Source: Prorocentrum cordatum (Eukaryota; Sar; Dinophyceae; Prorocentrales; Prorocentraceae). Taken from it: a DNA stretch of 64,000 nucleotides. Under the pieces are notes generated by a model. The model searched no databases. It had not been told where the DNA came from and was given only the letters and a program-made list of their open reading frames with translations. This document shows, one piece after another, positions 1-64,000 of the stretch. The stretch is from assembly GCA_963575745.1 (NCBI GenBank), contig CAUYUJ010022508.1:58642-122641 (forward strand), in the 5' to 3' direction. Position 1 is the stretch's first letter. Each line of letters opens with the position of its first letter. A program made the position numbers and the translations under genes.

Positions 1-745
1 GTATTACTATCACAACACTTGGAGGAACCCACTGTATGAAAACCGACAAATCGTCATTTTTCGAATTTTTCGGCTCTCGCTTCAGAAGCTTCCTTCACGT
101 GTTCGGAGGAGCGCTGTGTAAGAAGAGAGCTCTACGAGGTGCCTGGCGGTAACTTGGTTGACGGTTTACCGCCGGTTCCCAGTTGGCCCAGCCAGCCGAG
201 GCGGACAATGTGGCAACTTTTGGGTAGTTTTGCACAGATTGTTCCGGAGAGCTCGCTGAGAGCTAAAGGGTTTCAATTTTTCGAGAAATGCCTCGAGAAG
301 CTCTCTCCTTCGACTCTTAGCACTCTCACGCGTGAAAAGAGCTGTGCGAGGTTCCCGGCGGAGACCAGGTTGACGGTTCACCGCCGGTGCCAGTTCGGGC
401 GCAGGGTTGAGCTTGTTGGACGGCCCAACGAAAAGAGAGAATGTGGTAACCTGGGATCGGTGTTTTCCACTTTATGCAAAATTTTGAAGTTCGTGTTAAG
501 AAGTAAGATTTTTATTCCCTGTAGTAAGCTATGGCGCACCTGCTAGTAAATTTTTCATGGCTCTAGGTCCAGTCTTACTATCAAAACACTTGGAGGAACC
601 CACTGTATGAAAACCGAAAAATCGTCATTTTTCGAATTTGTCGGCTCTCGCTTGAGAAGCTACCTTCACGTGTTCGGAGGAGCGCTGTGTAAGAAGAGAG
701 CTCTACGAGGTGTCCGGCGGTAATTGGTTGACGGTTTACCGCCGG
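1..745. repeat. Spacer repeats with three hairpin motifs
   Basis: A segment of about 150 bp at 1-150 recurs at 572-721 with few differences (both carry the run beginning TTACTATC, 'CACTTGGAGGAACCCACTG' and 'CACGTGTTCGGAGG'). Each copy leads into 'AGCTCTACGAGG' and a hairpin of the GGCGGTAA/TTACCGCC family. Hairpins lie near 143-173, 355-385 and 714-744. Short open frames here (for example 139-546) have no recognisable domain and look like chance. Related spacer DNA occurs at 5546-5835, 16500-17080 and 23421-23900. Confidence 0.75.
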
Positions 746-1905
746 TTCCCAGTTCCGGGGCGCTGGAGAGCTAGTTGGCAAGAAAAATCTCGACGGACCT
801 TTTGCTGACTTTTGGTCGGTTGAAAATTTCGTTCTCGAAATTTGAACATTCGTTAGAGCTCTAGTATTTTTCCCATGATATTCGATCTTATTCCCGCTCG
901 CCATCTTGATCTCAGCTCGATCGGGTAGCTTTTACTGCCAAAAATCAGGCAGGCGGGATCGGCCGTTTCGGGTCATCTTGTCACGCGGTGTCGGTTTTCT
1001 CAAGATAACTCGAGCTTCAGGACAGCTACAGAGCTGGTAAGCACAGCTAATCGATTCAGAATGATCAGGCGCGTTCGCCTGTTGAACCAAGAGGTCTGAA
1101 CTCGGTCTGCTAGCCGAGCCAGGTCCGCAAACCTATTCGTATTATTCGAACTATCTTGACAGACGCTCTCGGTTTTCTGTACTTAACTCGAGCTACAGGA
1201 CAGCTACGGAGCTGATACGTAGAGAATCTCATTCAGAATTATCAGTGGCCCTTGTCTGTCGAATCCAGAGTTCTGAAATCGGTTTGCTGCCCGATGTAGC
1301 ATCGCAAAACTATTCGTATTGTTCGAGTCATCTTGAGAGATGCTGTCGGTTCTCTGCACTTAACTTGGGCTGTAGGGGGGCTGCATGGCTGATAATCACT
1401 GGAATCGATTTGGAGCAATCAGGCGCGTCCGCCTTTCGAATCGAGAGCTCCGAAATCTGTCTGCTGCCCGAACTAGGTCCCCGAAACTGTCCGTATTGTT
1501 TGAGTCATCCTGAGAGGTGCTGTCGGTTTCCTGCATTTAACTCGGGCTGTAGGGGGGGCTGCAGGGCTGGTAAGCACAGGAATCGATTCCGAGACATCAG
1601 ACGCGTTTGCCTGTCGCATGCATACTCGAGCTAGGTTTGCCAAGCTATTCGTATTTTTCGAGTCATCTTGAGAGGTGCTGTCGATTTACGCACGTAACTT
1701 GGGCTGTAGGAGAGCTACAGAGCTCGTACAGAAGACAATCCAGAAGCATGGGGGGCGTTCGGCTGTTGCATCCGAGAGGTCTGAAATTGCGTGGGCTGAA
1801 AAATCATTTTCTCTGTGTGATTTTTTTCGACATTATATGTTGTCAGGAAGCTCTACGAGTCCCCCGGCGGTAACAAAGGTTGACGGTTTACCGCCGGCGC
1901 GGATG
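746..1905 (+). repeat. Composite repeat unit 1
   Basis: Head at about 746-960, five monomers at about 961-1830, hairpin at 1863-1898. The hairpin is preceded by 'GGAAGCTCTACGAGTCCCC', as in the other units. It is followed by two copies of a ~50-bp run beginning 'AACTCGTAGAGCTTCCCTT' (about 1914 and 1961). Confidence 0.75.
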
Positions 1906-1989
1906 CTACCAAGTAACTCGTAGAGCTTCCCTTAGCAAGTTATTGCTGGAAGCTTAAGAGTAACTCGTAGAGCTTCCCTTAGCAAGTTG

Positions 1990-3152
1990 TTGCTGGAAGC
2001 TTAAGAGTAATTCCGGGGCGCTGGAGAGCTAGTTGGCAAGGAAAATCTCGACGGACCTTTTGGTGATTTTTGGTCGGTTGAAAATTTTGTTCTCGAAATT
2101 TGAACATTCGTTAGAGCTCTAGTATTTTTCCCCGTGATATTCGATCTTATTCCCGCTCGCCATCTTGATCTCAGCTCGATCAGGTACCTTTTACTGCCAA
2201 AAAGCAGGCAGGCGGGATCGGCCGTGTCGAGTCATCTTGTCACGCGGTGTCGGTTTTCTCAAGATAACTCGAGCTTCAGGACAGCTAAAGAGCTGGTAAG
2301 CACAGCTAATCGATTCAGAATGATCAGGCGCGTTCGCCTGCTGAAGCCAGAGGTCTGAATTCGGTCTGCTAGCCGGGCTAGGTGCGCAAACCTACTCGTA
2401 TTATCGAGTCATCTTGACAGGCGCTCTCGGTTTTCTGTACTTAACTCGAGCTACAGGACAGCTAAAGAGCTGATACGTGCAGAATCTGATCCACGATCAT
2501 CATTGACCGTTGTCTGTTGAATCCAGAGCTCTGAACTCGGTCTGCTGCCCGATCTAGAACCGCGAAACTATTCGTATTGTCCGAGTCGCTTGCGAGATGC
2601 TGTCGGTTCTCTGCACTTAACTCGGGCTGTATGGGGGCTGCATGGCTGGTAATCACTGGAATCGATTCGGAGACATCAGGCGCGTTCGCCTGCGGAATCC
2701 AGAGCTCCGAACTCGGTCTGTTGCCTCGTATTGTTCGAGTCATCCTGAGAGGTGCTGTCGGTTTCCTGCACTTAACTCGGCTGCAGGGGGGGCTGCATGG
2801 CTGGTTATCACAGGGATCGATTCAGAGACATCAGACGCGTCCGCCTGTCGCATGCAGAGGTCTGAACTCGGTCTGATACTCGAACTAGGTTTGCCAAACT
2901 ATTCGAATTGTTCGAGTCTTCTTGAGAGGTGCTGTCGATTTACGCACGTAACTCGGGCTGTAGGAGAGCACAGAGCTCGTACAGGAGACAATCTAGAAGC
3001 ATCGGGGGTTCGGCTGTTGCATCCGAGAGGTCTCAAATTGCCTGGGCTAAAAAACTAGTTTTTCTGTGTAATTTCTTTCGACATTATATGTTGTCAGGAA
3101 GCTCTACGAGTCCCCCGGCGGTAACAAAGGTTGACGGTTTACCGCCGGCGCC
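1990..3152 (+). repeat. Composite repeat unit 2
   Basis: Same order of head, monomers and hairpin (3113-3150). Small deletions shorten some monomers, for example near 2580-2600. Confidence 0.75.
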
Positions 3153-4328
3153 CAGTAATTCCGCGGCGCTGGAGAGCTAGTTGGCAAGAAAAATCTCGAC
3201 GGACCTTTTGGTGACTTTTGGTCGGTTGAAAATTTTGTTTTCAAATTTTGAACATTCGTTAGAGCTCTAGTATTTTTTCCCATGATATTCGATCTTTTTC
3301 ACGCTCGCTATCTTAATCTCAGCTCGATCGGGTACCTTTTACTGCCAAAAAGCAGGCAGGCGGGATCGGCCGTTTCGAGTCATCTTGACACGCGATGACG
3401 GTTATCTGAACATAACTCGAGCTTTAGGACAGCTACAGAGCTGGTCAGCACAGCTAATCGATTCAGATTGATCAGGCGCGTTCGCCTGTTGAATCTAGAG
3501 GTCTGAACTCAGTCTGCTAGCCGAGCTAGGTCCACAAACCTATTCGTATTGTTCGAGTCATCTTGACAGACGCTCTCGGTTTTCTGTACTTAACTCGAGC
3601 TACAGGACAGCTACAGGGCTGATATTTACACAAACCGATTCAGAATCATCATTCGCGTTTGTCTGTTGAATCCAGCGCTCTGAACTCGGTCTGCTGCCCG
3701 ATCTAGAATCGCAAAACTATTCGTATTGCTCGAGTCATCTTGAGAAGTGCTCTCGGTTTTCTGCACGTTACTCGGGCTCGGGGGGGGGGGGCAGAGCTGG
3801 TGGTCACAGGAATCGATTTGAAGAGATCAGGCGCGTCCGCCTGTCGAATCGAGAGCTCCGAACTCGGTCAGCTGGCCGAACTAGGTCCGCGAAACTATTG
3901 TATTGTTCGAGTCATCCTGAGAGGTGCTGTCGGTTTTCTGCACTTAACTCGGGCTGTAGGGGGGCTGCAGGGATGGTAATCACAGGAATCGACTCGGAGA
4001 CATCAGACGCGTCCAGCTGTCGCATTCAGAGGTCTGAACTTGGTTTCATACTCGAGCTGGGTTGCCAAACTATTCGTTTTGTTAGAGTCATCTTGAGAGG
4101 TGCTGTCGATTTACACACGTAACTCGGGGCTGTAGAAGAGCTAAAGAGCTCGTAAAGAACATCATCCAGAAGCATTGGGGGCGTTCGGCTGTTGCATCGA
4201 GAGGTCTGAAATCGCTTGGGCTGAAAAACTATTTGTTTTCTGCATTTTCTTTTGACGCTACATAGTGTCAGGAAGCTCTACGAGTCCCCCAGCGGTAAGA
4301 AAGGTTGACGGTTTACCGCCGGCGCCCA
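3153..4328 (+). repeat. Composite repeat unit 3
   Basis: Same organisation. A run of about 12 G lies near 3780, where other units have 6-8 G. Hairpin at about 4288-4322, with one arm changed (CAGCGGTAAG). Confidence 0.75.
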
Positions 4329-4374
4329 GTAACTCGTAGAGCTTCCCTTAGCAAGTTATTGCTGGAAGCTTAAG

Positions 4375-5545
4375 AGTAATTCCGGGGCGCTGGAGAGCTA
4401 GTTGGCAAGAAAAATCTCGACGGACATTTTGATGACTTTTGGTCGGTTGAAAATTTTGTTCTCGAAATTCAACCATTCGTTAGAGCTCTAGTATTTTTTC
4501 CCGCGATATTCGATCTTATTCCCGCTCGCCATCTTGATCTCAGCTCGATCGGGTACCTTTTACTGCCAGAAAGCACTGCGGCGGGATCGCCTGTTTCGGG
4601 TCATCTTGTCACGCGGTGACGGTTTTCCCAAGATAACTCGAGCTTTAGGGCAGCTATAGAGCTGGTGAGCACAGCTAATCGATGCAGAACGATCAGGCGC
4701 GTTCGCCTGTTGAATCCAGAGGTCTGAACTCGGTCTGCTAGCCGAGCTAGGTCCGCAAACCTATTTGTATTATTCGAGTCATGTTCACACGCGATGACGG
4801 TTTTCTGAACATAACTCGAGCTACAGGACAGCTACAGAGCTGATACGTACATAATCTGATTCAGAATCATCAGTGGCCGTTGTCTCTTGAATCCAGAGCT
4901 CTGACTTCGGTCTGCTGCCCGATCTAGAATCGCGAAACTATTCGTATTGTTCGAGTCATCTTGAGATGCTGTCTGTTTTCTGCACTTAATTCGGGCTGTT
5001 GGGGGACTGCATGGCTGGTAATCAGTGGAATCGATTCGGAGACATCAGACGCGTGTGCCTTTCGCATCGAGAGCTCCGAACTTTGTCTGCTGCCCGAACT
5101 AGGTCCGCCAAACTATTCGTATTGTTCGAGTCATCCTGAGAGGTGCTGTCGGTTTCCTGCACTTGACTCGGGCTGTAGGGGGGCTGCAGGGCGGGTAATC
5201 ACAAGAATCGATTCAGAGACATCAGACGCGTGCGCCTGTTGCATGCAGAGGTCTGAACTCGGTCTGATACTCGAGCTAGGTTTGCCAAACTATTCGAATT
5301 GTTCGAATCATCTTGAGAGGTGCTGTCGATTTACGCACGTAACTCAGGCTGTAGGAGAGCTACAGAGCTCGTACAGAAGACAATCTAGAAGCATCGGGGG
5401 CGTTCGGCTGTTGCACCCGAGAGGTCTGAAATTGCTTGGGCTGAGAAACTATTTCTTATGTGTATTTTTTTTCGAAATTATATGTTGTCAGGAAGCTCTA
5501 CGAGTCCCCCGGCGGTGACAAAGGTTGACGGTTTACCGCCGGCGC
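4375..5545 (+). repeat. Composite repeat unit 4
   Basis: Same organisation, hairpin at 5507-5542. It is followed by a 290-bp interruption (5546-5835) before unit 5. Confidence 0.75.
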
Positions 5546-5835
5546 CCAGTTTGAAATATATTTAACAATTTATTTTGAGAAAGCAGATTTTCTGCACGTG
5601 TAAGAGACTTCGAGGGCCTCTGCGTCTTAATATGAGCTCTCTAGATGCCTTTTTACTATCAAAACACTTGGCGGAACCATCTTCATGTCGACATGAAAAA
5701 ATCATGTTTTCTCTTTTTCGAGAAATGCTTGCAGAAGCCCTCTTTTTTGATGCTGAGCACTCTTACGCGTGCTAGGAGCTCTACGAGGTTCCCGGCGGTG
5801 ACCAGGTTGACGGTTCACCGCCGGCGCCATGATTG
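5546..5835. repeat. Spacer-repeat insertion between units 4 and 5
   Basis: This stretch carries the 'TACTATCAAAACACTTGG' spacer repeat seen at 1-150 and 572-721, and a complete hairpin at about 5793-5824. Its presence inside the array shows that spacer and composite repeats recombine at the hairpin. Confidence 0.65.
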
Positions 5836-6972
5836 CTGGAAGCTTAAGAGTAATTCCGGGGCGCTGGAGAGCTAGTTGGCAAGGAAAATCTCGACGGACC
5901 TTTTGCTGACTTTTGGTCGGTTGATTTTTCTTTTTCTCAAAATTCAACAATTCGTTTGAGCTCTACTATTTTTCCCCGTGATATTTGATCTTATTCCCTC
6001 TCGCCATCTTGATCTCAGCTCGATCGGGTACCTTTCACTGCCAGAAAGCACACGGGCGGGATCGGCCGTTTCGAGTCATCTTGTCACGTGGTGTCGGTTT
6101 TCTCAAGATAACTCGAGCTTCAGGACAGCTAAAGAGCTGATAAGCAGAGCTAATCGATTCAGAATGATCAGGCGCGTTCGCCTGTGGAAGCGAGAGGTCT
6201 GAATTCGGTCGGCTAGCCGAGCTAAGTGCGCAAAGCTATTCGTATTATTCGAGTCATCTTGACAGGCGCTCTCGGTTTTCTGTACTTAACTCGAGCTACA
6301 GGACAGCTAAAGAGCTGATACGTACAGAATCTGATTCAGAATTTTCAGTGGCCGTTTCCTGTTCAATCCAGGCTCTGAACTCGGTCTGCTGCCCGATCTA
6401 GAATCGCGAAACTATTCGTATTGTTCGAGTCGCTTGCGAGATTAACTCGGGCTGTAGGGGGGCTGCATGGCTGGTAATCACTGGAATCGATTCAGAGACA
6501 TCAGGCGCGTTCGCCTGCGGAATCCAGAGCTCCGACCTCTGTCTGCTGCCCAGACTTGGTCTGCGAAACTGTTCGTATTGTTCGAGTCATCTGAGAGGTG
6601 CTGTCGGTTTCCTGCACTTAACTCGGCTGCAGGGGGGGGGGCTGCAGGCTGATTATCACAGGGATTGATTCAGAGACACAGAGGTCTGAACTCGGTCTGA
6701 TACTCGAACTAGGTTTGCCAAACTATTCGTATTGTTCGAGTCATCTTGAGAGGTGCTGTCGATTCACGCATGTAACTCAGGCTGTAGAAGAGCTACAGAG
6801 CTCGTACAGAATCTAAGCATCGGGGGCGTTCGGCTGTTGCATCCGAGAGGTATCAAATTGCCTGGGCGGAAAAACTATTTTTTCTGTGTAATTTCTTTCG
6901 ACATTACATGTTGTCAGGAAGCTCTACGAGTCCCCCGGCGGTAACAAAGGTTGACGGTTTACCGCCGGCGCC
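5836..6972 (+). repeat. Composite repeat unit 5
   Basis: Same organisation, hairpin at 6933-6970. Deletions affect monomers near 6440-6690. Confidence 0.75.
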
Positions 6973-8135
6973 CAGTTGCTGGAAGCTTAAGAGTAATTCC
7001 GGGGCGCTGGAGAGCTAGTTGGCTAGAAAAATCTCGACGGACCTTTTGGTGACTTTTGGTCGGTTCAAAATTTTGTTCTCGAAATTCCTCAATTCGTTTG
7101 AGCTCTAGTATTTCTTCCCGTGATATTCGATCTTATTTCCGCTCGCCATCTTGATCTCAGCTCGATCGGGTACCTTTTACTGTCAAAAAGCACACTGGCG
7201 GGATCGGCCGATTCGAGTCATCTTGTCACGCGCTGTCGGTTTTCTCAAGATAACTCGAGGTTCGGGATAGCTACAGAGCTGGTAAGCACAACTAATCGAT
7301 TCAGAATGATCGGGCGCGTTCGCCTGTTGAATCCAGAGGTCTGAACTCGGTCTGCTAGCCGAGCTAGGGCCGCAAACCTATTCGTATAATTCGAGTCATC
7401 TTGACAGGCGCTCTCGGTTTTCTGTACTTAACTCGAGCTACAGGACAGCTACAGAGCTGATACGTAGAGAATCTGATTCAGAATCATCAGTGGCCGTTGT
7501 CTGTTGAATCCAGAGCTCTGAACTCGGTCTGCTACCCGATCTAGAATCGCGAAACTATTCGTATTGTTCGAGTCATCTTGAGAAATGCTGTCGGTTCTCT
7601 GCACTGAACTCGGGCTGTAGGGGGGCTGCATGGCTGGTAATCACTGGATTCGATTCGGAGACATCAGGCGCGTCCGCCTGTCGAATCCAGAGCTCCGACC
7701 TCTTTCTGCTGGCCGAACTAGGTCCGCGAAACTATTCGTATTGTTCGAGTCATCCTGAGAGGTGCTGTGGGTTTCCTGCACTTAGCTCGGGCTGTAGGGG
7801 GGGGCTGCAGGGCTGGTAATCACAGGAATCGATTCAGAGACATCAGACGCGTATGCAGAGGTCTGAACTCGGTCTGATACTCGAGCTCGGTTTGCCAAAC
7901 TATTCGTATTGTTCGAGTCATCTTGAGAGGTGCTGTCGATTTACGCACGTAACTCGGGCTGTAGGAGAGCTACAGAGCTCGTACAGAAGACAATCCAGAA
8001 GCATCGGGGGCGTTCGGCTGTTGCATCCGAGAGGTCTGAAATTGCTTGGACTGATTTTTTTTGACATTACATGTTGTCAGGAAGCTCTACGATTCCCCCG
8101 GCGGTAACAAAGGTTGACGGTTTACCACCGGCGCC
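6973..8135 (+). repeat. Composite repeat unit 6
   Basis: Same organisation. The hairpin at about 8096-8132 has one substitution in the right arm (TTTACCACC). Confidence 0.75.
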
Positions 8136-8420
8136 CAGTTCTGAAATGCGTCTGCGTCTCGAGGTAGATCAGCGAAAGAGTTTGTCTCCTTCGTGTCATC
8201 TTGACAGGTCCTGTTGGGTTTCTGTACTTAACTCGAGCTGTATGGGGGCTACAACGCTGCTACGTTCACGTAATCGATCGAGAATCATCAGGCGCGTGCG
8301 TCGCAAACATCTAGAGCTTGAAATCAGATCAGTCTGCTACTTGGGCTAGGTGCGCAAATCTATTCGTATTCGACTGATTTTCCCGGAGAGCTCGCTGAGA
8401 GCTAGAGGGTTTCAGATTAG
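8136..8420 (+). repeat. Partial monomers at the end of the array
   Basis: Two degenerate monomer fragments ('TCATCTTGACAGGTCCTGTTG', 'ATCAGGCGCGTGCGTC') follow the last hairpin. The stretch ends in 'AGAGCTCGCTGAGAGCTAGA', which resembles spacer DNA near 248. This marks the right edge of the array. Confidence 0.55.
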
Positions 8421-8855
8421 AAGCAGGGCGGTGGTGGTGCCCGCCAGGAGCTCCTCCGCGGCGCTCCAGAATCCCAACAGGGGGTTCGTGCGGCCCGGCA
8501 AAGTGTCCGAGAGAGCGTCCGGCAAGCTTCCACGCGTGCCTGCGCGCATGCAGGCACGCTTGGAAGCGTTTCTGGCAGCGCATCGGCAGCGCTGCAGCGA
8601 TCACGAACTCAACCATATCCTTGGCAAATGGATGGGCTACAAGCCATCTTCGACGGCGCAGGCTCGCAACACTATTTTCATGAAGTTGGAAATGTCAATC
8701 CTGGCTCGTTGCATGCATGTTATAATGCATGGCAGCTCAGGCTGCAAATTACGTGGCTCTTGGAGCATCGCGGCCAGCCGGTCGTCGTGCCCAGGACCAA
8801 GGCAGCCATGATCAAGAAGTGGATCGATCTCCTCTCTCAGACGACGACACGCTAA
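8421..8855 (+). CDS. Possible coding remnant, unknown product
   Basis: An open frame of about 145 codons ends at the stop near 8853. The best-looking part starts at the ATG at 8628 (75 codons) and contains a helical stretch ending 'RTKAAMIKKWIDLLSQ'. I recognise no family. Codon use looks less repetitive than the surrounding arrays. It could be an exon or pseudogene remnant, or a chance open frame in GC-rich DNA. Confidence 0.2.
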   Translation, partial: KQGGGGARQELLRGAPESQQGVRAARQSVRESVRQASTRACAHAGTLGSVSGSASAALQRSRTQPYPWQMDGLQAIFDGAGSQHYFHEVGNVNPGSLHACYNAWQLRLQITWLLEHRGQPVVVPRTKAAMIKKWIDLLSQTTTR

Positions 8856-9029
8856 GCTCCGAATACAGACGACGACTCACCGGGAGAAGGCCGTGGGCAA
8901 AGTGTCCATTCGGCTTCCGGCGTCAGAGAGACGGGAGATGCACGAGAGAGGAGCCGAAGCCCCAAAGTACAGCAGGCGACAACAGGCGCCGACAAGTACA
9001 CGAAATATTCGAAAGATTTTTACAAGGCA

Positions 9030-9284
9030 ATGCCATACAAGAAGCGAGGAGGGAAATGCAGCTTCGACGGCTTCTCAGAATTGCTGCGCGCTTTCTTCGA
9101 GCACACGCTGAACTCACATGTCTGGGGCGAGGGTTCCGATAACTCATTCAAAGACGATGAAGGGCTCTGGCTGCAACCTTCCCGCGACGCAGCAGAAGCA
9201 GCTTGGGCGGAGCAGACTCGTCAGACCCCGCAGGAATTCAGCCGCGTGTTTGATGCCGTAGACAGCGTGCACGCCTATTCGTAA
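9030..9284 (+). CDS. Possible coding remnant, 84 codons, unknown product
   Basis: An open frame in the same phase as 8421-8855 encodes an acidic, aromatic-rich stretch ('FDGFSELLRAFFEHTLNSH'). No domain is recognised. It might be a further exon of the same gene; I see no convincing splice pair. Confidence 0.18.
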   Translation: MPYKKRGGKCSFDGFSELLRAFFEHTLNSHVWGEGSDNSFKDDEGLWLQPSRDAAEAAWAEQTRQTPQEFSRVFDAVDSVHAYS

Positions 9285-9766
9285 GGACTTGAACCTGTGC
9301 TTAGGAGGGATTGATGTTCGACGCCCGCCGATGAGACCGATCTGTGACATCGACGCGGTCTAGTGAGGGATTGTAGGCTGTGGCTAGATTATGCAGACGG
9401 TGTGGTCTAGCGGCGCTTTGTTGAAACGAGGGGCGCGCGAGCAGCAACAGTAAAAGCAAAACCACGTTGCGCCAAAATGGACGCGATCGCAGCGTGGCGC
9501 TCCATTCAGGCAATCCTAAAGCAATGTTCGAACGCGCAGTGTTGAGCCTCTGACAGACCGAAATCACCGTAAGCTTGCTGAAGGGGCCAGCCTAGCGATG
9601 TATAGGAGGCGCACACTCACTCCAGCCCATCGCTTGTGCCTACATTTCCCCCAGGGCGCCCCTAGAAACGCAGCCAATGCAGTCAGGCGCTTTTCCACCG
9701 CTCTTTGCAGCCATGTGTGCACACAGAATTCTTGCTTAAACTTGACCTGCACCCCTCAACTTCTCC
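9285..9766. other. Unassigned sequence upstream of the 9767 gene
   Basis: No repeat, RNA gene or convincing open frame is visible. It may contain the 5' region of the gene starting at 9767. Dinoflagellate promoters lack a reliable consensus, so none is proposed. Confidence 0.4.
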
Positions 9767-11424
9767 ATGGCGGATGCAAACGCCTGCTCCATCGCGCCTC
9801 CGTCCCCGGAGAATCTGCAGCGCCGTCTTCGCAAAACGAGCGAGAACCCTTCGCGCGCGGCCGTCTACGATGTCATTGCGGTAGCGAAGAATTGTGACCA
9901 TAACTGCGCAGGTCAGATTTACAAGCGTCTCCTGGACGCGGGCAAGGTGCTTGGTTCCTGCACGTGCATGAACCAAGAAAGTGGCCAATGGGGCGGCAAC
10001 CGTAAGCCCGTTCGCGTGGCCACTCTCAATGAGATGGTTCAAATCCTCGCGCAGCTGCCAGGCAACTGCCACTTCAACAAGGCTTGTGAGGAAGTGATTC
10101 CAACATTTCTGGACGTGGCGCCTCGTGGTCCGGATGATGCCAAGTTTCCAGGCTGTGTGGATCCAGGTAAGGAGGACCAGGGCACGACGCGATCCTGGCA
10201 GGAAGGGTCGGGGGCGCCGCTGTGGCTCGGGGAGGCGATTGCAGATGCCGTGGCGACAGGCATCGAGCAGGGCGTGGAAGCCGCACAGGCCGCCCTACGC
10301 AGAGCAGTTGCAAGCCCTGGAGCGGCAGCTGCAGAAGGTCTCAGAATATGGACCCCGCGTCGAGATGAGCCGCGCCTTCCCAAGTCGTCCGGATGAGCTG
10401 CTGGATATGGGCATAAAGCTCCAAGCTGAGACGGATCTGCAGCGCTTCTGCGAATATGGCTTGCCCGTCATTACATTCCTCCAGGAGAAAGTGCCGGAGA
10501 AGAAAATCATGCGAATCAGCGCATGCTTCTCCAAGACGCTCAAGCAGCGCCGCCCGCTATGCAACAAACCATTCAGCGCCTCCGGGGCGTGGTGGCGACA
10601 GAAGGGGAAAGCAACAAGCGGCGCCAAACCCCCCCGACCGCGTACGCAGCTCCATCTTGGGATGGAACCACTGGCGCAAGCTCAACCTGACTGGTGGCCT
10701 CCGTGATCTCCTGGTGAGCACTACGGCTGCTTCCGCCAACGCAAAGCACAGCCACGACAGATACTGTGCCTCGCTTGCGCTGCTGCTGGCAAAGGAAAAG
10801 AGTCGTGCACAGCATGCGCGCATGTCCCAGCGCACCCATCCTTGGAGCGATACGGTGAGCTGCGCTCGCAGATCGCAGCTCGGCATCTCTGTCCATCTTG
10901 CTCAATCCATCCTCGCAGCTTCCGCCCAGTCCCTTAGGAAGGCCTTCCATCTGGCCAGAACCACAGCAACCGAGTCCCGCTGCGGCTGCATGCCGCTCCA
11001 GGGCGCACCCGAGGAGGAAAGCTGCGCAGGGCCGCACCCCGCGCTTGCACATGAAGCCACCACCACATCGGCAAGAAGCATAGATGCCTCCAGGGGTTCA
11101 GGCCATCAGGACTGTCCGCAGAGTGTTGAGACACGGTGCGAGATGTATGGCTGCAGCAAGGCCGTGCTCCAAAGAACAAGCTGCTGCCAACGGCGGCTCT
11201 GTCCTGAGAGCACACTGCGCTGCTCACAGCGGTGCCTCGGTCCGGCAGAGCTTCGCAGTTTCTGTGCGAGGTTCGCCCAGAGCGGCGCGGAGATCTCAAT
11301 CGCGGCAGCCGTGGCAGACTTCAGGTGCCCCTTCTGTCGCAACACGCGACCCTTGAGCGAGCGAGAGGTGTGCGTGCAAGCCATGATGGAAGTGATTGCG
11401 CCCGTGTTCTATGCAAGCGAGTAG
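9767..11424 (+). pseudogene. Frame-split gene: putative DNA-binding N-terminus, Cys-rich C-terminus
   Basis: The start at 9767 lies in a good context (CTCCATGG). The first frame (9767 to about 10300) encodes a helical region ending 'RVATLNEMVQILAQLPG'. From memory this resembles a family common in dinoflagellate and algal genomes, in which an antirepressor-like domain carries a '..LVEIIWLLPG..' motif; that link is moderate. Coding then continues one frame over (about 10300-10620) with a coiled-coil stretch 'EQLQALERQLQKVSEYG'. It shifts again near a C7 run at 10625 into a frame ending at 11424, with Cys clusters and a terminal FRCPFCR that could be RING- or zinc-ribbon-like. Two single-base shifts make this a pseudogene, a gene with sequencing indels, or less likely a gene with very short introns. 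Confidence 0.5.
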
Positions 11425-11534
11425 CTGCGGCCAGGTAGCTGCTGGGGGGAGGGAGATCTAGCGCCAAAGCTGAGTCACGCAACTGCATAGGGGAAGCGGT
11501 ATGAGTGTATGGAATAAAAGGCACACGCGCAGTA

Positions 11535-12340
11535 AGCGCGCAACTACCATCGGGGCAGTACCTTGTAGCACTACCACGAGGGTCGGTACCGTGGCAGTAC
11601 CCTGGAAGGTCGGTACCTTGGAAGTACCATTGGGGCGATACCATGGCGATACCGTGGCGGTACCGTGGCAGTACCCTGGAAGGTCGGTGCCTTGGAAGTA
11701 CCCTTGGGGCGATACCGTGGCGATACCGTGGCAGTGCCGTGAGGTTCGGCACCGTGGCAGCTCCGCAAGGCTCGGTACCTTCGAAGGTTGGTACCGTGGC
11801 AGCACCTTGACAGCACCATGGAAGCGGTTGACCTTGGAAGTACCATAAGACCGATCAAATGGGTGGCTGGTACCGTGGGGGTAGTACCTTGGCAGTACTC
11901 GGTGCCATGGCTGTCTCGTGGCAGTACCACGAGGGAGCGTACCGTGGCGGTACCGTGGTAGTATCGTTGCAGTGTGGCAGTATCAGGAGGACGGTGCCGT
12001 GGGAAGTAGTACCGTGGCGGTACCGTGGCAGTACCTTGGAAGCGGCACTTTGACGGGGGCGATACCATGGCGGTAACGCGGCAGTACCATGAGGGGCGGT
12101 ACCCTCGCGGTAGTGTGGCAGTACCGTGGCGGTTCGTTACCGTGGGCTGGGTACTGTGGTGTTGTGGTTCCGTGGTTCTGTTGTGCCGTAGGCCGCGCTG
12201 CCGCGGTTTATGGTACCGTGAGGCCGTAGTGCTTTGGTAGACCAAGGTGCACTGCAAATGTGGTAGACTACGATACCGTGAGGTTTGGTATCGTGGGCTC
12301 GGTAGTGTGGTACTGCTGTAGTCTATGGCGCCGGTGTCCT
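11535..12340. repeat. Degenerate GGTACC-rich minisatellite
   Basis: About 800 bp built from variants of 'GGTACCGTGGCAGTACC' and 'CTTGGAAGGTCGGTACC'. The GGTACC cores are self-complementary, so the array can form many small hairpins. Long open frames on both strands (for example minus 11571-12602) come from the periodicity and are not genes. Confidence 0.8.
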
Positions 12341-12394
12341 GGTAGTCTGGCAGGACTGTGCAACTATGGAGTCTGACAGGGTCCTGGCGTTCAA

Positions 12395-12606
12395 GGTGGC
12401 CCACCACAGAGACGCCACACAGACACCACAGACACCACGCAGACACCGCATGCACCACGGACACCCAGACACCACAGACACCACAGAAACCACACAGACA
12501 CACCACAGAAACCGAACAGACACCCCAGACACCACAGACACCACACAGACAGCACAGACACCACAGACTCAACATAGACACCACAGACACCACAGACACC
12601 ATGATA
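12395..12606. repeat. CACAGACAC minisatellite, first block
   Basis: Tandem variants of CACAGACACCA. With the palindromes that follow, it forms one of two consecutive copies of a ~300-bp unit. Confidence 0.8.
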
Positions 12607-12655
12607 CCTTAACGCAGCGTTAAGGTTAACGCGGCGTTAAGCCCGTGAGCTTTGT
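12607..12655. repeat. Double palindrome, copy 1
   Basis: Two neighbouring short palindromes, TTAACGC-A-GCGTTAA and TTAACGC-G-GCGTTAA, are followed by 'GCCCGTGAG'. Both stems are perfect. Confidence 0.75.
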
Positions 12656-12679
12656 GACCCTTGTGACTCTTGGGCGCTC

Positions 12680-12927
12680 TCAGGCACCACAGGCACCACA
12701 GACACCACAGACACTACACAGACACCACATAGACACCACACAGACACCGCAGAGACCACACAGACACCGCAGACACTACAGACACCCAGACACCACAGAC
12801 ACCACAGAAACCACACAGACACAGCACAGAAACCACACAGACACCCTAGACACCACAGACACCACACAGACAGCACAGACACCACACAGACACCACAGAC
12901 ACCCCAGGCACCCCAGACACCATTATA
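12680..12927. repeat. CACAGACAC minisatellite, second block
   Basis: Second copy of the CACAGACAC block, again followed by the palindrome pair. Confidence 0.8.
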
Positions 12928-12968
12928 CCTTAACGCAGCGTTCAGGTTAACGCGCCGTTGAGCCCGTG
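12928..12968. repeat. Double palindrome, copy 2 (decayed)
   Basis: Same pair as at 12607, with substitutions that weaken both stems (GCGTTCAGG, GCGCCGTTGAG). Confidence 0.7.
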
Positions 12969-13035
12969 AGCAACACGCGCTGTAAACCTGTTCGACAAAA
13001 AACACGTGCAGCAAGTGCGCAACTCGCGCAAAAAG

Positions 13036-13210
13036 TGCAAAAAACAAGCTGGCGTGAATCCCTCGGTCTGGGGGCTGCGTTGTTAGCGCAAAGAGTGCAA
13101 CGCAAAACAAGCTGGCGTAAACCCCTCGGTCTGGGGGCTGCGTTGTTAGCGCAAAGAGTGCAACGCAAAACAAGCTGGCGTGAACCCCTCGGTCTGGGGG
13201 CTGCGTTGAT
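13036..13210. repeat. 63-bp tandem repeat, ~2.8 copies
   Basis: Near-identical units start with 'AAAACAAGCTGGCGT' at about 13040, 13103 and 13166. The period is a multiple of three, so several frames stay open (plus 12966-13226; minus 12947-13510). The peptides are internally repeated and match no domain I know. Confidence 0.75.
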
Positions 13211-13229
13211 AGGCTTGGAAGTGTGAAGC

Positions 13230-14345
13230 CACGCAGCCATCAAAGAGAGTGACTCAACAACCAGCTGCCTACTCCTTGTCCGTCCTGGGGGATAGCGCGT
13301 ACGACTTTCAGTGAGGTTCTTCGGCAGAAGGGCTCGTGGAAAGAGGCTATTGCTCTGAAGCGTGTTCCTATTGGAGCAGTTGCAGCTGGAGAAAGGCCTT
13401 GGAGCTATATGTTTCGTCTTCTCTTCGGGAATTCTTGGTGGAAGGACGGTGAGTTTTCCTGGAAGACGTTTCTCGGCAAGATGCCTGACTACCTGAAACA
13501 CTGTGGTCATGAAAAACCGTTTGAGTATTTTGTGTATTCTGGAAAGGGGACGGGTTCCAAAGTTGAGAAGACGTCTTGGGGCGAGATGATGACTCAGGAG
13601 GTTTCTGGAGCGGAGGCGGAAAAGCTTTCTAAACGGCTGGCTATCCTAAATGAAAGGGCGACGGTTTGGGATGTTGTTTCAGACGGGTTTCCTGTTGAGT
13701 TCTCCGGAGATAGCTTGCTTATCATTAATTGGGCTCGTGGCAAGTGGAGGGTGGGTAACAACGTTTACCAGAACAGAGTTGATAAGCTGGTTGATAAGAT
13801 GGCGTGGCTTGAGAATCGTTATCACCTCCGTTCTAATTTCCCTGGTCGAGACTTCTTCAAACATGAATTCAGAGAGAATAACCAGAGGGCGGATGCTCTC
13901 ACCCATCATGCGCGGGAAGGCCACGAGAGGTGCACCTTGAGGCCTGTTACACCCGATTACCTACGGCATTATGAGCTTGTTGCCCTCCGTGGTCGTTTCG
14001 ATGGCGGAGTGGATGCGTCTGGTTGTAGTATTGGTTTCTTTCTCGAGGCTGCTTTTCTTCCTCATCCTCAATATCGTTTTAAACGCCTGAGGCACTCCGC
14101 CCCCTCTGAGTCGCTCCAGCCCGCTGCTTTCGGCGACGGTCTCGTCTGGAGAGATGTTGCGGAGGCCGCCTTTCTCCTGCCTAGAGAATGCAGTCGCCGA
14201 TGCTGAATTGACCGCGCTTGAGCGTCTCATTGGGGCGGCCGAGTGTGTGCTGAGAGCTCGCAGAGAGCTTGAGGCGCCCCCCTGGGCGTCTGGCTCGGGC
14301 AGGCTTCGACGGAGCCTTCAATGCCCGCAAAACCGCAAAAAACCT
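13230..14345 (+). pseudogene. 5'-truncated LINE fragment: RNase H region
   Basis: The frame 13409-14206 aligns by eye with the C-terminal third of the LINE protein at 20619-23393 (shared 'ERATVWDVVSDG', 'RADALTHHAREG', 'LVWRDVAEAAFLLP'). RNase H-like motifs appear as GDS (residue 101), RAD (162) and RFDGG (198). The fourth motif, AELTALERL (14202-14228), lies in another frame, so a frameshift falls near 14190. RT and endonuclease are absent. The 3' end, 'CCGCAAAAAACC', abuts half a hairpin at 14346, exactly as in the longer LINE. In this copy the motif order DS, AD, DG, AE is better preserved than in the long one. Confidence 0.75.
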
Positions 14346-14485
14346 GGTTGACGGTTTACCGCCGGCGCCCAGTTCCGGCGCTCTGGGGGCCAGTTGGCAA
14401 AAACATTCTCGACGGAAGTTTTGCATCATTTTGCTTGTTTAAAATTCGATTTCTCGAAATTTCACCATTCGTTAGAGCTCTAGTA
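14346..14485 (+). repeat. Right half of hairpin plus head of a composite repeat
   Basis: 'GGTTGACGGTTTACCGCC' without its left arm, then a head like those in the 746-8135 array down to 'GAGCTCTAGTACTGGGGG'. The left arm was lost or replaced when the LINE inserted. Confidence 0.65.
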
Positions 14486-15865
14486 CTGGGGGCTGGCGGT
14501 AAGCCGTCAACCTTGGTTACCGCCGGGAACTCGTAGAGCTTCCTCGTGCAATGCGGGCGCGGCAATCTCGCATTGCGCGCGCGAGGGCGCGGTCTCATGA
14601 AGGAGGACGTGGAGGAGAAGAAGTAGTGAAGAGAAAGCATCTCTGGAAGAGAATTATTGGAACAGGAATAGTTTTCTGGTTCCAACTCTGAAAGCTTGAC
14701 AAGTTCGGGCATCTAGATACTTGACTAGCGCGTCTGATGAATTCCTTCCGAGCCAAACTCTGTAGCTCCTCTGCAGCTCGAGTTACCTCGAGAAAGTTGT
14801 CATCATCTTTCTAACATTTTGCAGAGTACGAATAGTTTGTCTGACCCAGCTCTGGTAGCAGACCGAATTCAGGCGTCTAGATGCTTTAAACGAGAGCGCC
14901 AAATGATTCCGTTCCGCCTAATGTGACAAACAGCTATGTAGCGCATCTCCAGCTCTAGTTCAGTGAAGAAAACCATCACCATCTCTCTGTCTGTATATAT
15001 ATATAAGAAAACAGAGTACGAATAGTTTTTCGAACCCAGCTCTGATAGCAGACCGAGTTCAGGCGTCTAAAAACTGGAGACCAGCGCGGCTGATGATTTC
15101 TTTTGATTGCTGTGCCGAGGAGTTCTCTAGCTTGTCTGCAGCTCCAGTTTTGGCCAAGAAAACCATCACCATCTCGAACAAATAGCAGAGTACGAATAGT
15201 TTTTCGGACCCAGCTCTGGTATAATACCGAGTTCAGGCGTCGAGATACTTTGAGCCAGCGCGCCTGATGATTTTCTTCCGATTGCTGTGCCGAACAGCTC
15301 TGTAGCTTATCTGGGGCTCGAGTTAAGTCAAGAAAACCATCACTATCCCTAAACACTAGTAGAGTACGAAGAATTTTTCGGACCCAGCTCTGATAGCAGA
15401 CCGAGTTCAGACGTCTAGATACTTTAGACTAGCATGCCTGAAGAGTCCCTTCCGATTGTTGCGCCGAATAGCTCTATAACTGTTATGCAGCTCGAGTTAA
15501 GTCAAGGCACTCATCACCATCTCCAAAAATAGTAGAGTGCGAATAACTTCGCATACCTAGCTCTGGTAGCAGACCGAGTTCAGACATCTAGATGCTTGAG
15601 ACTTACGCGCCTGGCGATTCTAGATCGATGAGGTGTGCCTATCAGCTCTGTAGCTCTCCTGCAGCTCGGGTTAAGTTGAGAAAACCGACAGCACCTGCCC
15701 AGTTAACGCTTAACGGCCGATCCCGCCTGAGTGCTTTTTAGCAGTAGTAGGCGCCCGATCGACCTCATATTAAGATGGCGAGCGGGAATGCGATCGAATA
15801 TGGGGGGATAAATATTAGAGCTCTACCGAATTGTTGAATCTGAAGAAATTCAGTTTAAATAGGTC
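14486..15865 (-). repeat. Composite repeat, variant B, inverted
   Basis: Read on the minus strand from 15865 this is a complete element: head (15865-15700), about five monomers of ~174 bp (landmark AGAGTACGAA on the plus strand near 15012, 15186, 15361, 15533), a purine/pyrimidine tract, a GC-rich segment and the hairpin at 14488-14527. It matches 25190-26255 in opposite orientation. Minus frame 14976-15356 covers monomers only. Confidence 0.75.
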
Positions 15866-16500
15866 CAAAAATGACCACATCCGTCGATACTTTTCTGCTA
15901 ACTAGCCTCCAGCGCGCCGGTGTTACTCTTCTGGCTTCGCCGCTAACGCTCTTAGGGAAGCTCTACGCGTCATTTTTAAAGGAAATTATGAGAAGCGTGA
16001 GTCTCAAGTATCCAGACGCCCGTACTCGGTCTGCTATCAGAGCTGGGTCGAAAAATAGTATTCGTACTCTGCTAAATTGTGGAGAGATGATGGTAACTTT
16101 CCTGAGAGAACTAGAACTGCAGATGAGCTACAGAGCTTTTCGCCGCATCAATCGGAAGGAAATCAGCAGACGCGCTAGCCTCAGATATCCAGATGCCCGA
16201 ACTCGTTGCGCTTCCATAGTTGGAACCAGAAAACTATTCGTACTCTAATATTTTTTCAGAGATGACGATGCCTTTCTTGATATCCGCCCTCCTTCTCCTC
16301 CTCCTGCTTCTCCTCCTCCTCCTCCTTCTCTTCTTTGCCCTCCTCCATCTCCTTTCTTCTCACTCGTTCTTCTCCTCCAGTCCTCCTCCATGAAGCCGCG
16401 CCTCGCGCGCGCGGAATGCGAGATTGCCGCGCCCGCATTGCACGAGGAGGCTCTACGAGTTCCCAGCAGTAGCCAAGGTTGACGGCTTGCCGCCGGCTCT
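15866..16500 (+). repeat. Composite repeat, variant B, 5'-truncated
   Basis: About two monomers (16000-16250), then a CTC-rich tract (16280-16385), the segment 'GCGGAATGCGAGATTGCCGC' and a hairpin at about 16463-16497 with changed arms. It lies back to back with the inverted copy to its left. Confidence 0.7.
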
Positions 16501-17080
16501 CAGTTGGCCCACCCAGCCCGGACGGACAACGTGGTGACCTGGGGTCGGTTTTTCGAAGATTCTGACAGATAAAACCGTTCTTTTTGGAAGAGTCGATTTT
16601 TATTCCCTGTAATGGATCATGGGTCGTTCGGCGGTGAAAGTCTCGGGATTCTAGCTGCAGCGCAGCTCTCGAAATTCGGAGGAACCACCGGCCGTCAGAA
16701 TACAGTTTTCGAAATGATAACGGTCTCGTGAATTCAAGGAAAGGAGGCAGCGAACCATGCAAATCCTGCATTATCCGCACATGTAGTGGCTTGTGACGCG
16801 TCTGCCAGTGAAATTCTCAGGTCCATAGCTTCAGTTTTGCGATCGAAACATTGACAGAACCGACGTTGTATAAAACTCGAAAGATACATCTTGGGAGTGT
16901 TGAAGCTGAGATTCGAGACCGCATTTTCCAGGTCCTGGCGGTAACCTGGTTGACGGTTTAGCGCCGGTTTCGAGTTCTGGCGCGCTGGGGGGTTATGCAA
17001 AAACATCTCGACGAAAGTTTTGCATAATTTTGTTCGATTTAAATTCGATTTCTCGAAATTCAACCGCTCGGTAGAGCTCA
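16501..17080 (+). repeat. Spacer repeat with hairpin at 16934-16969
   Basis: Related to 390-560 (shared 'TTTTTATTCCCTGTA'). The hairpin 'CTGGCGGTAACCTGGTTGACGG' type is followed by a composite-repeat head. No coding evidence. Confidence 0.55.
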
Positions 17081-17882
17081 ATTTTTTTTCACCATCATCC
17101 ATCTCATTCCCGCTCGCCTTCTTAATATCAGGTCGATCGGGTACCTAGTACTCCCAAAGCACATGTGGGCGGGATCCGCTGTTTAGTGTCATGTTGGTAG
17201 GTGCTGTTGGTTCTCTCAACTTCACTCGATCTCCAGAAGAGCTACTGACCTGGTTCGGCACAGCAATCGAAATACCATCATCATACGCGCTAGTCTAAAG
17301 TATCTAGATGCCCGAACTTGGTCTGCTACCAGAGCTCAGTCCGAAAATCTAGGTGATGGTTTTCTTGACTGGACTGGGGCTGGAGATGCGCTACATAACT
17401 GTTCGTCAAAACAATCGGAAGGAAATGGTTAGAATCGCTAGGCTCAAGTATCTAGATGCCCGAACCCGGCCTGCTTCCGGAGTTCGAACCAAACAACTAT
17501 TCGTACTCTGCTAAATTTTAGAGAGATGATGGTAACTTTCTTGAGAGAACTCGCGCTGCAGATAAGTCACAGAGCTGTTTGGCACAACCATCGGAAGGGA
17601 ATCGTGAGATGCGCTAGTCTCGAGTATCCAGATGCCCGAACTCGTCACGCTTCCAGATTTGGAACCAGCAAACATATCTATTAGTTTTTCAGAGATCACG
17701 ATGCCGTTCTTGATCTTTCCCCTCCTTCTCCCCCTTCTGCTCTGCCCTCTCCTGCTCCTCCTCATTCTCTTTCTCATTTTCCTCCATCTCCTTTCTCTCA
17801 CTCCTTCTTCTCCTCCGCGTCTTCCTTCATTAAACCGCGCTCTCTCGCGCGCGGAATGCGAGATTGCGGCGCCCGCATTGCA
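17081..17882 (+). repeat. Composite repeat, variant B, interrupted by a LINE
   Basis: Head, three to four monomers, CTC-rich tract (17700-17815) and the GC-rich segment end at 'GCCCGCATTGCA' (17882). Other copies continue with 'CGAGGAAGCTCTACGAG' and the hairpin. Here LINE sequence follows instead. Confidence 0.75.
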
Positions 17883-18444
17883 TTCCTGGCTCAAGAGCGA
17901 CGTCGGCTCAAGAGCAACGTCGCTCCAGAGGAGGAGGTCACGATGCGCCACCTTCCCTTTTGCAGTCACTCCTACCTCCCCCTTTCACTTCTTACACCAC
18001 AGGTATATTTCTCTCTTCTGCGTCCCGCTCTGGCTCTTGTGTGAGTCCGACTCCTGCTGTCGTGTGATTGCGATTGGTCGATGGAGGCACGACGTCGTAT
18101 CCCTTTCATCAGGTTTTGACGCGTCACTGTGCCAGACAGAGGCCAGACGAGAAGACTGATCCCATCGACGCTTCTATCGATCCCGCAGAATCTATTGATC
18201 TTGACAACTACCTCGAAAGCAGGGGGACAGAGGGCCCAGCGGTCCAGGCTGCATCCCGCAAGAGAACTCTTCAGGACGATCACGATTGGTGTCAGCGCTG
18301 GGGAGCACATCTCAGTCAACTCCACAAGGTGGCATCACATATGACGACGGCGGTGCCTGATGTAATCATGGGCGACGACCGCAGGGCCAAGAGACGGGCA
18401 CAGGCGACGGCATTGGAGGCGAAACGAGAGGCATGAGAAATCTA

Positions 18445-18995
18445 TGGCCTCGTTCAGTGAAGCTTGCAAGGCGGATGATGTGCCCCGCTACTTCGGCAAG
18501 CTCGGAGATGCCCTGAGCGCCCTGGCTTCCCTCCAGTCCGAGAATATGATTGAGCTCAAGCAGGAAACCGCATAGGTCAAATATGATATTGGTTCGCTCA
18601 GGGCTCACAACGATAAGCAGGACACCAAGCTCGACCGCCTTGAGAAGGAGATCGCCTCCATCAAAGCAGGTGCGTCGGCTTCCACGGCGGCCCCGAGTGC
18701 GGGAGGCGCGTTATCGATTGGAGGAGCAGGAGTCCAGCGGCAATGGAATCCATCATATATCGAGCTACGCGGCTGGGTCACGGATACGGCCAGTGCGATG
18801 TCGCGCTCAGAGACACAGATCACGGACCTCGATTGCCAGCATCTTATTCGAAACTTACTTGGCCTCCTCGGGGAGGAAGATAGAGCCAAAGTGGATGATG
18901 TTGGTGCCTTCCGTATCAACGGAAGTCAGCCCATGTTTTCTTTCTGCCGTATCGAGTTTTGTGCTGGCACGGATGGGGATGTATTATGGAACTGA
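18445..18995 (+). pseudogene. LINE ORF1-like region with coiled coil
   Basis: The frame starting 'MASFSEACKADDVPRYFGK' runs to 18995 with one in-frame TAG near 18574. A heptad-rich stretch ('HNDKQDTKLDRLEKEIASIK') suggests a coiled coil, as in ORF1 proteins of many LINEs, followed by 'YIELRGWVTD'. Coding appears to continue in the frame of 18959-19240 ('MQNILTDMDRHPKKIIINIE'), so a frameshift lies near 18970-18995. The assignment to ORF1 rests on position and coiled coil, not on a named fold. Confidence 0.5.
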
Positions 18996-19442
18996 AGCAC
19001 TTGTGGGATGCGATTATCTTGGATCCTAGTCAACGCACAGATGCTCAAAAGAAGCTCGCAGGATATCGCACCATGCAGAACATCCTCACAGATATGGACC
19101 GTCATCCCAAGAAAATCATCATCAATATCGAGGCTCCAGAGTGGAAGAAGGGTCACATTGCCGCCGTGGGACGTTTCCATGGCGTCTGGAGGCAAACGAT
19201 TCTCAAATCATTTCTGAACACAAATTTTGGCATCACGAGTCAGACAGGATCGGGCAAATCGGCCCATCGAGCTTGCAGTTTGGAAGGGATCAGAAGCACG
19301 CTGGACCATCCACAAGGATGTCTGGGACACGGTCTTGCCTCGTTACGGTATCCAGACCACAGCGGTCGCTTTCCAGTCCAGCTTGGAGTGAGGGCGCCGC
19401 GAGAGCGCGGGCAGAGGCAACGAGCCTTTCGCGGCAGGTTCT

Positions 19443-20215
19443 ATGAATGTTGCGAGAGTTGGTCGCCGTGATGCTAGAGGATTTACCCTATGCAGACAGC
19501 TCCTTCATGAAGGAGTCGCGGCGATTGGCCCCCAGGAGTGCCAGCATTTACTTTTCTCCGATGGGTTCAGACGGCTTGGTTGGCTGGGTTATCGATCCAG
19601 CTGTCTCCGAGCAGGGGTTCTGGTACGGGCACCGTACCAATGCAATATAATTCATACTTGGGTTACCTTAGATAGGATCGCGGGTGTGCTTTTCGGTAAC
19701 GGTGTTTGCTTCTGCAGTGCTTATTTCAAATACAGCTCGTATGATGATTCTCCGACGGATATGGAGACAGTGTGCCGACAGCTGCGGCAAGTGCGCCGTG
19801 AGGCGGTGCAGGGGCTCCCAGGCGCTCGCTTGCTTCTTGTGTGTGACGCCAATGTGGAGCTTACGCCTGGCCTTGTGTCGACCCGGGGGGAGCAGATCAC
19901 GGGGGAGGGGACTTATGATGACACAGCAGAGAGGATATGGGAACGATTCGGAGAGCAGGCGGTGGAGGGAGGAGATGATGGGGGAGCATTTTGAACACTG
20001 CATGAGGGGGGAGGGAATCTGTGCCATCAATACTTTCGCAGCACGGACTCCGACCTACTGGAAGTGGGGGGCCGCCAGCCCTAGCAAAGTGCTAGATTAC
20101 GTTTGCATTCCGACGGCCTGGGGGAGAGGAGAGACCATAGTGAAATGGCTGCGTGGCGGAGTCCACAGCCACTACTCAGATCATGCCTTTCTCAAGTTCG
20201 AGATTCGACCCCAGG
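19443..20215 (+). pseudogene. APE-type endonuclease domain of the LINE, frameshifted
   Basis: The frame from 19443 has the N-terminal pattern of endonuclease/exonuclease/phosphatase proteins: QE at residues 31-32 (AIGPQEC), then LLLVCDANVEL with D135 and N137, the usual D-x-N site. Coding switches frame at about 19945-19985. The second half, in the frame of 19684-20871, has KVLDYVCIP (about 20092) and SDH at 20177-20185, the closing catalytic motif. The fold nicks target DNA to prime reverse transcription. All four motif groups survive, so the frameshift may be the main damage. Confidence 0.7.
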
Positions 20216-20618
20216 TTCGGGCTCCTCGATATCGACCTCGCTCCCAACCCCGCCCTACCTCCACGGCTCGTCGACCCTTCTCTGACCAGCTTCAACAATC
20301 CCAATTCGCCTCTTTCGCGGACATCGGCATTCCCAACGCATCCCCAGCAGACATCGGGTCGTGCTTGTCTGGTCTCGCCGATCCCTATCTTGTGCCGCCA
20401 GCAGTCAGTTCCGCGCCTGTCAAGCCGGCGGTGTTGGCCGATCTCCAGGCCGTGTACCGCAGGCTGAAGTCACGCACCGACATGGACCCCCAAGATAAGA
20501 GAGCCCAAATGAAAGCCATTACACAACAAATCAGACTCACAAGCGACAGTACGACAGGGTCAGACTTACTTGGGAGTTTCAGGGAGGAAGGAAAACACAG
20601 CGGGTTCAGACTACATCG

Positions 20619-23393
20619 TTGGAGGTGGACGGGGGGGTTACGGGGGATCGGTGGAAGTGGGGGGATGCGCTTCAGATACACGGGGCGACAACCATGTCGT
20701 GTGCACAGTCTCGCTCAGAGCAGCTCTCTTTGCTACGACGCTTGCGGGGGCAGGCCAATGCGTCACGTCGGCCAGCGCCGAAGCTCTCTTTTGCTGTCGT
20801 GCTCAGAGCGAGAGCCCGCCTTCGCACGGGGAGGTCGTGCGGGCCCGGCGGATGTGCAGCCGAGTTGCTGAAATCGCTCACGTGGAGATCTATCCGCCAT
20901 ATCTACACCACATTTCTCTCTATCTATTGTGCATGCTCTCCGGCTCCTGATACGTGGCAACAGGTTCTCATTACGTTGATGCCCAAGGTACCCACGTTGC
21001 GATCATTGAGTGGGACACGCTCGATTGTCGTTGCCAATAGTCTTGCCAAATGGTATCTCACATCCCTCATTATTACACTGGAGGCGGAGGTGTCTGGGGA
21101 CCTGCAACGATTGGGACTCTACGGTTTCAGCCCTGGTAGGAGCCCTTGGGAGATCGTGGGGCCACTCAAACAGATATGTCAACATGGGAGCGTCTGGGGC
21201 AAAAACAACAACGACCAAATTGCTTACGTTGCACAGGCCGATATCAAAAAGGCCTTCGGCAACATTACGATCCAAGTTGTGGCGCGTGCTCTGGAGGCCC
21301 TCGAAGTCCACCCTAGGCTCACGCACGGTATCCTGGAGCCACTTGTTGGGACGTCGGGTATATTATGTTTCGAGGGCTTGGAAGCTACTACATCGTGGGG
21401 CCGCTCTATCCGTACGGGGGGCACAGGGAGTCCCTTACTCTTTAATCTTGTGGTGCTTGCGATGTGTGCTGACCTATTCAAGTATTGGGAGGACCTCCAG
21501 CTAGGATGCCCTGTGACGGACATCTGGGATGCATCTTTGGACGTGTGCAGATACTCACATGCCTTGTTGGCGGATAACATATATCTCGTTGCGACCTCGG
21601 CTCAGGACTTACAATACCTCTTGACATCACTCACCACTTGCTTCAGAGACTGGGGACTGTCATGGAAACCAGACTCTCTCGAGTATGTGATTGCAGGAGA
21701 TGCCCCTCCGTGCTCTTCTGAGGTCGATATAGCAGGGAGCCCTTTTCCGCTCAAAAGAGTGGCGAAGATGCAGGTACTAGGCACGGTGGTGGAATCAGAG
21801 TTTGCTAATACACACGGCGATATTCGTCATCGGATCACGATGGCCAGGAGGACGTTTTTCGCACAAGAACCGAGCTTTCGTTCTAAATCCGTGAGTCGAC
21901 GGGGTAAGTTCTACAAATATCAACAGAGAGTTCAGAGCGTCATGTCCTACGGGCTTGACTGCTGTACACTTGATGCAGAGGGGCTACGATTATTGCACAG
22001 CTGCGAGGGAAGTCTACTCATGTCTATGTTCGGGCGCAGGAAGCCAGCCACTGAGAGCGTGGACAGATGGAGACCACGACGATTGGACTACGTCCGACGG
22101 CAATTTTGTGATGAAGGATCACACAGTTGGTATGCGCACGCAGTTTCAATCGCTCGAAGTGGGGCCCAGTATGGGCAGGGCCAGCTTGCTATGCAGTCTC
22201 GTTACACTGCCAGGGAGACGGATACGGAGGATGGGAGGGATGTGAGACGGAGGATCGACAGAGGGGACGGACGGTGCTCACGTACCTTTTTGGGCAGCCG
22301 AGGCACTTTGCTCCTCGACAATACTGAGTGGACATCTCGGAGAGGCGACCTGCCATCTTGTTTGCATGCATCGGGACAGCTCTCACTGGCACGCTCGGGC
22401 ACCAGGAGACGATTTGGTCCCACGAGTATAGGTCAACGGACCTATCAATACCCGTATAGGGAAGTCTTGGGACCCTGCTGGTGGGACAGCTTAGACGACA
22501 CATACACGGGCTTTGTGAAGTTGTGGCGGACGATCTTGGGACACTTCGATAAACGCAAAATCTTTGAATACTGGTACGTTGCCACCACAGGTCCCAGCTG
22601 GAGCTCCACCCAGTTCGAGGCCAAGCAGTCCACCGAGGGAGCGACTCCTGAGGCCCTTGAGAAACAGTCCAAGCGTTTGGCCACTATATGTCAGCGTGCT
22701 ACGGTTTGGGACGTCTTGAGCGAGGGGATAGGCGTGGACCTCCAAGTGGGCTCACTACTGGTCTCATCGTGGCTCCAAGGGAGGTGGAGGTGCCATAATC
22801 AGGGTTATGCCGACAGAGTTGCGGAGTGTGTGGAGACCGTATACGAGCTGAGCTGCCGTGCGAACATCCGCGCGGCGAACATAGGACGGGACATATATCG
22901 ACATGCGTACAGGGAAGGTAACACCAGGGCCGACGAGCTCACCCGCCTGGCCCGAGAGGGCCGCACTTTCTACTCCAATCAGGTTGCATGTAGTCCGATT
23001 GGGTCACAATATCTTATACACGTCGCCTATCGTGGGGCATGCGATGTGGGAGTGGGCGGCAACGGTTGCGGATGTGGTTTTTGGCTGCAGAAAGGCTTCT
23101 TGGATTGCAGTCAGTGGGGTCCGACCTACCACGCCACGCCTTCTCCATTCGGCTCTCGTCAGATAGCCCGCAGGAGGGCCCCAGGGAGTGAGCCACGTGA
23201 TGCCCTCGTTTGGAGGGACATCGCCTCCAGTGCCTTTGTTTTACCAGCGCACTCCACGATCGCAGATTGTGAACTGGCTGCCGCCGAGGCGCTCACACGC
23301 ACCCTCCGATTAGACCTGCTAGGTTCGTTAGGCGCCCAGTCGGGCGGCGCTGCGGACAGCGCCCTCGAGCCCGCGCAAACCCGAAAAAACTGA
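20619..23393 (+). CDS. LINE reverse transcriptase with C-terminal RNase H-like region
   Basis: An open frame of 924 codons. RT signs: 'RTGRSCGPGGCAAELLKSL' (residues 70-86), motif A AQADIKKAFGNI with D208, motif B GGTGSPLLFN (267-276), and motif C LLADNIYLVA, where the usual second Asp is Asn320. The C-terminal part carries RNase H-like motifs in an unusual order: a degenerate DS site (VGS, residues 710-712), RADEL (D772), ACDVGVGGNGCGCGF (D809) and CELAAAEAL (E885). Asn320 and the worn DS site suggest reduced or lost activity, though the second LINE copy keeps GDS. The true start may lie upstream in another frame. Confidence 0.75.
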   Translation: MEVDGGVTGDRWKWGDALQIHGATTMSCAQSRSEQLSLLRRLRGQANASRRPAPKLSFAVVLRARARLRTGRSCGPGGCAAELLKSLTWRSIRHIYTTFLSIYCACSPAPDTWQQVLITLMPKVPTLRSLSGTRSIVVANSLAKWYLTSLIITLEAEVSGDLQRLGLYGFSPGRSPWEIVGPLKQICQHGSVWGKNNNDQIAYVAQADIKKAFGNITIQVVARALEALEVHPRLTHGILEPLVGTSGILCFEGLEATTSWGRSIRTGGTGSPLLFNLVVLAMCADLFKYWEDLQLGCPVTDIWDASLDVCRYSHALLADNIYLVATSAQDLQYLLTSLTTCFRDWGLSWKPDSLEYVIAGDAPPCSSEVDIAGSPFPLKRVAKMQVLGTVVESEFANTHGDIRHRITMARRTFFAQEPSFRSKSVSRRGKFYKYQQRVQSVMSYGLDCCTLDAEGLRLLHSCEGSLLMSMFGRRKPATESVDRWRPRRLDYVRRQFCDEGSHSWYAHAVSIARSGAQYGQGQLAMQSRYTARETDTEDGRDVRRRIDRGDGRCSRTFLGSRGTLLLDNTEWTSRRGDLPSCLHASGQLSLARSGTRRRFGPTSIGQRTYQYPYREVLGPCWWDSLDDTYTGFVKLWRTILGHFDKRKIFEYWYVATTGPSWSSTQFEAKQSTEGATPEALEKQSKRLATICQRATVWDVLSEGIGVDLQVGSLLVSSWLQGRWRCHNQGYADRVAECVETVYELSCRANIRAANIGRDIYRHAYREGNTRADELTRLAREGRTFYSNQVACSPIGSQYLIHVAYRGACDVGVGGNGCGCGFWLQKGFLDCSQWGPTYHATPSPFGSRQIARRRAPGSEPRDALVWRDIASSAFVLPAHSTIADCELAAAEALTRTLRLDLLGSLGAQSGGAADSALEPAQTRKN

Positions 23394-24140
23394 GGTTGAC
23401 GGTTTACCGCTGGCTCCCAGTTCTGGCGCGGTCTGCAGCTAGTGGGCCAGCCGGCCTGGGCAGAGAATGCGTCAACTTTGAGTCGGTTGGTCGAGTCTTG
23501 TAAGCATTTTTTTGGATAATTCGTTTCGAGAAGCGGTATGTTTCGCACACTGCTCACTCGCCCGTGTCCTCTCTGTCCTTGCGCCCCCTCGGAGGGCGTC
23601 GCGACTTGGGGTGGGCGGCGCGCCTGCCTGGACTGCCCGTCTGAGGTCTCTGCAGCAGGTCTCGCGGGCAGTGGGTTATTCCGCTTCTGCTTGTCAGATT
23701 CTCAGGTCCGTAGCTGCAGTATTACTATCGAAACATATGGCGGAACCAAGTTCGTCTGGAACCCGACAAATATCCGTGGAGCTTCCCTGAGAGCGTTGGC
23801 GGCGAAGCTAAAAGAGTCATTCCGGCGCGCTGGGGGGCTACTTGGCAAACGTGATCGGCCCGCGAACCCGGAAAGGAATATAGAAATGTAGCGCGTTGCA
23901 GCGTTTTCAAAGACACCTGATTGGGTGACGGGCAAGTGCAATGCTCATTGTATCGATCTTGATGTACCGTGCCGAGGGCTGTGCCGTGCTGCACCGTGCT
24001 GAATTGCGATGTGCCATGCCGCGGTTGTGCTCTATAGCGTCGTGGATCGAGTCTTCCTTTGCATCCGAGTCCTGACCGAACTGATCTGGATCTGAAGCTC
24101 GAGCTGCCTGAACACATAGTAGCTGCCCCAGAGCTAATTG
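23394..24140 (+). repeat. Right half of hairpin and spacer repeat
   Basis: Starts with the hairpin remainder (23393-23420), then spacer DNA with 'TATTACTATCGAAACATATGG' near 23718, related to position 1. From about 23880 to 24140 I see no repeat or gene except a short G/T/C-rich stretch of 'GTGCCGAGGGC' variants. Confidence 0.5.
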
Positions 24141-24149
24141 ACAGGGGGA

Positions 24150-25080
24150 CATGCAGGAGGACGCGCCGCGAAACGTCCCAAGGGACGCGCCAGGCGACGT
24201 GCCAAGGGACGTGCCATGGGGTCGCACCGTAGGACGTGCCAAGGGACGCGCTACGGGACATCCTCAAAATTCCTGCGCGCGGGACGCGGCACGCGCGAGA
24301 CATCCTTGGAATTCCTACGAGCGGGACACGAAAACAACCATTTCGCCTGAGACATCCCCTGAATTCTGGCCCCCCACGAAGCCCCCGCTCGAGACATCCA
24401 CACATTTTGCAAAACCAGCGTTTCGCTCGAAACATCCTCAACAAATTATGAAAAACAAGCGTTTCGCTCGAGACATCCTGCCACAATTTTCAGAAATCCT
24501 GACAAAACAAGCGAATCAGTCGAGACATCGTCAAAATTCCTGCGCGTGGGGCCCGGCCCGCGCGAGACATTTTTGGAATTCCTACGAGCGGGACACGAAA
24601 ACAAACATTTCGCCTGAGACATCCCCTGAATTCTGGCCCCCCACGAAGCCCCCGCTCGAGACGTCCCCAAATTTTGTAAAACCAGTGTTTCGCTCGAGAC
24701 ATCCTCAACAACTTATGAACAAAAAAACAAACGTTTCGCTTGAGACATCCTGCCAAAATTTTAAGACATCCCGACAAAACAAACAAGTTAGTCGAGACAT
24801 CCTCGAAATTCCTGCGCGCGGGACGCGGCACGCGCGAGACATCCTTGGAATTCCTGCGCGCGGGGCGCTTTCCCGAGTCGCGGTCGGGGCTCCGGACACC
24901 GTTATTTGTAGAGGATTTCGCGAAAAACGCTCCGCACCTTTTTACGAGGGAAAACGGGGGTCTGCGGACCACGTTTTTTATAGAGGATCCGAGATGGGGG
25001 GCGCACTTTCTTCGAGCGGGCACGCACGAAACGCATTTTTTCAAAAAATATGCACTTTGCGTTGTTATTTGCGCAGAATA
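24150..25080 (+). repeat. ~270-bp tandem repeat, 2-3 copies, with GAGACATCC sub-repeats
   Basis: The landmark 'ACATCCTCAAAAT' and its variants occur at 24258, 24525 and 24796, giving periods of 267 and 271 bp. Within each copy 'CGAGACATCC' recurs every 30-40 bp. A ~16-bp 'CCAAGGGACGYGCC' repeat precedes it at 24165-24240. The 341-codon open frame over this array has a repetitive product and no domain. Confidence 0.7.
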
Positions 25081-25164
25081 ATTTCGCCGGCCCTCTTCAA
25101 GTCAAAACCGGGCGTAAACCAGCTAAAGGAGAATCCTGGGCCCACGCCCTTTCTGGGAAAAAAT

Positions 25165-26255
25165 ATCGACGGTTAAATTCGATTTCTCGAAATTCAACCA
25201 TTCGTTAGAGCTCTAGTATGTATCCCCCATCATCCATCTTATTCCTGCTCGCCATCTCAATCTCAGATCGATCGGGTAGATATTACTGCCAAAGAGCATC
25301 CAGGCGGGATCGGCTGTTCGGGTCATCTTGGCATGTCCTGTCGGTTTTCTGAACTTAACTCGAGCTGAGTGAGAGCTACAGAGCTGGCAGGCACACCTAA
25401 AGCATCTAGAATCATCAGGCGCGTTTGTCTAAACTATCTAGATATCTGAACTCGGTCTGCTACCAGAGCTGGGCCCGCGAAACTATTCGCATCCTGCCAT
25501 TTTTTGAGATGATTAAGAGTTTCTTCGCTTATCTCGAGCTGCAGATGAGCTACAGAGCTGTTCGGCACAGCAATCGAAAGACCATCACCAGACGCGCTAG
25601 TCTAAAGTATCTAGATGCCTGAACTCGGTCTGCTACCAGAGCTGGATCCAAAAAGCGATTGATATTTTTTTGGTTTTCTTGACTGAACTGGAGCTGGAGA
25701 TGAGCTACAGAGCTGGTTGTCGCAGCAGTCGAAAGGCAACAATCAGAAACGCTAGTCTCAAGTATCTAGACGCCCAAACTGGGTCTGCTACCAGAGCTGT
25801 GTCGCACAAATCATTCGTACTCTGCCGCTAAATTTTAGAGAGATGATGGTCACTTTTTTAAGAGAACTCGAGCTGCAGATGAGCTACAGAGCCGTTTGGC
25901 ACAGCAATCGGAAGGCAATCGTCCGACCCGCTAGTCTCGAGTATCCAGATGCCCGAACTCGTCGCGCTTCCAGAGTTGGAATTAGAAAATTATTCGTACT
26001 ATATTATTTTTTCAGAGATGACGATGCCTTTCTTGATCTCCGCCCTCCTTCCCCTTCTCCTGCTTCTCCTCCTTCTCCTCATTCTCTTCCTCACCTTCCT
26101 CCATCTCCTCTCTCCTCGCTCCTTCTTCTCCTCCAGTCCTGCTCCATGAAACCGCGCCCTCGCGCGCGAGGCATGCGAGATTGCCGCGCCCGCATTGCAC
26201 GAGGAAGCTCTACGAGTTCCCGGCGGTAACCAAGGTTGACGGTTTACCGCCGGCT
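25165..26255 (+). repeat. Composite repeat, variant B, complete
   Basis: Head (25165-25310), about four monomers (25320-26020), CTC-rich tract (26040-26145), GC-rich segment 'GAGATTGCCGCGCCCGCATTG' type, and hairpin at 26218-26253. This is the best reference for the inverted copy at 14486-15865 and for the LINE target at 17882. Confidence 0.8.
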
Positions 26256-26335
26256 CCCAGTTGCAAAGCTAAGGTTCGACGAAGCTTTCTCCTCACAATC
26301 TCGGCACTTATTCGTACTACGAGCTCTATGAGGGT

Positions 26336-26372
26336 TTTGGCGGTAACCTGGTTGACGGCTTACCGCCGGCTT
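26336..26372. repeat. Isolated hairpin motif
   Basis: GGCGGTAACCTGGTTGACGG followed by CTTACCGCCGGC, without a composite repeat attached on its right. It is followed directly by a TG-rich microsatellite. Confidence 0.75.
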
Positions 26373-26377
26373 CGAAT

Positions 26378-26497
26378 TGTGTGTGCGCGTGTTTGTTTGC
26401 TTGTGTGTATGCCTTGTGTTGAGTTATGTTGTGTTGTATTGTGTTCTGTTGTGTTATGTGTTGTGTTGTTTGTCTGTCTTGTGTTGTGTGTTTTTCT

Positions 26498-26538
<41 letters not shown>

Positions 26539-26585
26539 GTGTGTGTCCGTGAGTGGGTGCGTGCTTGTGTGGACGTGTTTCTGTG
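26378..26585. repeat. TG-rich microsatellite
   Basis: Imperfect TGTGT runs with a nearly pure (GT)n core at about 26500-26535. Long open frames here on both strands are artefacts. Confidence 0.9.
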
Positions 26586-26614
26586 AGTCTCTTTTTGCTA
26601 TCCGGGTTTCGGAC

Positions 26615-27235
26615 CTCACAAGTCGCTGCTTTCGAGGCCTGCTGGGTGGTCCAGCACAGTGACGTCACGCGCGGGCCGAAATCAGATCTCGCCATCACTG
26701 GGGTCTGCGATTTGTGACCATGTCGCCGACCCCAAATAGACTTCGCGATCCCTAGAAGGCTGCGAGCTGTCGCCACTTTTGAGGTCTGCTTGGGGCCCAG
26801 CACAGTGACGCCACGCGCAGACCGAAATTAGATTTCGCAAGTCCTGGGGCTGCGATCTCTGAAACTGTCGCCACTTTGGAGGCCTGCTCGGGGGCCCAGC
26901 ACAGTGACGTCATGCGCGGACCGAAATTTGAGAACGGCATCCCTGGGGGGCTGCGATCTGTGAAACTGTCGGGGCCCAGCGCAGTGGCGCTACGCGTGGA
27001 TCCAAATTAGACCTCACCATCCCTGGGGGACTGCGACCTGTAAAACTTTTGCTATTTTCGAGGCCTGCTCGGGGACCCAGCACAGTGACGCCGCGCGCAA
27101 ATCTAAATTTGATTTCATTATCCGTAGGGGGGCTGCGATCTGTGAAGCTGTCGCCACTTTCGAGGCCTGCTGGGGGGGCCAGCACAGTGACGCGCTACGC
27201 GGATCCACACTAGACCTCCGTATCCCTGGGCCGGA
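26615..27235. repeat. ~100-bp tandem repeat, six copies
   Basis: The landmark 'CAGCACAGTGACG' and variants occur near 26652, 26798, 26897, 26977, 27078 and 27180. Units contain 'CTTTCGAGGCCTGCT' and 'CTGCGATCTGTGAAACTGTCG'. Two copies include the palindrome TGACGTCA or a close variant. Confidence 0.75.
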
Positions 27236-27264
27236 GGCTGCGGATCAGGAGGACGCGGCGGAGT

Positions 27265-27590
27265 CGGAGGGGGAGGAGGAGGAGGAGGAGGAGGTGAATG
27301 AGGGGCAGGACGTTCGCCGCTTGCCTGGGACGTCGTCGGCGTCGTCGCCGCCGTCGTCGTCGTCGTCGTCGTTGTCGTAGTCGTCGTTGTCGCTGTCGGC
27401 GTCGTCATCGTCGTCGGCGTCGTCGTTCTCGTCGCCGTCGGGTCGCCGACGTCGTCGCCGTCGTCATCGTCGAGTCGTCGTCACCGTCGTCGTCATCATC
27501 GTCGTAGTCCATCAACGTTGTCATCGTCTCCGTTGTCGTCGTCGCCGTCGTCATCTCGTCGCCGGTGTTGTCGTCGTCATCGCACTGTTT
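27265..27590. repeat. CGT/GTC trinucleotide-rich array
   Basis: A short GGA-rich run (27265-27295) is followed by imperfect (CGT)n to about 27590. It is open in several frames, giving Arg- or Ser-rich peptides without support as proteins. Confidence 0.85.
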
Positions 27591-27599
27591 CGAAACGAC

Positions 27600-28200
27600 A
27601 TGACAATTTCTCATCATGTCTTGTCACAATGAAACTCTAACAAGGGGTATCAACATCGAGCGCTTCGCACATCATTTGCATAGGGGCGAAGCGAGAAGAA
27701 ACAGTTTGCTCTCCGCGAGGCGCCCCTCATGCCTCGTGAGTTGCTCTCAGGCCCTCGATCGCATCATCCTCGAACCGTTATTGTTTCTGGGACCTCGCCG
27801 CAGACTCAAGTTTGACCTCGCCATCTCTCGGGGGCTGCGATATGAGATCCCCGCTTTCGAAGTGACTGGGGGTGCTCAGGGATTGTAGCTAATCAGCTTT
27901 ATCTAGTCCTTGTCCTGTAGGCGGTGTCTCGCGAGTCTTCCGAATTCCGTCTGCAGACATATATAACCCTCCTTCCGTCATCGCCCCCCTTATAAAGTGT
28001 CCTAAACTATTTGCGCCCCGCGTTTGCGCAGGGGTTGGGTACGTCGCCAGGGTAAGTTCATGTTTAAACGACGGTGATGGATTCCTGTGTAAATTTATAG
28101 GCAAGCTGGGGAGCTAGGAAGCACACTGCTCAACAGGAAATCATCATGCAGTCGCCTATGTCTAACATTGGTCTGCTACCAGAGCTGCAACTCAGCACTC
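27600..28200. other. Unassigned
   Basis: No repeat family, RNA gene or coding region recognised. The frame 27616-27888 (90 codons) has no domain. A monomer-like fragment ('TCTGCTACCAGAGCTG') near 28170 links the right end to composite repeat variant B. Confidence 0.35.
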
Positions 28201-28204
28201 TGTA

Positions 28205-28765
28205 ATTTTTGGCGAAATATAACATCTTCAATACATCTGGCTGTAGCCTGCTGTTTCTCCTCCATCTCCCCCTCTTTCATCCTTCTCCTCCTCCTCCTCC
28301 TCCTACCGCTCCTCGTTCTTCTCCTCCTCTTCCTCGTTCGTCTCCTCCTTCTCCCTCTTTCTCCTCCTCCTCCTCCTCCTCCTCCTCTTCCCCTTCCATC
28401 TGCTTCTTCTCCCCCGTCTCCTCCTCCTCCTGCTCTTCCTCCTCCTCCTCCTCCTCCTCCTTCTCCTCCTCTTCATTGTCGTCGTCGTCCCCCTTCTCCC
28501 CCTCCCCCCCCCCCTCCTGCTCGTCATCCTCCTCTTCTCCCCCCCCTCCTCCTGCTGCTCCTCCTCCTTCTTCTTTTCTTCGGCCTCCTCCACCTCCCTC
28601 TCCTCCTCGCTCCTTCTTCGCCTCCGCGTCCTCCTCCATGAAGCCGCGCCCTCGCGCGCGCGGAATGCGAGATTGCCGCGCCCGCATCCCATTCATGCAT
28701 ATGGCAAGGAAGCTCTACGAGCTCCCGGCGGTAACCAAGGTTGGCGGTTCACCGCCGGCTCCAAG
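28205..28765 (+). repeat. Expanded pyrimidine tract and hairpin of a composite repeat
   Basis: CTC/TCC-rich DNA of about 370 bp (28255-28625), then the GC-rich segment and a hairpin at about 28723-28758. This is the 3' end of a variant B composite repeat whose pyrimidine tract is about four times longer than in other copies. Confidence 0.75.
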
Positions 28766-29440
28766 TTGAAAGTTCGTCTTGGGAACCAGTATGTTTCTGA
28801 CGTGTAGTGGGTTATGCCGCATCTGCCTGCGAAATTCTCCGCGCCCGCAATATTGCCGCCAAAAGACGTGGAGGACCGTCAGCTGTCGAGGTGCAGTTTT
28901 CAAGATGAAATGGTTTTGTTGAACAGCTCCGGTCGGGGTCGGTGTCTTCGGTGACTGACGTATTTGTCAGGCTACGGATGGGGGCATGGTCTGACGTTGT
29001 TGTCAGTTTGCGGATGCATATCGGGGTTAAGTTTGCACGAGGCGCTCTACCACGCGGTGGGGGGATGAGCGAAAAAGATAATGTGTTTCCAGTTTGTCGG
29101 AGAGTATTGGGAGTGTGTTGGCTGATGGCCAGCGCAGTTTGAAGTCCCGCAGTGTCGTGGTAAGTTGTTATGTACACAACACAGCATGTAAAAACCAGAC
29201 GCATCACGGCATCCCATTGCTATCCCAGACTGATAGGCAGGTCAGTAGGTGAGAGACAAGATATGAGATGAGAGGATGTACCGTCGAAGGATGTGGGCGT
29301 TTCTCTTATCCGTCACTCGACGCGAGGTTGTCGCATATCACGACGCTGGGTTGAGCCAGGCAGTGGCGGACGTGGGCAAGACGTTCGCCATGCCCACCCT
29401 TTCCCCTTTGATTGTCCTTTAAAGTCGCGAAACATTGATG
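28766..29440. other. Unassigned
   Basis: Lower GC, no tandem structure and no convincing open frame. I see nothing I can name. Confidence 0.4.
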
Positions 29441-30245
29441 CGTCTTTTTGGGCCTCGGCGCGGGGGCCATAGTTACGCATCGCGCTCAGGTTTCGGCCGC
29501 ATTTTGCCCTCCTGGGGGGGGGCTAATGGGGAGCTCCCATCCTGTGGGCGATCTCATCCAAGAGCCCCCAAATATGGCCCCCAATGCTCACGGGGGTGCC
29601 CCAAAAGATAGCCCCGAGAGATAGAGGAGGCCCCAAGAGCCCCCCATAAAGTCCCCATGGTGCCCCCAGGAGGCTCCCAAGATCCCCCCATGCGCTCCGA
29701 GAGAGGCAACCAAGACGCCCCAGGAGGCCCCGGCGAGAATGCTAAGATCATTGGTCTCACGAAGGTTTTGGCCAGCCACATGTTGGCCTCTGCGGGGGCG
29801 CCCGATGAAGGGGCCTCCCTCCCGTGAGCGATCTTCTCCAGCATGGCCCCAATATGGCCCCCAAGGATCCAAAGTGCGCCCGGGGACGGCCCGGAGCGGT
29901 GCCGCGCAGGCCCCGCGCGGCCCCCGCGAAGCGCCCAAGCAATGCGCCCAACAGGACTCGGCGAGAACGCCGACATCATTGAATACATATGGTTTTGGCC
30001 ACACTTTGGCCTCCTAAGAGGGGGGGTCCCTGAATGAGGAGTACCCTGCCTTTGATCGATCTCTCCCAAGATGGCCCCAAAATGTCCCCCAAGGCTCCCA
30101 AGGGCGCCCCGACGCAGCCCAAAGACGCGCCCAGGAGACCCAAAGAGGCCCCCAAGTAGTCCCCGAGATGTGCCCAAGAGGCCCCCATGAGACCCCCAAG
30201 AGGCTCCAAGAGGCCCCCTAGAGGACGCCCCCAAAAATTAGTCCG
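29440..30245. repeat. ~240-bp GC-rich tandem repeat, three diverged copies
   Basis: Each unit pairs a 'GCGAGAAYGC..A.ATCATT' plus 'GGTTTTGGCCA' segment with a 'CGATCT..TCC..GATGGCCCC' segment and a run of 'GCCCCCAAG' variants. Units start near 29540, 29815 and 30045. The same style of DNA recurs at 32285-32570 and 61440-61860. Minus-strand open frames (for example 29554-30234) are periodic and Gly/Trp-rich, and are not credible proteins. Confidence 0.6.
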
Positions 30246-30520
30246 ACAGCAGGGCCCCGCATGCGAATCCTCTCGGCTAATCTGGAAATAACCTTCATCG
30301 TCGCCCTCGTGATGTCGAGGCGTCCTTGCGGGCCCGTCGGGCCAGGTAGCGGGCTCAATGGGAAGTCTCGGGCGGGGGCCCCGTGAGACTCATGTGAGCT
30401 GCTGGCCCCATAGGGAGGAGGCTTCCGCCTGAGAATTCCATGCAATCCATTCACAGACCAGGCTCCCGCTCCATGCTTCGACTATTTTCAGGTCTCAGGG
30501 GCCCGAAAGTGACGAATGTG
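30246..30520. other. Unassigned
   Basis: No gene or clear repeat seen. Confidence 0.4.
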
Positions 30521-31740
30521 CGAGGCGCGAAGGCGAGGGCCGCATTTTGAGAAGGAGCCGCCCTCAATCCGTGAAGCTCTTGCGTTTTTCAATATGAATG
30601 TGTGCGGCGCTAAGGTGGGCACTGGCGCGGGGTTCAAGGCTATTCGCTAAGGCGCAGCAGCGCCGCGCGGCCCTCGTGGCCGCGGGCGCCTTGCCTGTGC
30701 CTTTCCACTTGGCTCTGGTGCTACGACGTCCTCCTCGAGTGCGGCGTGGTCAGCGCCTTCGGCTACCTGTCCTCCTCCCCTCATTTTTTGACCGGATATG
30801 CGACCGTTTGTCCCCCGTGATTCCGCAGGTCGCCCTGCCGCCTGCGCCGCCGGGGCCGCCTCCCTGGTCCTGGCATGGCGGCGTCCTCGTCGAGTTCGGC
30901 CCGGTCAACGTCTTCGGCGACGTGGCCTCCTCCTCCTCCTCCTCCTCCTCCTCCTCCTCCTCCTCCTCCTCCTCCTCTTTCCTTTGCCTGATTATGGGAC
31001 CGTTTGTCCTCCCTGATTCCGCAGGGTCCCTTGCGCAGCACGGACCACGCTCAGCTGCTGGTGCGGGGCTGCTCTGGCGACCGCTGGCCCGCTGAGCCGG
31101 CCTTTCTCCTCCCTGCCCGCCCCCCCCTCCCCCGCTCGCTACCCCCCTCCCATGGCGGCGGCGCCCGGCGCAGCGCGGCTTCGGCCCGGTGCCTGGCGCT
31201 TGCACCTTGCCGCCTCGGCGGCCCCGCGGACCTTGGCGCTGCGCGGCTTCGGCCCGGCCCTTGGCGCCGCGGAACGGCAGCGCGACGTGTGCGGCTACAG
31301 CCGATTCCCACGCGCTGGCCGCTGTGGGGCAGGCGTCCTCCCTGCAGCACAGCGGCATCTTGTCGGTTCTGGGCGCCAAGTTACCGGCTTCGCCTGGCAG
31401 CCGCGCCTTTTCCCTGCACGTGGCACTTTGGACTACCACGGCCTGGGCCTCTCCTGCATCCTGCACGTTGGCACAACGTTGCACTCCGGCCCAGCGGTGT
31501 TCCTCATCCTCTCGGACGTCGCCCTGGATGCGTAACGCGTCCTCTCCCGCAGTTTATGGGGCTGGTGTACATGATTTGCCGCTGACGGCGCCGCCGCCAG
31601 TTTTCCGCCACCGAGTACTTTGCCTCTGGGTTCCTGTCCAAGGCGTTCCTTTGCGTGCACTTCGCTTTCCGCGCCGCCTGATCCCGAGGATTTGCCCTTT
31701 CCTGGCCTTGACGTGAGGCCCCGCGTTCTTTTTCTCTTCT
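30521..31740. repeat. GC-rich region with internal duplications and (TCC)n
   Basis: A segment with 'GACCGTTTGTCCCCCGTGATT' occurs at about 30802 and again, altered, near 31000. 'GCGGCTTCGGCCCGG' recurs at about 31178 and 31243. A pure (CTC)n run lies at 30930-30985. Several frames are open for 100-240 codons on both strands, but the peptides are Ala/Pro/Arg-rich and show no domain, so I do not call a gene. Confidence 0.5.
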
Positions 31741-31809
31741 TCTGTTGATTAAAGCTGTGCGCGGCCCGCTTAGCTTCGACCGGAAGAGGCTCGCTCTCGA
31801 CCCGCGAAT

Positions 31810-31975
31810 CCAACAAAAAATGCGGTGCTAAGATGAGAACCGCATTTTGAAAACCCGTTGCCGTTCATCCGTGATTTTTCTGTGGCGTTTTTCCAGCGTA
31901 TGTGCGCGGCGCTTAGGCGAGAGCCACATTTTGGAAACGGCCCGCCCTCCATCTGTGAAGCTGTTGCCAGTCTTA
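31810..31975. repeat. ~80-bp repeat, two copies here and one at 30525-30615
   Basis: Shared pieces are 'GCATTTTG', 'CCGTTCATCCGTGA' type and 'GTGCGGCGCTAAGG'. This is a short diverged tandem with no coding signal. Confidence 0.5.
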
Positions 31976-32079
31976 AATCTTCAGGGTCATACGTGGTAAG
32001 GAAGTTTGAAGCGAAACGCCAGGCCCGCCCAACAAACATAGCTGCGGGGTGCGACAGCGAGAAGTTATGCATGAGGAAG

Positions 32080-32200
32080 AGGAATGGAAGAGGAGGAGGA
32101 GGAGGAGGAGGAGGAGGAGGAGGAGGAGGAGGAGGAGGAGGAGGAGGAGGACGAACAAAAAAAAGAGGAGGAGGCGGCGGAGGCGGAGGACGAGGAGGAC
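32080..32200. repeat. (GGA)n microsatellite
   Basis: A pure GAG/GGA run at 32089-32150 with an imperfect extension to about 32200. Confidence 0.9.
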
Positions 32201-32259
32201 CGCGGCGCGAGCTTTGAACTTTCGAAACGGGGGGGGGGAGCTGAATTTCGGACCTCCCT

Positions 32260-33140
32260 CTTTATAACACTGGGGCTCAAGGCCCCATAACCAGCAAATG
32301 AAGGGTCCCCTCTGCGCAAAGCTCTTGCAGGGTCTTTGCATGGTCTTTGCATGGGGTGGGCCCTGCAAGCGCCGTGCAGAAGCCCTGCAGTGTTGGAGTC
32401 TTGGAGGCCTCTGGGGCCGATCTTGGGCCCCGTGGCTCTAACAAGGGATGGGTGGTCCTCAATTCGCCTCCCCCCCCTTCGGAGGCTCAAGGAGGGTGTC
32501 TTGGGCCCCTCTTGGGGCGTTTTTTCCAGCGCTCTTGGGACTCTTAGGCTTCGCTTGAGCTCTCTTGGGTCATCTTGGGGCCGTTCCGAAACCTCGAAAA
32601 CACATCGGAAGCGGAGAAGCTAGACGCCAAACCACGTCGATTTTTGTATGACTGTTCACGGATTTTGGCCTCTTGTGTGTGTGTGTGTGTGTGTTTGGGA
32701 ACGCGCGTAGCGCACTTGGAACCGTTTTGGGGGTGTTTTGGGGCGTCCTGGAGGCGTGTCGGAGCCTATCTTGAACCATATTGAAGCATATTGGGCCATC
32801 CTTGCACGTCATTAGTGGCTCTCAGAGGCCCTCTGAGGGCCATATGAGGCCATCATGGACGCTCTGAATGCTCCGCCCCCCCCCCTCCGAACTCCAGGGG
32901 AGAGGGTAAGGTAAGGGGAAAACCCTTTACCCGAGCAGGGGAATAATGAAATTCTGGCAAAGAGAACGCAACAATCCTTGCACCACCTACGCCCAGGTGG
33001 CTGATGGGATTTGTGGCTTTTTCTTTGGAGTTTATTGTTGTACACTTACGGGTGATACGTGTTATCGTTACAAATTTGGCTTGTCGTATTATGCCCTGTC
33101 TCTTTGGCTGCTGCCTGTTTTTCAGGCTCGTGCTACCCAG
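32260..33140. other. Degenerate GC-rich repeat and unassigned sequence
   Basis: 32285-32570 resembles the 29440-30245 repeats ('CTTGGGGCGTTTTTTCCAGC' type). A (GT)n run of about 16 bp is at 32673. From 32580 to 33140 I see no gene. Confidence 0.4.
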
Positions 33141-33149
33141 AACTGTGGG

Positions 33150-33230
33150 CCATGAGCATGTCATCATCATCATCAGCATCATCACCACCCCCATCATCAT
33201 GTTCATCATCTCTATCTCCCTCTGTCTGTC
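33150..33230. repeat. Short CAT microsatellite
   Basis: Imperfect (CAT)n, about 60 bp. Confidence 0.8.
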
Positions 33231-33319
33231 CTTTCTCCCATTGGTCTCTCTCTGTCCGCGCATGCTTTCTGTGATGCCGCTGTGCCAGCGCGGCGTTTTC
33301 ATCTTTTGTCGGAGGTTGG

Positions 33320-33614
33320 GGGGTGAGATCTAAGTGGAACGGAGAGCTCCCCTACCGGGAAGTCGGTTTCGGTTTCGTGTTCGTGCGTGCCGTGCGTGCG
33401 GGCGAGGCAAAGCTGCGTGGGCGGGCGAGAGGAAAGTCTCCTCCGGCTGAGGCGCGGCCGGACCAAATGATTCCTGACCGGGGGCCGGTGGCGCGCGGTG
33501 TCCCGCCGGTGTCCCGCCTCCGGCTGAGGCGCGGTCGGACCAAATGATTTCTGACTGGGGGCTGGTGGCGCGCGCTGTCCCGCCAGTGTCCCGCCCGTGT
33601 CCCGTCGGTGTCCC
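33320..33614 (+). repeat. Direct repeat flanking the ATG array, left copy
   Basis: Begins 'GTGAGATCTAAGTGGAACGG' and ends in repeated 'GTGTCCCGCCGGTGTCCCG'. It matches 34045-34418 closely, so the two copies bracket the pure trinucleotide array. Confidence 0.8.
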
Positions 33615-33890
<276 letters not shown>

Positions 33891-33904
33891 TAATGATGAT
33901 GGTG

Positions 33905-34040
33905 ATGATGGTGATATTGTGAGGTCGATCGTGAGATGGATTGTGAGATCGATCGTGAGATCGATTGTATCATCGATCGAGTGGGATCGGTCGTGAGAGA
34001 TCGATAGTGCGATCTGTAGTGAGATCGATCGTGATCGGAG
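33905..34040. repeat. GAGATCGAT minisatellite
   Basis: Tandem variants of GAGATCGATCGT. Each carries GATC and ATCGAT palindromes. Confidence 0.8.
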
Positions 34041-34044
34041 GTGA

Positions 34045-34417
34045 GGGGGTGAGATCGAAGTGGAACGGAGAGCCCTCCTACTGGGAAATCGATTTCGGTT
34101 TCGTATTCGTGCGTGCCGTGCGTGCGGGCGAGGCGAAGCTGCGTGGGCGGGCGAGAAGAAAGTCTCCTCCAGCTGAGGCGCGGCCGGACCAAATGATTCC
34201 TGACCGGGGGCCAGTGGCGCGCGGTGTCCCGCCGGTGTCCCGCCTCCGGCTGAGGCGCGGCCAGACCAAATGATTCCTGACCGGCGTCTGGTTGCCCGCG
34301 GTGTCCCGCCGGTGTCCCGCCTCTGGCTGAGGCGCGCCCGGACCAAATGATTCCGCACCGGCGTCCGGTGGCCCGCGGTGCCCCGCCGGTGTCCCGCCGG
34401 TGTCCCGTCGGTGTCCC

Positions 34418-34418
<1 letters not shown>
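34045..34418 (+). repeat. Direct repeat flanking the ATG array, right copy
   Basis: Second copy of 33320-33614, longer by additional 'GGCTGAGGCGCGGCCGGACC' type sub-repeats of about 85 bp. Confidence 0.8.
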
Positions 34419-34475
<57 letters not shown>

Positions 34476-34503
34476 GTGATGGTGGTGATGTTGATGGTGT
34501 CCC

Positions 34504-34563
<60 letters not shown>

Positions 34564-35121
34564 GATGTTGACGATGTTGTTGATGATGATGATGGTGATG
34601 GTGGTGATGATGATGGTGTCCCGATGATGATGATGATGATATTGATGATGATGTTGCTGCTGATGATGATGATGGTGTCCCGATGATGATATTGATAATC
34701 CTGCTGATGTTGATGATGATGTGATGATGAGATGGTGTTGATGAAGATGATGATGATGCTGATGATGATGATGGTGTCCCGATGATGATGAGGTTGATGA
34801 TGATGATGCTGTAAGTTATGATGATGGTGATGATGATGGTGTCCCGATGATGATGATGATGCTGATGATGACGATGATGATGATCATGACGATGTTGGTG
34901 TCTCGATGATGATTATGTTGAGGATGGGGATGATGATGATGAGGTGATGATGGTGATGATGATGATGATGATGGTGGCCCGATGATGATGATGCTGATGT
35001 TGATGATGATTGTGTCCCGATGATGATGGTGATGATGATGATCGTGACGATGATGATGGTGTCCCGATGATGATGATGTTGCTGCTGATTATGATGATGC
35101 TGATGATGATGATGGTGTTAC

Positions 35122-35155
<34 letters not shown>

Positions 35156-35505
35156 TTGAAGATGTTGTTCATGGTGTTGATGATGATGCGATGGTGATGA
35201 TGACCATTGTGTTCCGATGATGATGATGATGATAATGATGATGATGGTGTCCCGATGATGATGATGGTGTTGTTGATGATGATGATGATAATGATGATGA
35301 TGGTGACGATGATGGTGTCCCGATGATGATGATGCTGGTGATGATGATGATGATGATGTTGATGATACTGGTGATAAGGTTAGGATGATGATGAGGATGA
35401 TGATGATGATGATGGTGTCCCGATGCTGATGATGATGATGATGATGATGATGCTGATGTTGCTGCTGATGGTGATGATGATGATTATGATGATGATGATG
35501 ACGAC

Positions 35506-35551
<46 letters not shown>

Positions 35552-35554
35552 GGT

Positions 35555-35602
<48 letters not shown>

Positions 35603-35640
35603 TTGGTGACGTTGACGACGATGATGTTGAGGATGACGTT
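34419..35640. repeat. GAT array punctuated by GGTGTCCCG
   Basis: About 1.2 kb of imperfect (GAT)n. Every 60-120 bp the run is interrupted by 'GGTGTCCCGATGATG', giving a higher-order period. This punctuating word also ends the flanking direct repeats. Confidence 0.85.
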
Positions 35641-35912
35641 GATTGTGAGTTCGATTGCAATATCGATAGTGAGATCGATGTTTAGACCGAATGTGAGATC
35701 GATTCGGATATCGATATTGATATCGATAGTGAGATCGATTGTGAGATCGATAGTTTAATCTATGTATATATATATATATATATTGTGAGATCGATCGGAT
35801 GAAATAGATCGAGTGAGAGCGATCGTGAAAGCGATCGAGTGAAATCGATTGAGCGAGACCGATAGTGAGATCGATAGTGAGATCGATCGTGAGACCGATC
35901 GAGTGAGACGTT
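35641..35912. repeat. GAGATCGAT minisatellite with (TA)n
   Basis: Same repeat as 33905-34040. It contains a (TA)9-10 run near 35763-35782. Confidence 0.8.
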
Positions 35913-36285
35913 GGTTCCTCCCCCCCCGAACCTCCTTATCACCCGAAGGGTGGTCGTATAGGTATGATTCCGCTGTGCTGTATTCCCTGCAGGTCCACAT
36001 CGACGTGTCCTTCTTCATCTCTCTCCTTTCTCTCTTGCCTAGTTGCCTGCGGCCCTCAACGCAGGCGCGCTGGCATCTGGTGACCTGGCTCTTTGGGCCG
36101 ATCGTCCAAGATCACCATGAGTATCTAGCGTGTCAGCGACTGCGCTTTGGAACGACGCGTCGTCGAAGCGCCCCGATCGCCTGCAAGCCCCGTGGCCCGC
36201 GGCCCCCACGCAGGCAGCGCGAGCGGATGCCTCGAGCCGGCAGTGCGGCGGTGCGGGAGGCGTACGCGTGTGGGTGAACCGCGTG
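35913..36285. other. Unassigned
   Basis: An open frame to 36277 has no domain. No repeat recognised. Confidence 0.35.
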
Positions 36286-36480
36286 GCGTTGTCCCGTGGG
36301 GTGCCACGCGTTTGTCCCGTGGGCTGTTCCGTTGGTTGCCGTGTCTGAGTCCGTGGGCTGTCCCGTGGGTTGCCCTGATGTTGTCCCGTGGGCGTCCTGT
36401 TAGTTGTCCTGTTAGTTGTCCTGTGTGTTGCGCGGCGGTTGCCCCGTGGTTGTCCTGCGGATGCCAAGCAGTTGTCCCGC
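36286..36480. repeat. GTCCCGTGGG-rich short tandem repeat
   Basis: Variants of 'TGTCCCGTGGGTTGCC' with a ~20-bp period. Confidence 0.65.
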
Positions 36481-37860
36481 CCATTGCCCCCTCGCGCCCC
36501 AAGCCCTCCTCGACGCTCTGGTAGTTTCCTGAGTGTTGAGAAATTGTGGCGCGGCCGCAGAGCGGCCTGCGCGCGACGGGCCAACGAGGAGGCCCAGCTG
36601 CCAGCGCGCAGGAAAGGATCAAGGATGGTCGCCGAGCACGGCAGTGAGCGAAGCATACCAAGACCCCAACCTCCCCGATAACGTAATTTTGGTGTTCTTT
36701 GAGCTTCCTCTCCCTCTCCCTCTCGTGTGGACTCTTGCGCGCGGGCTCTCTGTCTGTCTGTCTCCCTCTCCCTTCTCCTTCCTCTCTCTCTCTCTGTATC
36801 TCTTCAGGGGCAGCGGCAGGGGAGGACTGGCCCGGCGGGGTGAGAGGCGACCCGCCATCGCCCACTCATCGGCGCTGGTTCCGGGGTCCCCTTTGCCGCC
36901 CAGGAACATGTGGTTTCGTTGCCGAGGGCCTGTCGCCGATTTATCGGGGATGTATCGCCGGTTCCGAGCCAGTAATGTTCCCCCCCCCCTCCCCCCCGAA
37001 ACCACTCCCCACCCTACCGTTCCCTTCGTCTCCCGCACGCAGTGGCAGAGAGGAGTTGTGAATGCGCTTGCTTACGAATGGCAGGTTCGCGGCGCGTGGG
37101 CGCGGCCACTATCCCATCATGGGCGTGCAAGGTAGCACCCGGCCAGTAACCTGGAGTCGGGATCGTACGCTATCGAACGTTGGGCACTTGGGCACCCTCG
37201 GAAAGCTGTGATCGTTCAAGGCTGAACTACATGGCCACCAGGTGTTGGGAGCCAACGTTGCGATAAGGACCCGCCGTAGTCGCAGAGTTACCGCTGATGC
37301 GTGGCTCTTTCACGCTCGCAAGTTTTTGTTCCAGGCGTCTGGGCGTACGTGCTGCGATTTTATCCGTGCACTTGCGGATTATATTTGGCTCGTCGTGCTT
37401 TCTACGTGGTTTCACGCAGTCGCGCTTGCAGCTAGCTCGCATCAGTCGATTGGGCATCTGCGCTGTTCTTCTAGAGCTGCTCCTTTTCCTCCCTGCTTCC
37501 CTTCTGCTTCCTCCCTCCTCCCCTCCCTCCTCCCCTCCCTCCCCTCCGTCCCTGCGTCTTCTTCCCTCCTTCCTGATTTCTTCCACTTTCCTTTTCCGTC
37601 GCTCATCCCTGACCGGCCTCCGCTCGGACGCACACCGGACACGCCTCAGCGCTGCGCACGAATTGGGCGAGCCCGGCGAAAGCCCGGACCGGGAGGCGAC
37701 GCATGGATCGGGCGGACAGTGAACATCGGGCCAGGCCGATCCATTGAGAGCAACCGAAGACCGACCCGGACTGCGACGGGACGGGGTTGCCCATGAGCGC
37801 AAGACAAAGCGCCAGGAGGCGCCGCCAAGGGTCTGGCGCCGGTCCAAGAATTTAGTGCGG
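36481..37860. other. Unassigned GC-rich sequence
   Basis: A CT-rich tract at 36700-36810 and a CTTCC-rich tract at 37470-37590 are the only structures seen. Open frames of 120-280 codons exist but show no domain. 37226-37460 gives the least repetitive peptide ('WLFHARKFLFQASGRTCCDF') but it cannot be named. Confidence 0.35.
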
Positions 37861-37867
37861 ACCTACA

Positions 37868-38930
37868 TTTTTTCCCAACCATCCTTTGGTGTTGGGTCCT
37901 CTTTTTGAAGAGACAGCGCCCCGCGTCTCCTCCTTCCTTCCTTCCTCCTCCCTCCCCCTCCTCCCTTGCTACTTGCGTTTCACGCACCCAGTAGAGCGTT
38001 TCGTGGCCCCATCGGGAACTCCACCGAAGGCCCCAGTGCCACCGCCCGCATGCGTCACCCACACCCTTATCGTCACACCCCTCACACGTTTCGTGGCCCC
38101 ATAGGAAGCTCCTCCGAAGGCCCCAGTGCCACCGCCCGCATGCGTCACCCACACCCTTATCGTCACACCCCTCACACGTTTGGTGGCCCCATAGGGAGCT
38201 CCACCGAAGGCCCCAGTGCCACCGCCCGCATGCGCTACCCACACTAATTTCGTCACACCCCTCACACGATTCGTGGCCCCGTAGGGAGCTCCACCGAAGG
38301 CCCCAGTGCCACCGCCCGCATGCGTCACCCACACCCTTAGCGGCACACCCCTCACACGTTTCGTGGCCCCATAGGAAGCTCCACCGAAGGCCTCGGTGCC
38401 ACCGCTCGCATGCGTCATCACGGCCGTTCCAGTACACCCCAAACGCGTTTCGTGGCCCCATAGGGAGCTCCACCAAAGGCCCCAGTGCCACCACCCGCAT
38501 GCGTCACCCACACCCATTTCGGCACACCCCTCACACGATTTGTGGCCCCACAGGGAGCTCCACCGAAGGGCCCCAGTGCCACTGCCCGCATGCGTCACCC
38601 ACACCCATTCCGGCACACCCCTCACACGTTTCGTGGCCCCATAGGGAGCTCCACCGAAGGCCACCGCCCGCATGCGCCACCCACACCCATTCCGGCACAC
38701 CGCGCCCCTTTCGGCACGTCCCCAGTGGCTGCGTTCGCTTGCGCCCACCGCACCTAGTTCGGTATACCTCTCACGCGTTTCGTGGCCCCATGGGGGATTC
38801 AGCCGACAGCCCAAGTGGCTGCTTTCGAATGCGCCCGCCGCGCAAATTTTGGCACCCCTCATACGTTTCGTGGCCCTATAAGGAACTCCTCCGAATGCGG
38901 TGCATACAACGACGGTGTCAACCACTGCAT
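37868..38930. repeat. 90-bp satellite, about 9-10 copies
   Basis: The landmark 'ACCGCCCGCATGCG' recurs at 38041, 38131, 38221, 38311, 38401 and then about every 90 bp to 38600, with shorter copies to 38900. Each unit has 'TTTCGTGGCCCCATAGGGAG' and 'CTCCACCGAAGGCC'. A ~90-bp leader with 'GTTGGGTCCTC' and 'TTTGAAGAGACAGCGCCCCG' precedes it (37870-37930) and recurs at 38930-39050 and 48765-48860. The 90-bp period keeps frames open on both strands (for example minus 37969-38970); these are not genes. Confidence 0.9.
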
Positions 38931-39055
38931 ATGGTTGGGTCCTTCGCCAGGTTTCTTTGTTCCCGACCATTCCGTCGTGTTGGGTCCTCGTTTTGAAGAG
39001 ACAGCGCCCCGCGTTCCTTCCTCCTCCCGCTGCCCCCTCCCTCCTCCGCGCATCA
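38931..39055. repeat. Satellite leader, second copy
   Basis: About 90 bp with 'TATGGTTGGGTCCTTCGCC' and 'GAAGAGACAGCGCCCCGCG', matching 37870-37930 and 48765-48860. Confidence 0.75.
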
Positions 39056-39058
39056 TCG

Positions 39059-39090
<32 letters not shown>

Positions 39091-39479
39091 TTCATCATCT
39101 TCATCATCCTCATCATCATCCTCATCATCATCCTCATCATCATCATCATCATCCTCGTCATCATCATCATCATCATCACCATCACCATCACCATCACCAT
39201 CATCATCATCACCATCACCATCATCATCATCATCCTTATCCTCATCCTCCTCATCCTCATCATCATCATCATTATCCTCATCATTCTCATCATCTCCATC
39301 AACATCATCATCATCATAATCATCATCATCAGCACCAGCATCATCATCATCAACGTCATCATCACCATCATCCTTATCCTCATCCTCATCCTCATCCTCA
39401 TCATCATCAACATCATCATCATCATGCTCATCATCCTCATCCTCCTCATCATTCTCATCATCACCAAAATCATCATCAT
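39056..39479. repeat. (CAT)n-rich array, left flank of the YR retroelement
   Basis: Imperfect (CAT)n with CCT and CAG variants. A segment at about 39307-39390 (with 'TCAGCACCAGCATC' and 'CAACGTCATC') is repeated immediately right of the retroelement at 46788-46870 and again near 46905, so the element lies inside one continuous array. Confidence 0.9.
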
Positions 39480-39582
39480 CATTGTACGTGCTCGCGCGCT
39501 ATGTGTTGTCCAGCGGGCCCTCCCCACCGTGTGCCGTACCAGGATACGGCTGAACAGAACTCTCCTCAGCCCCTGTTTGCTC
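39480..39582 (+). repeat. Split direct repeat A1
   Basis: 103 bp from CATTGTACGTG to CTGTTTGCTC, identical by eye to A2. It marks the left end of the element; the base before it belongs to the CAT array. Confidence 0.9.
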
Positions 39583-39617
39583 AAGATTTCTTGGGCACCA
39601 GTCTCGCCGCTTCGTGC

Positions 39618-40070
39618 ATGCAGGCGGCGGCCGGCTGGGTTCTTGGGATCCTCGCGTCCCGCTGGTCCGCGCCGGCTCCGCCCGCGGACCCGTCCTGCAC
39701 CTGCATCTTCAGCGGGCACGAGCCGAGCTCGGGCGTGCTGAACATCCTCCGGGAGCAGCTCTCGCGCTGCGGCCCGGAGCACCTCGGGGCGGCCTGCCCC
39801 GCGTGCCCGGCCTGCGTGTGCCCGCAGTGCCCGGCCCCAGTGGCTCCGACCGGGGCCTGGGTGCTCGTGGTCCTCGTCGGGCTCGCGAGCTTCGCCGCCG
39901 GGGTGGCCGCTGCGTCTGCCTGGCTGCCTCGGGCGGGGCCGCCTCGCGCGGTCCTGCCGCCGCGGGCCCTCGCGGAAGGTCCTGCTGGGGAGCTCGTGGG
40001 TGCGGCGACGCCGGCGTCCCTCCAGCGAGTGCGGAGGCGGGCTGGTGCCGTGAATGCCGAGGGCGCTTGA
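39618..40070 (+). CDS. ORF0: Cys-rich protein with one membrane segment
   Basis: The open frame extends up to an ATG at 39501, but that start lies inside repeat A1. The ATG at 39618 leaves 150 codons and seems likelier. The product begins with a hydrophobic stretch (MQAAAGWVLGILASRW). It then has a Cys-Pro cluster (ACPACPACVCPQCPAP) and one strong transmembrane segment (WVLVVLVGLASFAAGVAAA), followed by an Arg-rich tail. It overlaps the gag-like ORF1 start at 40054 by 17 nt, which suggests translational coupling or reinitiation. I do not know this protein from classical DIRS, PAT or Ngaro elements. A role in zinc binding or membrane association is inference only. Confidence 0.55.
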   Translation: MQAAAGWVLGILASRWSAPAPPADPSCTCIFSGHEPSSGVLNILREQLSRCGPEHLGAACPACPACVCPQCPAPVAPTGAWVLVVLVGLASFAAGVAAASAWLPRAGPPRAVLPPRALAEGPAGELVGAATPASLQRVRRRAGAVNAEGA

Positions 40071-41178
40071 CGTTCCCTACGCCCAGTGCCTCGTGCGGTA
40101 CGACGACGACGAGAACTTCCAATGGCACCACAGGGTCCTCCTCGTCAAGGGGCCGGACCAATGGTGGGTGTGGGTGACTCCCGACGGCGAGATCGCGGCA
40201 GCCAACTTGGGTGGCTTCCGCGTGTGTGCCCTCCAGCGAGGGGGCGCCTTCCCCGACCGCTACCGTGGCAATATGTACGTGTTCGACGACGCCGACGTGG
40301 ACGCCGAAGAGATGCACCAGTACTACCGCGAGGCGCGGGCGCTGGGGGACATCCTCGGGTACCCCGCCTCGGCCGCCCCCCTCGCCCGGGACGAGCGTTG
40401 GTTCGTCTCGGACCCGACCTCGGCCCACTACGGCGAGGAGGTGCCCGCGGCCTCAGTTGGCAACGAGGAGGTGCTCATCCGTCGGGGCGAGGTGGGGATC
40501 GTGCAGATCGACGACGTGTGGCAGACGGCGGTGCGGGTCGAGGCCGGCGGCTCCTTCGAGGAGTGGCAGGCCCGAGCACGTGGGGGCCCCGGACGGGACC
40601 CACGTATCGCTGGCGACGAGCGCGACGAGGAGAAGGACCGTTTCATGAGCTTCCGCACCTCCGTGTCGAAGATGCGGGAGCAGACCATCCCTGGGTGGCC
40701 CCTCAAGGGGAAGCGCGCCACGCGCGAGGCCTGCCTCGCTCTTCGGGATGCCGGACAGGAGGGTTGGGACGAACACCATACGACATGGGTCAGGAGGTCC
40801 GGCATCCCGGAGAAGAGCAACACAGCCCGCGAGCACCGGATGCTCTGCTCCGTCCTCCGCATTCTCCAGCAGTTCGACCAGCTGGATCTCTACAACGTGG
40901 CGGGGGTGGAGTACATGGTGCGCCGCATGAAGCAGCTGGAGGCTGCCACCAGGCGCAACCCGCGCCAGCCCGACTTCGACGGGCTCGACGTGGTGCTGGA
41001 TGCCGCGATCGACGAGTCTGGCGGCTTCGTGCTCCCGGTGTTCGACGCCTGGGTCGGCGAGCAGCAGCGGTCCGAGGCGGCCATCATGAAGGCGGGAAGG
41101 CAGTGGCGGGAGGAGACTTCGGCGAGCGGCTCGAAGGAAAAGCCGCCGGAGCATCCCAAGAAGGAGGGCAACGGGTAG
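40054..41178 (+). CDS. ORF1: gag-like structural protein (putative)
   Basis: 374 codons, uninterrupted. The position before the RT polyprotein is that of gag in DIRS-order elements. The N-terminal half is rich in aromatic residues (FQWHHRVLLVKGPDQWWVWV). The middle is charged ('GDERDEEKDRFMSFR') and the second half helical, with 'REHRMLCSVLRILQQFDQL' and 'VEYMVRRMKQLEAATRR'; the C-terminus is Lys-rich. No zinc knuckle or other named motif is visible, so the gag call depends on context. It is separated from ORF2 by 115 bp. Confidence 0.6.
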   Translation: MPRALDVPYAQCLVRYDDDENFQWHHRVLLVKGPDQWWVWVTPDGEIAAANLGGFRVCALQRGGAFPDRYRGNMYVFDDADVDAEEMHQYYREARALGDILGYPASAAPLARDERWFVSDPTSAHYGEEVPAASVGNEEVLIRRGEVGIVQIDDVWQTAVRVEAGGSFEEWQARARGGPGRDPRIAGDERDEEKDRFMSFRTSVSKMREQTIPGWPLKGKRATREACLALRDAGQEGWDEHHTTWVRRSGIPEKSNTAREHRMLCSVLRILQQFDQLDLYNVAGVEYMVRRMKQLEAATRRNPRQPDFDGLDVVLDAAIDESGGFVLPVFDAWVGEQQRSEAAIMKAGRQWREETSASGSKEKPPEHPKKEGNG

Positions 41179-41293
41179 GCGGGCGTGGAGCCCCCTGCCC
41201 TGCCGTCCCAGCCCGCGGGCTCGCCGCCTCGCGCCGCTGGGCCGGCCTTCACGGCGTGGGCTGCTCCACGTCGGCAGTTTTGTTTTCAAGGTC

Positions 41294-44200
41294 ATGGCTC
41301 GTCGCGATCATCGTCGTCACGGTGAGCCTCTTCCACTTCCGGTCCCGCAGCCCTCCGGGTTCGTGGACCTGGCCGACGCGCCGAGGTACCTGGCCCTCCG
41401 TGCTGTACGTCGGCGTTGTCGCGAACACCGACTTCGGGAGGCCGTTCGCTCGGTCAACGACCTCTCCCGTGCTTCGGTCCACGGGTTCGGCAGCGTGCCA
41501 GCCCGTGGCTCCACCACGCCCGGCGAGCCCTCCGCCACGCAGGCCAGCTGCCTCGCTCACATGCGTCGCAACATCGGTCGGCACGGCCCACGGCCGCCTG
41601 GGCTCACACCTCGCGGAGCCCTTCAGGAGCTCCTCAAGTCCGACTCGCTGTATGCCGGGGCGCCCTCCAAAGTCGCGCCCTACAGTGAGGACAAGCTCAA
41701 GTTCTGGAAGTCGAAGATCGTCCCGAAGCGCGTCGAGGACATCTGCCCCGACTTCGTCGTCCGCGCCTTCGCCGACCCCGATCGGTACGTGCGGAAGCCG
41801 GATAGGGTCTTCTTGGCCGACGCGGAGGGGCTCGACCCCATCGTGCCCTACTGGGACCCCCACCTCGCTGGCTCGCGCGACGCGCGGGTCAGGTTTGTCC
41901 GACGCCTGGCGGACCGAGGCCTTGTCGGCTACCGTCGGCGTATTCGTGCTCGCGTGGGCTGCTTCTTCGTCGAGAAGAAGGGAGGGTTCATCAGGCTCGT
42001 GGTCGACGCCCGTGAGACGAATCGGACCCACTGGAGCCCACCGCACGCTGCCCTCGGGACCCCGGCCGCGCTGGCGGAGCAGGACTGGTCGGACGCTGCC
42101 CTGGGAGCCTCCGACGCGACCTCCGCGCCCGCCATCTACGGTGCCTCGCTCGACCTGGCCGACAGCTTCTACCAGTTCTGCTCGGACGCCCTCGCCGAGG
42201 ACTTCGGCATGGACTACCCCGAGTCCGCGTCGGTGTACGGGGCGACGCACGTCTGGGAGGACGGCCACCTCGTCCCCGTCGGCGCCGACGACTTGGTGTT
42301 CCCGACCTTCCGTGGCGTCGCCATGGGCTGGAGTTGGGCGCTGTGGGTCGTTCACTCGTCGGTCACTTCGTGGGTTGGCCACGCGCTCGCGGGCGGGCCT
42401 GCGAGCCTCGTCTTGGACCGACAGCCGCCGCGTCCGGCGGCCCCTGGCAGGCCCGCCGGCTCCGTCTACGTCGACAACGTGGGCATCCTGGGGCTCTCCG
42501 CCGCCGATGCCGCGGCGGGCCTGGCCAGCGTCATGGAGGAGCTCGACCGCCGGGGGATCGTGTACCACGAGGTCTGCGAGCCGTCCCTGGAGTTCGGTAT
42601 GGTGGGCGTGGTGTACGATGGCGTCCGTCGGACTCTGCGTCATTCCGACGAGCGCGCCTGGCGGCTTTACCTCGCCTGCCTGGAGCTGGAGCGCCCGGGC
42701 GTGCCCCGCGCCGCGTGGCAGGTGCGGGTCGTCCTCGGACACTTCATCCAGCACTGCCTTCTGCTGCGGCCGGCCATGTCCATCTTCAGGCACCTCTACA
42801 GGTACGTGGACGAGTGCCGGCTTGGGCCGCCTTCCGCTCTGCCGGGCCCCGCTCGGCAGGAGGTCCGCGTCTTCCGAGGGCTCATCTTCCAGGCAGTCGT
42901 CGATCTCGCCGCGCCCGTGTCGGACATCGTCCTCTGCTCCGACTCCTCCGAGGCGGGCTACGCCCTACATCGCCGGCGCTGCGACCCCGATGCGGTGCGC
43001 CGACTCGCGCGCCTTCGGGAGCGCTGGCGCTTCACGCCCGACGAGAAGCGGCCCGAGGCGTTGGAGGACGACACCTACACGCCCGGCTGGCTTCCTGGCG
43101 CTGGAGGGGTGCTCGGCGAGGGCGACCCCAGCTGCGGCATCGCGACCTGGGCCCCGCCGCCGAGGCGGGCCGACGAGCGCCCCCACGGCACCGTGCGGGC
43201 TCGGGTTGCACAGGCACCGCGGCGTGCGACCTTCGAGGACATCCCCAACGAGCTCGTGGCCCCAGAGGCCTGGTCGCTTGTCGTGGAGGGTGCCTGGAGG
43301 ACGCGAGCGCCCATCCACATCCTTGAGGCCCGGATCGCCCTCGCGGGGCTTCGGCACGCCTCCAGGAGCCTCGAGTGCCACGGGCGCCGCGTCCTCAGCC
43401 TCGGGGACAACATGGCCGAGGTGCTCTCGACCGAGAAGGGCCGCGCCGTTGACGTCGGCCTCGGCTCCGTGTGCAGGCGCAGCGCCGCCGTCCAGGTGGC
43501 CACCGGCATCCGCTGGCGGCGCCGATACCTTGACACGGGGAGGAACGTCAGCGATGGTGGTTCGCGCAAGGCCCTGCAGGGTGTGTACCGCCCTGGGCAG
43601 CGCCGCGTCGGGCCCGGCGCCGCCGTCGCCGGGGCCGCGGGACGGCCTGGTGCGGCTCCGCCCCCGCCGCCGCCGCTGGGACAGGCCGCTGGCGCTGCGG
43701 GCCCCGCTCGGGCTGCCGGCGCCTTGGCGCCGCCTGCCGTCGCGGGGGACCCAGCGCGCCGACGAGGGGGGGAGGATTCAGACCTCCGTCGTCACACCCC
43801 TCGGCCGCTCCCCCGCGACGGTCCGCCGCGGCACCCCAGGCGCGTGCCGGCCGCCCCGCGTGACGTGCTCCTTCGGCGAGGCCGGCAGGGGCCGCGTAAG
43901 CCCGCCTGGCTCGCGCCCCCGCCGGGCCTCTCGGCGCCCTCGGTGGTTTGGCCGAGGCGGCCGCGTCGCGGCCACCTTTTCGCGGGCGCGGGCTCCGCCC
44001 GCCGCCCGCCACCGCCTTGTCGTGGCTCGGCCGGCCGCTGGGGCCGGTGTGGGCCCAGGACGCAGCCAGTCCGAGTGGACGAAACGTCAGATCACGGCCT
44101 GTCTCTCCTCCCTCCTACTACGTCTACGTCCACTACGCCAGCCGCTGCGCGGGCTCCGCGACCCCGGGCTGCCTTGGAGGTCTTCTCGGGCTGCGGGCGC

Positions 44201-45097
44201 TGGACTGGTGCCCTGGCCCAGGCGGGCCTCGTCGTCGCGGCCCCCATGGACATCAAGCACGGGCCCTGGTGCGACCTCCTCAACCCGAAGGTCGAGTCCC
44301 GGGTGCGTTCCTGGATCACCTCTCGGGCTGTCTGGTTCGTCCATTTCGGCACCCCGTGCACCCCGTGGTCTATCTCTCGGCGAGGGGCTCGCGAGGTCTC
44401 CGCCATCAGGGCTGCCCGTCGGTGTGCTCACGTCACGGTGCGTCTCCTGGAGGTCTGCAGCCGCTACGGGATCCACTGGTCTCTGGAGAACCCTCAGTCC
44501 TCGGGCCTCTTCCGCTGGGCCCCGCTCCGGAAGTTCTTGGACCAGCACTCGCGCTCCTGGGCTACCTACCACTGCTGCCGGTTTGGGGCGCCCTACAAGA
44601 AGCCCACTACTGTCGTCTCAAGCCTGGGGGCCCTGCACGACATCGGCCTGCTCTGCGAGGGGGGCCACAGGCACGAGCACCTGTCTGGGAAGGTGCGCGT
44701 CCGTACGTCCAAGGGGGGGCTCAAGCATCAGTGGAAGACCACGTTGGCCGGCGCGTACCCTCCGGGCGTCTGCCACCTTGCCGCCAGCATCCTGGCGGCA
44801 GCGGCGCCGCGTGGCGCCAGGAGGCCAGATGGTGCTCCACTACTCGAGGAACGATGGCAGGCTGACCTCTGCCGGGCGGCGGGCTGCGACTTCGGCCCTC
44901 GGGCGCTCCCGTGCCCGGCCTGCCCCTCGCGCTGGGCCCCGCTCTGGAGGGCGGACGCCGAGCAGTGGGGCGGCGTCTGGGGGCCCTCGAGGCCCCCCGC
45001 TGGAGGACGCTCCGTCCGTGGGCCGCGGGCCAGTGCTCCGACGCCCCGCCGCTGCCGATGCCGCGCGGAGGCCTCGCGTCCGGCGGGAGCCCGCTGA
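41294..45097 (+). CDS. ORF2: reverse transcriptase-RNase H-C5 cytosine methyltransferase polyprotein
   Basis: 1267 codons. RT: CFFVEKKGGFIRLVVDARE (about 224-242), motif A SLDLADSFYQF with D287, motif B FRGVAMGWSWALWV, and motif C VYVDNVGIL with Y392-V-D-N395, where DIRS-type RTs usually have DD. RNase H: CSDSS (D550), ILEARIAL (E678), LGDNMAE (D705) and NVSDGGS (D754), all four acidic positions present. A Pro/Arg-rich linker of about 200 residues follows. Methyltransferase: ALEVFSGCGRWTGAL (from ~961, SAM-binding motif I), GTPCTPWS with catalytic-type C1022 (motif IV) and SLENPQSSG with E1065 (motif VI position). Together these copy RNA to DNA, remove RNA and may methylate the new DNA at cytosine. 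The 3' part overlaps ORF3 by 269 bp in another frame. Confidence 0.85.
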   Translation: MARRDHRRHGEPLPLPVPQPSGFVDLADAPRYLALRAVRRRCREHRLREAVRSVNDLSRASVHGFGSVPARGSTTPGEPSATQASCLAHMRRNIGRHGPRPPGLTPRGALQELLKSDSLYAGAPSKVAPYSEDKLKFWKSKIVPKRVEDICPDFVVRAFADPDRYVRKPDRVFLADAEGLDPIVPYWDPHLAGSRDARVRFVRRLADRGLVGYRRRIRARVGCFFVEKKGGFIRLVVDARETNRTHWSPPHAALGTPAALAEQDWSDAALGASDATSAPAIYGASLDLADSFYQFCSDALAEDFGMDYPESASVYGATHVWEDGHLVPVGADDLVFPTFRGVAMGWSWALWVVHSSVTSWVGHALAGGPASLVLDRQPPRPAAPGRPAGSVYVDNVGILGLSAADAAAGLASVMEELDRRGIVYHEVCEPSLEFGMVGVVYDGVRRTLRHSDERAWRLYLACLELERPGVPRAAWQVRVVLGHFIQHCLLLRPAMSIFRHLYRYVDECRLGPPSALPGPARQEVRVFRGLIFQAVVDLAAPVSDIVLCSDSSEAGYALHRRRCDPDAVRRLARLRERWRFTPDEKRPEALEDDTYTPGWLPGAGGVLGEGDPSCGIATWAPPPRRADERPHGTVRARVAQAPRRATFEDIPNELVAPEAWSLVVEGAWRTRAPIHILEARIALAGLRHASRSLECHGRRVLSLGDNMAEVLSTEKGRAVDVGLGSVCRRSAAVQVATGIRWRRRYLDTGRNVSDGGSRKALQGVYRPGQRRVGPGAAVAGAAGRPGAAPPPPPPLGQAAGAAGPARAAGALAPPAVAGDPARRRGGEDSDLRRHTPRPLPRDGPPRHPRRVPAAPRDVLLRRGRQGPRKPAWLAPPPGLSAPSVVWPRRPRRGHLFAGAGSARRPPPPCRGSAGRWGRCGPRTQPVRVDETSDHGLSLLPPTTSTSTTPAAARAPRPRAALEVFSGCGRWTGALAQAGLVVAAPMDIKHGPWCDLLNPKVESRVRSWITSRAVWFVHFGTPCTPWSISRRGAREVSAIRAARRCAHVTVRLLEVCSRYGIHWSLENPQSSGLFRWAPLRKFLDQHSRSWATYHCCRFGAPYKKPTTVVSSLGALHDIGLLCEGGHRHEHLSGKVRVRTSKGGLKHQWKTTLAGAYPPGVCHLAASILAAAAPRGARRPDGAPLLEERWQADLCRAAGCDFGPRALPCPACPSRWAPLWRADAEQWGGVWGPSRPPAGGRSVRGPRASAPTPRRCRCRAEASRPAGAR

Positions 45098-46082
45098 CTA
45101 CAACCCAGGCTTCCTCCGGCGCTCGAGGGTCACCGCCACGACCGCCGAGCGGTACCACGCCAGCCTGCACGAGTTCGCCGCGCAGATGGGCCTGGACCCG
45201 GCGCGCTGGACCGCCCGTGACCTCCCCGCCGTCGACGCCGCCCTCGACCGCTTCCTCGAGGAGCTCTTCGTTGCCGAACGGTCGCGGGGCGATGCTCGGT
45301 ATGCGCTCGCGGCTGTCGCCGACCATTTCAACGTCAGCCTCCGCCAGCCAGGGGTCCTCCCGCTCGCTCGCGCCGCCATGGCTGGCTGGGGCAAACTGGA
45401 GCCTGACTCGACTTCGGACCCCCTTCCATGGTCGGCCGCTGTGCTGATGGCGCACCACCTGTCGCGGACTGGCGTCGAGTCCGACCTCGAGGCTGCCCGC
45501 GGCCTCGTTGTGCAGTTCGACACCTACCTGCGGCCCTCGGAGCTGGTGCTCATGCCTCTGGTCGCCTGCTTCACGCCAGGCATGCACGCTGGCGTTCACT
45601 ACAACAAGTACGGGATGGTCGTCGCGCCGTCCAGTCAGGTGGCCGGCCAGCTCATCGGCATCCGCACCAGCAAGACTGGCGTGCAGGACGACACCGTCCT
45701 CTTTGACGATGCCAGTCGGCCTGGCGTAGTCGGCGCTTTTGCCGCGCTGGTCCGCCAGGCCCGCCGTGCCCGCTCGCAGACGCTGCTTCCTAGTCACACG
45801 TATGTCTCGTACAATAGAGTGCTGCAGCGGGCCGCCGAGGCCGTCGGCATCCCTTTCAAAGTCACGCCTCACCTCGCCAGACACGGAGGCCCCAGTGAGG
45901 ACTTCCTCCGCCGTGCCAGGTCGTTGCCCGAGATCCAGGCGCGTGGGCGCTGGGCCTCGTTCCGCAGCGTGCAGAGGTACGAGAAAGCCGGCCGCCTCCT
46001 CGCGGCCATCCGAAAGCTTCCGCCTGCTGTCCGGTCCGCAGCCTGCAAGGCCGAGGCTCGCGGTCTTTCTTTTCTAGCGTGA
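44829..46082 (+). CDS. ORF3: tyrosine recombinase
   Basis: 418 codons from the ATG at 44829; the frame is open much further upstream (to 40086) only because the GC-rich DNA lacks stops there. From about 45090 the protein reads as a tyrosine recombinase. It has a helical core-binding part (TTAERYHASLHEFAAQMG), catalytic R235 (TYLRPSEL), H348-x-x-R351 (HLARHGG) and nucleophile Y384 (VQRYEKAG). The second His/Trp position is filled by Trp in GRWASF. This enzyme would integrate a circular DNA intermediate and replaces the DDE integrase of LTR elements. It overlaps ORF2 by 269 bp, so expression may need reinitiation or frameshifting. Confidence 0.9.
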   Translation: MVLHYSRNDGRLTSAGRRAATSALGRSRARPAPRAGPRSGGRTPSSGAASGGPRGPPLEDAPSVGRGPVLRRPAAADAARRPRVRREPADYNPGFLRRSRVTATTAERYHASLHEFAAQMGLDPARWTARDLPAVDAALDRFLEELFVAERSRGDARYALAAVADHFNVSLRQPGVLPLARAAMAGWGKLEPDSTSDPLPWSAAVLMAHHLSRTGVESDLEAARGLVVQFDTYLRPSELVLMPLVACFTPGMHAGVHYNKYGMVVAPSSQVAGQLIGIRTSKTGVQDDTVLFDDASRPGVVGAFAALVRQARRARSQTLLPSHTYVSYNRVLQRAAEAVGIPFKVTPHLARHGGPSEDFLRRARSLPEIQARGRWASFRSVQRYEKAGRLLAAIRKLPPAVRSAACKAEARGLSFLA

Positions 46083-46172
46083 GTAACTTTTCATTGAATC
46101 GTTTCTTTGCGGCCGTGGGCCAGTGGAGTGTTATGGGAATTTCTCCCCAGCTGCTCTCCAGACTGTGATACG
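46083..46172. other. 3' non-coding gap of the YR element
   Basis: Ninety bases between the ORF3 stop and repeat B1. It is T-rich at its start ('AACTTTTCATTGAATCG'); no motif recognised. Confidence 0.5.
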
Positions 46173-46402
46173 GGACTTGGTTGGCCGCCGCCTTTTCGGC
46201 CCTGGCGATCCTGGACCTCAGTCGCCGGTGGCCCCTCGGAGCGGCTAGCCTCTCTCTCTCACAAGTCGCCAGCGACGTGGTCGCCTGGAGAGTGGAAAAT
46301 ACATCGTCCAGGTGCGACGGGCCGTGGCCCGACCGTTCCCCTCTCGCCCTGTCGATCTCTCCATGGCGGCCTCTCTGGTGGGGGCGTTATACAAGTCAAC
46401 AT
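46173..46402 (+). repeat. Split direct repeat B1
   Basis: 230 bp from GGACTTGGTTGG to AAGTCAACAT, identical by eye to B2. Its last bases (CAT) are shared with the start of A2. Confidence 0.9.
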
Positions 46403-46502
46403 TGTACGTGCTCGCGCGCTATGTGTTGTCCAGCGGGCCCTCCCCACCGTGTGCCGTACCAGGATACGGCTGAACAGAACTCTCCTCAGCCCCTGTTTGC
46501 TC
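46400..46502 (+). repeat. Split direct repeat A2
   Basis: 103-bp copy of A1, nested between B1 and B2. In elements of this type this internal pair is thought to template the ends during reverse transcription through a circle. Confidence 0.9.
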
Positions 46503-46559
46503 CCCGCCCGCGTGCCACCCTTTGCACATAGGTACTGAATGTTCTGTTAATGAGCTGCT

Positions 46560-46789
46560 GGACTTGGTTGGCCGCCGCCTTTTCGGCCCTGGCGATCCTG
46601 GACCTCAGTCGCCGGTGGCCCCTCGGAGCGGCTAGCCTCTCTCTCTCACAAGTCGCCAGCGACGTGGTCGCCTGGAGAGTGGAAAATACATCGTCCAGGT
46701 GCGACGGGCCGTGGCCCGACCGTTCCCCTCTCGCCCTGTCGATCTCTCCATGGCGGCCTCTCTGGTGGGGGCGTTATACAAGTCAACAT
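46560..46789 (+). repeat. Split direct repeat B2, right end of element
   Basis: 230-bp copy of B1. The element ends at 46789 (AACAT), and CAT-repeat DNA (AATCATCATC) resumes at once. A 57-bp gap separates it from A2. Confidence 0.9.
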
Positions 46790-47228
46790 AATCATCATCA
46801 TCAGCACCAGCATCATCATCATCAACGTCATCATCATCATCATCCTTATCCTCATCCTCATCCTCATCCTCATTCTCATCATCACCATCAACATCATCAT
46901 CATCATAATCATCATCATCAGCACCAGCATCATCATCATCATCATCAACGTCATCATCATCATCATCCTTATCCTCATCCTCATCCTCATCCTCATCCTC
47001 ATCATCATCATCATCAACATCATCATCATCATCATGCTCATCATCCTCATCATCCTCATCATCGTCATCAGCATCGTCCTCATCATCAGCATCATCGTCT
47101 TCATCATCATCATCATCACCAGCACCATAATCATCATCCTCATCATCACTATCATCATCATCATCACCTCATCATAGACATCATCATCATTATCATCATC
47201 ATCCTCATCCTCATCCTCAACCTCACCC

Positions 47229-47259
<31 letters not shown>

Positions 47260-47437
47260 CATCATCATTATCAGCATCATCCTCATCCTCATCATCATTC
47301 TTATCGTCATCATCAGCATCATCACCATCGTCACCAGCGTCATCATCATCGTCATCATCAACATCATCATCATCATCATCACCAGCACCACCATCAACAT
47401 CATCATCACCACCATCATCATCATAATAATTTTAGTG

Positions 47438-47510
<73 letters not shown>

Positions 47511-47513
47511 CCC
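46790..47513. repeat. (CAT)n-rich array, right flank of the YR retroelement
   Basis: Imperfect (CAT)n with a higher-order period of about 115-120 bp (word 'TCAGCACCAGCATC' at 46801 and ~46918). It ends in a purer run at 47437-47510. Poly-His, poly-Met and poly-Ile frames are artefacts. Confidence 0.9.
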
Positions 47514-48515
47514 TCACGAGGATCGTGGCCCCATAAAAGCTCCACCGAAGGCGCCAAAAACAAAGTGCGCATGGCAGCCTCGGGCCATGTCGGCACAGCC
47601 CTCACGAGGATCGAGGCCCCATAGGAGCTCTACCGAAGGCGCCAGTAGCAAAGTGCGCATGGCGGCCTCGGGACATTTCGGCACACCCCTCACGAGGACC
47701 GTGGCCCCATAGGAGCTCCGCCGAAGGCGCCGCCAGTAGCAAAGTGCGCATGGCGGCCTCGGGCCATTTCGGCACACCCCTCACGAGGATCGTGGCCCCA
47801 TAGGAGCCCCACCGAAGGCCCCAGTAGCAAAGTGCGCATGGCGGCCTCGGGCCATTTCGGCACACCCCTCACGAGGATCGGGGCCCCATAGGAGCTCCAC
47901 CGAAGGCGCCAGTAGCAAAGTGCGCATGGCGGCCTCGGGCCTTTTCGGCACACCCCTCACGAAGATCGTGGCCACAGAGGAGCTCCACCGAAGGCGCCAG
48001 TAGCAAAGTGCGCATGGCGGCCTCGGGACATTTCGGCACACCCCTCACGAGGACCGTGGCCCCATAGGAGCTCCGCCGAAGGCGCCGCCAGTAGCAAAGT
48101 GCGCATGGCGGCCTCGGGCCATTTCGGCACACCCCTCACACGTTTCGTGGCCCCTTGGGGAGCCCCACCGAAGGCGCCAGTAGCAAAGTGCGCATGGCGG
48201 CCTCGGGCCATTTCGGCACACCCTTCACGAGGATCGTGGCCCCATAGGAGCTCCGCCGAAGGCGCCAGTAGCAAAGTGCGCATGGCGGCCTCGGGCCATT
48301 TCGGCACACCCCTCACGAGGATCGTGGCCCCATGGGAGCTCCGCCGAAGGCGCCAGTAGCAGAGTGCGCATGGCGGCCTCGGGCCATTTCGGCACACCCC
48401 TCACGAGGATCGTGGCCCCATAGGGGGCTCCACCGAAGGCCCCCAGTGGCAGGGTTCCCATGGCGGCCCCGGGCCATCTCGGCACACCCCTCACGAGGAT
48501 CGTGGCCCCAAGGTT
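47514..48515. repeat. 88-bp satellite, about 11 copies
   Basis: Units with 'CCCTCACGAGGATCGTGGCC', 'AGGAGCTCCACCGAAGGCGC' and 'AAAGTGCGCATGGCGGCCTC' repeat every 88 bp (for example near 47511, 47599, 47687). It is a clear relative of the 90-bp satellite at 37868-38930. Open minus-strand frames of 86-146 codons step by 88 bp and reflect the repeat. Confidence 0.9.
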
Positions 48516-48984
48516 GTGATGCTTCAACAACCGCGCTTAGGCGTCGTACTCCGCCTTGTCGACGTGCAACGCCATCTCCACCCTCATGGCTCTCAAAGCC
48601 CTCTCCTGCTTCTGCTCCTCGGTCAGAGGGACGCCGTCCTTGTCGTCGTTGGCGCCCGCGAAGACGGCCACGAAAGTGTTCCTGAGCATGTCGGGCTCCG
48701 GCGGGAAGCCGTGGCCACATAGGGAGCGCGGGCGAAGATGGTATGCACACTTGCGGTAGTCACAGCTTCATATGGTTGAGTCCTTCGCCAGGCTAATTTT
48801 TCCCAACCATCCTGTGGTGTTGGGTCCTCGTTTTGAAGAGACGGTGCCCCGCGTCCCCTTCACACCCATTTCGGGACACCCCTCACACGCTGCGTGGCCT
48901 CATAGGGAGCTCCACCGAGGGCTCCAGCGCTGCCGTCCGCATGCGTCCCGCACACCCAATTCGGCACGCCCCTCACACGTTTCG
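48516..48984. repeat. Satellite remnant with leader copy
   Basis: 48516-48760 is unassigned apart from a satellite half-unit. The ~90-bp leader recurs at 48765-48860, followed by 1.5 diverged 90-bp units up to 48984. Confidence 0.65.
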
Positions 48985-49052
48985 TGATTATTCTTATTCT
49001 TATTTTTATTCTTATTCTTCTTCTTATTATTATTATTATTATTATTCTTATT
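48985..49052. repeat. TTATTC microsatellite
   Basis: Imperfect (TTATTC)n and (ATT)n; the left neighbour of the first TIR-bounded block. Confidence 0.85.
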
Positions 49053-49187
49053 ACCTAACAGCGAAGACTGGTAGGTTTCTAGTGGTGTCAAAAGAGGTCA
49101 CAGATCACTCCACAGGGGGGTCCGGGCAGGTGTTGGGAGTTGCCGGGCGGCAGGGGGCCCCGCTCGTTTTTCACCAACAGTCACACA

Positions 49188-49600
49188 CTTCGTGCTCTTC
49201 GAGTTCCCAGAACTCCATTCCCAGGCCACATTCTGGAGGGCCGGATGCAACAGTCACACACTTCGTGCTCTTCGAGTTCCCAGAACTCCATTCCCGGGCC
49301 ACATTCTGGAGGGCCGGATGCAACAGTCACACACTTCGTGCTCTTCGAGTTCCCAGAACTCCATTCCCGGGCCACATTTTGGATGCCCGGAGCCAACTGT
49401 AGGCCACTTCGTGCTCTTCGATTTCCCAGAACTCCATTCCCGGGCCACATTTTGAATGCCCGGAGCCAACAGTAGGCCACTTCGTGCTCTTCGAGTGCCC
49501 AGAACTCCATTCCTGGGCCACATTTTGAATGCCCGGAGCCAACTGTAGGCCACTTCGTGCTCTTCGAGTTCCCAGAACTTTATTCCCGGGCTGCATTTTG
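49188..49600. repeat. 73-bp tandem repeat, six copies
   Basis: CTTCGTGCTCTTCGAGTTCC starts at 49188, 49261, 49334, 49407, 49480 and 49553, exactly 73 bp apart. Confidence 0.9.
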
Positions 49601-49609
49601 ATGCTGATG

Positions 49610-50055
49610 CGGAGGCTGAGAATGGTGATGCTGATGCTGAGGCTGAGGCTGAGGCAGGCAGGCTGAGGCTGATGAGGCTGAGGCAGGCTGAGGCTGAGGC
49701 CGAGGCTGAAGGCAGGCTGAGGCAGACGCTGAGGCAGGCTGAGGCTGAGGCAGGCTGAGGCTGAGGCTGAGGCTGAGGCAGGCTGATGCTGAGGCAGGCT
49801 GAGGCTGAGGCTGAGGCTGAAGGCAGACTGAGGCTGAGGCAGGCTGAGGCAGACGCTGAGGCAGGCTGATGCTGAGGCAGGCTGAGGCTGAGGCTGAGGC
49901 TGGCTGAGGCGGATGCAGGCTGATGCTGAGGCAGGCTGAGGCACAGAGGCTGAGGCTGAAGGCAGACTGAGGCTGAGGCTGAAGCAGGCTGAGGCTGAGG
50001 CTGAGGCAGGCTGAGGCTGAGGCTGAGGCAGGCTGATACTGAGGCAGGCTGAGGC
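49610..50055. repeat. GAGGCT minisatellite
   Basis: Imperfect hexanucleotide array (GAGGCT, GCAGGCT), about 440 bp. Confidence 0.9.
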
Positions 50056-50198
50056 TGTGACTGCGACTGCCGCTGCCACTGCGACTGTCATCGCGAATGC
50101 GACTGCGACTGCGAGAACAGCAGAACTCTACAACTGGATTCTCATCTGAATCTTAAGGGGAATGCTTCCATATATGCTTCTACACATCGCTGTTAGGT

Positions 50199-51895
50199 TG
50201 CTTTGCCGGGATATTTTTTTATTCCTATTCTTATTATTATTCTTATTCTTATTCTTATTCTTAGTCTCACTCTTAGTCTTACTATTATTATGATTCTTCT
50301 TATCTTTTTTCTAATTCTAAGTCTTGTTCTCATTCTTAGTTTTATTCTTATTATTATTCTTATTCTCATTCTGATTATTATTCGCATTCTAGTTCTAATC
50401 CTTATTAGTATTATGCTTATTCCTATTCTTATTCATATTCTTATTCTTATTCATATTCTTATTCTTATTCTTATTCTTATTCTTATTCTTATTCTTATTC
50501 TTATTTTTATTCTTATTCTTATTCTTATTCTTATTCTTATTCTTATTCTTATTCTTATTCTTATTCTTATTCTTATTCTTATTCTTATTCTTCTTCTTAT
50601 TATTATGCTGATTCTCATTCTTATTCTTATTCTTATTCTTATTATTATTCTTATTCTTATTCTTATTCTTATTCTTATTCTTATCCTTATCCTTATCCTT
50701 ATCCTCATTATTATCCTTATCCTTATCCTTATCCTTTTCTTTATCCTTATCCTTATCCTTATCCTTATCCCTATCCTTATCCTTATCCTTATCCTTATCC
50801 TTATCCTTATCCTTATCCTTATCCTTATCCTTATCCTTATCCTTATCCTTATCCTTATCCTTATCCTTATCCTTATCCTTATCCTTATCCTTATCCTTAT
50901 CCTTATCCTTATCCCTTATCCTTATCCTTATCCTTATCCTTATCCTTATCCTTATCCTTATCCTTATCCTTATCCTTATCCTTATCCTTATCCTTATCCT
51001 TATCCTTATCCTTATCCTTATCCTTATCCTTATCCTTATCCTTATCCTTATCCTTATCCTTATCCTTATCCTTATCCTTATCCTTATCCTTATCCTTATC
51101 CTTATCCTTATCCTTATCCTTATCCTTATCCTTATCCTTATCCTTATCCTATATCCTTATCCTTATCCTTATCCTTATCCTTATCCTTATCCTTATCCTT
51201 ATCCTTATCCTTATCCTTATCCTTATCCTTATCCTTATCCTTATCCTTATCCTTATCCTTATCCTTATCCTTATCCTTATCCTTATCCTTATTCTTGTCC
51301 TTGTCCTTGTCCTTGTCCTTATCCTTATCATTATTCTTATTCTTATTCTTATTCTTATTCTTATTCTTATTCGTATTCTTATTCTTATTCTTATTAGTAT
51401 TATTAGTCTTATTCTTATTCTTTTTCTATTCCTATTCTTATTCTTTTTCTCATTCTTATTCTTATTCTTATTCTTATTCTTATTCTTATTCTTATTCTTA
51501 TTCTTATTCTTATTCTTATTCTTATTCTTATTCTTGTTCTGATTCTTATTCTTATTCTTATTCTTATTCTTATTCTTATTCTTATTCTTATTCTTATTCT
51601 TATTCTCATTCTTATTCTTATTCTTATTCTTATTCTTATTCTTATTCTTATTCTTATTCTTATTCTTATTCTTATTCTTATTCTTATTCTTATTCTTATT
51701 CTTATTCTTATTCTTATTCTTATTCTTATTCTTTTTCTTATTCTTATTCTTATTCTGATTCTTATTCTGATTCTCATTCTTATTCTTATTCTTATTCTTA
51801 TTCTTCTTATTCTTATTCTTATGCTTTTTCTTATTCTTATTCTTATTCTTATTATTATTCTTATCATCTTCTTACTCGTGTTGTCATTCTTATTT
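50199..51895. repeat. TTATTC/TTATCC hexanucleotide array, 1.7 kb
   Basis: Three zones: TTATTC-rich (50215-50680), nearly pure TTATCC (50685-51290, with single-base phase breaks at about 50914 and 51150) and TTATTC-rich again (51325-51890). The 568-codon plus frame through it (Leu-Ile, Pro-Tyr, Ser-Leu dipeptides) is an artefact. Confidence 0.95.
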
Positions 51896-52768
51896 ACCTA
51901 ACAGCGTAGACTGATAGGTTTCTAGTTGACTCAAAAGAGCTCACAGATCACTCCACAGGGGGGTCCGGGCAGGCGTTGGGAGTTGCCGGCCGGGCCTGTG
52001 CCGGGCTTGTTTTTCACCAGCAGTCACACACTTCGTGCTCGTCGACCTCTCAGAACCCCATTCCCAGGCCACATTCTGAATAACCGGATGCAACAGTCAT
52101 ACACTTCGTGCTCTTCGACTTCCCAGAACTCCATTCCCGGGCCACATTTTGAATGCCCGGAGCCAACTGTAGGCCACTTCGTGGTCTTCGAGTTCCCAGA
52201 ACTCCATTCCCGGGCCACATTTTGGATGCCCGGAGCCAACTGTAGGCCACTTCGTGGTCTTCGAGTTCCCAGAACTCCATTCCCGGGCCAGATTTTGGAT
52301 GCCCGGAGCCAACTGTAGGCCACTTCGTGGTTTTCGAGTTCCCAGAACTCCATTCCTGGGCATGAATTTGAATGCCCGGAGCCAACTGTAGGCCACTTCG
52401 TGTTCTTCGAGTTCCCAGAATTCCATTCCCGGGCCACATTTTGAATGCTGAGGCAGGCTGAGGCTGAGGCTGAGGCAGGCTGATGCTGAGGCAGGCTGAG
52501 GCTGAGGCCGAGGCCGATGAGGCTGAGGCAGAGGCTGAGGCTGAGGCTGAAGGCAGGGCTGAGGCTGAGGCTGAGGCAGGAGGCTGAGGCTGAGGCAGGC
52601 TGAGGCTGAGGCTGAGGCTGAGGCTCTGAGGCTGACTGCCTGTTGCCGCTGCGATTGTCATCGCGAATGCGACTACGACTGCGAGAGCAGCACAATTCTA
52701 CAACTGGATTCTCATCTGAATCTTAAGTGGGGTGCTTCCAGATATGCTCCTACACATCGCTGTTAGGT
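51896..52768. mobile_element. TIR-bounded block, copy 2
   Basis: Same order as copy 1: ACCTAACAGCG start, 73-bp repeats (52028-52445), GAGGCT minisatellite (52446-52630), unique tail, TCGCTGTTAGGT end. It is shorter because the minisatellite is contracted. Confidence 0.5.
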
Positions 52769-52778
52769 TGCTTTGCCG

Positions 52779-52816
52779 TTTTTTTTTTTTTTTTTTTGGG
52801 GGGGGGGGGGGGGGGG
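52779..52816. repeat. T19-G19 homopolymer junction
   Basis: Nineteen T followed directly by nineteen G; on the minus strand this is C19 then A19. It is placed exactly where the minus-strand LINE RT frame is cut off. Confidence 0.9.
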
Positions 52817-55800
52817 CACGCAGGGGGCCACCAGCCTCCTCAGCACGTCTCCCGTCACGATGCCTCTCACCCTCCCGTTCGGCTTGGTTGGCGCCGTGAG
52901 CTGCCCCAGGGTCAAAGCTTCCGCCACTGGTCCTGGTAGCCTTGCCGGCGCCATCCTCGTCGCCGCGTGGTACAGTAAGCCGCAGGCCTGCTTGTCTCCC
53001 AGTAGCGCTTGCAGGTGCTCGCCAGTCAAGCCCGACGCGCCCGGGGCGGCGCCCCTGCGGCAGCCGCAGAGGTTGCGGAGGAGTTTGTTGGACTCGAGGA
53101 GGACAGGCTCCGGGCGCAAGGCTGCCAGGTCCGCTCTCAGCCGCCCCCGCGGTTCGGCGAGCCGTCGTGCTGGGCCCCGCAGCTCCGCCAACGTGGCCTC
53201 GGTTCCTGGTGCGATCGTGCTGGCCGTGAGGGCTTGGCGCGCTGCCGAGACGTCTCCTTGCTGTACCAAGGCGTGCGCCCTCGCGCAGCGCTGGGACAGC
53301 TCCTCGTCGCTCCCTGCCGGCATCCGCCCGCGGTCTCCTCCGCGACGCCTTCGGGCTGGGGATGCAAGCAGGGGCGCCCGGTCGCCCGCCTCGAATCGGG
53401 CAAACCGTTCCAGCAGCTGTTCTTTGGGCACCGTGCGGGTGCCGGGGTCTTTGCTCAGCAGCATGCGTGGGATCAGGAAGAGGAGCTTCCAGCCTCGGAG
53501 CTGGCGTGCTTCGTTGGCCTCCCCTCCGTGGATCTCCCTGAGCGCTTCGCGCAGCGCGTTGCGCAGGGGTCCTCAGAGGAATGCTGGCGCGCGCTCTGCA
53601 GTGTGGCCACGCGCTGCCTCAAAGCTGCCTGCAAGTCCGCTCCGTCCAGCGCCTCTCTCTCTGCCCTGCGTAGCGTTTCCCTCTGGGGAGGGCGTCGGCC
53701 TCTCGGCCCCTGTGTTGCCCCTCCGCCGTCGCCCTCTTCCTCTTCCTCTTCCTCCTCCCCTGCTTCTGCGGCCCTGGGGGCTCCCGCCGCTGCGGGGCGG
53801 GCGCTTGTGGTGGCCCGTGCGGGTCTGGGGTCCGGCCCGGGTCTGCTCTGTCGGCCTGGCCGTCGCCGCTGCCCCCGCAGTCTTTTCCGGGGCCTTCTCC
53901 CCTCCCCCCCCCGCCGCCTCCTTGCCTGCTCTGCCACCTCTTCGTCCTCGGCCTCCTCGGGCGTTCCTTCCTCTTCTGGCGCCTCCTCCGCTCGCGCCGT
54001 CGTTCTGTTCTGGCCCTGGGGGCGCCTGCGGCGGCGGCAGGGGCGGGTGCGGCTCGGCCGCCGCCCACGCCGCGGGGCTGCGCAGTTCCTCCGTGCGTGC
54101 GTCCACACCCCTCGCGAGCACCAGGCCGCCAAACGCTTCGAGGATGATGTCTTGCACCATCGGCTGTATGTAGCCTGTGCTGCTGTGCGCCACGGCCTGG
54201 GCGACTGGCGCAAAGGATACATGGCCTGGGCGTTCTCCCCCGTCTGCAGCGAGCACTGCTGGTACTTCCCCGGGCCGGGCGTCGGTGTACGCGAGCATCT
54301 GGACGAAGGGCCCCGTTGGCACAGGTTTAGCAGGCCGCAGCGTCTCGACCGTTGGCTGCCACCCGGCCTGCGTGAGGCGGTGCTCTCTCCACTGCGCCCC
54401 GTCGCTTGGGTCTAGAAGCCCGGCGGCCGCCAGCAGCAGGGACACGTGCACCGCCGAGTTGGTGCGTGCATGGAGGGGCGCTTGCAGCAGGGCCCAGCAG
54501 GCGAAAAGGCTGTGCTGTGGCGGCCTCGCGGCGGCCCGCTCTGGCCCTGGCGGGGGGGCTGGTGGTGGGGCGTCGGCTGCGGTGGCTGATCGCGCAGCGC
54601 ACCTTATGTAGGGGGCGTGGTCCGCCCCGCCTGCGTGCGCGTCGTCCTCGAGGCGGGCCTCTCCCAGCGGCCTGCGAGGGGGGGGGGTGGGGGAGGGCTG
54701 GGCGCTGCGTAGCCGCCATCTCTGGCACCGCGCCGCCAGGCACACTTTGTGCGCCCCGCCCAACGAGCGCTGGCTGCCTCGCCCTCGCCCCGGCGAGATC
54801 GGGCCGGGGGGCGCGGGGGGCGCTGGCGGTCTGCAGCCACTGGCTTCCCGCGTTCCTGTGGGTTCGAGCAGGGGATGTCGCCAGTGGCGAGGAGGCCGCC
54901 GCTGCCTCGTTGCTTTCTTGCTTGCTTTGTGATGCGGCGGGGGGCAGACAGGGGCGTGAGAGAACGCGTCCTGTGCTGCGCCAGCCGCACGCTCTGGGGC
55001 GCCACCGGGTGGGGCGGCAACGTGGGGGCGCGGCGCGCCGGGGGCGGCGGGCGGCCGCGGCGGGCGGCCGCGCGCGGACCCGGGCGCCGCCAGCGTATGA
55101 AACTGAAACTGAAACTGCGGCGGCCTGTGGGGTGGCAGGCACTTCTCTTGTCCATGCGTCTGGTTCGCACCGTCCGCACCTTCATTTGCCTTCGGCCGTG
55201 CTGGCTTCCGCGGCCCACGTGCCCAGCCCCGGGCACCTCGCGCACACTTGTTCGCCGCTCGGAGGCTCGATCGCGTCGAGAGCGCCGCGCGCCCCGCAAC
55301 GCCCGCAAAGCCATGACTCCAGCCACTGTGTGATCCTCCCGCTGGTGTCTCGTGCTGCGATCCATTCCATGCGGCGGGCGGGCACTTCGGAGAAATCGGG
55401 CGATGGGCCGAGGCGTCGGCAGCAGAGCGCTCGGAGTAACGGAGGTTCGGGTGGTGGTGGTGGTTCTTCGCCCCGCGCGTAACTCCGAAACCCGTTGTCG
55501 TCTGGGGCGGCCTGGGCGCTGGTGCTGTGGGCCGGGGGCGGCCGTCGGTCTATGTCCACGCCCTGCGCCGCGCACCGCGCCCGTAGCTCAGCCGTGGTTG
55601 GAAGTCTGGCTCGGCACTGCGGGCAAGTTGTGGCTTCGCCCAGGTGGCGGGCCAAGACAGTGCGGCAGCCCAAGTGGAAGTGGGCGACTGCGCGCCCGCT
55701 CGCGAGTCTGGCGTGGCGAACCTTTCAGGTGCCGACAACATGTGCGGCGGCGTCTCCGCGGGCGCTGGTACCAGGGCAGACTCCCCCGATCTGCGTTCTG

Positions 55801-56068
55801 GCGTGCCCGGCGGCTCGTCGGCTGGCCCGGGGTTGCCTGGGTGGCTGGCTTCGCCGACCCGTTGTCCGCGGTAGCCGTGCGGCGCCTCCCGTGGACTCCT
55901 CGCCAGTGCGCACTGCTCCTGTCGTGGTGGTGGCGGTGCTGGTGCTGGCGCTGGTGCTGGTGGCGGCGCTGCTGGTCGCTGTCGCGGTGCTGCTGCTGGT
56001 CGCTGTCTTGGCGGTGGCGTTGGTGTTTCTGCTGGTCGGTGTCGCAGGGTGTCGTCGTGGTGGTTGCC

Positions 56069-56131
<63 letters not shown>

Positions 56132-56470
56132 GTGGTGGTGGTGGTGGTGGTGCTGCTGCTGCTGCTGCTGCTGCTGGTCGTCGTGGTGGTGCCGCTGCAG
56201 CTGGTCACGGTGGCGACGCTGCCGCTGGTGATGGTTGTCGTGGTGGTGGTGTTGCTGCTGATGTTGCTGCTTGTCGTCGTTGTGGTGGTGGTGCTGGTCG
56301 TCGTCGTTGTGCTGCTGCTCGTGGCGCCACTGTTGGGAGTCGTGCCGCCTCTTGTGGTCGAAAATGTTGCTGCGTTGCTCCTGTGGGCTTGCTGCGCAAG
56401 CCGGGGTGCCTCTGGAGACCGCAGCGGAGCCGCTCCCTCCTTGGGAACGGGGCTCTCCCCCTGGAGAGTT
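52817..56470 (-). pseudogene. LINE-B, 3'-truncated: zinc-finger N-terminus and start of RT
   Basis: Read on the minus strand: Gln/His repeats from the CTG array, then 'RVGEASHPGNPGP' (55820-55865). A RING-like stretch ends TTCPQCRARLP (about 55600-55640), a second Cys cluster 'WLCGRCGAR..VCARC' lies at about 55250-55330, and a long Pro/Ala-rich linker follows. Next come 'LVQQGDVSAARQAL' and RT N-terminal motifs GAAPGASGLTGEHL and GRVRGIVTGDVLRRL. The RT is cut at 52817, before its catalytic motifs, by the C19-A19 tract. At least one frameshift (near 55690) and one in-frame TGA (53573-53575) interrupt it. It resembles the LINE at 62478 (RPIAVGEVLRRL). Confidence 0.7.
55920..56310. repeat. CTG/GTG trinucleotide array inside LINE-B
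   Basis: Imperfect array with a pure (CTG)n core at 56069-56125. On the minus strand it encodes Gln/His-rich sequence within the 5' part of the LINE-B frame. Confidence 0.85.
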
Positions 56471-56479
56471 AAAAAAACA

Positions 56480-56865
56480 GGCTCTAACGTGAGTCTGGAT
56501 TCCCGGATCCCGGATTCCGGATTCCAGATTCCGGATTCCCGGATTCCGGATTTCCGGATTCCGGATTTCGGATTCCGGATTCCCGGAATTTGGATTCAGG
56601 ATCCCCACATTCCGCAGTCCGGATTCTGGATTCCCGGATTTCGGATTCCCCGATTCCGGATTCCGGATTCCCGGATTCCGGATTCCCGGAATCCGGATTC
56701 TGGATTCCCGGATTCCGGATTCCAGATTCCAGAATCCGGTGTGCCGGAATCCGGTTCCCGATTCCAAATTCCGGATTTCGGATTCCGGATGCCCGGATTT
56801 CGAATTCCCGGGTTTCGGATTCCGTATACCCGGATTCCGGATTCCAGAATCCGGTTCCCCCGATT
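56480..56865. repeat. GGATTCC minisatellite, left block
   Basis: Variants of GGATTCCGGATTCCCGG. TCCGGA is palindromic. The same repeat resumes at 60042, so LINE-A interrupts one array. Confidence 0.9.
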
Positions 56866-57451
56866 TTTCATTTCATTTCATACCGCAGCGACGGGGGCCG
56901 GAGCACCGCGCGACCGCGCGCGCCGCCCCAGCGCGCCCCCCCGCGCGCGGCCCGCTCAGGTCGCAGCCGCCCCTGCGCTCCCGGGGCAGGGCCGCGGGGC
57001 CGACCCCGTCTCGGGAAGGGTCTTTCACCCCCGTCGTGGGTCGGCCCAGGCACCACCGCGGGCAACGGCGCCCTGGCCTCGCGGCCAGTGCGACCCCTCC
57101 CCGACCGGCACCTCAGAGGGCAAAAAGGGAGGGGCGGCGCAGCGGGCGGCGGGGTGCAAGGGGGGGGGCAGAGTTCGCTCCTCCCCCTCCCCGGCCGCTC
57201 GCGGCACGGGGACGGACAGCAGCCAGGAGGCCGCGCGAGCGGTCGAAAGAGGAAAAGAAAAAGGGGGGGACAAGGCACCAGGCATTGGGCAGCCAGATGG
57301 CTTGGGGGAAGACCGCCGCCACAGACGCACAGAGCAACGCGGCTGCACTGGGCCCCTGGGCGCGGCAGCCTCGCCCAGCCCTTAAAAGAACAAAGGCCAC
57401 TCGCAGTCAGATCCCAACCGGATCCAGCGCCACAAGCGGCGGTGAAATTGC

Positions 57452-58402
57452 TTAAGTCCCCCTGGGGGGCGGGGCCGCAGGCCCCCCACCAGGTCGGGAA
57501 GGAATTTCGAACGGGCGCGAGCCTATCGAGTCGTGCAAGGCGCGCGCCACGTAGAGAACGTGGTGCCACCTCTCTTCAGGCGGCGGCCCCTCGCGGAAGA
57601 GCTGGTACATGTACATGGCTGCGTGCGATAGCGGCGGGAGCAGGGCGCGAGACTCCAAATCGGCACGCTGCGCGGCCTGCCTGGGGCAGCCGCAAATAGC
57701 ATGGGCAATGTCCACCTGCGCAGCTCCGCAAGCAGCACAGCGGTCCAGAGTGACGGGGAGACACGGCACGCCAAGGACTGGGAGGGGCCATGCCCCGGAC
57801 ATACGCGCTACGGACCACATGCGAAAGTCGCGCCACATATGTGGCCCAAAATCCAACTGAAGTAGGGCCATCGGTAGCTGGTTGGGCTCGGGGACGAGCA
57901 CAGCAAAGGACATCCCGAGCGTGGGCAAGCAGGCGCCGGTCGCGCGTTGGAACGCGGCCCGATCGCGCGCCCGCAGGGCCGGGCGAACCACCTGGAGTTT
58001 GAAGTCACGCAGCAGAGACCTACGCAACTGCAGAGAGCCCTGGGCGCCACGCAGAGGGTGGCGGAAAGCTAGGTGGACATCGATGTCCAGGACAGGTGGC
58101 GTGAGCTCCGCCATGCGGGCGGCGACGGCGCTCGCCCAGGAGGCGCACGTAAGGCGGCGCGCCAGCGCGAGCATGCGGGTGCCGGGGTGGTCAGGAGGCT
58201 GCGCCAAAAGACGGGCGCGCGCCATGATTGCTCGCTCGAGCATCCGCGTGCCCAACCGGCACGTCCAGCCGCATTGCGCAACGACCACCTCGCCTGGCAC
58301 AGGGGGGCCAGTGGTGCACGCCAGGAGCCTCCTAGCCCACGCGGCCTGCATGCGATTCAACTCATACTCAGCCCGATGGGCCAAGAGCAGAAAAGGAGAA
58401 GG
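57452..58402 (-). CDS. LINE-A C-terminal domain with CCHC zinc motif
   Basis: In the same frame as the RT, directly after an in-frame TGA; the annotated part spans 310 codons from 58384. It starts 'AEYELNRMQAAWARRLL', a pattern I associate with the region after RT in dinoflagellate LINEs. It ends with DRCAACGAAQVDIAHAICGC (C216, C219, H228, C231/C233), the CCHC finger common at LINE C-termini. The TGA most simply marks a pseudogene; CGA to TGA by deamination of a methylated CpG would explain it. Confidence 0.7.
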   Translation of the reverse strand, partial: PSPFLLLAHRAEYELNRMQAAWARRLLACTTGPPVPGEVVVAQCGWTCRLGTRMLERAIMARARLLAQPPDHPGTRMLALARRLTCASWASAVAARMAELTPPVLDIDVHLAFRHPLRGAQGSLQLRRSLLRDFKLQVVRPALRARDRAAFQRATGACLPTLGMSFAVLVPEPNQLPMALLQLDFGPHMWRDFRMWSVARMSGAWPLPVLGVPCLPVTLDRCAACGAAQVDIAHAICGCPRQAAQRADLESRALLPPLSHAAMYMYQLFREGPPPEERWHHVLYVARALHDSIGSRPFEIPSRPGGGPAAPPPRGT

Positions 58403-60041
58403 TCATAAGATAGCGCTCTCGACCCGGAGGGGGACCTGCGCAGAAAGGACGGGGAGGCCGAATCCGCCGCTCTCCCCAGCGTGGAAAAGCGCTTCAAACA
58501 ACGCGTGGCCGCGGGCCAAAACAGAGCGGAGGAGGGGTTGAAAGGTGAGCTCGGCGTCAACGAGAACGCCAAGCACCAGCTTCTGGTCCACGACGGGGCA
58601 GCCCACCCACCCGGGGTCGGGGCTACCAGCAACGGCCATGGCCGCTGTTTTACCAGAGGCGTAATTAAAGTCGGCACGGACAGCGCGGGCAAACCGGCTA
58701 CACGCAGAGTCTGGCTCGGCAGATACAACGGCGCGGAGGGCGCCTGGGGACGGGCAAGGGACAGTCAGATCGTCAGAGAACTGCAGTGGCTGCAAGTGCT
58801 CCGCACCCAGCGCGTCCTGGGCTGCGGCACGATCGGCTTCAGTGGCCCCTCCGCACGCCCACTCGGCCAGTTCCGCCGCGGCTCGAGCCCACGGCGCGCC
58901 CTCGCCCAGTGCCGTTGCGGAGACGCTAGTCGCGATCGCCGCGGCCGCGTCGACGGAGGGGGGTGAAGGGGGGCGGAGTGGAAAGGGAGGGGGAGGGTCC
59001 ACGCCAACTGGACAAGCGCGCCGGTAGACCGGCGGAACCCAGGTTGCACAACCCTGCGGCAGGACAGCCATTACAGCATCAGCTAGCCACTTCACCTCGG
59101 CATTAAACACATACGCCGAAAAACGCTTACCTTGGGCGGTGCCGCAGGGCAGCCGAAAAAACTCAGACGCCAGCCCCTGGAGGGCTACAAACTGGATGTC
59201 CATCTGAATGAAATCATCCAACAAGAGCCACTCGTCCTCCACCACGCCAGCAAGATACGACGACAGGCGCATGGCATCATGCGAGGCCACATCAAAGGCC
59301 CAGCGAAGGTCAGTAAGCGCCCAGTACGTGGGGAGCCCTTGAGCGCCGCGGAGCTGCGCGTGGAGCAGCAGCGCTAGCAACACAAGCAAGGGGTCCCCGA
59401 CCCCGCCCTGCTGGCCAGCGCCGCAATATTGCGTGAGCACAGAGCGGTTGCGCTGTGTCCAGAGGGCGTCCACAACCGCAGACATGACAGTGGAGATCGA
59501 GATGGGCCGGAGGCACGCGACATCACGCACCACGCGGGGGCCCGACTTGTGAAGCGGTGTAAATTGCCTCGCGGACCAGCATGTGCTGGTGAGACCACAG
59601 GACCTAGAGAGATTCGCCAACGCTAGCGTGAGGCGCCGGCCCTGCACGCATGGTGACTTAACGGAGGCATAACAGCCACGTAGCGCGCTGGATGCCACCT
59701 TAAATGTCTCTAAAACGTCCGCAAGCTCAGCCATGGAGTAAAGGCGCCGGCCCCTGGTGGAGAGACCGGCGCCAGCACGAGCCGCGCCGCTCTGGCGAAC
59801 GGCGGACACCGCCCGTGCGGTGGCGAGGCATGCCTCACGGTCATGTGGAAAGTTGTTGGAGGCCCTCGCCTGCAGATCCTGCTCGATGGCTTGGAGCATC
59901 TCGTCGGCACTGAATCCCCGTCCCGTGGCAGGGTCGGCGAGTGCGATCTCAAACCTGTCTTGGCCGGCGAAGAATGAGGACAGGAAGCGCTCCGCAGCCC
60001 CAGGGTTCAAAGCCCGAAGGTGGAGAAAACGTTGGGCCGCG
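58403..60041 (-). CDS. LINE-A reverse transcriptase
   Basis: Open on the minus strand from the minisatellite junction; the first plausible start is at 60010 and gives 535 codons. RT motifs: QFTPLHKSGPRVVRDVACLR (149-168; finger region), motif A ALTDLRWAFD with D234, motif B CGTAQGKRFSAYVFN (289-303), motif C LQFSDDLTV with FSDD at 411-414, and SGKTAAMAV after it. An Ala/Pro-rich insert of about 80 residues separates motifs B and C, longer than usual. Both catalytic Asp are kept. The frame ends at TGA 58403-58405, but the same frame continues as the C-terminal domain. Confidence 0.8.
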
Positions 60042-60295
60042 CCGATTCCGGATTCCGGATTGCGGGTTGCCCGGATTCGGGGTTAGATTTTGGATCTCCG
60101 GATCTCCGGATCTCCGGATTCCGGATTCCGAAGTTCTGATTCCTGGACCCCCGGCATCCGGAGTCCTGATTAACGGATTCTGGACTCCCGGAAGCCAGGT
60201 TCCCGGATTCCGGATTCCGGATTCCGGAGTCCCGGATTCCCAGACCCCCAGACTCCCAGAGTTCGGACCCCTGGACTCCCAGAGTCCAAGATTCC
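60042..60295. repeat. GGATTCC minisatellite, right block
   Basis: Continuation of 56480-56865 beyond LINE-A, grading into 'CCCAGACTCCCAGAG' variants. Confidence 0.85.
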
Positions 60296-60835
60296 CAAAC
60301 ATCGCCTCAAGAGATTCCCAGCGCCCCCCTGGCATATCAACCGAGCGTCGCCCCAGCGCCTTCAAACACCGCCCACCAAATTCCCGCCACGGCCACAGAC
60401 CACTTGGAAAATCCTCGTGAAATGCTAAACAGTTCGAAAACGAAGCGTTTGGCATGCCATTAGGGTTTCGGACACGTTCCCTGGCGCCCTCGGTCTGTGC
60501 GCTGGTCACTCCAGAGCCTGCCCAATATTTCCCCAAGACAACCCATTAAGCATCCAGGAAAAACACGGTACAGCCCAAGAGAGCCCTAAGACAGCCTGAG
60601 AGCGTGGGAAAGAGTGCGAGAGGGACTGCGAGAAGCACAAGAAAGAAAGAGAAATAGAGAGAGAGAGAGAGAGCAGGATAACTGCTGAGCGCGCCGTACC
60701 CGTTTCAGCACAAAGTTAACAACCCAAGGAAAGAAGGAAGAGAGCAAGCAAGGAATTGAGGAATAGACAGGGACAACTAGGGAATGAGCGAAGTGAGAAG
60801 AGATGAGATGGAAGTGAGAGGAGAATACATGGCGC
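60296..60835. other. Unassigned
   Basis: A purine-rich GA tract at 60640-60680 is the only structure. No gene recognised. Confidence 0.4.
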
Positions 60836-60853
60836 ACCGTAGCCATTTTGGCT
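60836..60853 (+). ncRNA. Relic of the dinoflagellate spliced leader
   Basis: ACCGTAGCCATTTTGGCT matches the first 18 of 22 nt of the conserved dinoflagellate trans-spliced leader; the last four differ (GAGC here). Chance occurrence in 64 kb is negligible. No SL RNA intron-like sequence with a GT donor follows, so this looks like the 5' end of a retroposed, trans-spliced mRNA rather than an SL RNA gene. An ATG at 60878 opens a frame that soon enters a CTC-rich array, so the cargo is not identifiable. Confidence 0.7.
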
Positions 60854-60984
60854 GAGCATTACCCAAGCGGGGAAATAATGGAGGGGGAAGCGGAAAGAGA
60901 AAAGGGAGGAACGCAGACGAGAGGGAGAGGAAAGCAGGAGAAACGGATCCACCAGGTAGCGGCGCCTAGCTCACTCGTTCAAGT
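60854..60984. other. Sequence downstream of the spliced-leader relic
   Basis: A purine-rich stretch with an open frame starting 'MEGEAEREKGGTQTRGRG' at 60878. It may be the retrocopy body, but no protein family is recognised. Confidence 0.3.
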
Positions 60985-61305
60985 GCCCCTCCTCCTCCTC
61001 CTCCTCCTCCTCCTTCTCCTCCTCCTCCTCCATCCTCCTCCTCCTCCTTCCTCTCCTCTCCTCCTTCCTCCTCCTCCTCCTCCCTCCCCCTCCTCCTCCA
61101 TCCTATCAGCCTCCTCTCCTCCTCCTCCCCTCCTCCTTCCGCCTCCCTTCCTCCTCCTCCTCCTCATCTCTCTCCTCTCTCTTCATCCTCTCCTCCTACC
61201 TCCTCCTCCTCCTCCTCCTCCTCCTCCTCCTCCTCCTCCTCCTCCTCCTCCTCCCCTCCTCCTCCTCCTCCTCCTCCTCCTTCCCTCCTCCCCCTCCTCT
61301 TCATA
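60985..61305. repeat. CTC-rich pyrimidine array
   Basis: (CTC)n with pure cores at about 61198-61253 and 61256-61283. Pro/Leu- or Glu/Gly-rich frames are artefacts. Confidence 0.95.
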
Positions 61306-61399
61306 CTTACTACTATCCCACGTGGGCACGATCGCGCTGGAAACGAGCGCCGCCTCACGCTGACAACAAGCGCCGCTTGCAAGAATCATTCCTTTGCAA

Positions 61400-61860
61400 A
61401 TCTGATTTTTGGATTCACGCAGAGGATTTGTTAATTCTGCTCGGACGCATCCCCAGCGCCTTCGGACCCTGCGCCCAACACCCCAGGCCCTTCCCAAGAT
61501 CATCCGAAGAGAGCACACGAGACCCGCGGAAGCCCCAAGACACCGCAAGAGAGCCCCAAAGCCTCGTAGGATGGCCCCAGGAGCCCCACGAGAGTGCCAT
61601 CGGCCCAGTAGCGGGAATCCAGCCGCTCCCGCCCTGCGGGGTGGGCCGTGCGAGACCAGTCTGTCAAAATGTCTGGCAGGATTCGCTTGGGCTTGGTGAA
61701 AAACCTTTCTGAAGTCCCCCCCAGGGTCCCAGGGGGCTCTCCACTCTCCCTGCAACTTGCGGCAACTTGCGGCAAGTTCCGGGTCTCAAGTGCCCACAGA
61801 CGACCCCAAAGATCCCCAAGACGGCCGCCAAAGCCGTCCAACACGGCTCCCAGTCGCCGA
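61400..61860. repeat. Degenerate GC-rich repeat, as at 29440-30245
   Basis: 'CCCCAAGACACCGCAAGAG' and 'CCCCAAAGATCCCCAAGACG' style units. No coding signal. Confidence 0.5.
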
Positions 61861-61990
61861 CGGATTGCGGATTTTAAATTGCAAGTTTTGGGTTCTGGAT
61901 TCCAGATTCAGGATTCCTCATCCCGCATCCGCACTCTGGAGTCCGGGCTCTTGGCATCGCATCGGACGGGACATGGATGAGCACCCCACC
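61861..61990. repeat. Short GGATTCC-like remnant
   Basis: 'GGATTCCAGATTCAGGATTCC' type sequence at 61897-61917, related to 56480-56865. Confidence 0.5.
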
Positions 61991-62477
61991 CAATCCCCTC
62001 AGACCATAAACCGAACCCCCGCCTCCCCAACCCTAAACGCCGAACCCGAACACCTTATAACACGAACAGGGGAATCCTGACACCTTAATAGTAGCAAGAT
62101 AAAACAGAAGTCTTTAATCCTGACGCCCGAACCCTAACACCCTGACCCCAGCACCCTAATCCGAACGCCGAGACGCTCACACCCTGACCCTAACACCTTA
62201 ACCCAGACACCCCGCCTTGACACTGTAACCCTCGCCCTGAACCACAACACCCTCGCGCCCAAACCCTGACCCCTAACCCTAACCCCCGCAACCCTAAAAC
62301 CCCAAGCTTTGCATCCTGACCTGATGAACCGAACCCTAACGCTCAACGCTAACTCTAGCATAACCACATGAACCCTTACAACCTTGTAGCGGAACACTAA
62401 CACACGGGCCCCACCACCCTTGTCCGTACACACTAGCCCCGACACCCCAACCATAACACCCGAACGCTAACACCTTA
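61991..62477. repeat. Degenerate telomere-like array
   Basis: Variants of ACCCTAACACC and ACCCTGAC, including CCCCTAACCCTAACCC at about 62271-62287 and one CCCTAAA. It resembles decayed C-strand telomere DNA. It ends exactly where LINE coding sequence begins. Confidence 0.65.
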
Positions 62478-64000
62478 CCCGAAGAATCTGGCCTCCTAAG
62501 CCTTGCCCGCCGCAAGCTGGAGGCGCTCCACCCGACTGAACCGCCACCCCCGCCTGGGCCGCCAGCCAGCCTACCGCCGGCCCCCCGCCTGACCAGTGAC
62601 CAAGTGGCCGAGGCCCTCAAGTCGTTCCCAAAAGGCAGCGGCGCCGGGCCGTCAGCTCTCCAGGCGCAGCACCTGCGCGACGCCCTCGCACGGGCGCACG
62701 CTTCTACCTTGACGGAGCTCCTGACAGAAGTGGTGCAAATGCTGGCCGACGGCCGGGCGCCTGGGCAGGTAGCCCCGTTGCTGGGCGGCGCGACTCTGCT
62801 GGCCTCTGAAAAGAAGAGCGGGGGCGTCCGGCCCATCGCCGTCGGGGAGGTGTTGCGTCGCCTCACGGCGAAGACGCTCGCCCAGGTGGTGAAGGACCGA
62901 GCCCAGGAGTACTTCTGGCCAGTGCAAACAGGCGTGGCGAGCCCTCTCGGCTGCGAGTGCGCTGTCCACACGGTGCGCCAATGGGCCGAGAGGCACAAGG
63001 AGCGCGCCGACGACGTGTTGCTGAAATTCGACTTCGCCAACGCGTTCAACACCGTGAGCCGGGCGGAGGTACTGCGACAAACCATACAGCATTTCCCCGA
63101 CCTCTCCAGATGGTGTTACTGGTGCTACTGCGACCACAGCACGCTGCAGTTCGGACGCTGGCAGGTCTTCTCCCAAGAGCGGCGTGCAGCAGGGCGACCC
63201 CTTGGGCCCGCTGCTGTTCGCTCTCGCCCTACACCCGCTCGCTGCCGAGTTGGCGAGCAGAAGGGAGGCCGGGGGGCTCAGCCTGGCGCTCTCCTACCTC
63301 GACGACGGCGTTATCGGCGGCAGCGCCGTCGCTGTGGCCGAGGCGCTGAGGGTCCTCATGACGCTCGGGCCCCGGATCGGCCTCCGCCTCCACCTCGGCA
63401 AGAGCGAGCTGATCGTCCCATCGGGGACGCTGTCAGCAGAGGCGGCGGCGCGCTTCCCGCCGGCGCTCCTGCGTGACGAGGAGACTGGCGAGAGCAGGGT
63501 AAGCTTGTCTGGCGATTTCGAGCTCCTGGGGGCCCCGATTGGTTCGGCGGGCCACTGCGGCGCGGAGCTCGCCAGGCGGGCTGCTGCTGCCGGACTCGCC
63601 GCGCAAGCTGTGTCCGAACTACCTGACTCGCAGGTCGGCTACCGGCTCTTGCGGCAGTGCGCTAGCTTCTGCAAGATGGTGTACGCAGCGCGCGCCGTCG
63701 ACCCTGCGGCAGCGGCTGCTCCCCTAGCCGCCTTCGACAGCTCGATCCGCGATGCCTTTGCCGACATATTTGTTTTCCAGCCGACCGAGGACGAGTGGCT
63801 ACAGGCCACGCTCGGCTTCCGTCACGCAGGGCTGGACCTCCGGAGCTCGTTGCGACACTCGGCGGCTGCGTACTCCGCTTCGCGTGCCGCCACGAGGGAC
63901 CTGTGCGCCCAGGTCGACGCCCACTGCCGCTGGGACGTAGACGACGCCGGCTCCGCCCTCCAGCGCGCGGCCGCTACGCTGCAGGCAGCGCTGCCGGAGC
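62478..64000 (+). pseudogene. LINE reverse transcriptase, 5'-truncated, continues beyond window
   Basis: The frame is open from about 62478 ('LLSLARRKLEALHP'), with RT N-terminal motifs KGSGAGPSALQAQHLRDAL and GGVRPIAVGEVLRRL, and motif A LLKFDFANAF (D at 63030). A single-base shift near 63170-63178 moves coding one frame over. There GVQQGDPLGPLLF (63181-63219, motif B) and SYLDDG (63295-63306 holds YLDD, motif C) appear, then LGKSELIVPSG and the thumb-like 'GLDLRSSLRHSAAAYSAS'. This frame stays open to 64000. Apart from the shift it is well preserved, so a sequencing error is possible. Upstream coding is replaced by telomere-like DNA. Confidence 0.8.

Follow-up and report, generated by a model that had tools for sequence, protein, structure and literature searches.

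A complete tyrosine recombinase retroelement with split direct repeats, and its relatives, in the genome of Prorocentrum cordatum

The window, meaning the whole 64,000-nucleotide stretch of Prorocentrum cordatum DNA that was analysed, contains a complete element at 39482-46788 with the order A1-ORF0-ORF2-POL(RT-RNase H-methyltransferase)-YR-B1A2-B2, in which RT is reverse transcriptase and YR is tyrosine recombinase (Table 1). We are highly confident that this is a complete DIRS-order YR retrotransposon, autonomous and equipped with split direct repeats, coming from an old superfamily of this host that bears a methyltransferase (MT). Membership of the order is indicated by an RT-RNase H accompanied by a tyrosine recombinase, with motifs present in all 19 copies and, with exceptions, across families, by split direct repeats at the termini together with a copy of the junction inside the element, and by insertion at the core of the junction that leaves no target duplication. 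The element has apparently been copied recently and may still be mobile. An earlier note on this DNA had described a complete and young retroelement of YR type, its split direct repeats arranged as A1-ORFs-B1-A2-B2, with identical 103-bp and 230-bp repeat pairs and four open ORFs, and this description is upheld in each of these respects, copies with the same ends being present elsewhere in the genome.

Table 1. Features of the element and its flanks in the window
Feature	Position	Strand	Remark
Left target flank, CAT-rich microsatellite	39050..39479	+	Similar uninterrupted stretch within same array
A1, left split direct repeat (103 bp)	39480..39582	+	100% identical to 46400-46502; start shared by 19/19 copies
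ORF0, small Cys-rich protein with hydrophobic stretch	39618..40070	+	Open in 19/19 copies from ATG 39618
ORF2, 374 aa	40054..41178	+	Open in 18/19 copies
Stop-free frame of YR, 2003 codons, over ORF2 and POL	40071..46079	+	Present in 19/19 copies
POL, 1267 aa: RT, RNase H, linker, methyltransferase	41294..45097	+	Open in 19/19 copies
RT palm motifs A (LDLADSF) to C (YVDN)	42149..42478	+	19/19 copies
RNase H, D-E-D-D	42935..43567	+	Motif columns across families, some rows with exceptions
C5-methyltransferase-like domain (FSGCG, TPCTPWS, LENP)	44147..44839	+	phrog_757 E 5e-5
YR ORF, tyrosine recombinase	44829..46082	+	R, HLARH, GRW, Y in 19/19 copies
B1 split direct repeat (230 bp)	46173..46402	+	100% identical to B2
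A2 split direct repeat (103 bp)	46400..46502	+	100% identical to A1
B2, right split direct repeat (230 bp)	46560..46789	+	100% identical to B1
Right target flank, same CAT-rich microsatellite as left	46790..47500	+	

Copies, ends and insertion sites

We drew 19 copies from the 4.13-Gb genome to which the window belongs; all have the same ends while their flanks differ. Given these identical ends at different flanks in one genome, the element is not a chance arrangement; the search for other genomic copies, in which different ends would have spoken against the earlier note, returned none with different ends. The copies fall into four subfamilies with POL identities of 93-97% between and at least 98.3% within them, and all ORFs are kept open in 18 of the 19. 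Values of dN/dS of 0.02-0.10 indicate purifying selection on RT, MT, YR and ORF2. Within a copy, B1 and B2 show 0-2 aligned differences in 16/19 copies, a difference of 1 being partly a matter of construction because the 229-base segment compared overran the repeat by one base; the exceptions are L009 with 4 differences, L012 with 5 and L011, in which a repeat is deleted. By comparison, 11-22 differences separate the subfamily of the window's copy or that of L015 from the others (2-6 for L005-L012). For comparison outside the family we used 14 loci of other families, 4 of them full-size, all from families that carry the MT. Split repeats were found in three of the four full-size loci (L021, L023 and L024), with AT at the same place as judged by eye.

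The earlier note had given the extent as 39480..46789, which is where the repeats lie, but the mobile unit itself is better given as T 39482 to A 46788, leaving A (39481) and T (46789) as flanking target bases. The target dinucleotide is A|T in 20 of the 23 two-ended copies, and insertion is precise and without target duplication, as observed directly for L002, L018 and L003, whose junctions are precise against uninterrupted relatives of their sites. From this junction set the place where a YR retroelement crosses over can be read at single-base resolution, these three copies being the only informative ones. A preference for CAT microsatellites was considered and dropped, as CAT-rich arrays hold only L001 and L005 of the 19 copies. 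The B1|A2 boundary carries GTCAAC-AT-TGTACG, a circle-junction-like sequence, from which a life cycle may be proposed. RNA would be reverse transcribed by an RT-RNase H with a YVDN catalytic site, and the internal B1A2 block would template the joining of the ends into a circle with the B-A junction GTCAAC-AT-TGTACG. YR would then recombine this junction with two target bases, A|T by preference, resulting in precise insertion without duplication. Both the circle and the order of these steps are our reconstruction from the repeats and junctions.

Upstream of POL, the start of ORF0 is better set at 39618 because the first ATG lies within A1 and, in some copies, indels downstream of it shift the frame. 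Its hydrophobic stretch is probably membrane-spanning, its dN/dS is 0.19-0.80, and an ILRxQLxRCGPE stretch allows ORF0 to be spotted by visual inspection in L021 and L023. ORF2 (dN/dS 0.06-0.09) has a homologue in all 14 other-family loci by tblastn and no match in Pfam or PHROG; its position suggests that it is probably a Gag-like protein.

The methyltransferase domain and the relation to SymbioDIRS

In the MT, motif I is followed by IV (PC) and then by VI (EN); P70, C71 and E114 are invariant and N115 nearly so in 14 rows (L026 not aligned). The domain is matched by phrog_757 in 11 of 14 aligned members, and by PF00145 in only one of them, at an E of 0.011 that does not reach the Pfam cut-off, the window copy having no match. 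Aligned by hhalign to phage MTs and to E. coli Dcm, its motifs fall in register, with probabilities of 51% for the phage enzymes and 19% for Dcm. It resembles the phage C5-methyltransferases of phrog_757 in its similarly small size and in the matching alignment of motifs I, IV and VI, including ENP, but identity is 32% in one pairwise alignment and the hhalign match ends after motif VI. The earlier designation as a C5-methyltransferase thus stands as to type, by motif and profile evidence, though weakly. The domain has a dN/dS of 0.02-0.09, and RT and MT trees have three main clades in common. Judged from these sequences, it is too divergent for Pfam, phage-like in looks and descended together with the RT. 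Solved-structure searches with single queries gave nothing for MT or RT, a single-sequence AlphaFold model of the MT (pLDDT 31.7) was not used, and no relatives were confirmed in viral contigs searched for MT, RT and YR or in prokaryote genomes searched for MT. The POL-borne MT would probably methylate cytosines, either in the cDNA or in newly made copies.

The earlier note regarded the combination with a C5-methyltransferase and ORF0 as departing from the textbook form; this goes too far, MT with split repeats having been published for Symbiodinium in 2018. The kind of element is therefore already known, its architecture having been described for SymbioDIRS-Dnmt3 of Symbiodinium, with A-coding-B-A-B, an MT in POL beside RT and under purifying selection, and a separate YR ORF (de Mendoza et al. 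2018, PMC5890265). This identical plan raises the possibility that our element is a member of SymbioDIRS-Dnmt3, with a host-derived Dnmt3 domain. Such membership is possible but doubtful: the SymbioDIRS DNMTs were found with PF00145 and placed in the Dnmt3 clade (PMC5890265), whereas the Prorocentrum MT, compared with them by description, barely matches that profile, is phage-like, and has as its best solved-structure match DNMT2 at a non-significant E of 0.19. Nor are a YVDN motif C and a stop-free YR frame among the SymbioDIRS features in the description drawn on here (PMC5890265). The MT points to a captured cytosine-methyltransferase-like domain, perhaps acquired independently of the Dnmt3 domains that dinoflagellates are known to have captured. 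A search of an open-access library gave no paper joining Prorocentrum and DIRS.

The tyrosine recombinase and its stop-free frame

The recombinase, whose R/HxxR/Y residues the earlier note had called intact, retains R/HxxRH/W/Y in 19/19 copies. Its profile matches are weak, with NF040815 (XerA) at E 2.7e-4, far below cut-off, and PF00589 at E 0.011, below cut-off; a solved-structure search returned only an integrase (3nkh, E 0.043). The POL and YR ORFs overlap, and the POL part of the YR frame has 0 stops against 7.3 expected in the window family. In three families including the window's, this frame is stop-free over all of POL (0 against 7-16 expected), and when a further copy is included for two of these families, the expected numbers are 7.3, 7.0, 14.6, 8.1 and 15.6.

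It is rather unlikely that this frame simply results from high GC and codon context instead of selection, even though GC3 is 0.84, +2 frames are stop-depleted in POL and in several unrelated ORFs of the window (a few also with low +1 counts), and a stretch of 284 MT codons from L029 has one +1 stop where 5.1 are expected (P 0.006). By contrast, the complete lack of +1 stops over POL recurs in three families and in second copies of two, while in 10 other-family loci from this genome the main pieces of POL (247-1110 codons) have about as many stops as expected (P 0.31-0.995). Selection for a stop-free frame belongs to a larger proposal, which we put forward tentatively and would not bet on as a whole: a superfamily with a permanently YVDN, transposition-competent RT in which, in some families, selection would keep the YR frame open over ORF2 and POL, so that slipped ribosomes would end in YR and give distributed, site-free Gag-/Pol-YR fusions. 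How YR is produced is the question raised by this statistical signal, which recurs in three families.

Several other accounts of the frame were rejected. L021 has ORF0 and YR in different frames, which speaks against ORF0 readthrough as its origin; POL-synonymous changes, which alter the overlapping frame, are frequent, against protein-level selection on it; and a giant protein from one 5' ATG was set aside because the upstream ATGs of the long frame seem not to be common to families. Stop depletion over ORF2 was dropped as strong evidence, +2 depletion being common.

Other YR elements and the YVDN reverse transcriptase

PAT-like and Ngaro YR retrotransposons likewise have YR and RT-RNase H with split direct repeats, and the A1-[ORFs]-B1A2B2 order is that of Ngaro (PMC8547959). 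An assignment to Ngaro is nevertheless improbable, since Ngaro is described without an MT and usually without ORF overlap (PMC3266345), and the MT and POL/YR overlap found here argue against it. DIRS1-like elements share a YR with RT-RNase H-MT, frames that overlap in about half of 28 elements and insertion at a junction sequence without duplication, but they have inverted repeats, YL/IDD in 25/28 and a 3-bp junction (PMC3266345), and their MT is Dam-like (PMC5890265); the present repeats are direct and motif C is YVDN.

The RT was identified through motifs and position; against Pfam it matched no family at E 10 or less, the HMMER filters discarding most weak matches. The RT and RNase H sites reported earlier are confirmed, with Asp in motif A, YVDN as motif C and D-E-D-D in RNase H. 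As for the Asn in motif C, its presence was correctly noted, but it is no exception: YVDN in place of YXDD occurs in 19/19 copies and in 13/14 other-family loci, and is for this reason best read as a fixed feature, the conserved state of the sampled superfamily, and not as damage. That YVDN instead marks an inactivated RT, in a dead family multiplied by helper elements, is very improbable: the matching Ty1 mutant D211N loses transposition, with kpol down 223-fold (PMC2148107), but RT-RH dN/dS among subfamilies is 0.07-0.10, the other catalytic residues are retained in the 19 copies (L011 departing in one RNase H pattern), most of the divergent loci retain motif A and the RNase H acids (with exceptions such as L022, L027, L030 and L032), and the sole YVDD among the 14 belongs to a broken copy nested beside a YVDN copy. 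With a conserved YVDN, intact and closely related natural copies carry a substitution that cripples Ty1, so that support of retrotransposition by YxDN becomes testable. The same change of the motif C Asp to Asn is reported in the nematode BEL/Pao elements Cer7-12 and in Atlas virus, some such elements being intact (PMC554778, PMC9094657); these are LTR rather than YR elements, and we take them as an independent case.

Structure and genomic copies of the element

The earlier note had described a complete element with identical 103-bp and 230-bp repeat pairs and four open ORFs, a description that was borne out in the window copy. The element is a DIRS-order retrotransposon of an already known kind, with a plan close to that of SymbioDIRS-Dnmt3, and its points of interest are a fixed YVDN motif, a divergent methyltransferase (MT), a junction rule and a stop-free frame rather than newness of kind.

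Features of the retrotransposon in the window (A and B, split direct repeats)
Feature	Position	Remark
Complete element	39482-46788	
A1	39480-39582	identical to A2 across 103 bp
A2	46400-46502	
B1	46173-46402	identical to B2 across 230 bp
B2	46560-46789	
ORF0	between A1 and B1	
ORF2	between A1 and B1	374 aa
POL	between A1 and B1	1267 aa
YR ORF	between A1 and B1	

A DNA search of the window's own genome (4,128,499,153 bases in 21,875 contigs) gave 25 matches, a lower bound, and at least 19 copies, all of which were retrieved. The earlier note had called for comparison with other copies, different ends speaking against its reading; all 19 start with TGTACGTGCTCG and finish with GTCAAC, and their flanks differ. 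A search of the same genome with the MT protein returned 9154 first-look candidates, the best 150 of which were scored, giving 150 matches; the 19 copies belong to a set of at least 28 matches that extend over the full domain at 96% or higher. Nine further copies from this search were sampled at the ends only. Four yielded both junctions; of the others, two have left stretches past contig ends, two read N and one right end was not found.

The 19 copies form four subfamilies (L001-4, L005-11, L012-14 and L015-19), with POL identities of 93-97% between subfamilies and at least 98.3% inside each. POL and YR are open in every copy, ORF2 in 18 (L010 has an internal stop) and ORF0 in all 19 if its start is taken at 39618. 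L011 has lost sequence inside its A2-B2 region but retains both outer ends. Judged by eye, the near-identical L002 and L004 occupy copies of apparently one inverted-repeat element, in opposite orientations and at positions separated by a few bases.

Elsewhere in the window, three long ORFs lie within 50203-57385 (50203-51909, 52773-54173 and 55352-57385), the ATG-started forms of which had no Pfam match at E 0.1. At 20694-23390, an ORF of about 900 aa that overlaps an upstream 376-aa ORF at 19741 matches RVT_1 (E 2.3e-10) and apparently represents a retroelement of another kind. An 88-91-bp repeat has copies at 38500-38900 and 47511-47800, which flank a CAT-rich array to the left and right of the element.

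Insertion junctions

Taken as T-TGTACG...GTCAAC-A, the element separates two neighbouring target bases, N1|N2, neither duplicating nor removing any sequence. The target was A|T in 20 of the 23 copies with two junctions, C|A in two (L003 and L019) and A|A in one (contig C15666); contigs C13117 and C19259 have a common right flank, and only the latter was counted. Uninterrupted relatives of the insertion site were found for three copies. That of L002 lies inverted within its own right flank and that of L018 within a flank of L005, each with a single AT. The L003 relative, also inverted and within that copy's right flank, reads GTGTCAACTCAT, which is compatible, at one mismatch, with entry between C and A. 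Matches in simple repeats (L001, L005, L006, L010-L012 and L016) or with gaps (L004) were set aside, and the flanks of the remaining 8 of the 19 copies gave no match. Because only non-AT cases are informative on the crossover point, its placement between the two bases is supported by three copies. By eye, AT at the same junction position also fits the other-family loci L021, L023 and L024. The second target base is A in all three two-ended insertions outside A|T (L003, L019 and C15666), and contig C15211, whose right end was not found, also has C as its left target base.

Reverse transcriptase, methyltransferase and selection

A Pfam search of the window copy detected no RT at E up to 10, yet the copy clearly shows the Asp of motif A, MGWSWAL in motif B, YVDN in motif C and the acidic residues of RNase H. 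Those RT and RNase H motifs that were scored by pattern persist across the 19 copies, except that one RNase H pattern departs in L011. The motifs are also largely conserved at the 14 other-family loci (L021-L034, close pairs among them), with exceptions such as L022, L027, L030 and L032. YVDN itself occurs in 19 of 19 copies, in 13 of these 14 loci and in L056 and L057, second copies of two families, and in the RT tree the other-family loci beyond the nearest clade are separated from the window by at least 1.7 changes per site. Only L022 differs: it has YVDD, its coding sequence is split among several frames, and it lies nested next to L021. PMC3266345 gives YL/IDD for 25 of 28 DIRS1-like elements. 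YVDN is known from nematode BEL/Pao elements (PMC554778 and PMC9094657), the only papers on YVDN reverse transcriptases among the literature matches listed; neither these nor the matches listed for DIRS reverse transcriptases mention Asn in a YR element. In Ty1, according to PMC2148107, the same change slowed catalysis 223-fold and stopped transposition.

As a single sequence, the MT (METHYLTRANSFERASE) matched phrog_757 (E 5e-5) and phrog_363 (E 0.0018), and a Pfam search with it gave no match. Of 14 aligned members, comprising the window and every other-family locus except L026, 11 matched phrog_757 and one PF00145 (E 0.011), and the profile reached DNMT2 among solved structures without significance (E 0.19). 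Pairwise hhalign E-values were 1.5e-4 against five phage enzymes (probability 51%), 0.0012 against E. coli Dcm (19%) and 0.67 against the unrelated HchA (0.07%). The catalytic PC and the motif VI Glu are invariant across the 14 rows. RT and MT trees of loci selected by their MT, a sample of MT-bearing families, have three main clades in common, which speaks for RT and MT having descended together from one old acquisition. SymbioDIRS MTs are placed in Dnmt3 (PMC5890265); the MT here is a likely candidate for a separate capture.

Among one representative of each of the four subfamilies, dN/dS was 0.022-0.087 for MT and 0.074-0.100 for RT-RNase H, indicating that MT is constrained as strictly as RT. 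Low values were also obtained for ORF2 (0.058-0.088), the POL N-terminus (0.050-0.124) and YR past the POL overlap (0.057-0.099); those for the linker (0.32-0.45), POL tail (0.37-1.02), YR part overlapping POL (0.37-0.75) and ORF0 (0.19-0.80) were higher.

The stop-free YR frame

The YR frame, +1 relative to POL and +2 relative to ORF2, is open over 2003 codons in all 19 copies. Compared with synonymous-codon shuffles of POL read in this +1 frame, the four subfamilies had 0 stops against 7.3-8.7 expected, a count reached by no more than 1 of 2000 shuffles in any of them. Stops were likewise absent from L021 (7.0 expected) and L024 (14.6), and from the second copies L057 (8.1) and L056 (15.6), with 0 of 4000 shuffles as low for each of the latter two. 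Of the 12 remaining other-family loci, L030 and L033 had no open piece, and the main POL piece (247-1110 codons) of the ten tested showed no +1 stop depletion (P 0.31-0.995). Contrary to that contrast, a 284-codon MT piece of L029 was depleted (1 stop versus 5.1 expected, P 0.006) and an MT piece of L034 slightly so (13 versus 16.8, P 0.096); low +1 counts also occur in a few short window ORFs. The absence of stops from the +2 frame of ORF2 (0 versus 5.5 expected) is weak evidence because many ORFs are short of stops in +2, several of them by roughly half. Loci with the stop-free trait do not group in a single clade of the tree, where L024 sits on a long branch.

Overlap of YR and POL is common in DIRS elements according to PMC6681497, and PMC3266345 reports it in half of 28. 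What is unusual here is its length combined with demonstrable stop avoidance. L021 has an ATG corresponding to that of YR at 44829, so YR could be separately expressed in an ordinary way, for example by the spliced-leader trans-splicing that is a trait of the host. In L023 (1266-6938), the frame that stays open for 1891 codons, through ORF2 and the greater part of YR, is that of POL instead of YR.
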